Source of the DNA: a virus
Reading direction: 5' to 3' (one strand)
IMG/VR virus record: IMGVR_UViG_3300042691_009387
Location: 1-43,818 of that record
Length of the DNA: 43,818 nucleotides
Below the pieces are notes generated by a model. The model saw only the letters and a program-made list of their open reading frames with translations, did no database searches and was not told where the DNA came from. The translations under genes were made by a program, and so were the position numbers. Positions 1-43,818 of this stretch are shown piece by piece (the first letter of the stretch is position 1; each line of letters opens with the position of its first letter).

Positions 1-173
1 ACTGCGCCGGTGCCAGCCTGGAGGAAACCGCCCCCTGTCCATCCACCTGCGGTGGCGCCGTCGTGAACGACCAGTTCATTGGTGTCGGTCTTGATCGTGA
101 TCTCACCCTGCGCCCCGGTAAAGGTGGCGTGCTGGGCAGCGGTTCCGCGGCGGCGTTGAATGACGGTTGCCAT
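1..173 (-). CDS. Receptor-binding/tail fibre protein with Mtd-type N-terminal domain, partial
   Basis: Only the first 57 codons lie in the window and the gene runs off the left edge. The start ATG is at 173. The peptide opens MATVIQRRRGTAAQHATF and continues with GAQGEITI, TNELVVHDG and GGW. This is the usual pattern of the N-terminal domain of the BPP-1 major tropism determinant and many phage fibre proteins. In this family the N-terminal domain precedes a C-terminal host-binding domain, which cannot be seen here. It is the last visible gene of the minus-strand structural operon, directly after a gp17-like fibre protein. I infer that it is a virion receptor-binding protein; its adhesin type is unknown. 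Whether it carries a diversified C-type lectin fold cannot be judged. Confidence 0.8.
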   Translation of the reverse strand, partial: MATVIQRRRGTAAQHATFTGAQGEITIKTDTNELVVHDGATAGGWTGGGFLQAGTGA

Positions 174-182
174 GGGTGTTCC

Positions 183-974
183 TTAAACGATGAGCCCGTA
201 GTCTTGGCTGCCAACCTGGCCCTGCGGCAAGGCCTGGGAGTACCTGACCAGGATGTTGTTGGCGCCCGCCGGCGGGGGCGACGTGAAGGTCAGCGTGGTG
301 CCTGACGTCCAGGTGTAGTCGACCGTCGGTGTCTGCACCACGCCCGAGATCGCCACCAGCAGGTTGTTGATGGAGCCTGGGTTGACGCTCAAGGCGAACA
401 CGGCCTGCGACCCCGTGCCTGAGAACACATCGCTGACCGCAGAGGAGTAGGCCACGCTGGTGACCAACGTCGTGAGATCGATGTTCTGCAGGCCCGTGGC
501 CGTTTCGTTCCAGCCGATGGCAGCGTTGGCCAAGGGCTCGGGCAAAGACCCGTCAATGGTCGACGAGGCCGGCACCTTGACGGCGCGGTCAAGGTTCTCG
601 GCGAGCTGCTGGATCTGCACCGTGACACGGTCGAACGTGTCCTCGATCACGCGGGCATTGAACGCCCCGCCACCCAGCAGGTCGGTGGTCTGCTCGTACT
701 CGAGCGCGCTCAGGATCGTGAGCTTCTCGCCCGAGGCCAGCTTGGCGCCGGTGATCGGGTAGGTGATCGTGCCGCCGGGGCTGGTGTCTTGGTCGACGTT
801 GAGCGAGACGCTGTAGTCGGAGTCCTTGACCAGGGTCGACTCATTGCCCAGCGTCGAGGTCTTGACCACCAACAGGTCGCCGGCGTCGAACGTCTTGAAC
901 GTGAACGAGAAGGTGTTGGCGATCCCGTTGCCGGAATACGGCCCAGCTCGGCGGGTGGTTGACGGAACGGTCAT
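183..974 (-). CDS. Tail fibre/tailspike protein with T7 gp17-like N-terminal region
   Basis: The protein has 263 residues and begins MTVPSTTRRAGPYSGNGIAN followed by FSFTFKTFDAGDLLVVKTS. This is the typical start of podovirus fibre proteins that dock on the tail through a gp17-like N-terminal domain. After a VQIQQLAENLDRA helix, a common coiled linker in this family, the protein is beta- and Ser/Thr-rich and repeats a second 'FSGTGSQAVFALSVNPGS' block. It is short for a full fibre and has no obvious receptor-binding or enzymatic C-terminal domain, so it probably acts as an adaptor. The following Mtd_N-type protein may attach to it. A good SD (ACAGGAG) lies before the ATG at 974. Confidence 0.78.
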   Translation of the reverse strand: MTVPSTTRRAGPYSGNGIANTFSFTFKTFDAGDLLVVKTSTLGNESTLVKDSDYSVSLNVDQDTSPGGTITYPITGAKLASGEKLTILSALEYEQTTDLLGGGAFNARVIEDTFDRVTVQIQQLAENLDRAVKVPASSTIDGSLPEPLANAAIGWNETATGLQNIDLTTLVTSVAYSSAVSDVFSGTGSQAVFALSVNPGSINNLLVAISGVVQTPTVDYTWTSGTTLTFTSPPPAGANNILVRYSQALPQGQVGSQDYGLIV

Positions 975-1011
975 GGTCGACTCCTGTCGGAATGGTAGGA
1001 GGCGCGGCCCG

Positions 1012-1023
1012 TCAAACGGACAC
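1012..1023 (-). promoter_or_regulatory. Recurrent GTGTCCGT boundary motif, copy 1
   Basis: On the minus strand this reads GTGTCCGTTTGA. It begins 3 nt after the stop codon of the giant ejection protein gene and 49 nt before the fibre gene start. The same core recurs at five other late-gene boundaries. Function unknown; a late promoter, activator site or RNA-processing site are possibilities. Confidence 0.5.
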
Positions 1024-1026
1024 GCA

Positions 1027-4000
1027 TCAGCGCTGCTTGGACTCGGGGCTCGCGGTGCCGGTCACCAGGCCCCGGACGAAGTCGGCCTCGCTGGTGGGCT
1101 CGATCTTCCCCTGCGCGACGCCGGCGCCGTAGCCCAGGGGTCGGGCCAGGGTCATGGCCGGCATACCGGTGGTGACGGTGATGAGTGCTGCCACGTCGCG
1201 CACGGCCTTCTGTGCGCTCGCGTCGTCGACGATCGCCTTGTAGACGCTGGCCGGGGCGCCGGCGGCGGACTCGAGCACCGACACCGTGGGCGAGAGCGAG
1301 AACTTGTCGTCGGCCGGCTGGTCGTTGAAGCGGTTGACGACCGACTGGCCGAGCGCGCCCACGAACGGGATGCCCGAGAGCACGCCCTTGATGGTGCCGA
1401 ACCCGAACACCTGGGCCAGCCAGTCGTCGAGGTAGCCGTCATCGTCCTCGTCGTCGGGCCCGCCCCTGAACGCGATCGCGATCGCCTCGGCCACCCAGAT
1501 GGGGGCCATCAGCCCGAGCATCAGCACGCCGAACGCCTTGCCGGCGCCCTTCCTAAGCCCCTGCTCCTGGGCGATCTGCTGCAGGGCGGTGGCGTTGGTG
1601 TTGGCCAGCATGTTGAAGTAGCTCACGAACTGCGTGAACACGCGCGCGTAGGCGGGGCCGGTCTCGATCCGGCTCACGTCCTCAGGCAGCGTTGAGCCCT
1701 GGGTCTGACGGATCACGCCGTCGGCGTAACGCAGGGCCATGCGCTCTTCCATCCCCTCGGCCAGGGCCTGGTTGTAGGCGGCCTGCCAGATGATGGGCGA
1801 GAGCACGTTGTCGAACGCGGTCTGCAGGAAGTAGCTGTGGCGCCGTGTGAACTGCTCGGCGCTCTCGTACACGCTCGGGTTGATGAGGATCTTTTCCAGC
1901 GTGTCGGACAGCACCGCCACCTCGTTGCTGGCGCGGTCGGCCATGTAGGGGCTTGCGTCCCACACCGCCTGGGAGAACTTCTTCGGGTTGGCCACGTAGT
2001 CGGCCAGCGAGCGCATCATCAGGCTCGGCTTGACCTTGATCGCGGCCGAGCTCACGCCGGTGATCTGCTGCAGCGTGTTGCTCAGGTTCGCGAACATGAG
2101 CGCCATGCCCGTGCGTGCGCGGATCGTCGACAGCATGCGGTTCAGGCCGGCGTCGGCAGCGATCGGGGTCTCGACAGTCTGGCGCGCGGAGCGCTTCAGC
2201 CAGGGCTTGAGCACGCCGCTGATGGCGGCCGGGTCGATCCGGCCCAGGGGCTGGCTCACCTTCGGGCGCTTGATCAGCCTGGCGGCCGAGCGCACCGGCG
2301 CTTCCATGTGGCTGAACAGCAGCACCTTGTCGATGTGCTGCGGCAGGCTGCGCAGGTCCAGCTTCAGCGGCCGGTTGTACTCGACCCGGCTCTTGGTGAA
2401 CCCGCGGTTGGTCGACGGGAAGGCGTAGCTCATGCCCGCGTTCTCGGTCTCGAGCAGGTCGCGGAGCTCCGCGTCCTGTACCAGCAGCGGGTCGGCCTGG
2501 GCCGGCACGTAGCCGCCACGACGCGCCACACCGAACGGGTCGGTGAAGCTGTCCGCGGTGACCTCGGCGAAGTAGCGGCCGAACACGTTGCGGTGCGTCT
2601 TCTGCGCCAGCGGCTTGGTCTGCTCCAGCAGATCCCACACGCCCTGGGCGAAGTCGAAGTGCTCGCGCTGCAGCACGCCTGAGTTGGCCAGGCGCCGGAT
2701 GAACGCATCCCAGCGGCTTGTGTCGAGGGTGCCGTCGGGGTTCTCGGTGGCCCAGCCGCGGCCGAGCAGCAGCTTGCGCTTGTTGCTCTCGTTGCCGGTG
2801 TGCAGGATCGCGTGCAGCAGCTCGGCCATGCCGATGCCGTTGTGCCCGCGGCCGAAGGTGTAGCCGAGCTCGGGCGCCTCGATCGGCTGCGTCGGCATCA
2901 TCGGGGCGATGTTGTCGACCAGGGCCTGGAACTTCTTGCGGTACTCCAGACGCTCGGCCCGGTAGCGGTCGGCCGCGTCCTTGATCGGCTGGAAGATCAG
3001 CCGCAGGAACGGCCCGCCGAACTTGCCGTCCTTGGCCTCGGCCCACTGCTCCACCCGCCGCAGCAGGGCGGGGGCTTGCTGCAGCACGGCGCGCTTGATC
3101 AGCTCCGCCTTGGTCAGCGCGCCCGACTCGCCCGGCACGGTGTCGGGGATGCCGATCTCCTCCATGCGGGTGTAGAGCTCGTCGGCCGCGTCGTCGATGT
3201 CCATGAGGTCGCCGTCGACCTCCATCTGGCGGGTGCGCTTGGCGAGGAACCACATCGCCTGGACCGACTCGTGCAGGCCCTGCAGCTCCTCGAACGTGAG
3301 CGCCTCCAGCGGCTGCGCGTTCTGCGTGGCCTGCAGGATCATCGGGCCCACCACCGCGGCGGTCTCGGGGTCGTTCTGCTGCAGCGCCTCCAGGTACGCT
3401 GCGGCAGCCTTGGTCGTCGGGGTCTCAACGCCGTAGGCGGCCAGCACCGCGCGGGCGGCGTTGACGATGTCGGGGTCGCGGCCCTTCTCCACCGTCTTCT
3501 CGTCGTTGCCCTTGGTGACGCGCTTGAAGAACTCGAGGATCTTCTTGGCCTCGGTCGCCGCGTCGATCGCCGCTTTCGCTGCGGCGTTGTTGAGCACCTG
3601 GTCCTGCTTGGCCTTGACGGCGTCGGCCGTCTCACCCTTGGCGGTGGCCTCGGCCCAGCGCTTACCGGCGCGGCGCTCGGCGGCGGTGTGCTTCCAGGCG
3701 GTGGCCTTCAAATCCTTGAGCGGGGTGCGGGCGATGACGTTGGCGCCGAACTGCTTGGCCGCCTCGACCAGCGCGTTGACCGTGATACGGGCGCCACGGG
3801 CGTTGGTCTCGCCGGTGTCTGTGCGCTGGCCCAGCATCTCGCGCTGCGTGCGCAGCTCGGTGGCCAGGCTGCGGGCCCGGGCCTCGTTGTGCACCGCCTC
3901 GTTGGCGGCCTCCTGGATCGCACGCTCGTCGATCAGGTCGCCGTTCTCTTCCAGCATCCGGCGCTCGGTCAGGCCGTCGATGGCCTCGTTGCGGGGGCCG

Positions 4001-7000
4001 AAGGCATCGATGGCCGCGAGCATTGCGTCGACCGTCTCGTAGCCGAAGGCGTCGGCGATCGCGGCGATGTCGGAGTCGCTGCCGGCCAGGGTGCGCTCGG
4101 GCTTCGCGTTGTCGCGCTCCCACTGCAGCGCGGCGGCCTCAGCCTGGTTCTCGATCTCGCGCTTCTTGCCGGCCAGGAACTGGCCCTTCTTGAGGCCCGT
4201 CAGGCCCTGCCCTTCGGTGGCCAGCAGGCCGTCGCGGATCGTCTGCGCGGCAGCGTCCTTGGCCGCCTGGCGCTGCTCCTGCCAGGCCTTGAGCGCGGCC
4301 TTGTACTCGGGCGTGCTCTTGCGCAGCTCGTCGAGCTTGCGCTTGGCCTGCATCTCGGGCATCGCGTCGACCTCGGCGGTGACCTCGGCGCGGGTGGCCT
4401 TCTCGGTCTCGCGGGCTTCTTTCTTCAGCTTGGCGATGACCTTGTCGCGCGCCTTGACCGACCACTTGAGATCGGCGATCGAGCGCTTCTGCAAGCGCTC
4501 GGCCGCCTCGCCATCGGCCTGCTCGTCGGGCACCAGGCCGGCCACCTCGTTGGCCTGTTGGATCTGCTCGTCGGTGGCGAGCATGCGGTCGAACACGCGA
4601 CGGATGTCGTCGTTGAGCGCCATGCCGGCGCCGGCAGGCTGGTCACCTTGGGCGAGCGTACCTGCGGGGGATATACGCGAGGGGTCGAACACCACCGTGG
4701 TGTTGCTCTCCACGTTGCGCCCGTCTTCGGTCTCAAGATCCTCTTGGAACGTCGCGCTGTCGTAGCCTCGCTGGCGCAAATACTCGACAAACCTGCGGCC
4801 CACTTCACCCTCAAACATTCCCCACGACTTGGTGTTCTTGACCAGAATGTGGAGCTCTCGCTCGGGGCCGAATGGATCAATGGTGTCGGCGAAGTCGAGG
4901 ATTAGATCCCTGGTCACCTCTGCCGTGGACTCGATGTTGACGTCGTAGGCGGCGACATCACCATACTCTGCCGAGAACTCAGGGTTGTCCGAGAAAAACA
5001 CGCCCGTGCGTTCAGTGTCTACGTCACCGAACGTCGTGGTGTTTACCGACTTGCTGCTGGCTCGAAACTGCCCTTGAATCGGTTGTTTGCTGCCGTGGTA
5101 CAAGCGCACCGCAGCACCCTGCCCCAGCGTCTGCCCGTCGCCCGCGCTCACACCGCGCTGGGCGAGGAACTGCTTGATGCTGCCGTAGACGTTCAGAAGC
5201 CAGGCGCGGAAGCGGCGCATCAGCGGCTGCAGCTCGGCGTTGGGGGCCTTGCCCTCCATCACGTACTGCTCGATGCTCTCGGCCCAGCGCTCGTGGTACG
5301 GGCGCTTCTGCTCGAGGCTGTAGCCGTTCCAGGTGGCGAGGTCAGGCACCCCGCTCCACTTCAGGAACGCATTCATGTCCTCGACGATCTGCGCCGGCGC
5401 GCCAGGCTGGCTCGCGATGTCGGCCAGCACCTCGAGGAAGAAGTGCCCGGTCTCGTGGAAGAACGTGCTGAGATCGGCCGTCGGGCTGAGAACCAGCTCG
5501 AGGGTGCGCGGGTTGAACGTCCCGCGGGGGCCTTGCTGGAGCGGTTGCTCGGGCATGTCCTCGACGATGCCCTCCGACCAGGTCCACTCAGGCATGAGCC
5601 CGGTCTTCTGGTCAGCGAAGACGGTGTCCTCGACCTTGGCGTTGCGGTTGCTCTCGCCATACGGACCGTAGTTCAGCCAGGAGTTTTGGCCTCGGGTCTC
5701 GCTCGTGATGGCGCCGACCGCCGGGCCAGTGAACAGGCGAACGTGGGCCTGCCACGCGTTCTCCTCACCCTGCGCCCGGAAACCGGCACCCTCGAGCCCG
5801 TGGCCGAACGCATCGTGCACGGCGCGGAACAGGTCGTTGAACAGGACCCGTTTGGTCTGGCCGTCGGGGGAGCCGTAGGCCCACTCCAGCCCAGTGTCGG
5901 CCAGCAGGGGGTTGCCTTCGGGGTCGAACTCGCCGGTGCCGAACCCGCTCTCGGTCGGGAACACCGCCATCGACTGGTTCGCGCGCAGGTCCCGCATCGC
6001 GTTCCAGGGGTTGCCCTGGTACGGGTCGGCGGCCGGGTCCATGAACCAGAACTGGTAGCCCGCCTCGACAAGGGCTTGGTACTGCGCCATCGTCTGGCGC
6101 GCCAGGTCGTCGTAGGCTTCGCGAACCGCAGGATCTTGCGGGGCGTGCGGCATCGCCTCGTAGGCGGCTGCGATGCGGGCGGCCCGCTCGGGGTCTACCT
6201 TCGCGTAGGCGGCCTGGCGTCGTAGCGGGATTCCGTTGTCGCGGGCGTACTGCTCGGCGACGGCGACGAGTCTGGGGTCTGGGCCGGCGGCGCCTGCAAC
6301 AGTTGGCGCACCTTCAAGCGGCGCAAGGCCTCCGCTCGAATACCGTCCTGCTCCGTCTCCGGTTTGTTGGGGTCGTCCACTCAGGTCTCCTTGCTGGAGC
6401 GTTGCCGGGCCGCCATCTCGGCCAGGCGCCGGTAGGCTTCGCTCTGCGAACTTGCGGGCTCCGTCGCTGAAGCTGAGGCTTGCTGATCCGGTGCCGAGGT
6501 GGTTGAAGAGCTGCTGCTCGAAGAACCAGAGGACCGACTGGACCTGGTAGGGCTTGATGCCGACTTGCTCTGCCGCTGCATTGAAAAGCTCCTTGACGAC
6601 ACGCCGCTGGGGTTCTGTCGGGGCGTCGACGATTTTACCATCCGGGCCCGTCATCTGCCCGAAGTAGCGGTTGAACGAACGTGTCGCCCACAAGTCAACG
6701 GTCAGCTCGTGGATGCCGTTGATGTTCATCACGAAGGGGCCGACCTTCGGTCCGAACGCGAACATCCCGAGCTTGAGGTCGGAGGCTTTCCCATCCACGC
6801 CGGGGCCCATGTTGCCCCACTTTTTGCGGGCTTCGTTCAGCTCCTTGACGGTGTGCTCGGAGTACAGCCACTCGACGGTGCCCTGCTCCCCCAGGTCCTG
6901 CACCATCGCGTTCAGGAACTCGAGCGCCTTCTCCTTGTTGGCCGATACAGGCCCCCCAGCCCAGAGGTTGCCGTTGGCTGGGTTACGGCCAGGTATGGTT

Positions 7001-9921
7001 CCGGTCTTCTCGTAGTGCTGGAACGTCTGGGCGGCGATGTCCCAGTTCATGTCGGCGAGGGTGCCTGGCGACTGGAGACCGGCGACGACCGCGAACAGTT
7101 GCCGCTTGGTCGCGTTCTCGGCAAGCGACGGGATGACCCTGGCGGTCGTCTCGAACGCGGCCTTGATGTCGCCCTCGTACCAGTCAAGCCCGCTCTGCTC
7201 CCGCTGGAGCTGGTACTGCAGCTCGGCGACGATCTGCTTGATCGCTCGCTTCTGTTCTTTCGGGTCGTTGAAGTCGCGCTTGCCGGTGATCTTGTCGAAG
7301 AAGGCGGCGACCTCGTGGATCGACATCTTCTGGCTGCCGGTCAGGCGGGGGCCGTTGCGGAGGTCGACCGCGGTGGTGGTCGATGCCTTCTTCGGCAGCT
7401 TGACGTTCGAGTCGGGCTCCTTCGCCTTCTGCTCGAACACCCCGCCCTTCTTGCGGACCTGCAACTCGTTGCCCTCGATGCGTAGGTCGTAGTCGCCCCA
7501 AGCGGGGCTGCTCTGCATGCGCTCGAGGCGGGCCTGCAGTTGCTCGGGCGTGCCACTGGCCTGGGTCTGCCAGGGAGCCTCGCGTCGTGCGAGCGCCGGC
7601 ACCTGCTGGCCGGACTCTACCCGCGACAGCGGACCGAGCACCTCCGGCTGGATGGTGCGGTCGCCAAGCAGGATGACCTGGCCAGGCTGATTCCCCTCGA
7701 GCCTGTCGAGGTAACCGTCGAACCCGGCGTCGAGCACGCGGGTCTCGAACTCTCGGGCGTTGCCCCCGCGCAGCTTCAGGGGGTCGAGGTTGGCGTCGTA
7801 GATGTTGTTCAGCGTAGCGCGGTGCGCCACCCCGCCGACGCCGGCCTCGGGTCGCACGCCGGTGCCCTTGTCGACGTAGAACGACAGCCGCTGACGCACA
7901 CGCTGGTCCGGGTAGGACATGATCTCGTCGCGTGCGCTGCCCTTCAGGCCGGTGCCGTAGAACGCGCTCGACAGCGTCGGGCGAGCCGCCATGCTCCAGT
8001 GGTAGGCCTCGACACCGTCCAGTTGACCAGGCTTCTGCTCGCCGGCATTCAGCACCTCCCCCTGCCCCGTCGGTGCGCCGAGCACGCGCAGCCGGTAGCG
8101 CTGGTACATCTCCTCGGGGGTGATCCCAAGGCGGGAGCTGTAGGCCGTGTAGAACGCGCTGGCCCAGGAGGCCATGCCCTCGTTGACCTTGCCGCGGTAG
8201 CGGCCGGCGGTGTTGAGCTCGCCCAGGATCGACTGGCGCACGGCCTCGGAGCTCGCGCGCATGGCTTCCTGGTCGGCGGCCTGGGCGATGACGCGCTCGG
8301 CCTCTTGCTGCAGGAACGCTTGCGCTTGCGCGCCTGCGGCTTGCGATTCCGCCAGGGTCAGCGCGTCCGGGGTCAGGCGGGCGTTGTCCACCAGCACCTG
8401 CTCGAGCGGCGTGCCCGGCGCCACGGCGAGCACATCGCCCACCGGGATCGCCACCACATCGCCGATGGCCGCGGCCTGCGCGACCTGCTCCTGCACGGCC
8501 GGCGGCAGTTGGTTCAGCACCTCGGGCGGCAGTTGGTTCAGCACCTCGCCATCGACGTAGATTGCCTTCGGCGCGCCCTCGGTCTGGTCGGCCATCGACT
8601 GCACGACCTGGCGGAACTGCTCGGGGTTGCGCTCGCGCAGCGCCGCCTCGGTGGCCGCCTGCAACTGGCTCTGCAGCAGGCCGGCGTAGCGCGTGGCCGA
8701 GTCCTGCTGCTGCGAGCGCTTGTCGACCACGGCCTGCAGGCGCTCGGCGGCGGTGCTCGCCGTGGCCAGGCCACCGCCCGCCCCCATGCCGCCCATGATT
8801 GAGGACAGCACGCCCTCGCTCAGGGACTTGCCGCCGTCGTAGGACAGGGCTGCGGCGATATTGCTGTTGAGTTGCTGCAGGCCCTCGGTGCCGCCTTCGG
8901 CGAACACCGCCTTGGCGATGCCCGACAGCCCCTTGCCCTTGGCGCCCAGCACCTTGTCCAGGCCGTACTTCTCGAGCAGCGCGTTGACGATGGCCGTCTG
9001 CGCCACAGACTGCGTGAACTCGGCGTCGCTCACCTTGATGCCGGTGCGCTGCTCGAACTCGGCAGCGTTGCTCGCCTGCTCCATGCCCTCGAGCCAGCCC
9101 ATGAACGCGACCGAGCCGCCCGAGCGCATGGCTAGGTACAGCGACGGCACGGCCTGGGACAGGAACGCCGCCCAGTAGTTGGGGTCGGTGATGACCTGCC
9201 CGATCTGCGCGACGTTGCCGGTCTTGATCGCAGTCTGCAGCGCCTGGTCGGCGTTCTTCGACAGCGTGGCCACGTCGGCGAATGCGGTGCCGAAGGTGGC
9301 GGTGTCGGAGCTCAGGATCTCCTGCGCGCTGTTGATCTTGCCGGCGATGTCGGTGGTGCCGCCCAAGCGTCGCTGCACGCCGGGCACGCGGCCCTCGCTC
9401 ACAAAGCGGATGACGTCCTGCACGCCGCGCACCGGGTTCAGGTACTGCGGCAGGCCGGTCTTCTCGACCAGCCCGGCCACGTAGCCCACGGCGCGCTGGG
9501 CGGCGTCGGGCGTGCGCCAGATCCCCTCGGAGATGCCGAGGGTGGCGTTGGCGATGCTGGCGCCCGCAATCGCACCCATGCCCGACTCGATCTTGGCCAG
9601 CGGCTTGATGGAGTCCTGCGTCTGCGCTGCGCGCTTGACGTCCTGGCGCATCAGCTCGCGCAGCATCGGCGCCTTCTGCAGGTCGGTGTCGGCGAGGTCG
9701 AGAACCTCCTGCAGGCGGTAGGCCTCCAGGTCCTGCACGATGACCTCGGCCGGCGCCGGGTAGCGCTTGGCCAGGCGCTCGGCCTCGGCCATGGCGTCGG
9801 GCTTGATCGTGACGGCGGTGGTCAGCGTCTGCCGGGCGGTGGGGCCGACAGGCTGGAACTCGTCGAACGGGTTGGCGGCGGGCTGGGCGCGACGGAACTC
9901 GTCGAAGGGGTTGGTGCTCAT
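1027..9921 (-). CDS. Giant polyvalent internal virion/ejection protein (2964 aa)
   Basis: A single uninterrupted 8.9-kb frame. The N-terminus has two NPFDEF motifs (residues 4-9 and 17-22). A first ART-like segment with YHWS and AFYGTGLKG lies near residues 637-770. A second, starting LYHGS with TGVFFSDNP, lies near 1605-1740. Near 1270-1450 is a domain with VHDAFGH, ETRGQNSWLNYG and FADQKTG. A zinc-metallopeptidase-like HETGHFFLE sits at about 1489-1497. Residues roughly 1880-2200 are charged and helical. The C-terminal 700 residues carry VIRQTQGS and RVFTQFVSYFNML and hydrophobic stretches near 2790-2850. This composition matches the phage polyvalent proteins described by Iyer, Burroughs and Aravind, which are injected with DNA. 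Its place after two internal virion proteins, as for T7 gp16, supports ejection with the genome. Which domains are active is inference. Confidence 0.85.
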   Translation of the reverse strand: MSTNPFDEFRRAQPAANPFDEFQPVGPTARQTLTTAVTIKPDAMAEAERLAKRYPAPAEVIVQDLEAYRLQEVLDLADTDLQKAPMLRELMRQDVKRAAQTQDSIKPLAKIESGMGAIAGASIANATLGISEGIWRTPDAAQRAVGYVAGLVEKTGLPQYLNPVRGVQDVIRFVSEGRVPGVQRRLGGTTDIAGKINSAQEILSSDTATFGTAFADVATLSKNADQALQTAIKTGNVAQIGQVITDPNYWAAFLSQAVPSLYLAMRSGGSVAFMGWLEGMEQASNAAEFEQRTGIKVSDAEFTQSVAQTAIVNALLEKYGLDKVLGAKGKGLSGIAKAVFAEGGTEGLQQLNSNIAAALSYDGGKSLSEGVLSSIMGGMGAGGGLATASTAAERLQAVVDKRSQQQDSATRYAGLLQSQLQAATEAALRERNPEQFRQVVQSMADQTEGAPKAIYVDGEVLNQLPPEVLNQLPPAVQEQVAQAAAIGDVVAIPVGDVLAVAPGTPLEQVLVDNARLTPDALTLAESQAAGAQAQAFLQQEAERVIAQAADQEAMRASSEAVRQSILGELNTAGRYRGKVNEGMASWASAFYTAYSSRLGITPEEMYQRYRLRVLGAPTGQGEVLNAGEQKPGQLDGVEAYHWSMAARPTLSSAFYGTGLKGSARDEIMSYPDQRVRQRLSFYVDKGTGVRPEAGVGGVAHRATLNNIYDANLDPLKLRGGNAREFETRVLDAGFDGYLDRLEGNQPGQVILLGDRTIQPEVLGPLSRVESGQQVPALARREAPWQTQASGTPEQLQARLERMQSSPAWGDYDLRIEGNELQVRKKGGVFEQKAKEPDSNVKLPKKASTTTAVDLRNGPRLTGSQKMSIHEVAAFFDKITGKRDFNDPKEQKRAIKQIVAELQYQLQREQSGLDWYEGDIKAAFETTARVIPSLAENATKRQLFAVVAGLQSPGTLADMNWDIAAQTFQHYEKTGTIPGRNPANGNLWAGGPVSANKEKALEFLNAMVQDLGEQGTVEWLYSEHTVKELNEARKKWGNMGPGVDGKASDLKLGMFAFGPKVGPFVMNINGIHELTVDLWATRSFNRYFGQMTGPDGKIVDAPTEPQRRVVKELFNAAAEQVGIKPYQVQSVLWFFEQQLFNHLGTGSASLSFSDGARKFAERSLPAPGRDGGPATLQQGDLSGRPQQTGDGAGRYSSGGLAPLEGAPTVAGAAGPDPRLVAVAEQYARDNGIPLRRQAAYAKVDPERAARIAAAYEAMPHAPQDPAVREAYDDLARQTMAQYQALVEAGYQFWFMDPAADPYQGNPWNAMRDLRANQSMAVFPTESGFGTGEFDPEGNPLLADTGLEWAYGSPDGQTKRVLFNDLFRAVHDAFGHGLEGAGFRAQGEENAWQAHVRLFTGPAVGAITSETRGQNSWLNYGPYGESNRNAKVEDTVFADQKTGLMPEWTWSEGIVEDMPEQPLQQGPRGTFNPRTLELVLSPTADLSTFFHETGHFFLEVLADIASQPGAPAQIVEDMNAFLKWSGVPDLATWNGYSLEQKRPYHERWAESIEQYVMEGKAPNAELQPLMRRFRAWLLNVYGSIKQFLAQRGVSAGDGQTLGQGAAVRLYHGSKQPIQGQFRASSKSVNTTTFGDVDTERTGVFFSDNPEFSAEYGDVAAYDVNIESTAEVTRDLILDFADTIDPFGPERELHILVKNTKSWGMFEGEVGRRFVEYLRQRGYDSATFQEDLETEDGRNVESNTTVVFDPSRISPAGTLAQGDQPAGAGMALNDDIRRVFDRMLATDEQIQQANEVAGLVPDEQADGEAAERLQKRSIADLKWSVKARDKVIAKLKKEARETEKATRAEVTAEVDAMPEMQAKRKLDELRKSTPEYKAALKAWQEQRQAAKDAAAQTIRDGLLATEGQGLTGLKKGQFLAGKKREIENQAEAAALQWERDNAKPERTLAGSDSDIAAIADAFGYETVDAMLAAIDAFGPRNEAIDGLTERRMLEENGDLIDERAIQEAANEAVHNEARARSLATELRTQREMLGQRTDTGETNARGARITVNALVEAAKQFGANVIARTPLKDLKATAWKHTAAERRAGKRWAEATAKGETADAVKAKQDQVLNNAAAKAAIDAATEAKKILEFFKRVTKGNDEKTVEKGRDPDIVNAARAVLAAYGVETPTTKAAAAYLEALQQNDPETAAVVGPMILQATQNAQPLEALTFEELQGLHESVQAMWFLAKRTRQMEVDGDLMDIDDAADELYTRMEEIGIPDTVPGESGALTKAELIKRAVLQQAPALLRRVEQWAEAKDGKFGGPFLRLIFQPIKDAADRYRAERLEYRKKFQALVDNIAPMMPTQPIEAPELGYTFGRGHNGIGMAELLHAILHTGNESNKRKLLLGRGWATENPDGTLDTSRWDAFIRRLANSGVLQREHFDFAQGVWDLLEQTKPLAQKTHRNVFGRYFAEVTADSFTDPFGVARRGGYVPAQADPLLVQDAELRDLLETENAGMSYAFPSTNRGFTKSRVEYNRPLKLDLRSLPQHIDKVLLFSHMEAPVRSAARLIKRPKVSQPLGRIDPAAISGVLKPWLKRSARQTVETPIAADAGLNRMLSTIRARTGMALMFANLSNTLQQITGVSSAAIKVKPSLMMRSLADYVANPKKFSQAVWDASPYMADRASNEVAVLSDTLEKILINPSVYESAEQFTRRHSYFLQTAFDNVLSPIIWQAAYNQALAEGMEERMALRYADGVIRQTQGSTLPEDVSRIETGPAYARVFTQFVSYFNMLANTNATALQQIAQEQGLRKGAGKAFGVLMLGLMAPIWVAEAIAIAFRGGPDDEDDDGYLDDWLAQVFGFGTIKGVLSGIPFVGALGQSVVNRFNDQPADDKFSLSPTVSVLESAAGAPASVYKAIVDDASAQKAVRDVAALITVTTGMPAMTLARPLGYGAGVAQGKIEPTSEADFVRGLVTGTASPESKQR
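8477..8546 (-). repeat. In-gene tandem duplication in the giant protein
   Basis: A 24-nt unit encoding roughly EVLNQLPP occurs twice in direct succession, giving VLNQLPPEVLNQLPP in the protein at around residue 460-475. The two DNA copies are nearly identical, which suggests a recent slippage event. It does not break the frame. Confidence 0.75.
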
Positions 9922-11501
9922 CGAATCCGCTCGACGCCTTGGGGGTCAATGAACACCGTGCCGGGTTTCAGCGCACGGGCTTCCTCGACGGTCTTCACCC
10001 GCAGCGGTGCTGCAGGCGCAGCAGGCGCGGCCAGCGCGCGGCGGCGCGTCTCAGGCTCGGCTTTGTAAGCAAGATCCGTCGTGTCCCACCACCGGCCGGG
10101 CTTTGTGACGATCTCGCGGTTGAGATCGCGCATGATCTTGTCGCGCTCCTCAAAGGTCGGCTCCTTGCCGGTGCGCTTGAGGTGCTCGTTGAACATGTCG
10201 TAAGCGGCGGCCTTGAACTTGCCGAGGTTCTCGCCCTTCAGGTCCAGGCTGGTCGTGAACGCGCCGAGCTGCTGCTCGGAGCTCGCCACCTCGGGCGCCT
10301 TGCTCGGGTTCTTGGCCTTGGTCTGGATGTCGAGCAGTTGCTCCATCTGCGCGGGCGCGATCTTGGTGGTGAGTGCCACTAGGTTGACCTTCTCCCCGGC
10401 GGCGAGCTTCTCGCGCGCGTCGATGTAGGTGGCCCAGTCAGTCTTGACTTGCGTACCCTCGGAGGCCTGCTTGGCCCGGGTCTTGAGGTAGTCCTGGAGC
10501 TCGACGCGACCGCGGCCATCCATTTGCGCGAGCAGCGCCTCGGGCACCTTCTTGCCCTGTCCCACCAGTTGCCAGGCCTGGTCCTTGACGACTTGCTCGC
10601 GCTCGGCCTGCGCGGCTTTGACCAGGGCGTGGTTGTTTCGGATCTGGGTAAGCGCCTTCTCGCGGCGCTCGGGGTTGTCGATCTTGGCGGCGTCCGAGAG
10701 CTGCTCGGCCAGAGGCTTCGCGGCCACGCCTGCAGCGAACTGCGCGGCGAACTGGTTGTCGGCCTCGGCCTTGAGCACCTGCTCGACGCGGGGCTGCGCG
10801 GTGCCCGGGATCTCGCCCTTGTTGGCCTCGTAGTATTCGCGGGCCTTGACGGGGTTGTTCTCGGCGAGTCGCGTGATGTGGCTCAGGTGCAGGTTGCCGA
10901 GGTACTTCTGCTGCTCGGCCATGACCATCTCGGTCGACCAGCCCTTGCGGGCGCCCTTCTCGGCGGCGATCTGGCGCACCCGGGCGGCAGCACCTGCGGT
11001 GTCGCCGGTGTCGATGCCGAACTCAATCGTCTTCTGGGCGGCGGCCTCGGCCTGATCATCGGCGAAGCGCTCGCGCTCTTGGGTGGCGTAGCCCGCCACC
11101 GAGCCGACAGCCTGCGTGCGCTTTCGGCCGAGCGACAGGCCGAGTTGCTCGCGCACCATCGGGCTGGCGGCGCTGGTGTACTTCTGCTTCGCGTCGTCCC
11201 ACCACTTGGCGGCGTCGGCCTCGTACTGGGCGACGCCCTCGCCACGATAGGCTGGGTTGCGCAGTGCGGCGGTGTTCCACTCCAGCCAGCCGGCGGTGAT
11301 CTCGGTGTCGAGCTTGTTGCTCTCGGTCTCGACCTGCTGCCGCATCTGCCTTTGCGCCAGGCTGTCGGCGACCTCGGCCACCTGGCCCAGCCCGCGGGCG
11401 ATGGCCTGGGTGCCGCTGCTGACGTCGGGCGCGTTCTGGTAGACCGGGCGCAGGGCCTGGGTGCGGACCTGCGGGCCGTCGTAGGTGGGGACCTGAGGCA
11501 T
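9918..11501 (-). CDS. Internal virion (ejection) protein, helical
   Basis: A 527-residue protein rich in Ala, Gln, Glu and Lys, predicted mostly helical. The start region reads MPQVPTYDGPQVRTQALRP, then a repeating helical region with DSLAQRQMRQQVETESNKLD and many alanine heptads. This composition and start are typical of middle internal core proteins of podoviruses (the T7 gp15 position). The stop overlaps the start of the giant protein by 4 nt, which implies translational coupling. The gene follows a gp14-like protein, so three ejection proteins lie in the canonical order. No enzymatic motif was seen. The role in the DNA translocation conduit across the host envelope is inferred from position and composition. 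Confidence 0.78.
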   Translation of the reverse strand: MPQVPTYDGPQVRTQALRPVYQNAPDVSSGTQAIARGLGQVAEVADSLAQRQMRQQVETESNKLDTEITAGWLEWNTAALRNPAYRGEGVAQYEADAAKWWDDAKQKYTSAASPMVREQLGLSLGRKRTQAVGSVAGYATQERERFADDQAEAAAQKTIEFGIDTGDTAGAAARVRQIAAEKGARKGWSTEMVMAEQQKYLGNLHLSHITRLAENNPVKAREYYEANKGEIPGTAQPRVEQVLKAEADNQFAAQFAAGVAAKPLAEQLSDAAKIDNPERREKALTQIRNNHALVKAAQAEREQVVKDQAWQLVGQGKKVPEALLAQMDGRGRVELQDYLKTRAKQASEGTQVKTDWATYIDAREKLAAGEKVNLVALTTKIAPAQMEQLLDIQTKAKNPSKAPEVASSEQQLGAFTTSLDLKGENLGKFKAAAYDMFNEHLKRTGKEPTFEERDKIMRDLNREIVTKPGRWWDTTDLAYKAEPETRRRALAAPAAPAAPLRVKTVEEARALKPGTVFIDPQGVERIR

Positions 11502-11504
11502 GGG

Positions 11505-12080
11505 TCAGCCGACCTTGTAGGAGTTCCACTTGCTGGCCACCGAGCCTGCGGTGCCAAGCAGCGTCGAGAACGCCTGGGCGTTGGCATTGCGCGCGGCCCA
11601 CTTGCCCTGCTGCATCATGTCCTGGCCTTGGGCGCGGTAGGCCCAGGCGTCGCGGGAGGCGTTGAACCGGGCGGTGGCGGCGTCGGTCTCGCCGAAGAAG
11701 TCGGTCTGGTCCTGGATCTCGGCGGCGGTGCCAACACCCAGGTCCAGCCCTCGGGCGGCCATGAGCGCGCGCTGGGTGCCTTTGAGCCCGGCCGCCTTGC
11801 GTGAGATCGCAGCCGCGTCCTCCTCGCCCCGGCGCTGCGCGTCCTGGGCGGCGTACTCGGCCATGGTGGCGTTGTTGCGGGCGACCTGCTTCTGGACCTG
11901 CCCCTGCTGGTAGCTGCTGGCGGCGCCCATCACGCCGGCCCCGGCCGAAAGACCCATGGCGATGGCCATCGGCGGGCTCAACGCGGCGCCCATACCGAGC
12001 GCTGCGGCACCGGCGGCGGTGCCCGTGCCGATACCTGTGGCCAGACCGGCGATGGCACCGAGCGTAATGGGTTCACACAT
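11505..12080 (-). CDS. Internal virion protein, T7 gp14-like
   Basis: A 191-residue protein that starts MCEPITLGAIAGLATGIG, with a Gly/Ala-rich hydrophobic N-terminal half reaching about residue 60. It is followed by SSYQQGQVQKQVARNNA and a long helical region rich in Ala, Arg and Gln. The start 'MCEP' plus glycine-rich membrane-active segment and a following 'YQQGQ' helix is characteristic of gp14-like internal virion proteins. In T7 the homologue forms an outer-membrane channel during DNA ejection. It overlaps the upstream gp13-like gene by 8 nt and ends 3 nt before the next ejection-protein gene. Confidence 0.8.
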   Translation of the reverse strand: MCEPITLGAIAGLATGIGTGTAAGAAALGMGAALSPPMAIAMGLSAGAGVMGAASSYQQGQVQKQVARNNATMAEYAAQDAQRRGEEDAAAISRKAAGLKGTQRALMAARGLDLGVGTAAEIQDQTDFFGETDAATARFNASRDAWAYRAQGQDMMQQGKWAARNANAQAFSTLLGTAGSVASKWNSYKVG

Positions 12081-12549
12081 GGCGGCTCATCTCGAAGACG
12101 TGAAACGGTGCGCCGTGCGGCGGTGCCGGGGTGGCCGGGTGCAGCGTGAAGCCCAGGCGTCGGAGCCAATGCACGGCCACGGTGTTGTCCGCGTGCACGG
12201 CGTTGAACAGGCGCGGATACTCCTGCAGCATCGCTTCAATGTAGCGGCGGGCCCACCGTTGAAGGACACGGCGGTAACGCGGCAGCACGTCGGTGCCGAG
12301 CAGCCACGGCACGCCCACGGGCGCGAGCAGTGAGCCGTACTCGGCGCAGCCGAACACGCATGCGATCTCGCCGTCGATCAACGCCACCTGCGACCAGCGG
12401 GAGCGCTCGACAGATTGCTCGAGCGCCTGGAGGTGATCGGCCCAGCCGGCGGCGTCGAGCTCGGCACGGTCCTGGGCGCGCAGGTGCGCGGCCAGGTGCT
12501 CGAGGTCGGCGGGCGTCGGCGCCCGGGTCTCAACCGCCGGTTGCGACAT
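12073..12549 (-). CDS. Phage gp13-like protein (GNAT-like fold, DUF2833 type)
   Basis: 158 residues. The sequence has an acetyltransferase-like layout: RAPTPADLEHLAAHLR at the start, VALIDGEIACVFG as a central strand pair, and FNAVHADNTVAVHWLRRLGF near the C-terminus, which is the typical GNAT strand-helix after the acetyl-CoA site. Phage gp13-family proteins (DUF2833) have exactly this pattern and sit beside internal virion genes. In T7 gp13 is needed for virion maturation. Whether it acetylates anything is unknown; the canonical Q/RxxGxG/A loop is degenerate here. It overlaps both neighbouring genes (20 nt upstream, 8 nt downstream). Confidence 0.72.
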   Translation of the reverse strand: MSQPAVETRAPTPADLEHLAAHLRAQDRAELDAAGWADHLQALEQSVERSRWSQVALIDGEIACVFGCAEYGSLLAPVGVPWLLGTDVLPRYRRVLQRWARRYIEAMLQEYPRLFNAVHADNTVAVHWLRRLGFTLHPATPAPPHGAPFHVFEMSRHV

Positions 12550-14764
12550 CCAGCGCCATCGACAGCACGGTCAGCGGCAGCGGCTGGTCCTGGCGCACGC
12601 AGACGGCGGCGTCGCTGTTCCAGCTCGGCCCGATCGCAAACCGCAGCTCGCCGGTGCGCAGTGCGGGCGGCGAGTCATACGGGTCGGTGTGGTCGCGGGC
12701 CGGGTACTCGGTGAGTTTCGCGAACGAGGGGCCAGCCTTCACCAGGCTCGACTGCGTCACCCGCAGCGCCACCGCGTTCACGTTCTTGCGCAGGAACTGG
12801 CCGCCGGCCGATGCCCCCTCCAGCGCCAGCGGCAAGGTCTGCAGGTCGGAGGTGTAGGGCAGGCCCACATGCACGACGCTATAGCTGTCGTCGAGCGTGA
12901 TGGCGCCGGCGGTGACGGTGCGCTGCGGGTGCACCGCCCCGTCGGCCAGGATCTGCACGGTCTTGCCCTCGAGGTGGTACAGGCCCGACAGCGAGCTCAC
13001 TGGGGCGCCATCGTAGGTCAGACCCGAGTCGACGAAGAACGCATCCTCCTGGGCGGTGAACTGGCGCGAGCGCAGGCGCTCGACGTAGCGCACGGTGCGG
13101 CTGTTGACGGTGCGCCTGACCACCGCATAGAGCACGTCCTCCAGCCCTTCGCTCACCACGCACACGCTCTCGAACGTGCCGTCGGTGACGTGCTGGTGCC
13201 ACCCGTAGACCTGCTGCTCGGGCACGTAGGTCAGGCCCAGCAGGGTGCCGTCGGAGCGCACGGCCCAGAGCGTGGGCACTGGGGCCCGCACGTAGGCCAA
13301 GTCGGTGACGCTGTAGCCGTTGAACAGGTGCGGCGCCATGATCGAGATGTCGACCGAGGAGTAGGCGCTGCTCTGCCAGTTGTAGGACAGCTCACGCACG
13401 CGGGAGCCCTGGGCCTGGACGTAAAGGATCGAGCCCGAGGTCAGCGCCGGCTGCACGTTGGACGCGCCAGTGTAGCCCTGCGGCTTGATCGACAGCGACG
13501 TGGGCGTGATGTTGGGGGCGTTGTCGGCGAAGATCCGAAACTCCCCGCCCACCGTCAGCGCGATGATGTCCGACAGCGGCAGCAGGTGGCGGATCGAGTT
13601 CTGTTGCTGGGCGGCGATGCGAAACTCGAGCGCGTCGTCATCGCGCGTGGGCGTGCTCGAGGTCATGTTGGTCTGGGTGGCGTTGCGCGTGGCCCAGACC
13701 GTCTGAGGCTCGTTCCTGGTGCCGGCAAACCAGCGGCGCTGCTCGTAGTAGGTGACGGCCGAGGGGTAGTCCCCCGCCCCGCTGTTGAGGTCGTAGATGT
13801 CTTCGGGGAACGAGGTGCTCGTGTCGGGCAGGATGTTGTCGTCGACCAGGCTCAACCCCGCCGCAGCCCGAACGGAGCCGATGTAGCCGTAGATCCCGCC
13901 CCGCAGCTTGTAGACGTTGTAGCGGCTGTAGCCGGCGACGCCGGTCCAAGTGAGCGTGTTGAAGTTGCCCGCCAAGCCCAGGTTGTTGCTGGCGGTTGCG
14001 GAAGCACTCGGCAGCGTCTCAGTGATGCCGTCGTCGGCCACCGCGGTCACGACGTAGGTATGGTCGGTCTTGTGCTGGTTTTGGTCGACCGTCGCGGTCG
14101 CGGTGAGCCCGGTCGGCACGGAGGCCGGCGGGTCGAACGACACGGTGGTAAGCGACCAGTTAGTGGCGCTCGCCCGCGAAAGATCGCGGACCGCGTAGCT
14201 CGGGTGGGTGATTGTGATGACGTCGGCCGACTGCGCGAAGTGCAACGCGAAGAGGTCGCCCTCGGCGTAGGGGCTGGCAATCGTGTAGACGCGAGCGGCG
14301 GTCGCACCGCTGGCGGTGGTGGCCACGCCCCACAGGTCCGTCGTCGTGAAGGTGTCGGCGCCGGTGGAGGTGATCTTGTGGAAGCGGGTGCCGATGAACA
14401 CCCAGTCGCCGGTCGACCAGCCGTGACCGGTGACCGTGACGGTCGAGCCCGCGATGCTGACGATGGCCTTGCTTGCCTCAAGCAGCGTGTCGCCGTTGAC
14501 GTGGAAGCGGATGTAGAGGTGGCCGAACTCCAGCACCACGGTCTGGTCGGCGGCGTAGCTGAACGGGATCAGGCGCACCGCGCGGGTGGAGTCGCGCACC
14601 TCGTTGACGAACTCAAAGCCTGGCCGGCGGGCGGCGGGCCCGTGCGGCAGCACGGTGAAGTTCTTGCACCGAGCCAGGCCGGTCTGGTACTTGGTGAGGT
14701 CCAGCCGCCCGTAGAGCTCGGGCGTGATCTCGCCACCAGCGAAGGATCTGAGCAGGGTTTTCAT
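12530..14764 (-). CDS. Large tail protein (tubular protein B/nozzle-like)
   Basis: 744 residues. The N-terminus LLRSFAGGEITPELYGRLDL followed by KYQTGLARCKNFTVLPHG and AARRPGFEFVNEV is a well-conserved signature of a podovirus tail protein in BPP-1-like and related phages. The rest is beta-rich, with a fibronectin/Ig-like stretch near residues 200-300 (HTYVVTAVADDG) and propeller-like repeats. I infer a tail tube or nozzle role equivalent to T7 gp12, from position among tail genes and length. No enzymatic motif was seen. It is preceded by a GTGTCCGT boundary motif 38 nt upstream of the start and ends overlapping the gp13-like gene. Confidence 0.7.
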   Translation of the reverse strand: MKTLLRSFAGGEITPELYGRLDLTKYQTGLARCKNFTVLPHGPAARRPGFEFVNEVRDSTRAVRLIPFSYAADQTVVLEFGHLYIRFHVNGDTLLEASKAIVSIAGSTVTVTGHGWSTGDWVFIGTRFHKITSTGADTFTTTDLWGVATTASGATAARVYTIASPYAEGDLFALHFAQSADVITITHPSYAVRDLSRASATNWSLTTVSFDPPASVPTGLTATATVDQNQHKTDHTYVVTAVADDGITETLPSASATASNNLGLAGNFNTLTWTGVAGYSRYNVYKLRGGIYGYIGSVRAAAGLSLVDDNILPDTSTSFPEDIYDLNSGAGDYPSAVTYYEQRRWFAGTRNEPQTVWATRNATQTNMTSSTPTRDDDALEFRIAAQQQNSIRHLLPLSDIIALTVGGEFRIFADNAPNITPTSLSIKPQGYTGASNVQPALTSGSILYVQAQGSRVRELSYNWQSSAYSSVDISIMAPHLFNGYSVTDLAYVRAPVPTLWAVRSDGTLLGLTYVPEQQVYGWHQHVTDGTFESVCVVSEGLEDVLYAVVRRTVNSRTVRYVERLRSRQFTAQEDAFFVDSGLTYDGAPVSSLSGLYHLEGKTVQILADGAVHPQRTVTAGAITLDDSYSVVHVGLPYTSDLQTLPLALEGASAGGQFLRKNVNAVALRVTQSSLVKAGPSFAKLTEYPARDHTDPYDSPPALRTGELRFAIGPSWNSDAAVCVRQDQPLPLTVLSMALDVATGG

Positions 14765-14791
14765 GGGGTCATCCTATAAAGCCCGGGCGCA

Positions 14792-14802
14792 TCAACGGAC
14801 AC
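14792..14802 (-). promoter_or_regulatory. Recurrent GTGTCCGT boundary motif, copy 2
   Basis: On the minus strand it reads GTGTCCGTTGA and begins directly after the TAA of the repeat-protein gene. It lies 38 nt before the ATG of the 744-residue tail protein. A GC palindrome (GCCCGGGC) and an AT-rich TTTATAGGAT follow it, so a promoter with a -10-like box is possible. Confidence 0.5.
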
Positions 14803-17013
14803 TTAGGGCGTGTCGCCCGGGTCCATCAGGTGTTCCTTGGCGGTGCCTGTCGGCAGCGACGAGTAGTCCACCAGGCGTTCGCCCGTGGTACGGCCATTGA
14901 GCGCGATGGCCCTGAGGTGGCGGCCGGCAGGCCTGGCGCTGAGTTGCGATATCTGCACCAACCGCTGCCCGGTGGTCTGCGCCATGGGCCCTGAGAACCA
15001 CATCTTGGAGCCCACCAGGATGTGCACGCCGCTGTCGCAGACACCGACGAGATCGGCGGCGACCATGGCGTCGGACACCGTGATCGTGTAGCTGCCGGGC
15101 GAGGCCTGCAGCTCAAGGTCTGCCAGCGCCTGCGCGTCGAGCCCGGTGATGTTGTAGCTGCCCGGTGTCGTCTCGATCTGCGCCAGCGAGGTGACGAACA
15201 CCTCGGCCGACGAGCCCGTGATGCTGTAGCTGCCAGGCGTCGTCTCGATCTGCCCGGGCGAAGTGACGAACACCTCGGCCGACGAGCCCGTGATGCTGTA
15301 ACTGCCGGGCGTTGTCGCGGCAAGCGGGTTGACTAGCGTCTGAGCACTTGACCCGGTGACGCTGTAACTGCCGGGCGTTGTCGCGGCAAGCGGGTTGACT
15401 AGCGTCTGAGCACTTGACCCGGTGACGCTGTAGCTGCCAGGCGTCGTGGACACCAGCAGGGCGGCCAGCGTCTGAGCGGTTGCGCCCGTGACGCTGTAGT
15501 TGTCCGGTGTTGTCGCGGCAAGCAGGTCGGCCAGCGTTTGTGCGCTTGCGCCCGTGACGCTGTAGCTGCCGGGCGTTGTCGCGATCGAGAAGTCTGGCGT
15601 TGTTGTCGCGCTGGACCCCGTGACGGTGTAGGACCCTGGGGTTGTCTGCGCCAGCAGATCGGCCAAGGTCGTCGCGCTGGAGCCCGTGACGGTGTAAGAC
15701 CCTGGGGTTGTCTGCACCAGCAGATTGGCCAACGTCTCAGCGCTGGACCCCGTGACGGTGTAGGCCCCTGAGGTTGTCTGCGCCAGCAGGTCGACCAAGG
15801 TTGTCGCGCTCGACCCTGTGACGCTGTAGCTACCTGGGGTTGTCTGCACCAGCAGGTCGACCGAGGTCGTCGCGCTGGATCCGGTGACGCTGTAATTGCC
15901 CGGGGTCGTCTCGACGAGCAGGTCGACCAAGGTTGTCGCGCTCGACCCTGTGACGCTGTAGCTGCCTGGGGTTGTGTCGAGCGGAAACGCGCGCGAGGTG
16001 TCGGCGCTGGAGCCTGTGACGGCGTAAGACCCTGGGGTTGTCTGCCCCAGCAGATCGGCCAACGTCTCAGCGCTGGACCCCGTGACGGTGTAGGACCCTG
16101 GGGTCGTCGTGATCTCGGAACTGGTGCCGACGGTAAGCTCCGCGCTTGATCCCGTGACGCTGTAGCTGCCGCCGGTCGTTGCCGCCAGCAGGTCGGCCAA
16201 GGTTTGAGCGCTGGACCCGTCGACGCTGTAATTGCCCGGGGTCGTGTCGAGCGGGTATTCGCGCAGCGTCTCGGCGCTGGACCCGGTGACGTTGTAGCTG
16301 CCAGCAGTGGTCGCCGCCAGCAGATCGGACAACGCCCCAGCGCTGGACCCGGTGACGCTGTAGCTACCGGCGGTGGTCTGCACCAGCAGCTCTACCAGCG
16401 TCTGCGCGCTGGCGCCCGTGACGTTGTAGCTGCCTGGTGTCGTGGAGACCAACAGGTCGGCCAAGGTCGTCGCGCTGGACCCTGTGACGCTGTAGCTGCC
16501 GGCCGAGGTCGAGACTAGAAACTCAGGGAAGACCTCGGCGCTGGCGCCCGTGACGCTGTAGCTGCCGGAGGTGGTCGCAGCCAGTAGATCGGCCAGCGTT
16601 TGTGCGCTTGCGCCCGTGACGCTGTAGCTGCCGGGCGTCGTGCCGAGAAGCGCATCGACTAAGGTCGTGGCGCTGGACCCCGTGACGCTGTAGCTGCCCG
16701 GGGTCGTGGTGACTAGCAGGTCGACCAGCGTCGTCGCGCTTGATCCAGTGACGCTGTAGCTGCCCGGCGTAGTGGCGACGAGCAGATCGGCCAGCGTCGT
16801 CGCGCTTAATCCGGTGACAACGAACCCGCGCGGGAAAACGTCGAGGAGGCTGTTGTTGTAATCGAACGTCTCGTCGACGGACTCGGTGATCAACCCCCAG
16901 TCGTAGAAGCCGGAGACAACCGAGGCGACCGAGCCGTAGTCCCGGTCCTCCAAAAGGTACGGCCCCGTGACGGCATAACCGCCCGGGACCGTTTGGAGAT
17001 CGTAAGCCGCCAT
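14803..17013 (-). CDS. Virion protein built of 27 tandem 22-residue repeats
   Basis: 736 residues. After a unique N-terminus of about 63 residues come 27 tandem units with consensus SYSVTGSSATTLVDLLVxTTPG. The invariant core is Y-x-V/I-T-G-x-S/T-A and the unit ends T-T-P-G. Three units have 24 residues; the others have 22, except the first (21). The C-terminal 75 residues (GSKMWFSGP, GRHLRAIALNG) are non-repetitive. The regular beta-type repeat suggests an elongated beta-solenoid or stacked-sheet fibre. Similar 'SYSVTG' repeats occur in phage structural proteins, but I know no defined function. It lies between two tail genes, so a tail or fibre-associated role is inferred. Ser/Thr is very abundant, and Cys appears only near the C-terminus. 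Confidence 0.8.
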   Translation of the reverse strand: MAAYDLQTVPGGYAVTGPYLLEDRDYGSVASVVSGFYDWGLITESVDETFDYNNSLLDVFPRGFVVTGLSATTLADLLVATTPGSYSVTGSSATTLVDLLVTTTPGSYSVTGSSATTLVDALLGTTPGSYSVTGASAQTLADLLAATTSGSYSVTGASAEVFPEFLVSTSAGSYSVTGSSATTLADLLVSTTPGSYNVTGASAQTLVELLVQTTAGSYSVTGSSAGALSDLLAATTAGSYNVTGSSAETLREYPLDTTPGNYSVDGSSAQTLADLLAATTGGSYSVTGSSAELTVGTSSEITTTPGSYTVTGSSAETLADLLGQTTPGSYAVTGSSADTSRAFPLDTTPGSYSVTGSSATTLVDLLVETTPGNYSVTGSSATTSVDLLVQTTPGSYSVTGSSATTLVDLLAQTTSGAYTVTGSSAETLANLLVQTTPGSYTVTGSSATTLADLLAQTTPGSYTVTGSSATTTPDFSIATTPGSYSVTGASAQTLADLLAATTPDNYSVTGATAQTLAALLVSTTPGSYSVTGSSAQTLVNPLAATTPGSYSVTGSSAQTLVNPLAATTPGSYSITGSSAEVFVTSPGQIETTPGSYSITGSSAEVFVTSLAQIETTPGSYNITGLDAQALADLELQASPGSYTITVSDAMVAADLVGVCDSGVHILVGSKMWFSGPMAQTTGQRLVQISQLSARPAGRHLRAIALNGRTTGERLVDYSSLPTGTAKEHLMDPGDTP
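15028..16824 (-). repeat. 27-copy 66-bp coding repeat array
   Basis: The DNA behind the 22-residue protein repeat. The 1797 bp are exactly accounted for by 27 units (23 of 66 bp, three of 72 bp, one of 63 bp). Copies differ mostly by synonymous changes and by the variable second half of each unit, except for one identical adjacent pair. Confidence 0.9.
15295..15426 (-). repeat. Perfect tandem duplication of one 66-bp unit
   Basis: Bases 15295-15360 and 15361-15426 are identical by direct reading. They encode two identical copies of the SSAQTLVNPLAATTPG type. Other neighbouring units differ at many third positions, so this pair is a recent expansion. Confidence 0.92.
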
Positions 17014-17046
17014 TGATCAGTACCCCAGGCGGCCCTGGGCGAGAGC

Positions 17047-17487
17047 TTAGACCAGCGTAAAGATGGTGCCGGGGGTGGTGTTGTTGAACTTCACCGTGAA
17101 CGTCTCGCCCGCGGTCAGCGTGATCGAGCTGCCGTAGTCGAACCAAGCGATGGCTGCATCAGCGGGCGAGGTGGCGGTGTCGTTGTAGAGCACCGCGTAG
17201 CGGAACGGGCCCAGGTTGCCGCCGGCCGCCGTGAAGACCACCTGAGTGCCCGACACCGTGGTGGTGCCGGTCGTCTCGCTGATGGAGACGGTGGTCGCGG
17301 TGCCGCCTGCGGTGTAGCCGTTGGCCGCCGCCGGTGCCGGGTGGTCGGTGGTGTTCCAGGTCGTCTGGGTGGCCACCGGGGCGGTGTTGGTCAGCGCGAT
17401 CTTGAACGTGTGCGCGTCCCAGTCGTGCACACCTCGGATGAGCTGCTCGCTGAAGTCCTGGAACTTGTTGTAGGCGGAGGTGGCCAT
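17047..17487 (-). CDS. Small structural protein, beta-rich
   Basis: 146 residues starting MATSAYNKFQDFSEQLIRGV, then HDWDAHTFKIALTNTAP. This start is a recurrent one among short phage virion proteins encoded near tail adaptors. The remainder is Thr/Gly-rich beta sequence ending TVKFNNTTPGTIFTL. The ATG has a good SD (AAGAAAGG). It lies between the adaptor gene and the repeat-protein gene. It resembles in style the 147-residue protein encoded at 21096-21536, which also has a helical start followed by a 'HTADPG'-type strand. The exact virion location is unknown; a decoration or minor tail protein is likely. Confidence 0.65.
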   Translation of the reverse strand: MATSAYNKFQDFSEQLIRGVHDWDAHTFKIALTNTAPVATQTTWNTTDHPAPAAANGYTAGGTATTVSISETTGTTTVSGTQVVFTAAGGNLGPFRYAVLYNDTATSPADAAIAWFDYGSSITLTAGETFTVKFNNTTPGTIFTLV

Positions 17488-17502
17488 GGTGTGTGCCTTT
17501 CT

Positions 17503-18192
17503 TTACGGGAGCGTCTTGTTCCAGACGGCGTTGGCGATGTTCTCCAAGATGCCGTCCATGATTGCGGGGTTGGCGACGCCAGGGTGCGACGACACCAGCG
17601 GGTGAGCCCCCGAGCGGAGCACCACGTTGCTGGTGTCCTGGCTCGAGTTGGCGTCGTTGACCGCGGCCTGGCGCAGAGCTTCGGTGCCCCGCTGCCGCCA
17701 GGCGTCGCCGATCTTGATGCCTTCCATGCCCTTGACGATGGGCCCGGCCAGGTAGCTGGCCAGCAGGAACCCGAGGCCTGTGGTGAAGTCCGCGGGGTAC
17801 TTGGTGGTGTCGGTGACGTCGCGCGTGTACAGCAGCGTCGCGCCTTCCTGGTTGGTGTAGATCGCGTCGCCCTCGACCTCGTAGTCGGAGCCGATGGGCC
17901 CGGGGTAGCCGAGGCTTGTGCTCGGCATCACCCGTCGCGGGCGCAGACAGTCGGCGGGGAGCTGGTACTTGTAGAGCCACTGGCTGGTGTCGTTCAGCAG
18001 CTCGGCCAGGTCGATGCGCTTGCGAGCGAACGACCAGTCGTGCGAGGCCAGGGCCGCGCGTCGGGCGATCGGCAGGAACCTGGCGCAATGCCCCGACTCG
18101 ACGCTGCCGTCGGTGGGCGACAGCGAGACCACCACCGCCTCGGCGCCGATGTGGCTCAATGCGATGTTGGCGATGTCGACGTTGCTGGCCAT
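17503..18192 (-). CDS. Tail tubular protein A-like head-tail adaptor
   Basis: 229 residues. The N-terminus MASNVDIANIALSHIGAEAV, followed by DGSVESGHCARFLPIARRA and LASHDWSFARKR, is the standard pattern of the T7 gp11/P22 gp4-type adaptor family (podovirus tubular protein A). In this family it forms a dodecameric ring under the portal and connects to the tail nozzle. The length is typical (about 190-230). A GTGTCCGT boundary motif starts 38 nt upstream of the ATG. The last residues KTLP end 15 nt before the next gene start. Confidence 0.85.
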   Translation of the reverse strand: MASNVDIANIALSHIGAEAVVVSLSPTDGSVESGHCARFLPIARRAALASHDWSFARKRIDLAELLNDTSQWLYKYQLPADCLRPRRVMPSTSLGYPGPIGSDYEVEGDAIYTNQEGATLLYTRDVTDTTKYPADFTTGLGFLLASYLAGPIVKGMEGIKIGDAWRQRGTEALRQAAVNDANSSQDTSNVVLRSGAHPLVSSHPGVANPAIMDGILENIANAVWNKTLP

Positions 18193-18219
18193 GGTGGGAC
18201 TCTACGGGGCGGGGGCGAA

Positions 18220-18230
18220 TCGACGGACAC
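18220..18230 (-). promoter_or_regulatory. Recurrent GTGTCCGT boundary motif, copy 3
   Basis: On the minus strand it reads GTGTCCGTCGA. It begins immediately after the TGA of the 39-residue gene and lies 38 nt before the adaptor gene start, the same spacing as two other copies. A C-rich stretch follows. Confidence 0.5.
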
Positions 18231-18350
18231 TCAGCGGCGGTTGCGCGTGCGGATGTGCATGAGCCAGTTGATGGCCGTGCCCAGACCTTGGACGACGAAC
18301 CCCCACCACTTCCCCGATGAGTTGCCGCGGTAGCGGCCGAAGTAGCTCAC
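18231..18350 (-). CDS. 39-residue basic peptide gene
   Basis: A short frame beginning with GTG at 18350, whose GTGA overlaps the TGA stop of the upstream gene (translational coupling). The peptide starts MSYFGRYRGNSSGKWWG and ends HIRTRNRR. It is strongly basic, with a central hydrophobic FVVQGLGTAINWLM. It fills the otherwise empty gap between two structural genes exactly and stops right at a boundary motif. That supports it being real, though it is too short for homology judgement. A minor virion or membrane-associated peptide is possible. Confidence 0.6.
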   Translation of the reverse strand: MSYFGRYRGNSSGKWWGFVVQGLGTAINWLMHIRTRNRR

Positions 18351-19198
18351 GACGGGTCAACGGATGTGACGGTGCGCGCGCCCGAGCTGTAGGTGGCTTC
18401 CACCCGGTCGACGGTGCCGTCTTGGGACTTGAAGACCATGGTCGAACCCTCGAGGCCGGTGGCGTCGCCCGCGTTGACGGCCAGCAGGATGCGCAGCACG
18501 TCGCGCAGCGTGAGGCCGCCCTCCACGGTGCCCAGCAGCGGGTCAGCCGCGGCGCCTGCGCTGTTGAGCAGCTCGCCCATGGATCCGGGGGTGTTGTAGG
18601 CGCTGGCCAGGGCTTCCCAGACTGCTGCCGACAGGGACTGCGGGCTCAGCTCGGTGAAGGGCGTGATGTCGCCCGACAGGTTGCCCGTGGCGCGGATGTT
18701 GGCGCTGGCCGACACCTGCACCAGCGCAGCGCCCACGGCGTCGACGATGGCACCGAGCGTGGCGTTGTTGACCGTGAACGAGAAGGACGTACTGCCCGCA
18801 ACCGACAGGGCGCCGGCCAGGTTGGCGGCCAGGTCGAACGTGATGGAAGCGTTGCCAACTGCCGAGACGATGAGCTGGCCATCGGCCGGGTTGACGGTGA
18901 TCGTGACCGTCGTGTCGCCGCTGATGTTGACGCCCGCCGCGAGGTTCAGCGCACCTGGCGTGACCGTCACCACGCACTGCGTGAACGACGACATTGCCCC
19001 CGGCTTGTACGGCAGCACCCACGACGATGGAGCCAAATGCCCGCTGGGGATGCCTGCCAGCTTGGACGGGATGCCCTCCCCCACGGACTGGTTCATCCTG
19101 TCCGAACGCCCCCACATGGAACGAAAAGTTCCAGGCGAGCCGCCGATCTGGCGCAGGGGTAGCTGCGCCAGGAGCGTGGTGTTCTGCTTCAGTGCCAT
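18347..19198 (-). CDS. Structural protein, beta-rich with AVWEA motif
   Basis: 283 residues. The N-terminal 60 residues contain LLRQIGG-type and MWGRSDRMNQSVGEG segments. A Val/Thr/Ala-rich beta region spans 70-180. The C-terminal third has LSAAVWEALASAYNTPGSMGE, followed by a helix and a final GTVDRVEATYSSG strand pair. The 'AVW-A ... GTMGE' motif is common in phage minor structural proteins of several tail types. It lies between two paralogous structural genes and the adaptor gene. I cannot assign a precise role; a minor tail or decoration protein is the best fit. Confidence 0.6.
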   Translation of the reverse strand: MALKQNTTLLAQLPLRQIGGSPGTFRSMWGRSDRMNQSVGEGIPSKLAGIPSGHLAPSSWVLPYKPGAMSSFTQCVVTVTPGALNLAAGVNISGDTTVTITVNPADGQLIVSAVGNASITFDLAANLAGALSVAGSTSFSFTVNNATLGAIVDAVGAALVQVSASANIRATGNLSGDITPFTELSPQSLSAAVWEALASAYNTPGSMGELLNSAGAAADPLLGTVEGGLTLRDVLRILLAVNAGDATGLEGSTMVFKSQDGTVDRVEATYSSGARTVTSVDPS

Positions 19199-19206
19199 GA
19201 GCCTGA

Positions 19207-20085
19207 TCAGCCCCAGCCGACCTCAACGCCGCCGTAGAAGTTCGTGTTTGCCGCCGTGGCCGCGCCCGCGAAGTAGAGCCACACCAGACACGCGCCGTCC
19301 ATCACCCGAGGAAGGCTCGGCAGTTGGTTGACCAAATCCCGCTCGGCAGCAACGGACACGGTGGTCAGCGGCAGCGTCAGCAGCGGGCGGGCAAGGCACA
19401 GCGCACCGGTGCCGGTGTTGGCCGCGCTGAAGGTGACAGACGCCACGTTGGACACGCCGGTGTCACCCGATGCCAGGGGCAGGAAGGGGCCGTAGTTGTT
19501 GGCCGCCGTGCCGCTGTGGCTGATGTGCCCCACGATGCCGGAAGCCGTCATGGCGACCGTGACCGGAAGCGTCCTGCCCGAAGTCGGCACCGTGTTGCTG
19601 TAGCTCAGCGCGATGTTCTGCGCCGTGCCACCCGCTGCAGCCGTCTGCACCCAGAACAGCCTGCACCCGGCCCCGTTGGCGTAGCGCAGGCTGGGCGTGC
19701 CCGTGAGCGTCTGCGCCACGGCGCTGTTGTTGCTGATGCCGGGCCAGTAGCCCTGCAAGTCCACCAGCATCAACTGCCCTGGCACACCCGTGGCCACAGA
19801 AGTGAGCGCCGAGACGTTCAGAACGTGCTTGGTGTCAGGCGAGACGTTGCCGGCATGCGGCAGGCCGAAAATCTGCGTGCCGTTGCCGGTGGCCTCATCG
19901 CAAGTGCGCCACGCCAGCGCAGTTCCGGCCCAGGCGTTGGCCACAGGCGTGCCGGCCAAACCGCTGAAGTCATACCACCGTCCCGCCGTGTAGGCTGCAG
20001 CGCCCGTGAGTTTGTTCCAGTCGGCGCGGTTGAACTTGCCGCTTGTGATCTCGTTGACGAGATCGTCCATTGAACTGAATGGCAT
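19207..20085 (-). CDS. Structural protein, paralogue of the adjacent gene (copy B)
   Basis: 292 residues starting MPFSSMDDLVNEITSGKFNR. Its second half contains GPFLPLASGDTGV, then LARPLLTLPL and LPSLPRVMDGACLVWLYF. These align in order with GPFFPLADGDRGV, LAKPLFTMS and LPRILDGAFLNYIYN of the neighbouring 287-residue protein, and the middle LRYANGAGCRLFW aligns with LPRYTDGEGVRMMM. The two are tandem paralogues that have diverged widely. The conserved blocks look like a jelly-roll or beta-sandwich virion protein. I infer a capsid or fibre-associated surface protein; no known family is certain. Confidence 0.62.
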   Translation of the reverse strand: MPFSSMDDLVNEITSGKFNRADWNKLTGAAAYTAGRWYDFSGLAGTPVANAWAGTALAWRTCDEATGNGTQIFGLPHAGNVSPDTKHVLNVSALTSVATGVPGQLMLVDLQGYWPGISNNSAVAQTLTGTPSLRYANGAGCRLFWVQTAAAGGTAQNIALSYSNTVPTSGRTLPVTVAMTASGIVGHISHSGTAANNYGPFLPLASGDTGVSNVASVTFSAANTGTGALCLARPLLTLPLTTVSVAAERDLVNQLPSLPRVMDGACLVWLYFAGAATAANTNFYGGVEVGWG

Positions 20086-20094
20086 GGTGATTCC

Positions 20095-20958
20095 TTACGG
20101 TGTCCAGATGAATTGCGCCTGCCCCACCATCGGCAACAAGGCGCTTGTATTGGTGGACAGGTTGTAGATGTAGTTGAGAAACGCGCCGTCCAAAATGCGC
20201 GGCAACGCCGCCTGTTCGCGTAAGAAGTTCTTCTCGACAGTTGACGACAACTCGTTGGCGGACATCGTGAACAGCGGCTTGGCCAACAGCATCACGCCGA
20301 ACCCGCCCACGCCTGCCGCAAGCTGCACAGACTGCACAGACCGCACGCCTCGGTCACCATCGGCCAGCGGGAAGAACGGCCCTGCAGAGCCCCCGGAGGT
20401 GCTGATCATGTTGGGTCCAATGACACCAATGCCGCCCGAGGCTCTGTACGCTGTCGTAATGGTCTTGGCAACGCCGTCTTGGTTGGTGTAGTTGATGGTG
20501 ATGTTCGTGGCAGCGCTTGTTCCGGGCGTCTGCATCATCATCATCATCCGCACACCCTCGCCGTCTGTGTATCGCGGCAAGGTCACATCGTTGGTCAAGT
20601 CTTGCGGGTCAGTGCTGTCCAGGTCGATGTACGGGTAAAACAGCAGGTAGTCCAAAAAGTACACCGAGGCCAGAAAGCCCCCGGTGCCGCCATGCGTCAA
20701 CGACATGCTGAGCAGATACCGCTCCGTGCTGATGCCAGGGCCGACATAGATGCTGTTGTTGCGCTGGCCGATAAGTTGCGTGGCCTCCAGCGCCAAGCCG
20801 AGGTATGCGTTGTAGGACGGGATGCCGGTGCCGACGCTGAAATCACCAAGCGCGTTGGTCCCGAAACCGCCGTAAACCGATGTGCGGATGAAATGCTGGA
20901 TGTGATGCCGCCCTTGCTCGACGGCAGCAGCCACCTCGGCAACGGACCTAAACGGCAT
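20095..20958 (-). CDS. Structural protein, paralogue of the adjacent gene (copy A)
   Basis: 287 residues starting MPFRSVAEVAAAVEQGRHHI, then IRTSVYGGFGTNALGDFSVG. A conspicuous run of five methionines (RMMMMMQTPG) lies near residue 140. It shares the ordered blocks described for the 292-residue protein downstream, so the pair probably arose by tandem duplication. It starts inside the end of the 48-residue zinc-finger gene (11-nt overlap). Probably a virion surface protein; function unknown. Confidence 0.62.
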   Translation of the reverse strand: MPFRSVAEVAAAVEQGRHHIQHFIRTSVYGGFGTNALGDFSVGTGIPSYNAYLGLALEATQLIGQRNNSIYVGPGISTERYLLSMSLTHGGTGGFLASVYFLDYLLFYPYIDLDSTDPQDLTNDVTLPRYTDGEGVRMMMMMQTPGTSAATNITINYTNQDGVAKTITTAYRASGGIGVIGPNMISTSGGSAGPFFPLADGDRGVRSVQSVQLAAGVGGFGVMLLAKPLFTMSANELSSTVEKNFLREQAALPRILDGAFLNYIYNLSTNTSALLPMVGQAQFIWTP

Positions 20959-21094
20959 CAGTGTTCTCCAGCGGTATCCACTCCACTTCGTCAGGCGACC
21001 ACTCCACGCCCCCGTCAGGATGCTCCGAGCAGGCCGACAGCTCGGTGTCGGTCAGCGTCAGCAGTTCCCGGCAGTGGGCGCAGCGGTACACCAC
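20948..21094 (-). CDS. 48-residue putative zinc-finger peptide
   Basis: The frame opens at GTG 21094 just after the stop of the upstream gene (TGATGTG junction). It reads VVYRCAHCRELLTLTDTELS, then ACSEHPDGG, and ends EWIPLENTDAV. The C-x2-C (residues 5, 8) and C-x2-H (22, 25) pair forms a likely zinc knuckle. A longer frame with more upstream codons exists, but it would run deep into the preceding gene with no supporting similarity. It overlaps the next start by 11 nt. Such tiny Zn-binding proteins often lie between phage virion genes. No function is assigned. Confidence 0.55.
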   Translation of the reverse strand: MVYRCAHCRELLTLTDTELSACSEHPDGGVEWSPDEVEWIPLENTDAV

Positions 21095-21095
21095 A

Positions 21096-21536
21096 TCAGT
21101 CCACCGTGGCCGTGAGCGCACCGGCCGCAAACTGCGGCTGAATGCCGTTGCTGATGGACAGGCTGGCGTTGAGCGCACCTTTCAGCAGCAGGTTGCCCGC
21201 GCCTGTGCTGTCCGTGCCGATGCCGAAGTGCGTGGCCGTGGCGGTGCCGCCCGTGCACTGGCCGAACTGCACCAGGGCGGTGTTGGCCACGGTGGACACA
21301 GTGCGCGTGAAGCCACCGGCCGTGCGCGCCACCGCCACGCGGGCGTATCCGGTGTAGGCCACCTCGCTGGTGGTCTGGGTGCCGCTTTCGCCGGGGTCAG
21401 CCGTGTGCAGGCTGATGTAGAACGAGCCTGCGGCGGCGCTGTTCTGCAGGCCGGCAGCGTCGCCGATGTTGGCCCAATCGACGTTCAGGAACAGGAGGTC
21501 AAGGAGTGCCGCTTCGGCGGCGTTGGTCATGGACAT
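21096..21536 (-). CDS. Minor structural protein, beta-rich
   Basis: 146 residues with start MSMTNAAEAALLDLLFLNVD at 21536, chosen because AGGAG lies 7 nt upstream; a longer frame begins in the previous gene. Following motifs are GSFYISLHTADPGE, YTGYARVAV and ATHFGIGTDSTGAG. This pattern (a short helix, then 'LHTADPGE ... YTGYARV') is found in many phage capsid- or tail-associated proteins in BPP-1-like and other phages. It lies in the head-completion part of the operon. A virion minor protein is likely; its location is not known. Confidence 0.68.
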   Translation of the reverse strand: MSMTNAAEAALLDLLFLNVDWANIGDAAGLQNSAAAGSFYISLHTADPGESGTQTTSEVAYTGYARVAVARTAGGFTRTVSTVANTALVQFGQCTGGTATATHFGIGTDSTGAGNLLLKGALNASLSISNGIQPQFAAGALTATVD

Positions 21537-21546
21537 GGTTGAGCTC

Positions 21547-21903
21547 CTAGATTGATCGCCTACCCGACAGGACAACGCTCAGGTTGGTCGTGCCGTTGCC
21601 TCCGAACACTCGGGGCTTGATGAAGATGGGAAGCTCGACGATGGCCCGCAGGGCCGCGCTCGTGAGCGTGAGCACGTTGCCCTGAGGATCGGACAGCGCG
21701 TGGTAGGTGATGCCGTCGTTGGAGCCCCCGATGGTGACGGAGGCTCCCCCGAACGTGCCGGCCACCTGGATCGAGCGGTCGGAGTAGACGGCCAGGCGCA
21801 CCGGTGCGCCGTCGTCATCGGCGGCCAGCGGTGCCCAGGTCGTGACCGCGACGTCGAGCGAGGTCTCGAACGGGAACGTGGTGACGGGATCGACCGTCGC
21901 CAT
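21547..21903 (-). CDS. Small beta-sandwich structural protein
   Basis: 118 residues starting MATVDPVTTFPFETSLDVAV. It contains RSIQVAGTFGGASVTIGGSN and DGITYHALSDPQGNVLTL. Phage proteins with 'SIQV-GTFG-SVTI-GSND' and 'L-DPQGN-L' are common small virion proteins with an Ig-like fold, encoded next to capsid genes. Its stop codon lies 10 nt before the next start. Probably a decoration or head-surface protein; the assignment rests on pattern recognition only. Confidence 0.68.
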   Translation of the reverse strand: MATVDPVTTFPFETSLDVAVTTWAPLAADDDGAPVRLAVYSDRSIQVAGTFGGASVTIGGSNDGITYHALSDPQGNVLTLTSAALRAIVELPIFIKPRVFGGNGTTNLSVVLSGRRSI

Positions 21904-21909
21904 GTCCCG

Positions 21910-22128
21910 TTACACGATGTCGTTCGCCGACTTGGCCGGGACCTTGGCCATCTCGGACAAGGTCTTCGGTTCAGCGCGAGCGGGTTTCGGTTTCGCAGGG
22001 GCAGAGGCCGGCGAGCCGACCTCCGCCACCCACGAGCCCTTGAAGTCGTCGGGCACCTCGAACTCGGTGCCGGGACGGACACGGGATCCTTGGTAGAACC
22101 CCATCGAGATGGCCACGACTTTCTTCAT
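21910..22128 (-). CDS. Small protein of the head module, unknown function
   Basis: 72 residues. The first 40 (MKKVVAISMGFYQGSRVRPG, then TEFEVPDDFKGSWV) form a compact beta-type segment. The remainder is a proline/alanine/lysine-rich tail (APAKPKPARAEPK). Phage proteins of this type, with an 'FY-GSRVRPG-EF-VPD' core and low-complexity tail, lie just after the cement protein in BPP-1-like gene clusters. No catalytic residues are visible. It may be a minor head protein. Confidence 0.62.
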   Translation of the reverse strand: MKKVVAISMGFYQGSRVRPGTEFEVPDDFKGSWVAEVGSPASAPAKPKPARAEPKTLSEMAKVPAKSANDIV

Positions 22129-22139
22129 GGGCTACCTAC

Positions 22140-22613
22140 TCAGGCCTGGCTCGGAGAGTCGTAGGCCTTCCAGCGAGCCACGTCTTCGGTCAGGAAGGCG
22201 TTGATCTTGCCGGCGTTCAGGGCCGTCGTGCCCGTGATCTGCTGGATGCCCAGGTAGCGCTCGTACACGGCGCCTTCGATCGGGAGCTGGATCGCGAACA
22301 GGGTGGTGCCTGCAGCGATGGCCGTGGCGCCCGTGGTGAACGCGCGAGACACAGCGTGCACCGTCTGGGTGCCGTTGGTCAGCGGAGCGTCCTGGGCGTC
22401 AGACACCAACTGGAAAGCCACGGTGCCGGCAGAGCCTGCGGTGGTGATGCCGGTGTCGACCGTCACCACCAGGTACAGGGCCATGTCGCCACCGAGGTCC
22501 CGGGAGGGGGACACGGCGCCCAGGTCGATCACGTCGCCCAGGTTGTAGGTGCCGGCAGCGCCGGTGTTGCACGAGACTGCATCGCAGAACTCGGTACGCT
22601 TATCGAGAATCAT
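22140..22613 (-). CDS. Capsid cement protein, Bbp16-like
   Basis: 157 residues. The start MILDKRTEFCDAVSCNTG, then GTYNLGDVIDLG and DLGGDMALYLVVTVDT, and later FAIQLPIEGAVYERYLGIQ, match the Bbp16-like cement/decoration family of BPP-1-type phages. In BPP-1 this jelly-roll protein locks capsid subunits. The length is typical. It lies 30 nt after the major capsid gene and has SD GAAAGGA. Two cysteines near the N-terminus (C10, C15) are common in the family. Confidence 0.82.
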   Translation of the reverse strand: MILDKRTEFCDAVSCNTGAAGTYNLGDVIDLGAVSPSRDLGGDMALYLVVTVDTGITTAGSAGTVAFQLVSDAQDAPLTNGTQTVHAVSRAFTTGATAIAAGTTLFAIQLPIEGAVYERYLGIQQITGTTALNAGKINAFLTEDVARWKAYDSPSQA

Positions 22614-22643
22614 GGTGTGGTTCCTTTCGATTCAGTGCTGCGA

Positions 22644-23639
22644 TTACTGCACGCGGGTCTCGGTGTTGACCAAGGCGTCGGTGCGGCGCACGGGGATGTC
22701 GTCGAACGTCATCACGCGCTTGCCGGAGACCGTCTCCCAGGTGAGGTTGGAGCTCACCCGCTCGAGGATGCCCAGGCGCAGCTTCTCGCGCAGCGTGCGG
22801 TTCATGTAGAACACGGCGCGGCCCTTGCCGAAGCTGGGGATGCGCTCGCTCGCCTGCACCATCCAGTTGATCAGGTTCTTGGTGTTGGCGATCGTGCCGA
22901 GCTCGGAGATGTCGATGTTGGCGATGCGCACGAAGTAGCGCCAGTCGCGGATCGTCAGGCCAGCGTCCCAGCGGTAGTGGGTGCGATAACCTTCCATCCG
23001 GCCGCCGTTGCCGTCGACGTTCTCGATCGTCACCTGGCCCTTGTCGGACATCTGCAGGCCAGCCTGCGAGCCCTTCGGGTAGATGCCGAAGCCCGTCTGC
23101 GGACCCCACACGCACAGCCAGATCGACGTCAGGTCACCACCGGAGCCGCTGAAGGCGTCGATGATGTTGTCGGCGTTCTGCGCGGACAGCGAGTTGTAGC
23201 GCGGGGCCAGGCCGGTGAACGCCTCAGGCTCGGTGCCTTCGTTGCCGTAGAACAGCGTCGAGGCGTGCTCCTGGGACATCGACTCGATGTGGGCAGCGTC
23301 TTCGCTCAGGCGGAACGCGGCGGTGTTGCCGTTCAGATCGGCCAGGGCCTTGTCGACCTCGGCGTAGGCTTCCAACATACCGCACGAGTCAGTGACCTGC
23401 GCGGTGGTGCTCTTGCCCGGCTGCACGCCGCCGTACAGCTTGCGCCACGTCGGGGTGGGCAGGCCGGTGCGGACCGTGGTCTTGTTGCCGGTGGGCAGGT
23501 TGCCCTCGACCCAGGCCATGTCGGTCAGAACTTCGTTCGACTGGTTCAGCAGCTCGACGATGGTGTCGATCTTGCCATCGGGATCCAGACGCTTGGAAAC
23601 GTCCAGCAGCGTCGGGTTGTTTGCAGCGAGGGTAGTCAT
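22644..23639 (-). CDS. Major capsid protein (HK97 fold, BPP-1-like)
   Basis: 331 residues starting MTTLAANNPTLLDVSKRLDP, then EVLTDMAWVEGNLPTGN and PTPTWRKLYGGVQPGKS. These are the characteristic openings of the podovirus-type HK97-fold capsid proteins of the BPP-1 group. A GYRTHYRWDAGLTIRDWRY segment near residue 220 and the C-terminal DDIPVRRTDALV are also typical. It forms the icosahedral shell together with the adjacent cement protein. It is preceded by a scaffold-like gene and has a good SD (GAAAGG) before ATG 23639. Confidence 0.9.
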   Translation of the reverse strand: MTTLAANNPTLLDVSKRLDPDGKIDTIVELLNQSNEVLTDMAWVEGNLPTGNKTTVRTGLPTPTWRKLYGGVQPGKSTTAQVTDSCGMLEAYAEVDKALADLNGNTAAFRLSEDAAHIESMSQEHASTLFYGNEGTEPEAFTGLAPRYNSLSAQNADNIIDAFSGSGGDLTSIWLCVWGPQTGFGIYPKGSQAGLQMSDKGQVTIENVDGNGGRMEGYRTHYRWDAGLTIRDWRYFVRIANIDISELGTIANTKNLINWMVQASERIPSFGKGRAVFYMNRTLREKLRLGILERVSSNLTWETVSGKRVMTFDDIPVRRTDALVNTETRVQ

Positions 23640-23652
23640 GGTGTGTTGCCTT

Positions 23653-24240
23653 TCAATTCATGGAGGGGAACAGTTTTCGGGCCGGGTCAGCCTCGGCGCC
23701 CTTCGGGCTGCCGGGAATGAAGCGGTCTTCGCTGATGGCCTTGCCGGCTTTGTAGAAGGCTCGGATCACCTCGGGGTGGTTGCCCAACCCGGTGCTGTTC
23801 AGCACGTCCCGAAGCTCAGGCGTGCCGAAGGTGTCGAGCGCCTTCTTGGCCACCGCCAGGTTCTCGGTGAGCTTGTCGCCGCCGATGTCTTTGTCGGCCT
23901 TGACCTGCTCCACCCAGGTCTCCACCAGTTTCGTGTGCGCTTCGGCCTGACGCTGGGCCATCTTGGCCCCGATGTCTGCAACCTTCTGCGCGCCCGCCTG
24001 GTCGAGCTTGAGCTCCTTGGCGATCGCCTTGAACTCGTCAGCAGCGACGCTGTCGAGTTGCACCCCTTCGGGCATCGTGAGCGTGTAGTCCTCGGGGGCC
24101 TTGGCCTCAGGGGCCTTGGTGTCCGCCGCGGGCGTCGTGCTCGCGCTGTCCGCAGCAGGTGCTACGGCTTGTCCATCAATCGGTTTCGGTTCCCCAGCGT
24201 CGTTGGCAGGTGTGCTGGTCACCGCAGTCGAATCATCCAT
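23653..24240 (-). CDS. Capsid assembly scaffold-like protein
   Basis: 195 residues. The N-terminal 55 are low-complexity, rich in Ala, Pro, Asp and Thr. A helical region (FKAIAKELKLDQAGAQKVAD and following) extends to residue 160. The C-terminus has HPEVIRAFYKAGKAISEDR and ends KLFPSMN. The composition, length and location directly upstream of the major capsid gene fit a scaffolding protein whose C-terminal helix binds capsid subunits. No protease motif was seen. It overlaps the end of the Bbp19-like gene by 8 nt. Confidence 0.76.
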   Translation of the reverse strand: MDDSTAVTSTPANDAGEPKPIDGQAVAPAADSASTTPAADTKAPEAKAPEDYTLTMPEGVQLDSVAADEFKAIAKELKLDQAGAQKVADIGAKMAQRQAEAHTKLVETWVEQVKADKDIGGDKLTENLAVAKKALDTFGTPELRDVLNSTGLGNHPEVIRAFYKAGKAISEDRFIPGSPKGAEADPARKLFPSMN

Positions 24241-24544
24241 CTTTGCCCTGGTACTCTTTCAGGAGTTTGAAGTACCCCTCGGGCGAGGCCTCGAGCACTT
24301 CTGCCGTGAGGAACAGACCGACGTGCCGCTTGCCCTCGTTGAACGCCATAACGCTGCCGCTATGGTTGAACGTGGTGCGGTTGACACCGGCCTCCTCCAG
24401 CAGACGACTCACGATGCGTCGTCCTTGGGGGTGGGCCATCAGCCACTTGAGGTCCTCGAGCTCCTTGCGACGTTTCTCGCGTGCCACCAGCTCTTCGCTT
24501 TCAGCATCGCGTTCCTGGCCTCGCAGGTCTGTCGGATCTCTCAT
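24233..24544 (-). CDS. Bbp19-like phage protein
   Basis: About 103 residues from the ATG at 24544 (MRDPTDLRGQERDAESEELV). An ATG at 24559 is possible, but neither has a clear SD; I prefer the shorter start, as it sits further from the boundary motif, like its counterparts. The core WLMAHPQGRRIVSRLLEEAG, then FNEGKRHVGLFLTAEVLE and PEGYFKLLKEY, is the conserved pattern of the Bbp19 family, short proteins encoded between portal and scaffold in BPP-1-like phages. The function is not known to me; a capsid assembly accessory is inferred from position. Confidence 0.75.
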   Translation of the reverse strand: MRDPTDLRGQERDAESEELVAREKRRKELEDLKWLMAHPQGRRIVSRLLEEAGVNRTTFNHSGSVMAFNEGKRHVGLFLTAEVLEASPEGYFKLLKEYQGKDG

Positions 24545-24577
24545 GGTTGACGGGAGCATCGTAGAAGCGGGCCCGCC

Positions 24578-24589
24578 TCAGACGGACAC
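24578..24589 (-). promoter_or_regulatory. Recurrent GTGTCCGT boundary motif, copy 4
   Basis: On the minus strand it reads GTGTCCGTCTGA, 3 nt after the TAA of the portal gene. The palindrome GCGGGCCCGC follows. The next gene (Bbp19-like) begins 45 nt downstream (or 30 nt for the alternative start). Confidence 0.5.
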
Positions 24590-24592
24590 GCT

Positions 24593-26320
24593 TTACTCGA
24601 CCATCGCCGGGCTCGGGCTTGAGTAGCCCTGCAGCATGCCCATCACGTCGCGGAGCTGGTCGGTGTTGATCTCGCTCGCGGTCTTCGCGCTCTCGACCAC
24701 CTGAGGTGCGGTAGCGGCCGAGGCTTGCGCCTGCATGGCCTGGGCACGCTGTGCGCGGATCTCGGCCACCTGACCGTCGGGCACAACCAGCGCCGGGTTG
24801 ACGCCGAACGCCTCGCCCATGTCGTCGATCACCTGGTCGAAGTTGATCTTGTCCAGGATCTCGGGCTTGACCGGCGCCAGGTTCACGGCGGTGGTGAGCA
24901 GTCGCTCCATGCCGTTGACGGCCACCGCGCGCTGCGCCTGAGCCAGCACGCTGATGAACTCGATGTTGAGCTCCTGGCCCGCGATCTCCTCGGGCGGGGG
25001 CGGCAGCACGCCGGCCTCGTTGAGTCGGTCGAACGTGAGATCCACCAGCGGCGAGAGCAGCTCGTTGTGCAGGCGCTCGAGCACCGGGCCCAGCATCAGC
25101 AGCTTCTCCTCGTGGCGCTCGGCCACCTCGGTGGCGGTCATGCGTCCGTTGGCGGGTTGCTGCGCCAGCATCAGGAACAGGTCGGCGTAGTAGGCCTGGC
25201 GGATGCGGTCGCGCGTGTCGCGGATCGAGTCCATCAGGAAGTCCAGCCGCAGGTTCACGTCGAACGCCGAGCGCACCCCGCTGCCAGGGCCCATCGCGTC
25301 GACGTACATCACGCCACCCGGCAGGCGACTCTGGGAGGTGTTCTTGTAGCTGGTGGGCACCTGCAGAGGCGGGTTCACCTGGTACTCGATCGCCTGCGCC
25401 TTGCGGGCCTGCTCGAACTGCAGTTGCTTGGTGTCGCCGAGCGCCTCCATGCCGGGGCTGCGCCCGTACACGTCGTTGCCGGTGATGGTCCAGCGCGGGC
25501 ACAGGGCCGGGAAGCGCTTGAACCCTGACTCGCTCAGGTACTGGTTCTGGGCCTCGCGCCCGGGCTCGAAGTAGCAGGACTCGAACGCCATGTTCTTGGC
25601 GTCGCGCTTGCCGTACTCACGATCACGGCGTGGCTGGATCATGTGCACCACGTCGATCCACTGATCGTAGGCGCCCTTGTCCCACAGGTTGCGCACGGTC
25701 GCGCTGCAGGCCTGCTTGCCGAACTGCTCGACCATCTGCGCGACGGTCATCTTGAACTCGCGCGCCAGGGTGTCGACCCGGCCCTTGTGGTTGGTGCCGA
25801 GGTAGTACTCGCCGATGGTCAGCGGGTAGTGGTGGATCACGTTGTCGAAGTCGGGCAGCACCACGTTGGCCCAGGTGCCAAACGCGCCGAGCTCCTCGTA
25901 GCAGGCGTGCAGGCTGTTGTAGGTGTTGCTGGCCGCGAACACCGCGCGCATCAGCTCGGCGCTGTCGTGCAGCCACTGCTTGACGGGCCCGAACTCCATC
26001 AGGTCCTTGTCGGGCAGGCCGAGTCGGAACCAGGGGCGGGCCGGGCTGGTGACGCCCGACATCATGCCGGCGGCCAGTGTGCGCACCGCGAACACCGCGG
26101 TGTTGTCGTAGATGAGCTGGTTCTTCTTCTTGCCCTGGTTCACCTCGCTCGAGATGAACCGGCCGGCGCGCGGGAACTGGTACTGCGCGACGTCCTTCCA
26201 GTGCGTGTCCCAGGAGCTGCGCTCGGTCTTGAGCGCCGACAGGCGCGCGAGCTTGCGGTTGATGTCGTAGCCGCGGCCCTGCGGGCTCTCACCGGAGTCG
26301 GGCCCGGCGCCGTACATCAT
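24593..26320 (-). CDS. Portal protein (Head-tail_con family)
   Basis: 575 residues. The N-terminal part has KLARLSALKTERSSWDTHWK and DVAQYQFPRAGRF, followed by IYDNTAVFAVRTLAAGMMSG and TSPARPWFRLGLPD. These are signature segments of podovirus head-to-tail connecting/portal proteins. The central part (YYLGTNHKGRVDTLAREF) and the helical C-terminal region with RMTATEVAERHEEKLLMLGP are also typical. It forms the dodecameric DNA gate and docks the terminase. The length is usual for the family. The next gene upstream is the polyproline peptide and, beyond it, the terminase pair. Confidence 0.9.
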   Translation of the reverse strand: MMYGAGPDSGESPQGRGYDINRKLARLSALKTERSSWDTHWKDVAQYQFPRAGRFISSEVNQGKKKNQLIYDNTAVFAVRTLAAGMMSGVTSPARPWFRLGLPDKDLMEFGPVKQWLHDSAELMRAVFAASNTYNSLHACYEELGAFGTWANVVLPDFDNVIHHYPLTIGEYYLGTNHKGRVDTLAREFKMTVAQMVEQFGKQACSATVRNLWDKGAYDQWIDVVHMIQPRRDREYGKRDAKNMAFESCYFEPGREAQNQYLSESGFKRFPALCPRWTITGNDVYGRSPGMEALGDTKQLQFEQARKAQAIEYQVNPPLQVPTSYKNTSQSRLPGGVMYVDAMGPGSGVRSAFDVNLRLDFLMDSIRDTRDRIRQAYYADLFLMLAQQPANGRMTATEVAERHEEKLLMLGPVLERLHNELLSPLVDLTFDRLNEAGVLPPPPEEIAGQELNIEFISVLAQAQRAVAVNGMERLLTTAVNLAPVKPEILDKINFDQVIDDMGEAFGVNPALVVPDGQVAEIRAQRAQAMQAQASAATAPQVVESAKTASEINTDQLRDVMGMLQGYSSPSPAMVE

Positions 26321-26326
26321 GGGTGA

Positions 26327-26512
26327 TCACCCACCCAGCAGCGTGGCGCCGCCGGTGCTCAACCCGCCAGACGACACGCCCGAGGGCCCGGTCAGCATGG
26401 TGCCGGGCGAGGTGCTCGTGCGCTGGCGCCGACGCATGGCCATCGAGTCAGGCTGCTTGGCCTCTTGCGGAGGCGGGGGCGGCGGGGGAATGTTGGGCGA
26501 TGACATGCACAT
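26327..26512 (-). CDS. Polyproline peptide between terminase and portal
   Basis: 61 residues. It starts MCMSSPNIPPPPPPPQEAKQ, then DSMAMRRRQR and finishes GPSGVSSGGLSTGGATLLGG. Seven consecutive prolines are followed by a basic stretch and a Gly/Ser/Thr-rich end. A peptide with this same layout ('PPPPPPPQEAK ... GPSGV ... LGG') is encoded at this location in many podoviruses, so I regard it as a real conserved gene of unknown function. It begins 55 nt after a GTGTCCGT boundary motif with SD ACTGGAG. Confidence 0.65.
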   Translation of the reverse strand: MCMSSPNIPPPPPPPQEAKQPDSMAMRRRQRTSTSPGTMLTGPSGVSSGGLSTGGATLLGG

Positions 26513-26555
26513 GGGAAGCTCCAGTCTGCAGGGGGATTCTGCGGATGCTGGCCGA

Positions 26556-26567
26556 TCAGACGGACAC
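26556..26567 (-). promoter_or_regulatory. Recurrent GTGTCCGT boundary motif, copy 5
   Basis: On the minus strand it reads GTGTCCGTCTGA, 5 nt after the TGA of the large terminase gene and 55 nt before the polyproline peptide start. It shares 12 of 12 bases with copy 4. Confidence 0.5.
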
Positions 26568-26572
26568 GCGCC

Positions 26573-27916
26573 TCAGACGCCAGCCATCGGGTCGTAGGCG
26601 GTGACGCTGACGTCGGAGTCGAACTGCCCCGCCCGGTGCCCGGCCAGGATGGCGGCCTGGCGGCGCAGGTCCCGCTCCTTGGCCACGGGGAACGCGAACG
26701 TGAGCGCGAGCGCATCGCCGAGGTCAGGCGACGGCAGGCCACGCTTCTTGATGTCGTCCTTGGCCTCGAGCGCCACCCGGTCCTGGTTGTCGAACGTGTA
26801 GATCGGCGCAGCCAGGTCCTGCATCAGCGCCGTGTTGCGTGGGATCGCGGCACCCAGGGCGAGCCACTCGCGCATCTCGAACCACATCTCGGCGCGCTTG
26901 TTGACGTAGCGGGGCTTGCTCGCCCGGCCACCGAAGTGCACCTCGGTGACCTCGTGGCCCATCTGGCGCAGCTTGTCGATGACGCCCGCCCCGTTGCCCG
27001 CGTCGATGAACACCGCATCGGCCTGGAAGTCGGCGATGGCCTGGCCCACGTAGGCCGCGAGCGCCATGTTGTCGATCTTGGTGTAGACCCGGAAGTCCTT
27101 GGCCAGCAGGCCCTGACGCACGCTGATCACGCTGCGGTCATCGCCGAACCGTGCCGGGTCCACGCCCAGGATCACGGGCGCGAAGTCGTACTGGTCGCGA
27201 CGCAGGTGGCGCCGTGTGGCCTCCTCCACATCGGCCAGGCTGATGAGCTGCTCGTCGCCCGCGGCGCTGAAGTCGCACAGGTACTCGCGCCGCCACGAGA
27301 GCTCGCTCATCTCGGCCTGCAGTCGGCGGGCCTCGTCCGGGTCGATCGACTCGGTGTCGTGCACCGTGTAGAGCGCCGAGTGCCAGTTCGTCTTGTCGCG
27401 TGCCTCAAAGAACAGCTTGGAGAACAGGTTCACACCCTTTGGCGTGCCGATGAACAGCGCCCAGCCCAGGCGGTCAGACAGCGCCGGCTGCAGGATGTCG
27501 TCCCACACCTCGGGCGCCATCTGCGCCACCTCGTCGAGCACGACACCGTCCAGGCGCACGCCCCGCATGCGGTCAGGGCTGTCGGCCCCGTACACACGGA
27601 TCACGGCGCCGTTGGTCGTGAACCGCACCCACAGCTCGGACTCGTTGATCTCGACCATCCCGCGCATGAGCAGCGGCGTGACCTTCTGCTTCAGGCGCAA
27701 CCAGGCGATGGCCTTGGCCTGCTTGAGCAGTGGGGCGACGTAGAAGAACAACCCGAGCTCGTGCTTGAACCGCAGCGCCTTGTCGATGAGCTCGGCCAGT
27801 GCGAGCTCGGTCTTGCCGGCCCGCCGGTGCAGCGCCAGCACCGTGAAGCGCCGGCGGTTGAGGTGGCACTCGGCCTGCCAGGCCCTGGGCCGGTAGCCGA
27901 GGTCGATCGCGGTCAG
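26573..27916 (-). CDS. terL: Terminase large subunit, probable CTG start
   Basis: ATP-driven DNA packaging motor and nuclease. Taking the CTG at 27916 as start gives 447 residues beginning LTAIDLGYRPRAWQAE. The Walker A-like HRRAGKTE falls at 30-37, Walker B VVLDEVAQM has D128/E129, and the RNase H-like nuclease begins VILGVDPARFGDDRSVI near 245. The first ATG/GTG in frame (GTG 27841) would start inside the Walker A strand and lose the conserved YRPRAWQAE segment. No ATG, GTG or TTG exists between there and the stop upstream of CTG. The CTG overlaps the small subunit's stop as CTGA, imitating an ATGA junction. The product is certain; the start is inferred. Confidence 0.9.
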   Translation of the reverse strand: MTAIDLGYRPRAWQAECHLNRRRFTVLALHRRAGKTELALAELIDKALRFKHELGLFFYVAPLLKQAKAIAWLRLKQKVTPLLMRGMVEINESELWVRFTTNGAVIRVYGADSPDRMRGVRLDGVVLDEVAQMAPEVWDDILQPALSDRLGWALFIGTPKGVNLFSKLFFEARDKTNWHSALYTVHDTESIDPDEARRLQAEMSELSWRREYLCDFSAAGDEQLISLADVEEATRRHLRRDQYDFAPVILGVDPARFGDDRSVISVRQGLLAKDFRVYTKIDNMALAAYVGQAIADFQADAVFIDAGNGAGVIDKLRQMGHEVTEVHFGGRASKPRYVNKRAEMWFEMREWLALGAAIPRNTALMQDLAAPIYTFDNQDRVALEAKDDIKKRGLPSPDLGDALALTFAFPVAKERDLRRQAAILAGHRAGQFDSDVSVTAYDPMAGV

Positions 27917-28341
27917 ACCAGATCCTCGATCGCCACAGGCGCATCGGGCACGCCGGTGACGATCACCACCTGGGACTGCACCGGGCCGCCGTTGGGCCCG
28001 GTCTGCTCCACCCGTTCAGCGAACACCTGCTTGCGCCTGCCCTTGAGCAGCAAGGCCAGCAGCGAGTCGCTGTAGACCGTCTTGGTGCCCACCAGTTGCC
28101 CGCCCTGGTACACGGGCTCCTCGACGCCCTCCAGGGCCCGCCTGCGGGCCTCCCGCTCGAGCTTGTCGGCGGCGGCCTCCATCGCGTCGCGCACGGCGGC
28201 GTCGAACTCCTCGTCGTCCTGCCGACGGCGAAACACGGTCGAGCGGTCCACGCCCGCAGCCGCGGCGGCGTCGGTCAGGACACCGCACTCAGCCAGGTGC
28301 GCGAGGAAGGCGTCGGTCCAGAGATGTCGAAGGTTGCCCAT
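27913..28341 (-). CDS. terS: Terminase small subunit
   Basis: 142 residues. The N-terminal HTH-like part WTDAFLAHLAECGVLTDAAA, then AGVDRSTVFRRRQDDEEFDAA, is the DNA-recognition region typical of phage small terminases. It is followed by a helix DAMEAAADKLEREARRRALE and the oligomerisation region SDSLLALLLKGRRKQVFAER, which ends the common core. It recognises pac/cos DNA and loads the large subunit. It lies directly before the large-subunit gene with a CTGA overlap. A GTGTCCGT motif lies 38 nt upstream of the ATG. Confidence 0.87.
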   Translation of the reverse strand: MGNLRHLWTDAFLAHLAECGVLTDAAAAAGVDRSTVFRRRQDDEEFDAAVRDAMEAAADKLEREARRRALEGVEEPVYQGGQLVGTKTVYSDSLLALLLKGRRKQVFAERVEQTGPNGGPVQSQVVIVTGVPDAPVAIEDLV

Positions 28342-28350
28342 GATCTGACC

Positions 28351-28620
28351 TTAGCCGCGAACCTTCGGATCACGGACACGCACCCAGCCGGCCGGCACCT
28401 GGCCACGCCGGTGGCCGCTCACGATCTTCCAGATGCAACCCTTCGACACTTCCATCTTGCGTGCGATCTCGGCCAGGGGCATGCCGTCGTCGCGAAGCTG
28501 GTGCACGAGCTCGACCTCGTGATCGGAGAGCACAGCCCCGGGGTGTTGCTCGCCGATGCGCCGACGCCGATCGTTGACCGGCACCAGGCGCATCTTTGCA
28601 GTTTTTTGCACACTGACCAT
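28351..28620 (-). CDS. Small HTH protein at head of packaging operon
   Basis: 89 residues from ATG 28620 (MVSVQKTAKMRLVPVNDRRR), which has SD AGAAAGG. A longer frame runs back into the repeat region without support. The HTH is HEVELVHQLRDDGMPLAEIA followed by KMEVSKGCIWKIVSGHRR, like small phage proteins of the 'AIA-KFEVSKS-V-DIV-RR' type that bind DNA. It is the first gene downstream of the candidate origin and precedes the terminase genes. It may regulate the late operon or take part in replication or packaging initiation. The C-terminal codons overlap a GTGTCCGT motif. Confidence 0.68.
   Translation of the reverse strand: MVSVQKTAKMRLVPVNDRRRRIGEQHPGAVLSDHEVELVHQLRDDGMPLAEIARKMEVSKGCIWKIVSGHRRGQVPAGWVRVRDPKVRG
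28370..28379 (-). promoter_or_regulatory. Recurrent GTGTCCGT boundary motif, copy 6 (in coding end)
   Basis: On the minus strand it reads GTGTCCGTGA and lies inside the C-terminal codons of the small HTH gene. It is again 38 nt before the next ATG (small terminase). The identical spacing suggests it belongs with the intergenic copies. Confidence 0.4.
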
Positions 28621-28684
28621 TCCAGGGCCTTTCTTGAAAAACTTTTCAAACAACCAAGAAAGGCTGCACACCGCGCCGCTGCGT

Positions 28685-28740
28685 ATAACTGCACCACGCA
28701 CCACCCCTTATAGGGTGGTGGTGCGGTGCGGTGCAGTTAT
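28685..28740. repeat. Long palindrome 1
   Basis: Outer arms ATAACTGCACC (28685-28695) and GGTGCAGTTAT (28730-28740) are perfectly complementary. Inner arms CACCACCC/GGGTGGTG surround an AT-rich centre (CTTATA), and a few bases are unpaired between the two stems. Confidence 0.85.
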
Positions 28741-28745
28741 CCACA
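28737..28745 (+). promoter_or_regulatory. DnaA box TTATCCACA
   Basis: A perfect match to the consensus host DnaA-binding 9-mer (TTATNCACA), overlapping the right foot of palindrome 1 and preceding palindrome 2. A single box in a 44-kb GC-rich window could be chance, but its location between the palindromes argues against that. Confidence 0.65.
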
Positions 28746-28748
28746 GGA

Positions 28749-28798
28749 TGCACCACGCACCACGATGTGCACGGTGCATCGTGGTGCACGGTGGTGCA
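28749..28798. repeat. Long palindrome 2
   Basis: Arms GCACCACGATG (28757-28767) and CATCGTGGTGC (28777-28787) pair perfectly around a 9-nt loop. Outside them TGCACCAC and GTGGTGCA extend the pairing with a small bulge. Confidence 0.82.
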
Positions 28799-28833
28799 GG
28801 TGCTTTCTTGCATGTTCGCGATTCCTTGCACGT

Positions 28834-30816
28834 TCACATGACTGCGATGCAGCCGTCGTCGCCGATCCAATACGGCGCCGTGTCACCGTTGCACAGGCTC
28901 TCCAACGCACGCTTCGCGTGCTGCCGCCTTGTGTCCCGCTTGCCATCCTCCGGTGCCGGCAAGCGCTTGACCGCCTCGGCCAGCACCGCAGCCACCTCAA
29001 TACCCTCGGTCTGCGCCTTGGCCATCTCCTGGATCACCTCGTTGACCACCACCTCCTTCGGCCCCAACTGACGCAGCAAGCGCACGCCCTGGAGCTCAGC
29101 CTCGACCACCACACACGACGTGATGGGCTCCATGTCCTCATCAGCGCCGATCTGCACCACGTCCAGCGCGAAGCCCCACTCGAGGCCGTCCTCGCCGTCC
29201 TTGTTCTTGCTCAGACGCAGCGCACGCTGGCCTGACTCGGTGCGGATCACCTCGACCTCAGCGTCGGCCGCCGCACGCAGGCCTGACCAACCCCGGGCGC
29301 CCCTGGCCTGGTCCTTCCCGCTGTGGTGGATGAGCACCACCAGCGCCCCTGTGAGCTCGTGCAGGCGCTTGCAATGGCCCAGGGCCTTGCCCATGTCCTC
29401 GCCCGCGTTCTCGTTGGCCCCTGGAGTGGTCTGCGCGAGCGTGTCGACCACGATCACGCTGGTGTCCTCCCCCGCCGCCAGCACGCCCACGGCCAAGTCC
29501 TTGGCATCCTCGAGCAGCATCAGGTTGGGGGCCCCGTTGAGCACGCTCACGGGCACGTCAGCGAGGTCGAGCTTGTTGTGCTGGGCGTAGGCGGCCAAGC
29601 GCTTCCTGAACCCGTCAGCGCCCTCGGCAGCAACGTATGCCACCCTCCCCTGCCTGACCTTGCGACCACGCCAGGGCGTGCCCCTGGCAATGGCCAACGC
29701 CAGGTCAAGCACGACGAACGACTTGCCGGCACCGCTGGCGCCGTAGATCACCGCCAGGCCCGCGGCCGGCAGCACGCCCTTCACGATCCAGGGCAGTGCA
29801 GTCGCGTTGGCGAACGTGTGGGCGGGCTCGAACTGAAACCGCAGCGGCTTGCCGTTGGCCTTGGCCGCCTCCACCGTCTCGGTGACCATGACCTCGAACT
29901 CCTCCGCGCTGGCCGGCGCACCACCAGCGATGGAGGCGCCGTGCTCGTTGGCCAGGTGCACGAAGCTCTTGCCGGTGACGACCGGCCCTTGCCCCTTGCC
30001 GAAGCTGTCCCAGCGCTGGCGCAGGATGTCGCGGCCGGGGAACTTCGCGCCTCGCTCGCTCCAGTCGCACCAGTAGTCGAACCCCTCGCCCCGTGTCTCG
30101 TGATGCAGCGCCATGCCGACCTGGAGCCACTCATCGTGGCCGGTGTCGGGGTCAAGGTGCTCCAGGCCCTGCTCGATCTGGCTGGGTGTGAGACCCAGCA
30201 CCGGGTCGTCGTGGCTGGGGGTCGGTCCGTCCTGGCGCTGGAACCGCTGGCGCACCAGGCCCATCACCTCCTCCCCGATCGGGGAGACGGTGTTCTCGTT
30301 GCCGAGCACGTCGCAGATCTCCAGGCGGTTGCCGGTGACGGTCACGAATCCCTTGGTGCTGAAGGTCTCGAACCCGTAGGCGCCCTCGAACGACTTGCGG
30401 TTGAACAGCAGGCCACGCAGCAGCACCCGCACGCCGGTGCCCGATGGGCTCCACTCCGCGTAGCTGGTCGATGCGATCGCCTCCACCTCGGGGTGGAGCT
30501 GGCCGCCGCTGACGCATCGGTCGAAGTCGAGCGCGGTCAGGTTCCAGTCAGGCAGCAGTGCAATGCCCACGCCGTCGAACCCGCGGCGGGCGGCTGCACT
30601 GCGTGCGGCGTCGAACGTGGTGAGCTGCTGCCTGTCCTCGGGGGAGCCCTGCTGCCCCTGGCGGCGTCGCCCGTTGGGGTAGTACGGGACCTTGCGGGGC
30701 TTGTCCTCGCCCTCGTGGTACTCGAGCCGCCACATCAGCCAGCCCGGGATCTCTCGGAGCTCGTCTGGGACTGTGACGGTGTTGAGGTGTGCGCTGAGTT
30801 TGGTCACGGCGCTCAT
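28834..30816 (-). CDS. Primase-helicase (PrimPol-like, PriCT_2 and RecA-like ATPase)
   Basis: 660 residues. The N-terminal 130 contain YYPNGRRRQG, then VGIALLPDWNLTALDFDRC and EWSPSGTGVRVLLRG, the pattern of the primase-polymerase N-domain of phage/plasmid replication proteins. Next is a PriCT_2-like segment (GHDEWLQVGMALHHETRGEG). The C-terminal RecA-type ATPase has Walker A GASGAGKS at 359-366 (K365) and Walker B VIVVD with D458. It should unwind and prime phage DNA at the adjacent palindromic region. It is transcribed with the Cro-like gene upstream. The length and order resemble RepA/AAA_25-type phage helicases. Primase activity is inferred, not shown. Confidence 0.82.
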   Translation of the reverse strand: MSAVTKLSAHLNTVTVPDELREIPGWLMWRLEYHEGEDKPRKVPYYPNGRRRQGQQGSPEDRQQLTTFDAARSAAARRGFDGVGIALLPDWNLTALDFDRCVSGGQLHPEVEAIASTSYAEWSPSGTGVRVLLRGLLFNRKSFEGAYGFETFSTKGFVTVTGNRLEICDVLGNENTVSPIGEEVMGLVRQRFQRQDGPTPSHDDPVLGLTPSQIEQGLEHLDPDTGHDEWLQVGMALHHETRGEGFDYWCDWSERGAKFPGRDILRQRWDSFGKGQGPVVTGKSFVHLANEHGASIAGGAPASAEEFEVMVTETVEAAKANGKPLRFQFEPAHTFANATALPWIVKGVLPAAGLAVIYGASGAGKSFVVLDLALAIARGTPWRGRKVRQGRVAYVAAEGADGFRKRLAAYAQHNKLDLADVPVSVLNGAPNLMLLEDAKDLAVGVLAAGEDTSVIVVDTLAQTTPGANENAGEDMGKALGHCKRLHELTGALVVLIHHSGKDQARGARGWSGLRAAADAEVEVIRTESGQRALRLSKNKDGEDGLEWGFALDVVQIGADEDMEPITSCVVVEAELQGVRLLRQLGPKEVVVNEVIQEMAKAQTEGIEVAAVLAEAVKRLPAPEDGKRDTRRQHAKRALESLCNGDTAPYWIGDDGCIAVM

Positions 30817-30819
30817 CGC

Positions 30820-31173
30820 TCAGTCGGCGGTGCCGCCCTCAGACTCCACGAACAGCTCGCCCTGGCGCGGGTCGACGATCGGGAAGTGGCTCGCCACCGC
30901 CCGCTCGCCAAGACACTTCTGGGCGTACTCGCACTGGCGGCAGGCGTCGACGACGTCGGTGCGGTAGACGACCGGCAACCGCCCCTTGCTGGCCTTGGCC
31001 ATTGCCTTGGTGACCCGCTCGAGGTCTCCACCACGCTGGGCGCTCGCCTCGCGGAAGCCCCCCGCGTACTGGTAGAGCATCGCCCGGCTGGTGCCCGCCA
31101 TCTCGGCGAGCGCCTCCTGCTCCTGTGGGGTGGCGGCCATCATCCAGGCCTTCATGGGTGTGATCGTGGTCAT
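30820..31173 (-). CDS. Cro-like HTH regulator with a cysteine cluster
   Basis: 117 residues from ATG 31173 (MTTITPMKAWMMAATPQEQE); an upstream in-frame extension reaches into the regulatory interval and is not supported. The HTH reads LAEMAGTSRAMLYQYAGGFR, like YdaS/Cro-type phage repressors. The C-terminal part has DACRQCEYAQKCLG, a C-x2-C-x6-C set that could bind zinc or an Fe-S cluster; this is unusual for a small Cro. The gene is first in the minus early transcript and is divergent from a CI-like gene. An operator (31203-31218) overlaps its putative -10. It probably controls both early directions. Confidence 0.72.
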   Translation of the reverse strand: MTTITPMKAWMMAATPQEQEALAEMAGTSRAMLYQYAGGFREASAQRGGDLERVTKAMAKASKGRLPVVYRTDVVDACRQCEYAQKCLGERAVASHFPIVDPRQGELFVESEGGTAD

Positions 31174-31202
31174 GGTGGTGAAAAGGTTGAAGGGGGCCCG
31201 AC

Positions 31203-31218
31203 TGTAGCATTTAGTAAA
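31203..31218 (-). promoter_or_regulatory. Operator copy 1 with cro promoter -10
   Basis: On the minus strand it reads TTTACTAAATGCTACA; the right half matches the consensus GCTACA while the left half has two mismatches. The following TACAGT can serve as a -10 for the cro transcript, with GTGCAA 16 bp upstream as a weak -35. It lies in the cI/cro divergent interval. Confidence 0.55.
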
Positions 31219-31258
31219 GCCGTTGCACACCCTGCTATGACTGTGCGAGGCTATCCGG

Positions 31259-31684
31259 GTGAGGACCATCTACGACACCCGCCGCGACAACCTGCGAGCG
31301 CTCATCGGCCAGTGGGGTGGGCCGACCTCGCTGGCGAAGAAGCTGGGGCACTCGAACGGGAGCTACATCGCCCAGCTCGCCGGGCCCAGGCCGTCGCGCG
31401 AGGTCAGCGAGAAGGTGGCCCGCGAGATCGAGAAGGTGCTGGGCCTGCCGGTGGCCTGGATGGACCAGGACCACCCGACCGGCGGCCAGCAGTTGAACGA
31501 CGAGACGCTGACCGAGTGTGTCAAGGCGGTGGCCACCGTGCTTCGTGACGCAGGTCTCAGACCGGACCCGCAGGCGTATGCGACGCTGGTCCAGCTTGTC
31601 TATGACCGCGTCAAGCTGACCGGCCGCCTGGACGAGCACCACATTCAGAAACTGACAACCCTACTCCGTGGGAGCGGACGATGA
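31259..31684 (+). CDS. CI-like repressor (XRE HTH, no peptidase domain)
   Basis: 141 residues with GTG start at 31259. The HTH region reads LRALIGQWGGPTSLAKKLGH, then SNGSYIAQLAGPRPSREVSE and KVAREIEKVLGLPVAWMD. This is the usual phage XRE pattern ending in 'LGLP-WLD'. The C-terminal 65 residues are helical and lack the S24/LexA-type Ser-Lys peptidase, so RecA-driven self-cleavage is not expected. It faces a Cro-like gene across an 85-bp interval, like lambda cI/cro. It could be the ligand of the dispersed operators. A small membrane protein gene follows with ATGA overlap. Confidence 0.72.
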   Translation: MRTIYDTRRDNLRALIGQWGGPTSLAKKLGHSNGSYIAQLAGPRPSREVSEKVAREIEKVLGLPVAWMDQDHPTGGQQLNDETLTECVKAVATVLRDAGLRPDPQAYATLVQLVYDRVKLTGRLDEHHIQKLTTLLRGSGR

Positions 31685-31833
31685 GCAACGAAGAGATCAA
31701 GCAGCGCATCCAGTACCTGATCGAGCACGGCGGCGTGTACGACGACCCACTAGGGGACATCCGCCGCCAGGTGCGGTGGGCCCTGGGCATCTCGCTGGTG
31801 ACCCTGCTGCTGGTGAGCGCGCTGCACCTCTGA
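31681..31833 (+). CDS. 50-residue single-TM protein
   Basis: ATG at 31681 overlaps the repressor stop as ATGA, so it is co-translated. It reads MSNEEIKQRIQYLIEHGGVY, then DDPLGDIRRQVRWA, then a membrane segment GISLVTLLLVSALHL that ends the protein. The soluble N-terminus would be cytoplasmic by the positive-inside rule. A lysogeny- or exclusion-associated role is possible, since it shares the repressor transcript and a terminator follows, but nothing in the sequence identifies it. Confidence 0.62.
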   Translation: MSNEEIKQRIQYLIEHGGVYDDPLGDIRRQVRWALGISLVTLLLVSALHL

Positions 31834-31854
31834 CCGTCGACCCCGGAGCGTGAG

Positions 31855-31882
31855 AAAACCCCACCGCCGTGTGGGGTTTTTT
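31855..31882 (+). terminator. Rho-independent terminator after the repressor operon
   Basis: Ten-base-pair stem AAAACCCCAC / GTGGGGTTTT with a 6-nt loop (CGCCGT) followed by further T residues. It ends the repressor/TM-protein transcript and isolates it from the operator-controlled early promoter that begins a few bases further on. Confidence 0.88.
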
Positions 31883-31893
31883 GTGGGTGGCGT

Positions 31894-31909
31894 TTTAGCA
31901 TGTGCTACA
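31894..31909 (+). promoter_or_regulatory. Operator copy 2, early promoter of the plus-strand module
   Basis: TTTAGC-ATGT-GCTACA, an inverted repeat with one mismatch between arms. The right arm runs into TACAGT, a probable -10 (31906-31911). The -35 region is weak (TTGTGG 19 bp upstream), which may mean activator dependence. It lies just after the terminator and 46 nt before the next start codon. Confidence 0.65.
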
Positions 31910-31955
31910 GTTCACACATCGCAGCAAGGACGCTGCTTCAACCGGAGTAAACGAC

Positions 31956-32318
31956 ATGGACGTCATCCTCAACATCGGCCTCAAGAGCGACACCCTCGGC
32001 GACATCTCCGTCGTGCTGGCCAAGCAGATGCTCTGGGCCGCCGACCTGCTGATCAAGAGCGAGCGCCTGGTCCAGTCCGACACCGAGCCGACCCTGGTCG
32101 TCGAGGTCACCAGCGTCAACGGCCCGACCCTGACGCTGTCCGCCTTGCACAACCTGTCTGTCGACCTCGGCCAGGACTGCATCGCCGTCTACCGGCCCAA
32201 GACCAAGGGCGGCGCCCTGGTCGGCCCGAAGGCCTCCGCCTGGGGCCGCTTCAACCCCGAGTTTTTCATCCTGCCCGACGGCACCCGCCTGGCAGCTCCC
32301 GCGGCGCAAGCCGCTTGA
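31956..32318 (+). CDS. Early protein of unknown function
   Basis: 120 residues; the ATG at 31956 has GGAG 9 nt upstream. It begins MDVILNIGLKSDTLGDISVV and contains LVVEVTSVNGPTLTLSALHN, then DLGQDCIAVYRPKTKGGALV. The protein appears to be a mixed alpha/beta domain ending FILPDGTRLAAPAAQAA. I know small phage early proteins with 'GPKA-AWG-FNPEFF' endings but not their function. It is the first gene under operator copy 2, so it is likely expressed immediately on infection. Confidence 0.6.
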   Translation: MDVILNIGLKSDTLGDISVVLAKQMLWAADLLIKSERLVQSDTEPTLVVEVTSVNGPTLTLSALHNLSVDLGQDCIAVYRPKTKGGALVGPKASAWGRFNPEFFILPDGTRLAAPAAQAA

Positions 32319-32342
32319 CCAGCCTGTAGCGCATGCTACAGT
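32315..32342 (+). promoter_or_regulatory. Promoter with operator copy 3
   Basis: TTGACC (-35) and TACAGT (-10, 32337-32342) are separated by 16 bp. Between and over the -10 lies TGTAGC-GCAT-GCTACA (32325-32340), the only copy with perfectly matched 6-bp arms. The -35 overlaps the stop region of the preceding gene. Confidence 0.72.
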
Positions 32343-32369
32343 TCACCTCCCGCAACTGCTAAACGTATC

Positions 32370-32738
32370 ATGCACGACCTCAACACCATCAATCGCCTGA
32401 ACTCCGAAGCCTTTAGCGAGGCCGTCGACAACTTCCGCGCACAGGGCCGCTACGTGCTGGCCAAGTACGACGGCGTCACCCTCATGTCCATCGAGACTTT
32501 CTCGAACGCAGAGGAAGCCGCCGCAGCGCTGGTGCAGGCCCAGGAAACCGGCGGCGTCAGCGAGCGCTTCAAGCTGCTGGCCCCCACCGGCACCTGGCAC
32601 GGCACCCAGCGGGACCAATCCGAGGATCGGGCCCAGCCGTACACGCTCGAGGAGCTCGCCGCCCTCGGCCGCAGCACCACCAAGACCGACGTCACCCTCG
32701 GTGACTACATCAACCGCGTCACCGCCCAGGAGGCCTGA
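32370..32738 (+). CDS. Early protein of unknown function
   Basis: 122 residues starting MHDLNTINRLNSEAFSEAVD. It contains YVLAKYDGVTLMSIETFSNA, then EEAAAALVQAQETGGVSERF and ending LGDYINRVTAQEA. Predicted alpha/beta, acidic, with no known motif. No SD is apparent before the ATG; it follows the operator-3 promoter by 28 nt, so its leader is short. It is the second early gene of the plus module, immediately before the recombination cassette. It could be a host-takeover protein, but there is no direct support. Confidence 0.58.
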   Translation: MHDLNTINRLNSEAFSEAVDNFRAQGRYVLAKYDGVTLMSIETFSNAEEAAAALVQAQETGGVSERFKLLAPTGTWHGTQRDQSEDRAQPYTLEELAALGRSTTKTDVTLGDYINRVTAQEA

Positions 32739-32742
32739 GATC

Positions 32743-33225
32743 ATGTTCCCCATTCACTTCAAGCTGACCGTCAGCGACATCACCCAGCTCCAGCGCCTCA
32801 CTGCGTTCATTGAGCAGGACGGCATTCAGGCGGTCGCCAACGCACCACGGCTGACCGGCAGCAACGCCAAGGCCGACATCGTGAAGGAGGCCGCCGCGCC
32901 GTCGGGAAAGCCGGCACCCGCTGCCAAGACTGCCCCTTCCGCTCCTACTGCCGAGGCGGCCCAACCCCCGGCACCCGCTGCGCCCGCGCCGAGCACGCAG
33001 TCAACGGCGGCCGAGACGCCCACGGCAGCACCTGCCGCTGCGAGCTCTGTCGGCTACCCTGACCTGCAGAAGGCGGTGCTGACCCTGCACAAGCTGGACC
33101 CGACCGCGGCGGTGCCGATCGCCAAGGGCCTGGGCGCCGACACGTTCAAGGCGCTGAAGCCGGAGCAGTGGGCCGAGGCCCACCGCCTGGTGACCGAGGC
33201 CATCGCCGCTCGGAGCGCAGCGTGA
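32743..33225 (+). CDS. Early protein with Ala/Pro linker
   Basis: 160 residues. The start at 32743 (MFPIHFKLTVSDITQLQRLT) is supported by a textbook SD AGGAGG 9 nt upstream. The first 60 residues form a compact domain. Residues 65-105 are a flexible Ala/Pro/Thr linker. The last 45 (DLQKAVLTLHKLDPTAAVPI, then ALKPEQWAEAHRLVTEAIA) form a small helical domain. The two-domain-plus-linker layout resembles phage proteins placed just before DUF2800 genes. The stop overlaps the next start as GTGA. No enzymatic motif was seen. Confidence 0.62.
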   Translation: MFPIHFKLTVSDITQLQRLTAFIEQDGIQAVANAPRLTGSNAKADIVKEAAAPSGKPAPAAKTAPSAPTAEAAQPPAPAAPAPSTQSTAAETPTAAPAAASSVGYPDLQKAVLTLHKLDPTAAVPIAKGLGADTFKALKPEQWAEAHRLVTEAIAARSAA

Positions 33226-34466
33226 CCGAGGCCGCCCACTCCAAGCTGAGTGCGTCGGCGGCCGACCGCTGGATGGCCTGCCCCGGCAGCGTCGTCCTGT
33301 CGGCCGGCCTGCCCGACAACACCAGCGAGTACGCCGCCTGGGGCAGCGTTGCGCATCGCGTCGCCGATGAGTGCCTGACCAAGATCTGGGACCCGGTCCT
33401 GTTCGTGGGCACCACCCACGACCAGGACGGCTACAAGATCACGGTCGACGCCGAGATGGTCGAGTGCGTGCAGACGTACCTCGGCAACCTGCGCGAGATG
33501 ACCGCAGGCGCCGACCTGTTCGAGTCCGAGACACGCACCAACTACAGCACCTGGCTCAACGTCGACCAGGATCTGGCCTGGGGCACGGCCGACGCCACCG
33601 CGCTGATCGGCACCGAGCTGCAGGTGCACGACCTCAAGACCGGCCGAGGTGTCGAGGTCGACGCGGTCGAGAACCGCCAGATGATGCTGTACGCAGGCGG
33701 CAAGCTGCTGGAGATGGAAGCGCTCGGCATCGAGGTCGAGACCGTGCGCCTCGTGATCCATCAGCCCCGCGTGCGCAAGGCCCCCAGCGAGTGGCGCCTG
33801 ACGCGCGACGAGCTGGCCGACTGGCTCATGGGCGACGCCCGCCAGGCCGCTCAGCGCGTGCTGACGGTAGGCGAGCCGCTGGACGAGTTCATGGCCGCCG
33901 GTGACCACTGCCGTTGGTGCCGCGCCAAGGCCACCTGCCCGACGTTGCGCGCTCATGTAGCCCGCACGGCTGCGCTGGAAAGCTACGCCGCCAGCCCTGA
34001 AGACTTTGACGACCTGTCCACTGCCATCCCGCACAGCCACAGTGAAGCCGCATGGCTCGCCGCCTGCCTGTCCAAGGTCGACATGATCGAGGACTGGTGC
34101 AGCGCTGTCCGCGCCGAGTCGCTGCGCCGCCTGTCGGCCGGCGAGCCGGTGCCCGGCTACAAGCTGGTGCAGGGCAAGCGCGGCGCCCGTGCCTGGGCCA
34201 ACCCGACCGAAGCCGAGAAGGTGCTGCGCGAGCAGTTCCGCCTGCCTGTCGAGAAGGCCTACGACCTGAAGCTGATCAGCCCCACGACCGCCGAGAAGCT
34301 GGCCAAGGCCGGCGACATCGGCCCCCGCCAGTGGGCCAAGGTCATCCCCCTCATCGTGCAACGTGACGGCGCCCCCAGCGTCGCCCCGGTGTCCGACAAC
34401 CGCCCCGCGATCACCGTCCAGCCGGTCGCAGAGGCGTTCGACGTCCAGGCTGGCGACATCGTCTGA
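33222..34466 (+). CDS. DUF2800 exonuclease (PD-(D/E)XK, Fe-S type)
   Basis: 414 residues from GTG 33222 (GTGA overlap). The nuclease core includes DLAWGTADATAL, VHDLKTGRG (the D-x-K pair) and NRQMMLYAGGKLL (QxxxY motif), typical of RecB/Cas4-like nucleases. Cysteines are placed as in the Fe-S subgroup: one near the N-terminus (DRWMACPGS, about residue 20) and C-x2-C-x5-C (CRWCRAKATC) near residue 230. DUF2800 proteins are encoded beside DUF2815 and a PolA-type polymerase in many phages and act in recombination or replication end-processing. Function is inferred from family and context. Confidence 0.82.
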   Translation: MTEAAHSKLSASAADRWMACPGSVVLSAGLPDNTSEYAAWGSVAHRVADECLTKIWDPVLFVGTTHDQDGYKITVDAEMVECVQTYLGNLREMTAGADLFESETRTNYSTWLNVDQDLAWGTADATALIGTELQVHDLKTGRGVEVDAVENRQMMLYAGGKLLEMEALGIEVETVRLVIHQPRVRKAPSEWRLTRDELADWLMGDARQAAQRVLTVGEPLDEFMAAGDHCRWCRAKATCPTLRAHVARTAALESYAASPEDFDDLSTAIPHSHSEAAWLAACLSKVDMIEDWCSAVRAESLRRLSAGEPVPGYKLVQGKRGARAWANPTEAEKVLREQFRLPVEKAYDLKLISPTTAEKLAKAGDIGPRQWAKVIPLIVQRDGAPSVAPVSDNRPAITVQPVAEAFDVQAGDIV

Positions 34467-34480
34467 AAGGAACCTGAACC

Positions 34481-35071
34481 ATGACTACCCCTACCCGCTT
34501 CCGCCTGGACAACGTCCGCGTCGACTGGCCCAACCTCTTCAAGGGTGAGCAGTTCCAGGGCACCGGCAGCTACCGCTGCGGCGCCACGCTGATCGTGCCC
34601 GGCGACCACCCTCAACTGCCGCAGATCAACGCGGCGATCGAGGAGGCCGCCAAGGCCAAGCTCAAGGACGCGACCAAGGCCGCGCTGTTCATCAAGTCCG
34701 CCCGCGCCAAAGGCAAGGTCTGCCTGTCCGACGGCGACCTCAAGGCCGCCAAGAACCCGCACTACGAGGGCACCTGGGTGCTGTCGGCCAACTGCAAGGG
34801 CGGCGACACCGAGGCCGAGGCCGAGAAGCCCACCGTGTACGACCAGTTCCGCAACCAGGTCACCGACCCGGCCAAGAACCCGATCTACCGCGGGTGCTAC
34901 GTGAACGCGCTGGTCGAGATCTACGCCGACAACCGCTACGGCGAGCAGATCAACGCCAAGCTCGTGGGCATCCAGTTCCGCAAGGACGGTGACGCCTTCG
35001 GCAGCGCGCCTGCACGGGCCGATGACTTCGACGACGTGGCCGAGGGCGCTGACGCCGACGCCTTCGTCTGA
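34481..35071 (+). CDS. DUF2815 single-stranded DNA-binding protein
   Basis: 196 residues. The N-terminus reads MTTPTRFRLDNVRVDWPNLF, then SYRCGATLIVPGDHP and YEGTWVLSANCKGG. The middle has VYDQFRNQVTDPAKNPIYRG and CYVNALVEIYADNRYGEQI. This is the DUF2815 pattern, an OB-fold ssDNA-binding protein functionally like T7 gp2.5. The acidic C-terminal end (ADDFDDVAEGADADAFV) matches the protein-docking tail of SSB-type proteins. It follows the DUF2800 exonuclease by 14 nt with SD AAAGGAA. Confidence 0.83.
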   Translation: MTTPTRFRLDNVRVDWPNLFKGEQFQGTGSYRCGATLIVPGDHPQLPQINAAIEEAAKAKLKDATKAALFIKSARAKGKVCLSDGDLKAAKNPHYEGTWVLSANCKGGDTEAEAEKPTVYDQFRNQVTDPAKNPIYRGCYVNALVEIYADNRYGEQINAKLVGIQFRKDGDAFGSAPARADDFDDVAEGADADAFV

Positions 35072-35101
35072 CCAACCGAAAGCGGGTCGCGCCTATCCTA
35101 C

Positions 35102-35221
35102 CCGGGTCTAGCCCACCCGGCACACAGCCCCTGCATCAGCGCCGCCGGTCCCCGCACACTTGAACGGCCGGCGGCGCTTACAGCGTCGGTGCGACGCAAG
35201 CAACGAAGACGTATGCAGGGG
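35102..35221 (+). ncRNA. Four-hairpin structured leader before the polymerase gene
   Basis: The 167-bp gap before the polymerase contains nested, perfectly paired arms. They are CCGGGT/ACCCGG (35102-35107 with 35115-35120), CCCCTGCAT/ATGCAGGGG (35128-35136 with 35213-35221), AGCGCCGCCGG/CCGGCGGCGCT (35138-35148 with 35168-35178), and GCGTCG-GTG-CGACGC (35183-35197). Together these make a three-way junction plus an upstream hairpin. It could be a cis-acting RNA controlling polymerase translation, a small RNA, or a DNA origin element. No T-run follows, so a simple terminator is unlikely. Confidence 0.55.
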
Positions 35222-35238
35222 AACGGGCCCCATACACC

Positions 35239-37314
35239 ATGACCACTCTCTGGTTCGATTGCGAGACCTACAGCGAAGCCGACCTCAAGGCGGTCGGCAC
35301 GCACGCCTATGCAGAGCACCCCAGCACCGAGATCACGGTCGCCCAGTGGGCGGTCGACGAGGGCGAGCCAGTGGTCGAGGACTGCAGCGAGAAGCTGGGC
35401 CCCAGCAAGGCGCTGCGCACCTGGCTGACGGCGCCAGGCGTCACCGTCGTGGCGCACAACAGCATGTTCGACCGCACGATTCTGCGCCACTGCTGGAACA
35501 TCAAGGTGCCGGTCAAGCGGTGGCAGGACACGATGGTGCGCGCGCTCGCGCACGGGCTGCCGGGCAGCCTGGACAAGCTCTCGGGCATCCTGAACCTGGC
35601 CAGCGACGAGGCCAAGGACAAGCGCGGCCGTGACCTGATCCAGCTCTTCTGCAAGCCCCGCCCGAAGGGCCACACGCTGCGCCGCGCCACCCGCGAGACG
35701 CACCCCACTGAGTGGGCCGAGTTCCTGGAGTACAGCCGCCAGGACATCGTCTCGATGCGCGCCGTGCACAAGAAGCTGCCGGCCTGGAACTACAACGCCA
35801 CCTCGCCAGAGCTCGCACTGTGGCACCTGGACCAGCGCATCAACGACCGCGGGTTCGCCGTCGACCTGGAGCTCGCCCACGCTGCGATCGAGGCGGTGGC
35901 CACCGAGCAGGCCCGGCTGAAGGAGGAGACCCGCGAACTGACCGGCGGCCAGGTCACCTCCCCCAGCAAGCGCGACGAGCTGCTGGCGCACATCCTGATG
36001 GAGTACGGGGTCGAGCTGCCCGACATGCGGGCCGACACGCTGCGCCGCCGGATCGAGGACCCGGAGCTGCCTGACGCGGTGAAGCTGCTGCTGTCGATCC
36101 GGCTTGAGGCCACGAAGACCTCGACGGCCAAGTACAAGGCCCTGGTCAAGGCCACCTCGGTCGACGGCCGCCTGCGCAACACGCTGCAGTTCGCTGGCGC
36201 TCAGCGCACCGCCCGTTGGGCTGGTCGCGTGTTCCAGCCCCAGAACATGCCCAGGCCTGACATGGAGCAGGACGAGATCGACCTGGCCATCGACGCGCTG
36301 AAGGCGGGATGCGCCCCCCTGGTAATCGCGGACGTAATGAGGGCCACCGCAAACACCGTGCGTGGCGCGATCGTAGCACCTCGTGGCAAGAAGCTGGTGA
36401 TCGCCGACCTGTCCAACATCGAGGGCCGCGGGCTCGCGTACCTGGCCGGCGAGACCTGGAAGGTGCGCGCGTTCCGCGAGTTCGACCAAGGCAAGGGCGC
36501 CGACCTCTACAAGCTGGCCTACGCCCGCTCGTTCACGGTCGACCCGAAGGACGTGACGAAGCCCCAGCGCCAGATCGGCAAGGTCATGGAGCTGGGCCTC
36601 GGGTACGAGGGCGGCGTGGCCGCGTTCCTGACGTTCGCCGCGGTGTACCAGATGGACCTCGAGCAACTGGCCGAGGCAGTGTGGTCGGCCGCCAGCGCGC
36701 AGGCGCTCGAGGCAGCGCTGGGCATGTGGTCCTGGGCCACGAAGAAGCGCCGCACGCTCGGCCTGTCGCAGCGCGTCTACGTGGCCTGCGAGGTACTGAA
36801 GGCCGCCTGGCGCGCTGCGCACCCGGCCACGACCTCACTGTGGGCTGACATGGGCACCGCAGTGCGCCAGGCCATCCAGCGCCCGGGCGAGGTGTTCCGC
36901 GTGCGCGCGATCGCCGTGCGCCGTGACGGGAACTGGCTGCGGGTGCGCCTGCCCTCCGGTCGCTACCTCTGCTACATCAACCCCGAGGTCGGCGACGACG
37001 GGCAGATCAGCTACATGGGCGTGAACCAGTACACCCGCCAGTGGGCCAGGATCAAGACCTACGGTGGCAAGCTGGTGGAGAACCTGGTGCAGGCCTGGGC
37101 CCGCGACGTGCTGGCCAGCAACATGGCCGCGATCGACGCCGCCGGCTACGAGATCGTGCTGACGGTGCACGACGAGCTGATCACCGAGGCACCCAACAAC
37201 CCCGCGTTCAACCACGAGCACCTGGCCGCGCTCATGTCCACCCAGCCAGCGTGGGCGCCTGACGTGCCACTGGCCGCGGCCGGGTTCGAGACGTTGCGCT
37301 ATCGCAAGGACTAG
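35239..37314 (+). CDS. DNA polymerase, family A with 3'-5' exonuclease
   Basis: 691 residues. The N-terminal DEDD exonuclease has Exo I LWFDCETYSEADL (D7, E9), Exo II VVAHNSMFDRTIL and Exo III YSRQDIVSM. Pol motif A is IADLSNIEGR (D390), motif B is RQIGKVMELGLGYEGG (R444, K448), and motif C is VLTVHDELITEAP (H644, D645). The motif B/C spacing matches bacteriophage-type family A enzymes of the DUF2800/2815 cassette rather than T7. It replicates the phage genome with the primase-helicase and SSB. A structured leader precedes it. A 6-bp hairpin CTAGGG-TTTG-CCCTAG spans the stop codon. Confidence 0.9.
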   Translation: MTTLWFDCETYSEADLKAVGTHAYAEHPSTEITVAQWAVDEGEPVVEDCSEKLGPSKALRTWLTAPGVTVVAHNSMFDRTILRHCWNIKVPVKRWQDTMVRALAHGLPGSLDKLSGILNLASDEAKDKRGRDLIQLFCKPRPKGHTLRRATRETHPTEWAEFLEYSRQDIVSMRAVHKKLPAWNYNATSPELALWHLDQRINDRGFAVDLELAHAAIEAVATEQARLKEETRELTGGQVTSPSKRDELLAHILMEYGVELPDMRADTLRRRIEDPELPDAVKLLLSIRLEATKTSTAKYKALVKATSVDGRLRNTLQFAGAQRTARWAGRVFQPQNMPRPDMEQDEIDLAIDALKAGCAPLVIADVMRATANTVRGAIVAPRGKKLVIADLSNIEGRGLAYLAGETWKVRAFREFDQGKGADLYKLAYARSFTVDPKDVTKPQRQIGKVMELGLGYEGGVAAFLTFAAVYQMDLEQLAEAVWSAASAQALEAALGMWSWATKKRRTLGLSQRVYVACEVLKAAWRAAHPATTSLWADMGTAVRQAIQRPGEVFRVRAIAVRRDGNWLRVRLPSGRYLCYINPEVGDDGQISYMGVNQYTRQWARIKTYGGKLVENLVQAWARDVLASNMAAIDAAGYEIVLTVHDELITEAPNNPAFNHEHLAALMSTQPAWAPDVPLAAAGFETLRYRKD

Positions 37315-37336
37315 GGTTTGCCCTAGGTTGCAGGGC

Positions 37337-37352
37337 TTTAGCATGTGCTACA
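37337..37352 (+). promoter_or_regulatory. Operator copy 4 with leaderless-type promoter
   Basis: TTTAGC-ATGT-GCTACA, identical to copy 2 over 16 bp. The following TACAGT (37349-37354) is a likely -10, and the ATG of the next gene (37362) lies only 7 nt after it, so transcription would start at or next to the AUG. The -35 is poor (TTGCAG at 15 bp). Confidence 0.6.
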
Positions 37353-37361
37353 GTTCTTCGC

Positions 37362-37475
37362 ATGGACAAACCACCGCCCATCTGGCCCTTCCCCACCTGG
37401 AAGGGTCAGCCCCTCCCCAAACCGAAGCGCCAGCCCAAGCCGGCGTACCCCTCCGACCAACCAGCACCATTCTGA
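37362..37475 (+). CDS. 37-residue proline-rich peptide
   Basis: Starts MDKPPPIWPFPTWKGQPLPK and ends SDQPAPF; 12 of 37 residues are Pro, with two Trp and many Lys/Arg. No SD precedes the ATG, which lies 7 nt after a predicted -10 in an operator-bearing promoter, so a leaderless mRNA is plausible. Its frame is open from the operator to 2 nt before the next gene. Proline-rich peptides of this length bind SH3-like or other host modules in some phages, but here that is speculation. Confidence 0.5.
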   Translation: MDKPPPIWPFPTWKGQPLPKPKRQPKPAYPSDQPAPF

Positions 37476-37477
37476 CC

Positions 37478-37636
37478 ATGAAGAACTACCGCACCCCCCG
37501 CACGATCGCCGAGTGTGACTTCACGACCGGCTATTCGATCGACAACCCCAACAAGGCCGCCGCTCGCCGGGCCGACATCTACCTCGCCGTGATCTGCGTG
37601 CTGGTCGCCGGCCTCATGCTGTGGGGGGTCATCTGA
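37478..37636 (+). CDS. 52-residue single-TM protein
   Basis: From ATG 37478: MKNYRTPRTIAECDFTTGYS, then IDNPNKAAARRADI, then a C-terminal membrane helix YLAVICVLVAGLMLWGVI. It ends with TGA overlapping the next ATG (TGATG). Small phage proteins with this 'RTPRT--E--F-TGY' N-terminus and one TM are seen in other genomes, but I cannot name a role. It is transcribed with the neighbouring Cys-rich TM protein. Confidence 0.58.
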   Translation: MKNYRTPRTIAECDFTTGYSIDNPNKAAARRADIYLAVICVLVAGLMLWGVI

Positions 37637-37854
37637 TGGACCCGAACCTGCGCATCGTCAAGCTGCCCGGCTGCCTGGGCGACTGCCAGCAAGGGCGCCG
37701 ACCTTGCATGAGCCCCAAGGAGTGCTCTCCTGACCAGCCGCTCACCCGCAACGGGTGCTTCATCATTCTGGGCGCTGCGGTGCTGGCCTGGGCCATGGTC
37801 GCGCTGGCGTTCCTGGCCGCGATCGCCCTGCACAACTGGTGGGCCGGGCTGTGA
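37636..37854 (+). CDS. 72-residue Cys-rich single-TM protein
   Basis: ATG 37636 overlaps the previous stop (TGATG). The N-terminal half reads MDPNLRIVKLPGCLGDCQQG, then RRPCMSPKECSPDQP, with four cysteines (C13, C17, C24, C30) in about 18 residues. The C-terminal half is a long hydrophobic helix CFIILGAAVLAWAMVALAFL. The Cys-rich ectodomain plus TM suggests a membrane-attached metal-binding or disulphide-bonded protein. It overlaps the VRR-NUC start by GTGA. Function unknown. Confidence 0.6.
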   Translation: MDPNLRIVKLPGCLGDCQQGRRPCMSPKECSPDQPLTRNGCFIILGAAVLAWAMVALAFLAAIALHNWWAGL

Positions 37855-38117
37855 GAGAGCGCGAGATCGAGGACTACCTGGCCCGCCGGGTCAAGGCCAT
37901 GGGCGGCGAGATCCGCAAGGCCCAGTGGATTGGGCGCGCTGGCGCGCCAGACCGCCGCGTGCTGCTGCCGGGTCGGCCACCCGTGTGGGTCGAGCTCAAG
38001 GCCCCCGGCGTCAAGCCAGAGCCGCACCAGATCCGTGAACACAACCGCATGCGCCGACTCGGCGAGCTGGTCGAGGTGATCGACTCGCTCGAGGGCGTCG
38101 AGGAGCTGCTGACATGA
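37851..38117 (+). CDS. VRR-NUC domain nuclease
   Basis: 88 residues from GTG 37851 (GTGA overlap). The whole protein is one VRR-NUC domain: REREIEDYLARRVKAMGGEI with catalytic E, then GRAGAPDRRVLLPGR (PD) and VWVELKAPGVKPEPHQIREH (ExK). This is the PD-(D/E)XK arrangement of stand-alone phage VRR-NUC proteins, which are thought to be structure-specific nucleases. It belongs to the polymerase/helicase cassette. A helicase of the SNF2 family is encoded two genes later, the usual partner in phages. Confidence 0.84.
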   Translation: MREREIEDYLARRVKAMGGEIRKAQWIGRAGAPDRRVLLPGRPPVWVELKAPGVKPEPHQIREHNRMRRLGELVEVIDSLEGVEELLT

Positions 38118-38461
38118 CCCGCGCATCCCATGCCGGCATCCGCGAAACCCTGGCCGCCTGCGGGCCGTTGACAAGCCGAGAACTCATGTCGTTTTTCCCC
38201 GCCAGCAGCCAGCAGGACATTGCCGGCCTGCTGGGCAGCATGCGCAAGCGCGTCGCAGTCAGGCAGGTCTACATTCACTCCTACACCCGAGAGGCCGACC
38301 ATGCCCGCGACTACATCCGCGCTGTTTATGCGTTGGGCAACCTGCCCGATGCGCGCAAGCCGAAACCCATGAGCAACGCCGAGCGGTGCAGGAGGCACAA
38401 GGCGCGCAGGGCGATTCCGAAGGTTGCGAACTCGGTGTTTGCGCTGGGGGCGTTTCTATGA
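38114..38461 (+). CDS. Small helical protein, winged-helix-like
   Basis: 115 residues, with ATGA overlap at the VRR-NUC stop. The N-terminus MTRASHAGIRETLAACGPLT, then SRELMSFFPASSQQDIAGLL and GSMRKRVAVRQVY, resembles a winged-helix ('G-LT-REL ... V---L-L-RKRG-V') as in phage regulators of this class. The second half contains NAERCRRHKARRAIPK, a basic sequence that may contact DNA. It probably regulates or binds DNA; evidence is from pattern only. Confidence 0.55.
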   Translation: MTRASHAGIRETLAACGPLTSRELMSFFPASSQQDIAGLLGSMRKRVAVRQVYIHSYTREADHARDYIRAVYALGNLPDARKPKPMSNAERCRRHKARRAIPKVANSVFALGAFL

Positions 38462-38634
38462 TGCGCTGCCCCACCTGCCAAACCTGGACCGAGGTGCTTG
38501 AAACCCGCACTCGCCAGGACGGAACCCGGCGCCGCCGGTACGTCTGCGCCAACATGCACAAGTTCAACACCGTCGAGCGGGTCGAGGTGGTGCAGCACGG
38601 CGGCGCCCGCAGAAAGGCACCCAATGCTGCGTGA
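38458..38634 (+). CDS. Zinc-ribbon protein, NrdR-N-like
   Basis: 58 residues; the ATG at 38458 overlaps the previous stop. It reads MMRCPTCQTWTEVLETRTRQ, then DGTRRRRYVCANMHKFNTVE. The CPTC---V-ETR---DG-RRRRYVCAN-H-F-TVE pattern is like the zinc ribbon at the NrdR N-terminus, with C4, C7, C29 and probably His at the fourth position. Small zinc-ribbon proteins are frequent beside phage SNF2 helicases. It may bind DNA or the helicase. No ATP-cone domain is present. Confidence 0.7.
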   Translation: MMRCPTCQTWTEVLETRTRQDGTRRRRYVCANMHKFNTVERVEVVQHGGARRKAPNAA

Positions 38635-39997
38635 CTACCAGCGTGCCATCGTCGGCCACATGCTGGACCACGAGCGCTGCAACGTGTGGGCCGGCATGGG
38701 CACCGGCAAGACGGTGTCCGCGCTCACCGCGCTGCAAGGCCTGGCGGCGGTCGAGGACCCCTTCCCCGCCCTGGTGCTGGCGCCGCTGCGGGTGGCCTCC
38801 AGCACCTGGCCCAGCGAGGTGCAGAAGTGGGCGCACCTGCAAGGCCTCAAGCTCGCGACCGCCGTCGGCGACGTCAACGCCCGGGTGGCCGCGGTGCACG
38901 CGCAAGCCGACATCGTGGCCACCAACTACGAGCAGATCCCGTGGCTGGTCGAGCACCTGGGCGACCAGTGGCCCTTCCGCACCGTCGTTGCCGACGAGGC
39001 CACCCGGCTGAAGTCCTTCCGCGCCAGGCAGGGCGGCAAGCGCGCCCAGGCCCTGGGCAAGGTGGCGCACAAGCACACCCGCCGCTGGGTCAACCTGACC
39101 GGCACGCCAGCGCCCAACGGGTTCATGGACCTGTGGGGGCAGCAGTGGTTCATCGACGCCGGTGCCCGCCTTGGTCGCTCGTTCAGCGCGTTCGAGGACC
39201 GCTGGTTCCGCGTCAAGCGGGCCCCGGGCCAGCAGTACGGTGGTACGGTCGAGCTGCTCGAGGGGGCGCAGGCCGAGATCGAGAGCCGCCTGGCCGACTG
39301 CACATTGACCGTGCGCGCTGCAGATTTTCTCGACCTGCCCCCGCTGGTTGAGAACACAATCGAGGTGGAGCTGCCGGCCACCGCGCGCCGGCACTACCGA
39401 GAGCTGGAGCGCGAGATGTTCACGGTGCTGGCCGGTGGCGCCGAGATCGAGGCGTTCAACGCCGCGGGGCGCACGATGAAGTGCCTCCAGGCCGCGAACG
39501 GTGCGCTGTACACCGACCAGCAAGGAGCATGGAAGGAGCTGCACAATGCAAAGATTGACGCCCTCTCGTCCGTGGTGGAAGAGGCTGCTGGGGCCCCGGT
39601 TCTTGTGGCGTACCAGTTCAAGTCCGACCTCGCCCGACTACAGCATGCGTTCCCTCAAGGTCGGGCGCTGGACGCTGACCCTCGAACGATCGAGGCGTGG
39701 AACCTGGGACGGATACCACTCCTATTCGCTCACCCTCAAAGCGCTGGCCACGGACTCAACCTCCAGGAGGGCGGGAACATCCTCGTGTTCTTCGGCCTGT
39801 GGTGGGACCTCGAGGCGCACGAGCAGATCATCGAGCGCATAGGCCCGACACGCCAGGCCCAGGCCGGCTACAACCGGCCCGTGTACGTGCACCGCATCGT
39901 CGCCCGCCAGACGGTCGACGAGCTGGTGCTGCAACGACTACAGACCAAGGCCTCGGTGCAGCAGGTGTTGCTCGAGGCAATGAAGACCCGACGATGA
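38624..39997 (+). CDS. SNF2-family helicase
   Basis: 457 residues from ATG 38624; a longer frame reads back through the zinc-ribbon gene in another frame and is rejected. The start MLRDYQRAIVGHMLDHERCN, Walker A WAGMGTGKTVSAL (K29), LVLAPLRVASSTW (Ia), motif II VVADEATRLKSF (D124/E125), LTGTPAPNGFMDLW (III) and the C-terminal VFFGLWWDLEAHEQIIERIG (VI region) define a phage SNF2/DEAD-like protein. It likely acts in DNA replication, repair or recombination with the VRR-NUC nuclease and exonuclease. The zinc-ribbon gene overlaps it by 11 nt. Confidence 0.86.
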   Translation: MLRDYQRAIVGHMLDHERCNVWAGMGTGKTVSALTALQGLAAVEDPFPALVLAPLRVASSTWPSEVQKWAHLQGLKLATAVGDVNARVAAVHAQADIVATNYEQIPWLVEHLGDQWPFRTVVADEATRLKSFRARQGGKRAQALGKVAHKHTRRWVNLTGTPAPNGFMDLWGQQWFIDAGARLGRSFSAFEDRWFRVKRAPGQQYGGTVELLEGAQAEIESRLADCTLTVRAADFLDLPPLVENTIEVELPATARRHYRELEREMFTVLAGGAEIEAFNAAGRTMKCLQAANGALYTDQQGAWKELHNAKIDALSSVVEEAAGAPVLVAYQFKSDLARLQHAFPQGRALDADPRTIEAWNLGRIPLLFAHPQSAGHGLNLQEGGNILVFFGLWWDLEAHEQIIERIGPTRQAQAGYNRPVYVHRIVARQTVDELVLQRLQTKASVQQVLLEAMKTRR

Positions 39998-40173
39998 GCT
40001 ACCTCCCTCCCCTTCCGCCAGGCTACGACTACAGCCTGGCGAAACGCCAGAACCTGCTGCTGGGTTTCAGCCCGACGCTCCCGATCCTGTACCTGGACGA
40101 GGCGACGATGACGTGGCGAGAACTTGACCGGCACGTCAGCGAGGTGCATCCTGCACTTGCGTCTAGCACTTGA
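39994..40173 (+). CDS. 59-residue early protein of unknown function
   Basis: ATGA overlap with the helicase stop. It reads MSYLPPLPPGYDYSLAKRQN, then LLLGFSPTLPILYLDEATMT and WRELDRHVSEVHPALASST. It has no motif I recognise. The last codons contain one copy of a 15-bp repeat that reappears after the Acb2-like gene. It is the last gene of the helicase operon before a regulatory interval. Confidence 0.55.
   Translation: MSYLPPLPPGYDYSLAKRQNLLLGFSPTLPILYLDEATMTWRELDRHVSEVHPALASST
40144..40158 (+). repeat. Direct repeat, left copy, flanking the Acb2-like gene
   Basis: GTGCATCCTGCACTT, in the last codons of the 59-residue gene. A copy with one mismatch (GTGCATCCTGCATTT) lies at 40598-40612 after the Acb2-like gene. 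It brackets the promoter, operator and gene. Confidence 0.6.
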
Positions 40174-40212
40174 TCAAAGACGCCCGAGCACTGAATCCCT
40201 CGCAAGGCTCGG

Positions 40213-40238
40213 CTGCCTTTAGCATTTTGGAAAGGCAG
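40213..40238 (+). promoter_or_regulatory. 8-bp hairpin before the moron promoter
   Basis: CTGCCTTT (40213-40220) and AAAGGCAG (40231-40238) form a perfect stem with a 10-nt loop that contains TTTAGC-like bases. It may terminate the upstream operon weakly, although no long T-run follows, or be a further regulator site. A TATACATTAT element comes just after it. Confidence 0.5.
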
Positions 40239-40267
40239 AATATACATTATGCGTCTCAAAACGGGGG

Positions 40268-40297
40268 TTGACGGGTTAGCAGTTGCTACAATATACT
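40268..40297 (+). promoter_or_regulatory. Sigma70-type promoter with operator copy 5
   Basis: TTGACG (40268-40273) and TATACT (40292-40297) are separated by 18 bp. GTTAGC-AGTT-GCTACA (40275-40290) lies between them, and a further CTGTAGC half site follows. This is the best promoter in the window and probably drives the Acb2-like gene. Confidence 0.8.
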
Positions 40298-40357
40298 GTA
40301 GCAAAACGGACGTCCGCCCCCGTACCAGTGGCGGCATTTTGATGAAAGACCTGACAC

Positions 40358-40582
40358 ATGGACAACCAACACCGCCAGATCAAGGGCTACCGCGAACTGT
40401 CGCAGGACGAGATCAACCTGATGAACGAGATCAAGCAGGCCGGCAAAGACCTGGGCGACCTCGTGGCCACGCTGAAGCAGATGCCCGAGCTCGACCAGCG
40501 CTGGATCTCGATCGGCGCGACCGAGCTGCAGCAGGGCTTGATGGCCCTGACCAGGGGTGTGGCCCGGCCGGAGTTCTTCTGA
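40358..40582 (+). CDS. Acb2-like anti-CBASS protein (nucleotide sponge family)
   Basis: 74 residues: MDNQHRQIKGYRELSQDEIN, then LMNEIKQAGKDLGDLVATLK, then QRWISIGATELQQGLMALTR and PEFF at the end. The 'QHR-I-GYR-LS--EI-LMNEIK' start and 'RW-SIG---LQQG-MALTR---P--F' end are, from memory, the conserved pattern of the Acb2/Tad1-like hairpin family of phage proteins. These bind cyclic (oligo)nucleotides and block CBASS effectors. The length is right (about 65-95). It is a lone gene with its own operator-bearing promoter, typical of a moron. The family assignment is by recollection of the pattern. Confidence 0.76.
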   Translation: MDNQHRQIKGYRELSQDEINLMNEIKQAGKDLGDLVATLKQMPELDQRWISIGATELQQGLMALTRGVARPEFF

Positions 40583-40597
40583 GCTTTAGCAAGCCCC

Positions 40598-40612
40598 GTG
40601 CATCCTGCATTT
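40598..40612 (+). repeat. Direct repeat, right copy, flanking the Acb2-like gene
   Basis: GTGCATCCTGCATTT, 15 nt after the Acb2-like stop codon. It matches the left copy at 14 of 15 positions. A TTTAGC half-site of the operator (40585-40590) lies just before it. Confidence 0.6.
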
Positions 40613-40671
40613 AACAATATCACCTGGATCGCGCACTCGTTGCGCGGTCGCCACACTTGAAAGGGATTGAG

Positions 40672-40950
40672 ATGCCCCAGCAATACGACCCCCTGGAGCT
40701 CCACGTAACGCACGCGATCGTGGCTGGGGTGCTCTACGACTTCATGGGCTGGCTGACTACCCGGCGAACCCGCCTCTGCCTGTCCGACCATGACGAAGCC
40801 GGGCCCGCTGTCGCGGCCATCGTCGACTTCGCCAAGATGCGCGGCCTGCGGCTGGAGGACGCCCAGGTCGAGCACTGGCAGCAGGTGCTCGTGGCGCCGC
40901 CGTGCACACCCCAACCCGCTGCCACCCCTACCCTTCCGCCTGAGTCATAA
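40672..40950 (+). CDS. Phage early protein of unknown function
   Basis: 92 residues from ATG 40672 (SD AAAGGGATT). The first 70 residues, MPQQYDPLELHVTHAIVAGV, then YDFMGWLTTRRTRLCLSDHD, then IVDFAKMRGLRLEDAQVEHW, form a known-looking conserved phage protein with 'AIVA-VLYDFMGWLTTR' and 'DAQV-HW'. I recall related proteins in Gram-negative phages but not their function. The Pro/Ala C-terminal tail (PPCTPQPAATPTLPPES) is low-complexity. It follows the Acb2-like gene, perhaps as a second cargo gene. Confidence 0.62.
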   Translation: MPQQYDPLELHVTHAIVAGVLYDFMGWLTTRRTRLCLSDHDEAGPAVAAIVDFAKMRGLRLEDAQVEHWQQVLVAPPCTPQPAATPTLPPES

Positions 40951-40958
40951 GCCTGTTT

Positions 40959-41138
40959 ATGCGTACCGACGACACACCCCCGTTGGAGACCTGGGACGAC
41001 GTGCTCAAGCACTGCGAGCCAGGGTCTCCCGCCGACAGGTTCGCTAGGTTGTGCCGCACCTGCCCGAACGCCGACCTGTACCTCGACCTGTTCAAGGCGA
41101 TGCGCCCAGTCGAGCCGCCGGTACCCCGTGCCTCCTGA
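40959..41138 (+). CDS. 59-residue Cys-containing peptide
   Basis: From ATG 40959: MRTDDTPPLETWDDVLKHCE, then RFARLCRTCPNADLYLDLFK, then PRAS at the stop (TGA 41136-41138). Cysteines 19, 32 and 35 (the last two C-x2-C) could bind a metal. The frame ends in a GTG/stop overlap region with the following regulator. It is compact, has no internal stop, and fills the gap between two conserved genes; I consider it real but unidentified. Confidence 0.55.
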   Translation: MRTDDTPPLETWDDVLKHCEPGSPADRFARLCRTCPNADLYLDLFKAMRPVEPPVPRAS

Positions 41139-41562
41139 GACTGCGCCGCGCCAGCGGCTTGAGGTCAACCGGATCCCGCTGCGCGAGCTCGCCCACGCGG
41201 TCGAACTCCTCGGCGAGCGCCCGCTGCTGCGCGCGCTCGACATCCACGAGAAGACCCTCTACCGCTGGCGCACCGGGCGCTGCAAGATCCCGGGCCACCA
41301 GCGCCAGGCGATCCGTGCGCTGCTCGGCGACCTGCCCGGCACCGAGGGGCGCTGGAGTGGTTGGCGGTTCGTGCGCGGGGAACTCCTCTCCCCGGGCGGG
41401 GATCGGTTTGAGGCAGGCCACGTGCTGAGCCTGGTGCTGCTGCGCCAGCAGCTCTCGGCCCAGGAGCGGGAACTGCGCCGCCTGCGCGAGCGATTGCAGA
41501 TCGCGGAGACCGCGCTGCAGCACTACGCGGGCGCTGCCAACGAGGAGCGCGTGCGGGCTTAG
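41128..41562 (+). CDS. HTH regulator, DUF3653-like
   Basis: 144 residues from GTG 41128, overlapping the previous gene. It reads RIPLRELAHAVELLGERPLL, then DIHEKTLYRWRTGRCKIPGH and RAIRALLGDLPGTEGRWSGW, then VRGELLSPGGDRFEAGHVLS. The pattern resembles the DUF3653 family, with an HTH that reads 'LLG----TL-RW--G---IP' and an 'W-GWR---G-L--P-G' end. Residues 100-140 are a coiled helix (LRRLRERLQIAETALQ). Its gene is the last of the early module and could encode an antiterminator or late activator. The stop overlaps that of the convergent tailspike (TTAG). Confidence 0.65.
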   Translation: MPPETAPRQRLEVNRIPLRELAHAVELLGERPLLRALDIHEKTLYRWRTGRCKIPGHQRQAIRALLGDLPGTEGRWSGWRFVRGELLSPGGDRFEAGHVLSLVLLRQQLSAQERELRRLRERLQIAETALQHYAGAANEERVRA

Positions 41563-42515
41563 GGGATCGTGATCCGGCTGATCTGCGTGGCGGTGCCGGC
41601 CGCCGTGTTGGTCGTGCCGCCGTCGGTGGCGTAGTCGGTCGCGCAGTTCGAGTTGCCGCTGCTGAAGAAGAACAGCCCGCCGGTCGAGTTGCCCTGCACC
41701 ATCTTCGGCCACATGACCCGGCCACCCTTGGTGTCGCTGCCCACCGCCAGGTAGCGCGCCCCGGCGCTGGCCGCCTGGCCGTAGAAGAACACGTCGGTGG
41801 CGGTCGGCAGCAGGCACCCCTCCCAGCGGATGGCGCAGTCCGAGCACAGCTCGAAGTAGGTGCCATCCACCTTGTTGTAGTCGCCTTGGTCGTAGACCCC
41901 GTGCTGGAAGCCCTGGATGAACCCGCCATAGATCGCGTTGCTCGAGCCCGTGATGTAGACGCCCGTGCCGGTCAACGGCGAGGCGCCGGTCTGGTGGTCG
42001 ATCTGCGGGCAGGTCACCACGTTGGCATTGCTCGCCAGGATCTTGATCGCGTCGATCGTGCCGTAGATCGTGGGGTGGTCGACGTGCACGCCGATGCAGG
42101 TCGACTGCAGCACCAGGCCGGTGGCGCAGTTGTTGACGTTCAGGCCCACCACCGCGCTGTCGAACTGCACGTTGGACAGGGCCACCGCGGTGACCCCGGT
42201 CTTGCTGTTGCCGTCGACCGCCACGTTCCTGAGCTTGATGCCGGTCTTGAACCCGGCCGTGGTCGAGAGCACCGTCATCGAGTTGGTGCCAGCCTTGAGC
42301 AGCGCTCCAGCCTCGAACTCCAGATGGCAGCTCGAGGGCAGCGTGAGCCCGGTGTTCACCAGGTAGTTGCCCTTGGGCACGTAGACGGTGCCCGCCGCGG
42401 CGTTGATCGCTGCCTGGATCGCGGCGCTGTCGTTGGTGGTGCCGTCACCCCTGGCACCGTAGGCTTTGACGTTGACCGGGGCGTCGGTCATGGAGTACGG
42501 AACACGGGTCGTCAC
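41559..42515 (-). CDS. Right-handed beta-helix tailspike (pectate-lyase superfamily)
   Basis: 318 residues. The start MTTRVPYSMTDAPVNVKAYG, then ARGDGTTNDSAAIQAAINAA and GTVYVPKGNYLV, is the Pectate_lyase_3/glycosyl-hydrolase-28-like N-terminal signature of tailspike depolymerases. A repetitive beta-helical body follows (NVAVDGNSKTGVTAVALSN, then NCATGLVLQSTCIGVHVDHP). It lacks an N-terminal tail-docking domain and is encoded away from the tail genes, beside the lysis cassette, so it may be a soluble depolymerase or an add-on spike. It would cut surface polysaccharide; the catalytic residues were not identified. It is translated after the holin gene with ATGA-style overlap. Confidence 0.78.
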   Translation of the reverse strand: MTTRVPYSMTDAPVNVKAYGARGDGTTNDSAAIQAAINAAAGTVYVPKGNYLVNTGLTLPSSCHLEFEAGALLKAGTNSMTVLSTTAGFKTGIKLRNVAVDGNSKTGVTAVALSNVQFDSAVVGLNVNNCATGLVLQSTCIGVHVDHPTIYGTIDAIKILASNANVVTCPQIDHQTGASPLTGTGVYITGSSNAIYGGFIQGFQHGVYDQGDYNKVDGTYFELCSDCAIRWEGCLLPTATDVFFYGQAASAGARYLAVGSDTKGGRVMWPKMVQGNSTGGLFFFSSGNSNCATDYATDGGTTNTAAGTATQISRITIP

Positions 42516-42907
42516 TTGCTCCCTTTCATCGCAGCCGCGGCTGCCGGGATGATCTTCTCGGCCGAGCGGCCCACGACGTAGCCGCCCAGGCCGAACTCAA
42601 CGATCGACCAGAGCTTGAGGTACTCGGCCTCGCTCAAAGCCGGCGCGGCCCAGCCGAACCAGCGGGCGACGATCAGCCCGCCGAAGGTCAGCATCAGGAT
42701 CGGGCGCCAGTTGGCCGCGAGCCAGTGGGAGGACGCCGCCTCGGTCTTGACGATCTCGGCCCGGCCGGTGAACTCGGCGAGCTCACCCTTCTGCGCCAGC
42801 TCCAGCATCGCGAGCTTGGCCTGGTCGCGCTGGGCCGGGTCCGGCCAGAGCCGGTCGATGAGCTTGCCGCCCACGTCCAGGGCGGCGGTGATCGGGTCGT
42901 GTGCCAT
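42512..42907 (-). CDS. Holin, 3TM family
   Basis: 131 residues. The N-terminal 60 are a charged amphipathic segment (LIDRLWPDPAQRDQAKLAML, then LAEFTGRAEIVKTEAAS). Then comes SHWLAANWRPILMLTFGGLI, the holin motif with first TM, and VEFGLGGYVVGRSAEKIIP at the end. This is the arrangement of the Holin_3TMs family. It forms the membrane hole that lets the endolysin out. It is encoded directly downstream of the endolysin gene on the same strand, with a one-base stop/start overlap. Confidence 0.83.
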   Translation of the reverse strand: MAHDPITAALDVGGKLIDRLWPDPAQRDQAKLAMLELAQKGELAEFTGRAEIVKTEAASSHWLAANWRPILMLTFGGLIVARWFGWAAPALSEAEYLKLWSIVEFGLGGYVVGRSAEKIIPAAAAAMKGSK

Positions 42908-43383
42908 CAGGCCTCCATCAAATCGCTGATGCGGCGGGCCCAGCCGCGGGAGAACGCCGGCCAGTTGGGCAGGCCTGCCATGAACCGCAGACGCTGCGCC
43001 AGGATGCGCAGGCGCAGGGCGTTGGTGTCCTGGGCGTAGGCGGCGGCCAAAGTCTTCGGACCGATCAGCCCGTCAGCCTCGACGCCGAGTGCACGCTGCA
43101 GCCAGCGGGTGGCCTGGGCGGGCCCTGAGTTGACTGCGCCGTCGAACACCGCATAGCGGATGCCGGGCGGCAGGTCGTCGGCGCGGATCGGCTTCCAGTA
43201 GCGCTCGAGGTAGATGCGCTTGGCCAGGTCCAGCGGCAGCTCCCGCATGTCGCCCTTGTAGCCCACCTCCCGGGCCACTGCCTCGGTGACGCCAAAGCGG
43301 GTCCTGCCCCCGGGATCGTCCTCGTGGTCGGAGAAGTCTCCCTCGTGACCGAGGAGCAACTGGAACGCGGTGTCGAAGTTCAT
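42907..43383 (-). CDS. Endolysin, glycoside hydrolase family 108
   Basis: 158 residues from ATG 43383, which overlaps the upstream stop (ATGA). The N-terminal domain begins MNFDTAFQLLLGHEGDFSDH; E14 of HEG is the expected catalytic glutamate, and DDPGGRTRFGVTEA is the conserved follow-up. The C-terminal part has PG_binding_3-like YAVFDGAVNSGPAQATRWLQ and GVEADGLIGPKTLAAA. This is the standard two-part GH108 endolysin that cleaves peptidoglycan. The absence of a signal peptide implies holin dependence, and a holin gene adjoins. Confidence 0.87.
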   Translation of the reverse strand: MNFDTAFQLLLGHEGDFSDHEDDPGGRTRFGVTEAVAREVGYKGDMRELPLDLAKRIYLERYWKPIRADDLPPGIRYAVFDGAVNSGPAQATRWLQRALGVEADGLIGPKTLAAAYAQDTNALRLRILAQRLRFMAGLPNWPAFSRGWARRISDLMEA

Positions 43384-43586
43384 TTGCTGGGCCAGTGGGT
43401 GGCGATCCAAGACACCAGAGCCCCCATCATCGACGCGATGGTCATGCCCATCCAGAACCCGCCCTTGCCCTTGTTGGCCAGGGCCAGCAACTCCTTGACG
43501 TCGCTCTGCAACGTGGCCACCTCGCTGCGCAGCAGGTGGACCTCGGCCTGCATGCGGCCGAACGTGATGGGGTCGATGTCACTCAT
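43380..43586 (-). CDS. Small coiled-coil membrane protein of the lysis cassette
   Basis: 68 residues from ATG 43586. The N-terminal half MSDIDPITFGRMQAEVHLLR, then SEVATLQSDVKELLALANKG, is a coiled coil. The C-terminal half is a single membrane helix GGFWMGMTIASMMGALVSWI. Membrane proteins with this layout (XhlA/haemolysin-like or i-spanin-like) sit next to endolysin genes. It could be a second holin, antiholin or spanin; a nested outer spanin frame was not seen. Its stop overlaps the endolysin start as ATGA. Confidence 0.68.
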   Translation of the reverse strand: MSDIDPITFGRMQAEVHLLRSEVATLQSDVKELLALANKGKGGFWMGMTIASMMGALVSWIATHWPSK

Positions 43587-43591
43587 GGTCG

Positions 43592-43818
43592 TCAAGAACT
43601 CAGTTCTGCAGCTCGGGCCTCAACCTCGAGCGGGTTGTCCCAGTACCCATACCGCGCGTTGTAGAAGAGATACGTGATCGCCCACCGCACCACGCCCATG
43701 CGCTGCGCCTGCTGCCAGTGCGCTTGCTCATGCCTGACGAGCGCGGCTTCGTTGATGCGCTCGGCCAGGATGAAGATGCCCAGCGGTGGCAGCGTGATGC
43801 CGCCGTAGCCGAAGGTTC
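43592..43818 (-). CDS. HExxH-containing phage protein, partial
   Basis: The visible C-terminal 74 residues read ITLPPLGIFILAERINEAAL, then VRHEQAHWQQAQRMG, then YLFYNARYGYWDNPLEVEAR and AAELSS at the end. The HEQAH motif and the later NPLEVEAR are typical of a small HExxH putative metallopeptidase-like protein encoded in podovirus lysis regions. Whether it is active is unknown. The gene enters from the right edge and its start is not visible. It ends 5 nt before the next start. Confidence 0.65.
   Translation of the reverse strand, partial: TFGYGGITLPPLGIFILAERINEAALVRHEQAHWQQAQRMGVVRWAITYLFYNARYGYWDNPLEVEARAAELSS

Follow-up and report, generated by a model that had tools for sequence, protein, structure and literature searches.

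Does the repeat-rich segment that follows a phage primase-helicase gene mark the site where replication begins and, if so, which protein reads it? We addressed this question in an IMG/VR virus record of 43,818 bases (the window, i.e. the whole stretch of DNA analysed), in which an earlier note had proposed a DnaA-dependent origin at 28621-28833. The minus-strand genes between 183 and 31269 encode virion proteins, the portal, TerL, TerS, a small HTH protein and the primase-helicase. From 31259 to ∼40 kb the genes are mostly on the plus strand and encode a DUF2800 exonuclease, an Enc34-type SSB, a family-A DNA polymerase and an SNF2-type helicase. The primase-helicase (28834-30816, minus strand, 660 aa) combines an NrS-1-type primase/polymerase, PriCT-2, a RepA-type AAA_25 helicase and a C-terminal winged helix. 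PriCT-2 and AAA_25 were assigned by Pfam (AAA_25 E value of 1.6e-39); in PDB sequence searches, the N-terminus matched the solved phage primases 7ola and 6a9w and the helicase domain matched RSF1010 RepA (1g8y; E value of 2.8e-7). The closest primase-helicase from cultured phages is 43% identical and belongs to Caulobacter phages such as RW. The HTH protein (28351-28620, minus strand, 89 aa) is a homologue of Bordetella phage BPP-1 bbp27. Small divergent HTH-like genes at 30820-31269 (minus) and 31259-31684 (plus), whose annotated starts overlap, resemble a lysogeny switch.

Both palindromes that the earlier note had described were recovered when 28621-28833 was read directly and searched for repeats. 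The search returned one inverted repeat of 27 nt (28679-28705/28720-28746; 78%) and another of 17 nt (28751-28767/28777-28793; 88%), together with direct repeats of GCACCAC. GCACC/GGTGC occurs 11 times in these 213 nt, compared with a mean of 1.45 and a maximum of 7 in 2000 dinucleotide shuffles and with ∼1.4 copies per 213 nt in the rest of the contig, and GCACCAC is present seven times, against a shuffle maximum of two. This word cluster is far above chance. The claimed density of GGTGCA/TGCACC holds as clustering within the element, but GGTGCA is not rare across the contig (49 copies, 42 expected). On the gene strand, four forward and two reversed words are followed by three forward words, an apex and two reversed words. 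The first six make up array 1 (28750-28803, minus strand), which forms one palindrome, with gene-strand GCACC at 28773-28777, 28783-28787, 28793-28797 and 28799-28803 and inverted copies at 28750-28754 and 28757-28761. In array 2, the near arm (28720-28734, minus strand) holds three gene-strand copies (28720-28724, 28725-28729 and 28730-28734) and the far arm (28691-28702, plus strand) holds two that are inverted relative to the gene strand (28691-28695 and 28698-28702). The central palindrome, or hairpin apex (28701-28721, by direct reading), is CCACCCTATAAGGGGTGG on the gene strand, with the family core CCCTWTAGGG. Folded as single-stranded DNA, 28664-28805 gave a z-score of -6.3. AT content was flat around the element and apex, and across the family the AT profile revealed no AT-rich unwinding element; the one AT-rich candidate for unwinding in the window is 28626-28660.

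The core of the element lies within 28621-28833, as first drawn, but its true span is 28593-28834, bracketed by a second palindromic motif. This 22-bp palindrome (family motif AACGTGCAAAATTTTGCACGTT) does not depend on the word, and the two highest-scoring sites in the window lie at either end of the element: an HTH-side copy at 28593-28614 (minus strand; AGTGTGCAAAAAACTGCAAAGA; PWM score of 19.4 bits) and a primase-helicase-side copy at 28813-28834 (minus strand; AACGTGCAAGGAATCGCGAACA; 14.6 bits), which shares a single base with the 3′ end of the primase-helicase gene. A weak third copy (28631-28652, minus strand; TTGAAAAGTTTTTCAA; 8.7 bits) falls within the AT-rich stretch.

Relatives were collected from IMG/VR and from one genome per species (GTDB), giving 284 loci with the primase-helicase, 150 of them distinct and with downstream DNA. 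About 100 distinct relatives have the same layout after the primase-helicase gene: a word array in direct and inverted orientation, a spacer and a large word hairpin. Most close and middle-distance relatives share the order primase-helicase stop, ∼200-nt element, HTH gene and TerS; small genes separate the stop from the element in L020, L029 and L047. In L040, L041, L043, L049 and L060, an opposite-strand ORF that may encode an HNH-type homing endonuclease (judged by eye alone) separates the element from the HTH gene, which is displaced by ∼450 nt. While the layout stays constant, the word changes, and every copy within an element changes with it, so that one element has one word. Approximately two dozen words were distinguished (24 labels over 100 loci, assigned by reading and including L039, a coding repeat), among them TGCACC, TGCAAC, CCCTGAA, CCTTCA, CCCTACT, CCGACT, CCCTTGA, GCCACA, CGAACA, GAAACA, ACGACA, GCACTT, TTCACC, GCCCCA, CGTCCC, GGTTGA and CTACAT. 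The automatic word finder mislabels some coding repeats (L038, L039, L113 and weak rows with n of 3-5); these were excluded from the main counts, with L039 retained in the label list. Of 101 elements, 45 contain a palindromic CCCTWTAGGG-type core, compared with 0/101 control segments. A distant group of another phage type (L050-L057 and L061) is the only one that has the primase-helicase but not the region, with no iteron array after the gene. Several of these and others (L050, L053, L057 and L061 among them) have just a small hairpin, such as GCTTGCAATNNNNNNATTGCAGG, after the primase-helicase stop, and their origin may be elsewhere or simplified. More distant AAA_25 helicase genes in bacteria, including Legionella drozanskii, Ramlibacter and Acidiphilium (L107, L116, L120, L123, L124 and L127), are also followed by arrays of a single short word; the arrangement may extend well past this phage group.

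By sequence comparison, it is the primase-helicase, rather than the HTH protein or TerS, that evolves with the element. In an alignment of the whole primase-helicase, residue 633 was the sole column that fully separated 13 GCACC loci (His) from 22 GCAAC loci (Arg/Lys). In a larger set, His accompanied GCACC at 19 loci and a non-His residue (Arg/Lys and others) accompanied GCAAC at 53, His was never paired with GCAAC, and the one exception was L097 (Magnetospirillum), with Arg and GCACC. His at this position also accompanies TGCACTT and TTCACC. In a helicase-domain tree that omits the C-terminal domain, the word switches 11 times, seven of which are forced by supported branches. Across seven independent pairs on supported branches, residue 633 switched with the word in six, was unchanged in one and switched in the opposite direction in none (sign test; P = 0.031, at the edge of its power). 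Larger exchanges were also evident. The helicase domains of L141 and L156 are 100% identical, yet their recognition helices share 21% identity and their words (TGCAAC and CCCTTGA) are unrelated; likewise, L186 and L199 have helicase domains that are 99% identical, recognition helices that are 38% identical and unrelated words. At matched helicase identity (0.9 bin), recognition-helix identity was 0.89 for same-word pairs and 0.55 otherwise. Words beginning with CCC or ACCC accompany an inserted helix of the KGN/KGD type (L031, L044, L092, L148, L150, L156 and L165).

AlphaFold2 predicted that the last 75 residues of the primase-helicase form a winged helix (block pLDDT of 92-98 over the domain). 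Residue 633 (His in the window; codon 28918-28920) is position 77 of the 104-aa fragment that was modelled and falls within the third helix (74-86), the predicted recognition helix (residues 630-642; 28891-28929, minus strand). Searching PDB sequences with the C-terminal domain gave nothing significant, and fold searches returned generic winged helices only (Orc3, Cdc6 and Fur types; best Z of 8.5). Foldseek gave no match with an E value below 0.001; P4 alpha was absent, which decides nothing. The HTH protein was also considered as the word reader and was rejected, since its recognition helix is unchanged across different words (L007 versus the window; L031 versus L016). Because the C-terminal winged helix of the primase-helicase tracks the iteron word, the domain is predicted to recognise it, and the primase-helicase is the likely initiator. 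The co-variation is that of a domain and a word evolving together, a pattern that autoregulation by the primase-helicase would also give.

Its position, its conserved architecture and the co-variation of word and primase-helicase strongly support the proposal that the element is a replication origin. We consider it very probable that 28593-28834 is the origin of this phage and that its initiator is encoded next door. GC skew was uninformative, with a turning point near 26.8 kb and a third-position skew that follows gene orientation. Based on the co-variation, initiation would begin with the winged helix binding the GCACC iterons of both arrays. The architecture suggests that array geometry would then set two opposed RepA-type helicase rings, and that the palindromes may extrude, baring the apex and the outer arms. 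Given the gene content, the N-terminal primase domain would prime on the unpaired strand, and bidirectional forks would be extended by the phage family-A DNA polymerase, SSB and helicases from the 31-40 kb region. Finally, co-occurrence points to the HTH protein, which on the flanking palindromes may couple or repress initiation and/or transcription of the HTH-terminase operon.

An alternative is that the repeats are an operator array through which the HTH protein, or the primase-helicase as an autorepressor, controls transcription, with the origin elsewhere. The element does lie upstream of the HTH-terminase operon, and the flanking palindrome tends to accompany the HTH gene, with two or more sites at 75/90 loci that have the gene and at 9/49 that lack it. 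The palindrome is present in 98/117 elements, with at least two copies in 88/117, and is 24-fold denser in elements than in the rest of the loci, a value that arises partly by construction as the motif was learned there. BPP-1 has an HTH homologue, the same flanking motif and a word-type inverted repeat beside that gene, despite a different helicase. We therefore propose the small HTH protein as a putative binder of the flanking palindromes, whose association with it could also be accounted for by shared ancestry. For the iterons, evidence against such an array is that HTH recognition helices are constant across words and that word arrays exist without the HTH gene; in addition, no sigma-70-like promoter was found within 28400-29100. 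Regulation by an operator probably explains the flanking palindromes, but as an account of the whole element it is unlikely.

We regard as quite improbable the reading closest to the original proposal, in which host DnaA opens the DNA after binding to TTATCCACA and the palindromes are accessory. The perfect DnaA box described by the earlier note is present (28737-28745, plus strand) and is the only site in the window with zero or one mismatch. It lies within the outer stem arm of the array 2 hairpin. However, this is a single box, whereas several are the hallmark of a DnaA-dependent origin, and exact copies occur in only 5/101 elements, all in the nearest clade (the window, L006, L008, L012 and L059). 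Beyond that clade, the distribution of best mismatches resembles that of shuffled sequence, and L005 and L007, inside or next to it, have no box. In many relatives, its site, the outer hairpin arm, holds other complementary sequences, e.g. GCTTCA/TGAAGC, and outer arms with at least five complementary positions were found in 70% of own-locus comparisons but in 33% when arms were swapped between loci. The earlier note had invoked host DnaA for want of a phage initiator; this argument finds no support here, as the winged helix of the primase-helicase tracks the word and so few elements carry the box. Host DnaA is not a general requirement. Since the box is exact in all five loci that carry it while its partner arm varies, DnaA may act locally as a helper in the clade to which the window belongs.

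Sites for DNA packaging (cos/pac) are often near terS, and the TerS gene (27913-28341) is two genes from the element. TerS might thus bind the repeats for packaging, a reading that we consider very improbable, as the word follows the primase-helicase and arrays also occur in other gene neighbourhoods (Legionella L107 and L116; Ramlibacter L123). A cos/pac site is rejected by the co-variation alone, because TerS does not track the word: it is 98% identical in L021 and L031, which have different words, and its identity is 0.82-0.89 across GCACC/GCAAC pairs. Although the hairpins are very stable, an RNA element (a structured leader, attenuator or terminator) on the primase-helicase mRNA is highly unlikely, since the element has no Rfam match, the gene strand has no terminator-like site, and G-T and A-C mismatches on that strand (40 versus 55; isolated, 2 versus 2; few events and low power) showed no G-T excess, the pattern that repeats acting as double-stranded DNA, and not as a one-strand RNA, should give.

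For the element as an origin read by the primase-helicase, we tentatively suggest that phages with one replication machine carry exchangeable cassettes of a winged-helix reader and its origin word, the architecture remaining constant. It is conceivable, with similar reservation, that these cassettes are either swapped as a unit (L141/L156 and L186/L199) or tuned by one residue facing one base (His633 with GCACC, Arg/Lys with GCAAC). If so, word turnover would enable related phages that co-infect one cell to avoid cross-initiation, or would help escape from satellites or defences that target the origin. If the element is the origin, one would be identified for a widespread group of mostly uncultured podovirus-like phages, and a rule for finding others would follow: past the primase-helicase, seek a hairpin surrounded by copies of one word in both orientations. 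With approximately two dozen paired origin words and reader helices, initiator-origin specificity, usually studied plasmid by plasmid, would become a swappable set.

We found no published description of this origin family in a search of mainly non-subscription literature, and compared it with known systems. SaPI origins have an AT-rich core between iteron sets, whereas none was seen here around the apex. The initiators of SaPI and SCCmec use a C-terminal domain to bind short iterons that lie immediately 3′ of the initiator gene (PMC7581432). As in SaPI rep-ori and SCCmec Cch2 (AAGTG iterons), the putative iteron origin here directly follows the gene of the likely initiator, and several short iterons, direct and inverted, are present as in modules of the SaPI/P4 kind. 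In contrast, the SaPI/SCCmec helicases belong to the DUF927 or D5/Primase_Cterm types, while here AAA_25 (RSF1010 RepA-like) is fused to an NrS-1-type primase, and the element also has flanking palindromes and a large word hairpin whose apex is conserved.

The archaeal plasmid pRN1 needs a stem-loop located 3′ of its primase-helicase gene, and Berkner and Lipps proposed a counterpart stem-loop origin in Bordetella phage BIP-1/BPP-1 (PMC4234260). The likeness extends to a primase/polymerase-helicase with a C-terminal winged helix and a ∼100-nt stem-loop 3′ of the gene, and BPP-1 is syntenic with the window (replication gene, HTH bbp27, TerS and TerL on one strand). These systems have an SF3 helicase with no iterons noted (PMC4234260), in contrast to AAA_25 and iterons here. 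In BPP-1 (L289; NC_005357), we observed GCCTCG inverted repeats (TTTGCCTCGTTTGCCTCG...CGAGGCAAACGAGGCAA) and flanking motifs between bbp28 and bbp27; the repeats adjoin bbp27, beyond bbp28, and the published stem-loop was placed at the stop of the replication gene, bbp29 (PMC4234260). The alpha protein of phage P4, which binds the origin (ori/crr) repeats, is a single chain of primase, helicase and C-terminal winged helix (PMC4234260). The domain combination is the same, but the P4 primase is of the Toprim type. RSF1010 (IncQ) oriV has iterons and hairpins used for priming (PMC4234260) and shares the RepA-type hexameric helicase. Its iterons are bound by a separate protein, RepC, whereas the proposed reader here is fused to the helicase; the small HTH protein, as a RepC-like separate binder, does not track the word. 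As judged from its sequences, the family combines iterons and a stem-loop on a RepA-type helicase. The element would work like the SaPI, P4 and pRN1 modules, but it is set apart from SaPI/SCCmec and pRN1 because defining features of each fail (helicase type, AT-rich core and absence of iterons). If this is correct, the Bordetella phage stem-loop and the iteron origins of satellites would be explained in one scheme.

Follow-up and report, generated by a model that had tools for sequence, protein, structure and literature searches.

Palindromes and genes of the early region

The window, that is the whole stretch of 43,818 nucleotides of viral DNA analysed here (IMG/VR record IMGVR_UViG_3300042691_009387), carries a gene for a CI-like repressor which is transcribed divergently from a gene for a YdaS-like Cro protein, and the primase-helicase gene directly follows cro (Table 1). 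The start of cro lies at 31173, whereas the longest-ORF start at 31269 is not the gene start. A motif scan of the entire window found exact TKTAGC-N4-GCTACA at 31894, 32325 and 37337, together with a copy at 40275 that has a single mismatch and a degenerate, minus-oriented copy at 31203; all five coordinates given by a first-pass annotation of this DNA were correct. The palindromes are spread over 9 kb of the early region only, with one 16-bp copy per promoter. R1 lies 3' of the cI/31681 operon and 5' of ORF 31956, R2 in front of ORF 32370 and the genes for the exonuclease and SSB, R3 directly after the DNA polymerase gene and ahead of the small-ORF/helicase operon, and R4 upstream of acb2 (40358). 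An additional half-site TGTAGC was seen near R4, at about 40298. LexA was rejected as a candidate, as the CTGT...ACAG flank spacing at 32325 is 10 rather than 8.

Table 1. Genes and putative operators of the early region (window coordinates)
Feature	Position	Strand	Basis
Primase-helicase, after cro in the leftward operon	28834..30816	-	PriCT-2 + AAA_25
YdaS-like Cro protein P0002, 117 aa, HTH and Cys-containing tail	30820..31173	-	Pfam matches in relatives, weak fold match
Operator D, TTTACTAAATGCTACA (minus strand)	31203..31218	-	Degenerate form TTTACA-N4-GCTAMA kept between cro and cI in most relatives
CI-like repressor P0001, 141 aa, N-terminal HTH	31259..31684	+	phrog_12107 transcriptional repressor, fold and homologue matches
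Operator R1, TTTAGCATGTGCTACA	31894..31909	+	Exact motif match; position conserved
Operator R2, TGTAGCGCATGCTACA	32325..32340	+	Exact motif match; position conserved
Exonuclease (DUF2800/PDDEXK), rightward operon under R2	33222..34466	+	Domain matches
DNA polymerase A, R3 just after	35239..37314	+	Domain matches
Operator R3, TTTAGCATGTGCTACA	37337..37352	+	Exact motif match; position conserved
SNF2-type helicase, between R3 and R4	38624..39997	+	Domain matches
Operator R4, GTTAGCAGTTGCTACA	40275..40290	+	One mismatch; element after helicase conserved in relatives
Acb2/Tad1-hairpin protein, downstream of R4	40358..40582	+	Pfam PF24729, E=3.8e-19

All five sites overlap extended -10 elements and contain TGCTACART. 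The right arm enters a -10-like hexamer in each of them (TACAGT four times, TACAAT at 40275); this overlap had been described earlier for four of the five sites, a count that has to be raised to five. In relatives the final T of the hexamer is conserved, independently of the search pattern. Site D overlaps TACAGT at 31206-31201, the predicted -10 of the promoter for leftward transcription of cro and the primase-helicase gene, and the second arm of D, which reads TTTAGTAAA on the plus strand, falls on the place where the -35 of a weak rightward cI promoter is expected. R1 overlaps a -10 TACAGT (31906-31911) whose -35 is poor in the window genome, R2 lies within the predicted promoter TTGACC(32315-32320)-16-TACAGT(32337-32342) and R3 overlaps a -10 TACAGT (37349-37354), while R4 is located inside a better -35/-10 pair, TTGACG(40268-40273)-18-TATACT(40292-40297). 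Since the sites overlap extended -10 elements, repression is their likely action, as far as the sequence can tell.

Enrichment and conservation of the sites

For the exact motif 0.02 matches were expected from shuffling, and none of 100 shuffled sequences reached four matches. Taken alone, the copy at 31203 is at chance level (17 matches with up to three mismatches versus 12.2 expected). We nevertheless regard it as real because most relatives have this degenerate form (CTTTACannnTGCTAMA) at their cro promoter as well, where it is kept in the cro-cI interval as TTTACA-N4-GCTAMA. Beside D, the vicinity of cI contains scattered half-sites only. The first-pass annotation had placed the primase-helicase gene under the control of these sites; the basis for this is the degenerate copy at 31203 only.

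The sites are found in dozens of uncultured relatives, mostly intergenic and at equivalent places: 3' of cI, ahead of the exonuclease operon, directly behind the DNA polymerase gene and after the helicase gene. TAGC-N4-GCTA occurred 191 times in relatives versus 6.6 expected from a Markov model. Spacers of 2, 3, 6, 7 and 8 gave 4, 3, 4, 5 and 1 matches, respectively, and a spacer of 5 was the exception to this range of 1 to 5 matches for spacers other than 4. The first-pass annotation had stated that an equal frequency in coding regions would refute the regulon. Across the polymerase and CI relatives, 45 of 208 sites lay inside called ORFs, whereas 88% of bases were coding by the same rough ORF calls. 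Several of these 45 lie in over-called ORFs; the site at 37337, for example, sits in a spurious ORF. In a de novo ranking of half-sites, GC-rich coding repeats drowned out the motif unless it was AT-rich. With positions conserved family-wide and promoters overlapped, the earlier view of a multi-site, phage-encoded regulon that covers both early directions and includes the CI/Cro interval is supported. Its extension to the Acb2 gene holds in part: R4 lies upstream of acb2 in the window, but this is not general, as acb2 was present in only 2 of 17 records and the regulatory element after the helicase recurs in relatives without it.

The motif is not invariant. In the L050/L189 lineage, in which both Cro and CI are divergent, TTTATC-N4-GATAAA occurs at 9 sites versus 0.075 expected, and in L050 the left and the right arm have been altered together. 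In another lineage (L184) no clear site was seen at the cro promoter.

Searches against phage DNA by megablast and blastn gave no match, nor did P0002 against phage records, and Rfam gave no family for 28.8-41.2 kb. The phage group is without a close isolate in the searched phage collection. A scan of genome contigs with the CI alignment found a single relative, on a contig of a Burkholderiales MAG; in this 2.9-Mb MAG six of seven sites are on the 44-kb contig that bears the phage-like locus. The host group of these phages is probably Burkholderiales.

Candidate readers and the proposed circuit

A Pfam scan of P0001 and P0002 alone gave no families. The structure model of P0001 is all-helical, and no Pfam match to an S24 peptidase domain was found. 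Its fold matches include Rep of Salmonella phage SPC32H (5d50) and, among the weak ones, the N-terminal domain of PaaR2 (E=5.4), and it is homologous to the annotated repressors of Curvibacter phage PCA1 and to SfV cI. For P0002, Pfam YdaS_toxin/HTH_3 was matched in relatives; with a cut-off of E=1, 27 of the 45 family members hit PF15943, 2.5e-5 being the best E-value, and the window protein was not among them. The best PDB fold matches were YdaS 8co2 (E=0.025) and 8c7k, with weak fold-search E-values (0.02-0.05).

Many lineages have either no CI at the usual place (none detected in 24 of 75) or a broken one. These losses or replacements are recurrent, with at least 10 inferred changes forced by well-supported branches. 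TAGC sites were present in 44 of 47 lineages with CI and were retained in 19 of the 24 without detectable CI at the usual place; retention of the sites does not require CI. Therefore, the YdaS-like protein is a better candidate reader than CI, and on the sequence data it is the best candidate. Helix-operator covariation is not clean for Cro, since TAGC sites persist despite substantially different Cro recognition helices in four lineages (L011, L047, L051, L054), and in L050 it does not single out Cro because both regulators differ at once. In cI-plus lineages covariation between CI and operator gave no reader, as these lineages hardly differ in the recognition helix of CI (GHSNGSY-AQL).

We consider it quite probable that the 16-bp palindromes are the operators of a phage circuit in which Cro binds, the -10 elements are blocked and CI most likely shares the sites. 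Cro would bind TTTAGCA-NN-TGCTAMA in the form of a symmetric oligomer. As every operator would span a sigma-70-type -10 element, the bound protein would exclude RNA polymerase from the leftward cro/primase-helicase promoter, where the weak site D lies, and from the rightward promoters of R1, R2, R3 and R4. Upon infection the early promoters would fire, Cro would build up and the strong sites would presumably be shut first, whereas at the conserved weak D Cro production would last longest, as a negative feedback. Through the same sites the CI-like protein most likely keeps all early promoters closed, and, like PaaR2 in CP-933P, it may turn on its own promoter, which is weak, by acting at D.

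By analogy, CI probably shares the operators with Cro. That both share all five sites equally and with opposite preferences, exactly like PaaR2 and YdaS, is a stronger form of the proposed circuit and not exclusive with it, and we give it slightly less than an even chance. The overlapping footprints of PaaR2 and YdaS (PMC8630535), the divergent cI and cro with both promoters at one site, and the isolates ACF1 and PCA1, in which TTTAGC-type sites adjoin the same CI-like/YdaS-like pair, agree with equal sharing, but CI has been lost or replaced without loss of sites. A tentative reading, which we rate as rather unlikely, sees mainly a CI-independent lytic timing switch, with the YdaS-like Cro as ancestral and sufficient reader and CI as an optional overlay that was repeatedly lost or swapped. 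Most near-full-length records of the phage group are without a recognisable integrase, resolvase, ParA or rve transposase; on this reading, the module would not have to function in chromosomal lysogeny.

It is improbable that the CI-like repressor is the sole reader, as in classical immunity, with Cro acting elsewhere or at D only and the operators of CI-less relatives being relicts. The nearly invariant CI helix, the sites in almost all CI-bearing lineages and the scattered CI-loss lineages, which are consistent with recent losses, fit this explanation, and a precedent for relicts is D29, which arose by deletion from a temperate parent and retains L5-type stoperators (PMC5712189). However, the R1 arms of a CI-less sister pair (L152/L150) are identical at 12 of 12 positions while centre and flanks differ, and in CI-less L035/L037 the left arms have changed in concert to TRCAGC. 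Moreover, TTTAGC-type sites persist where another HTH protein with a different helix stands in place of CI (L183, L185, L195).

The reading of the motif as a strong extended -10 promoter only (TGCTACART), with an incidental left arm, would fit the five of five sites and the conserved last T, but it is very improbable and already contradicted by a left arm that lies in the promoter spacer and yet is conserved at a fixed 4-bp spacing and changes along with the right arm in L050. Least credible is a host regulator: host factors can be borrowed by phages, but all but one of the seven sites in the Burkholderiales MAG share a contig with the phage-like locus, and in the L050 lineage the sites change together with the phage regulators.

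Our analysis thus offers an operator code, TTTAGCA-NN-TGCTAMA with its variants, for a large uncultured phage group, putatively tied to a YdaS-type Cro. The frequent natural loss of CI with the operators kept makes the role of Cro-type control in a phage that has lost, or never uses, a lysogenic repressor a directly testable question.

Comparison with known systems

In regulator types the closest published match is the PaaR2/YdaS(/YdaT) immunity system of CP-933P, a cryptic prophage of E. coli O157:H7, in which the footprints of YdaS and PaaR2 overlap at TTTAG half-sites (GTTTAGTAA) over both divergent promoters (PMC8630535). As in CP-933P, a YdaS-type Cro and a CI analogue are divergently transcribed in the window, and an operator with a TTTAG half-site (site D) lies over both predicted divergent promoters. 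In CP-933P the gene for YdaT, a CII analogue, comes after ydaS; the gene directly after cro in the window is that for the primase-helicase. However, the 18-bp repeats of CP-933P form clusters at PR/PRM and PL in place of a single 16-bp palindrome per promoter. Besides, the window operators reach the replication genes and acb2, and relatives of the window phage are often without a CI gene at the usual place.

The first-pass annotation had compared the set to lambda or L5. A lambda-like arrangement is not supported, as lambda has two control regions with a cluster of three operators each and the window one site per promoter; lambda CI moreover carries an S24 autocleavage domain, for which the 141-aa window protein has no Pfam match. 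The stoperators of mycobacteriophage L5 have a 13-bp asymmetric consensus and number about 24 genome-wide (PMC5712189). Like these, the window sites are dispersed, mainly intergenic and common to relatives (for L5 including D29), but they are palindromes on -10 elements of the early region only, which also argues against an L5-like reading. SPC32H Rep, the closest though weak fold match of the CI-like protein (22% identity), is relieved by an antirepressor protein (PMC9638917), whereas none was identified in the window phage.

Acidovorax phage ACF1 and Curvibacter phage PCA1 encode repressors that are 37-42% identical to the window CI-like protein, and, as in the window, the side towards the primase has a small YdaS-like gene in divergent orientation, with TTTAGCATCTGCGAAA (ACF1) and TTTAGCACTTGCAAAA (PCA1) in the same interval as the window operator. 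They differ in their longer genomes and asymmetric right arms (GCGAAA, GCAAAA). The c1 operators of phage P1 are likewise dispersed on many promoters, but they are asymmetric 17-bp sites of an unrelated repressor.

Occurrence of the palindrome in the window and its relatives

The first-pass annotation had placed five 16-bp operator-like sites (D and R1 to R4) in the window, and their coordinates proved correct. The exact TKTAGCN4GCTACA pattern was found three times in the window against 0.02 expected, and R2 matches it on the minus strand too. In a motif search allowing mismatches, D taken alone was no better than chance. A -10-like hexamer (TACAGT or TACAAT) continues from the right arm in all five sites.

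Sites, promoter-like pairs and genes in the window
Feature	Position	Strand	Remarks
D	31203	minus	reads TTTACTAAATGCTACA on minus strand
R1	31894		exact match
R2	32325		exact match
R3	37337		exact match
R4	40275		one mismatch
Promoter-like pair	at R2		TTGACC-16-TACAGT, TG before -10
Promoter-like pair	at R4		TTGACG-18-TATACT
Third promoter-like site	32342-32371		adjoins R2
Second pair near R4	40218-40246		TTTAGC-17-TATACA; R4 about 20-40 bp downstream
Post-helicase element	40150-40310
P0002, YdaS-like Cro	30820-31173	minus
P0001, CI-like repressor	31259-31684	plus
acb2	40358-40582
736-aa ORF	14803-17013	minus	virion gene block; 66-bp tandem repeats; no PHROG match

The window, an IMG/VR virus record, is 43.8 kb long. 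Among 50,697 phage records neither DNA matches to the window nor matches to P0002 were found. Relatives were taken from overlapping sets obtained with a DNA polymerase search (80), a CI-like search (34) and a Cro-like alignment (80). Each locus of the polymerase and CI relatives typically has 2-5 copies of the motif, located at matching gene borders, and it recurs there in the larger set too: after the cI operon (R1-type), upstream of the exonuclease operon (R2-type), tens to a few hundred bases past the polymerase stop (R3-type) and after the helicase (R4-type). Across 1.5 Mb of relatives TAGC-N4-GCTA was counted 191 times against 6.6 expected under a first-order Markov model; spacers of 2, 3, 6, 7 or 8 gave 1-5 matches each and a spacer of 5 gave 21. 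Moreover, in a 2.9-Mb Burkholderiales MAG holding one relative, six of the seven sites lie on that relative's single contig. The motif is missing from most of the more distant polymerase relatives (50-60% identity).

The rarer TAGC-N5-GCTA version, absent from the window, is often located at the promoter of cro or upstream, within the leftward region (L016, L025, L027, L044, L052, L110, L113 and other lineages). Besides, many relatives carry a half-site GCTAAA about 17-18 bp downstream of R2, beside the ribosome-binding site (window ~32359-32364).

Promoters at the sites and predicted mode of action

A consensus promoter scan over 9.9 kb picked out no more than three promoter-like sites where 0.6 were expected. 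In relatives the last T of the -10 is kept independently of the search pattern. Since the operator covers the promoter spacer and the -10, repression by occlusion is the simplest reading. R4 has a second pair upstream of it, kept in relatives as TTTACA-17-TATACA, so its operator might also serve as a transcription roadblock.

The post-helicase element (also in L044, L063, L021, L019, L031 and L025) holds a conserved promoter-like pair, TTTACA-17-TATACATTATGCG, that overlaps a TTTACAAATTTGTAA inverted repeat. A TCTAGCANNTGCTAGA palindrome lies 111-113 bp upstream of R4 in relatives and is degenerate in the window near 40163; Rfam gave no match in the window (28.8-41.2 kb). Control of acb2 by the operator, as suggested by the first-pass annotation, is not a general feature: the element after the helicase recurs without acb2, which is an occasional passenger. 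Acb2/Tad1-hairpin genes were present in 2 of 17 records, the window and the L023 record (G006, 28942-29106).

When relatives were aligned by the cro start, the cro-cI interval of most read TTGCTGCAA-nnn-CTTTACannn-TGCTAMA or close variants. The left arm of the D-type site is thus TTTACA in most relatives, not TTTAGC, so that the degeneracy of D is itself conserved. The plus strand of D is TTTAGTAAA, and the half-site of the window's operators is TTTAGCA. D is predicted to be a weak operator for the promoter that drives cro and primase-helicase leftward; judged by spacing, its other arm would occupy the expected -35 position of a poor cI promoter.

Predicted regulators and the probable reader of the sites

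P0002 combines a helix-turn-helix with a conserved tail containing Cys. The YdaS_toxin family matched weakly in 27 of 45 Cro-like family members, and the top fold match of the AlphaFold model (pLDDT 82) was YdaS of the cryptic prophage CP-933P (E 0.025). P0001 matches phage transcriptional repressor families and the annotated repressor of Curvibacter phage PCA1, its N-terminal half matches SfV cI, and the top fold match of its model was SPC32H Rep (E 0.02). No S24 peptidase domain was matched in P0001.

In many relatives CI is deleted, truncated or undetected where it would normally lie. Among 75 lineages with cro, CI was found in 47 (including the L050/L187/L189 lineage, which has a CI with 35% identity to that of the window, as its own CI was among the queries), was divergent in 4 and was not detected in 24, of which 19 keep TAGC sites. 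In seven lineages (L008, L018, L125, L150, L152, L153, L175) only about 100-170 bp separate cro from the first operator, which leaves no room for a cI gene. L015 shows a remnant fusion of cI with orf31681 of the same operon, and in L007 (971-1195) cI appears broken, diverging after about 23 residues. On the cro tree, which has few columns and many open forks, at least 10 changes of CI state are required on well-supported branches. cI also appears broken in L031 (1513-1785), with a stop after 91 residues.

L152 and L150, a CI-less pair, agree at 12 of 12 positions in the R1 arms while centre and flanks changed; L125/L158 share 11 of 12. In CI-less L035/L037 the left arms shifted together to TGCAGC or TACAGC. 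L183, L185 and L195 have a different CI recognition helix, yet TTTAGC-type sites occur there. Both regulators are divergent in the L050/L187/L189 lineage, of which L050 carries nine sites of TTTATC/TTTACC-N4-GATAAA or near it against 0.075 expected. Together, CI loss, arm conservation, the CI helices and the L050 lineage favour the YdaS-like protein as the reader of the sites that stays constant. Against this, TAGC persists in some lineages even though their Cro helices differ considerably, L184 has no clear site, and operators can be relics, as exemplified by D29 (PMC5712189).

Integration genes and comparison with known systems

Among 16 records of 42-46 kb with CI and Cro, window included, which may be incomplete, a tyrosine integrase was found only in L087 and L098; resolvase, ParA and rve transposase were found in none. 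The integrase survey comprised the window, L013-L110, L087, L091 and L098, most without any of these four.

The same regulator pair is present in the isolates ACF1 and PCA1, with TTTAGCATCTGCGAAA and TTTAGCACTTGCAAAA, respectively, in the same interval; TTTAGCACTTGCAAAA occurs twice exactly in PCA1. Both isolates offer laboratory material for the pair. In CP-933P, the footprints of PaaR2, the CI analogue, and YdaS overlap on sites built on GTTTAGTAA (PMC8630535). The window shares the regulator types and divergent layout of that system. Two features do not match that system: the dispersed operators, one palindrome on each early promoter, and the recurrent loss of CI among relatives.
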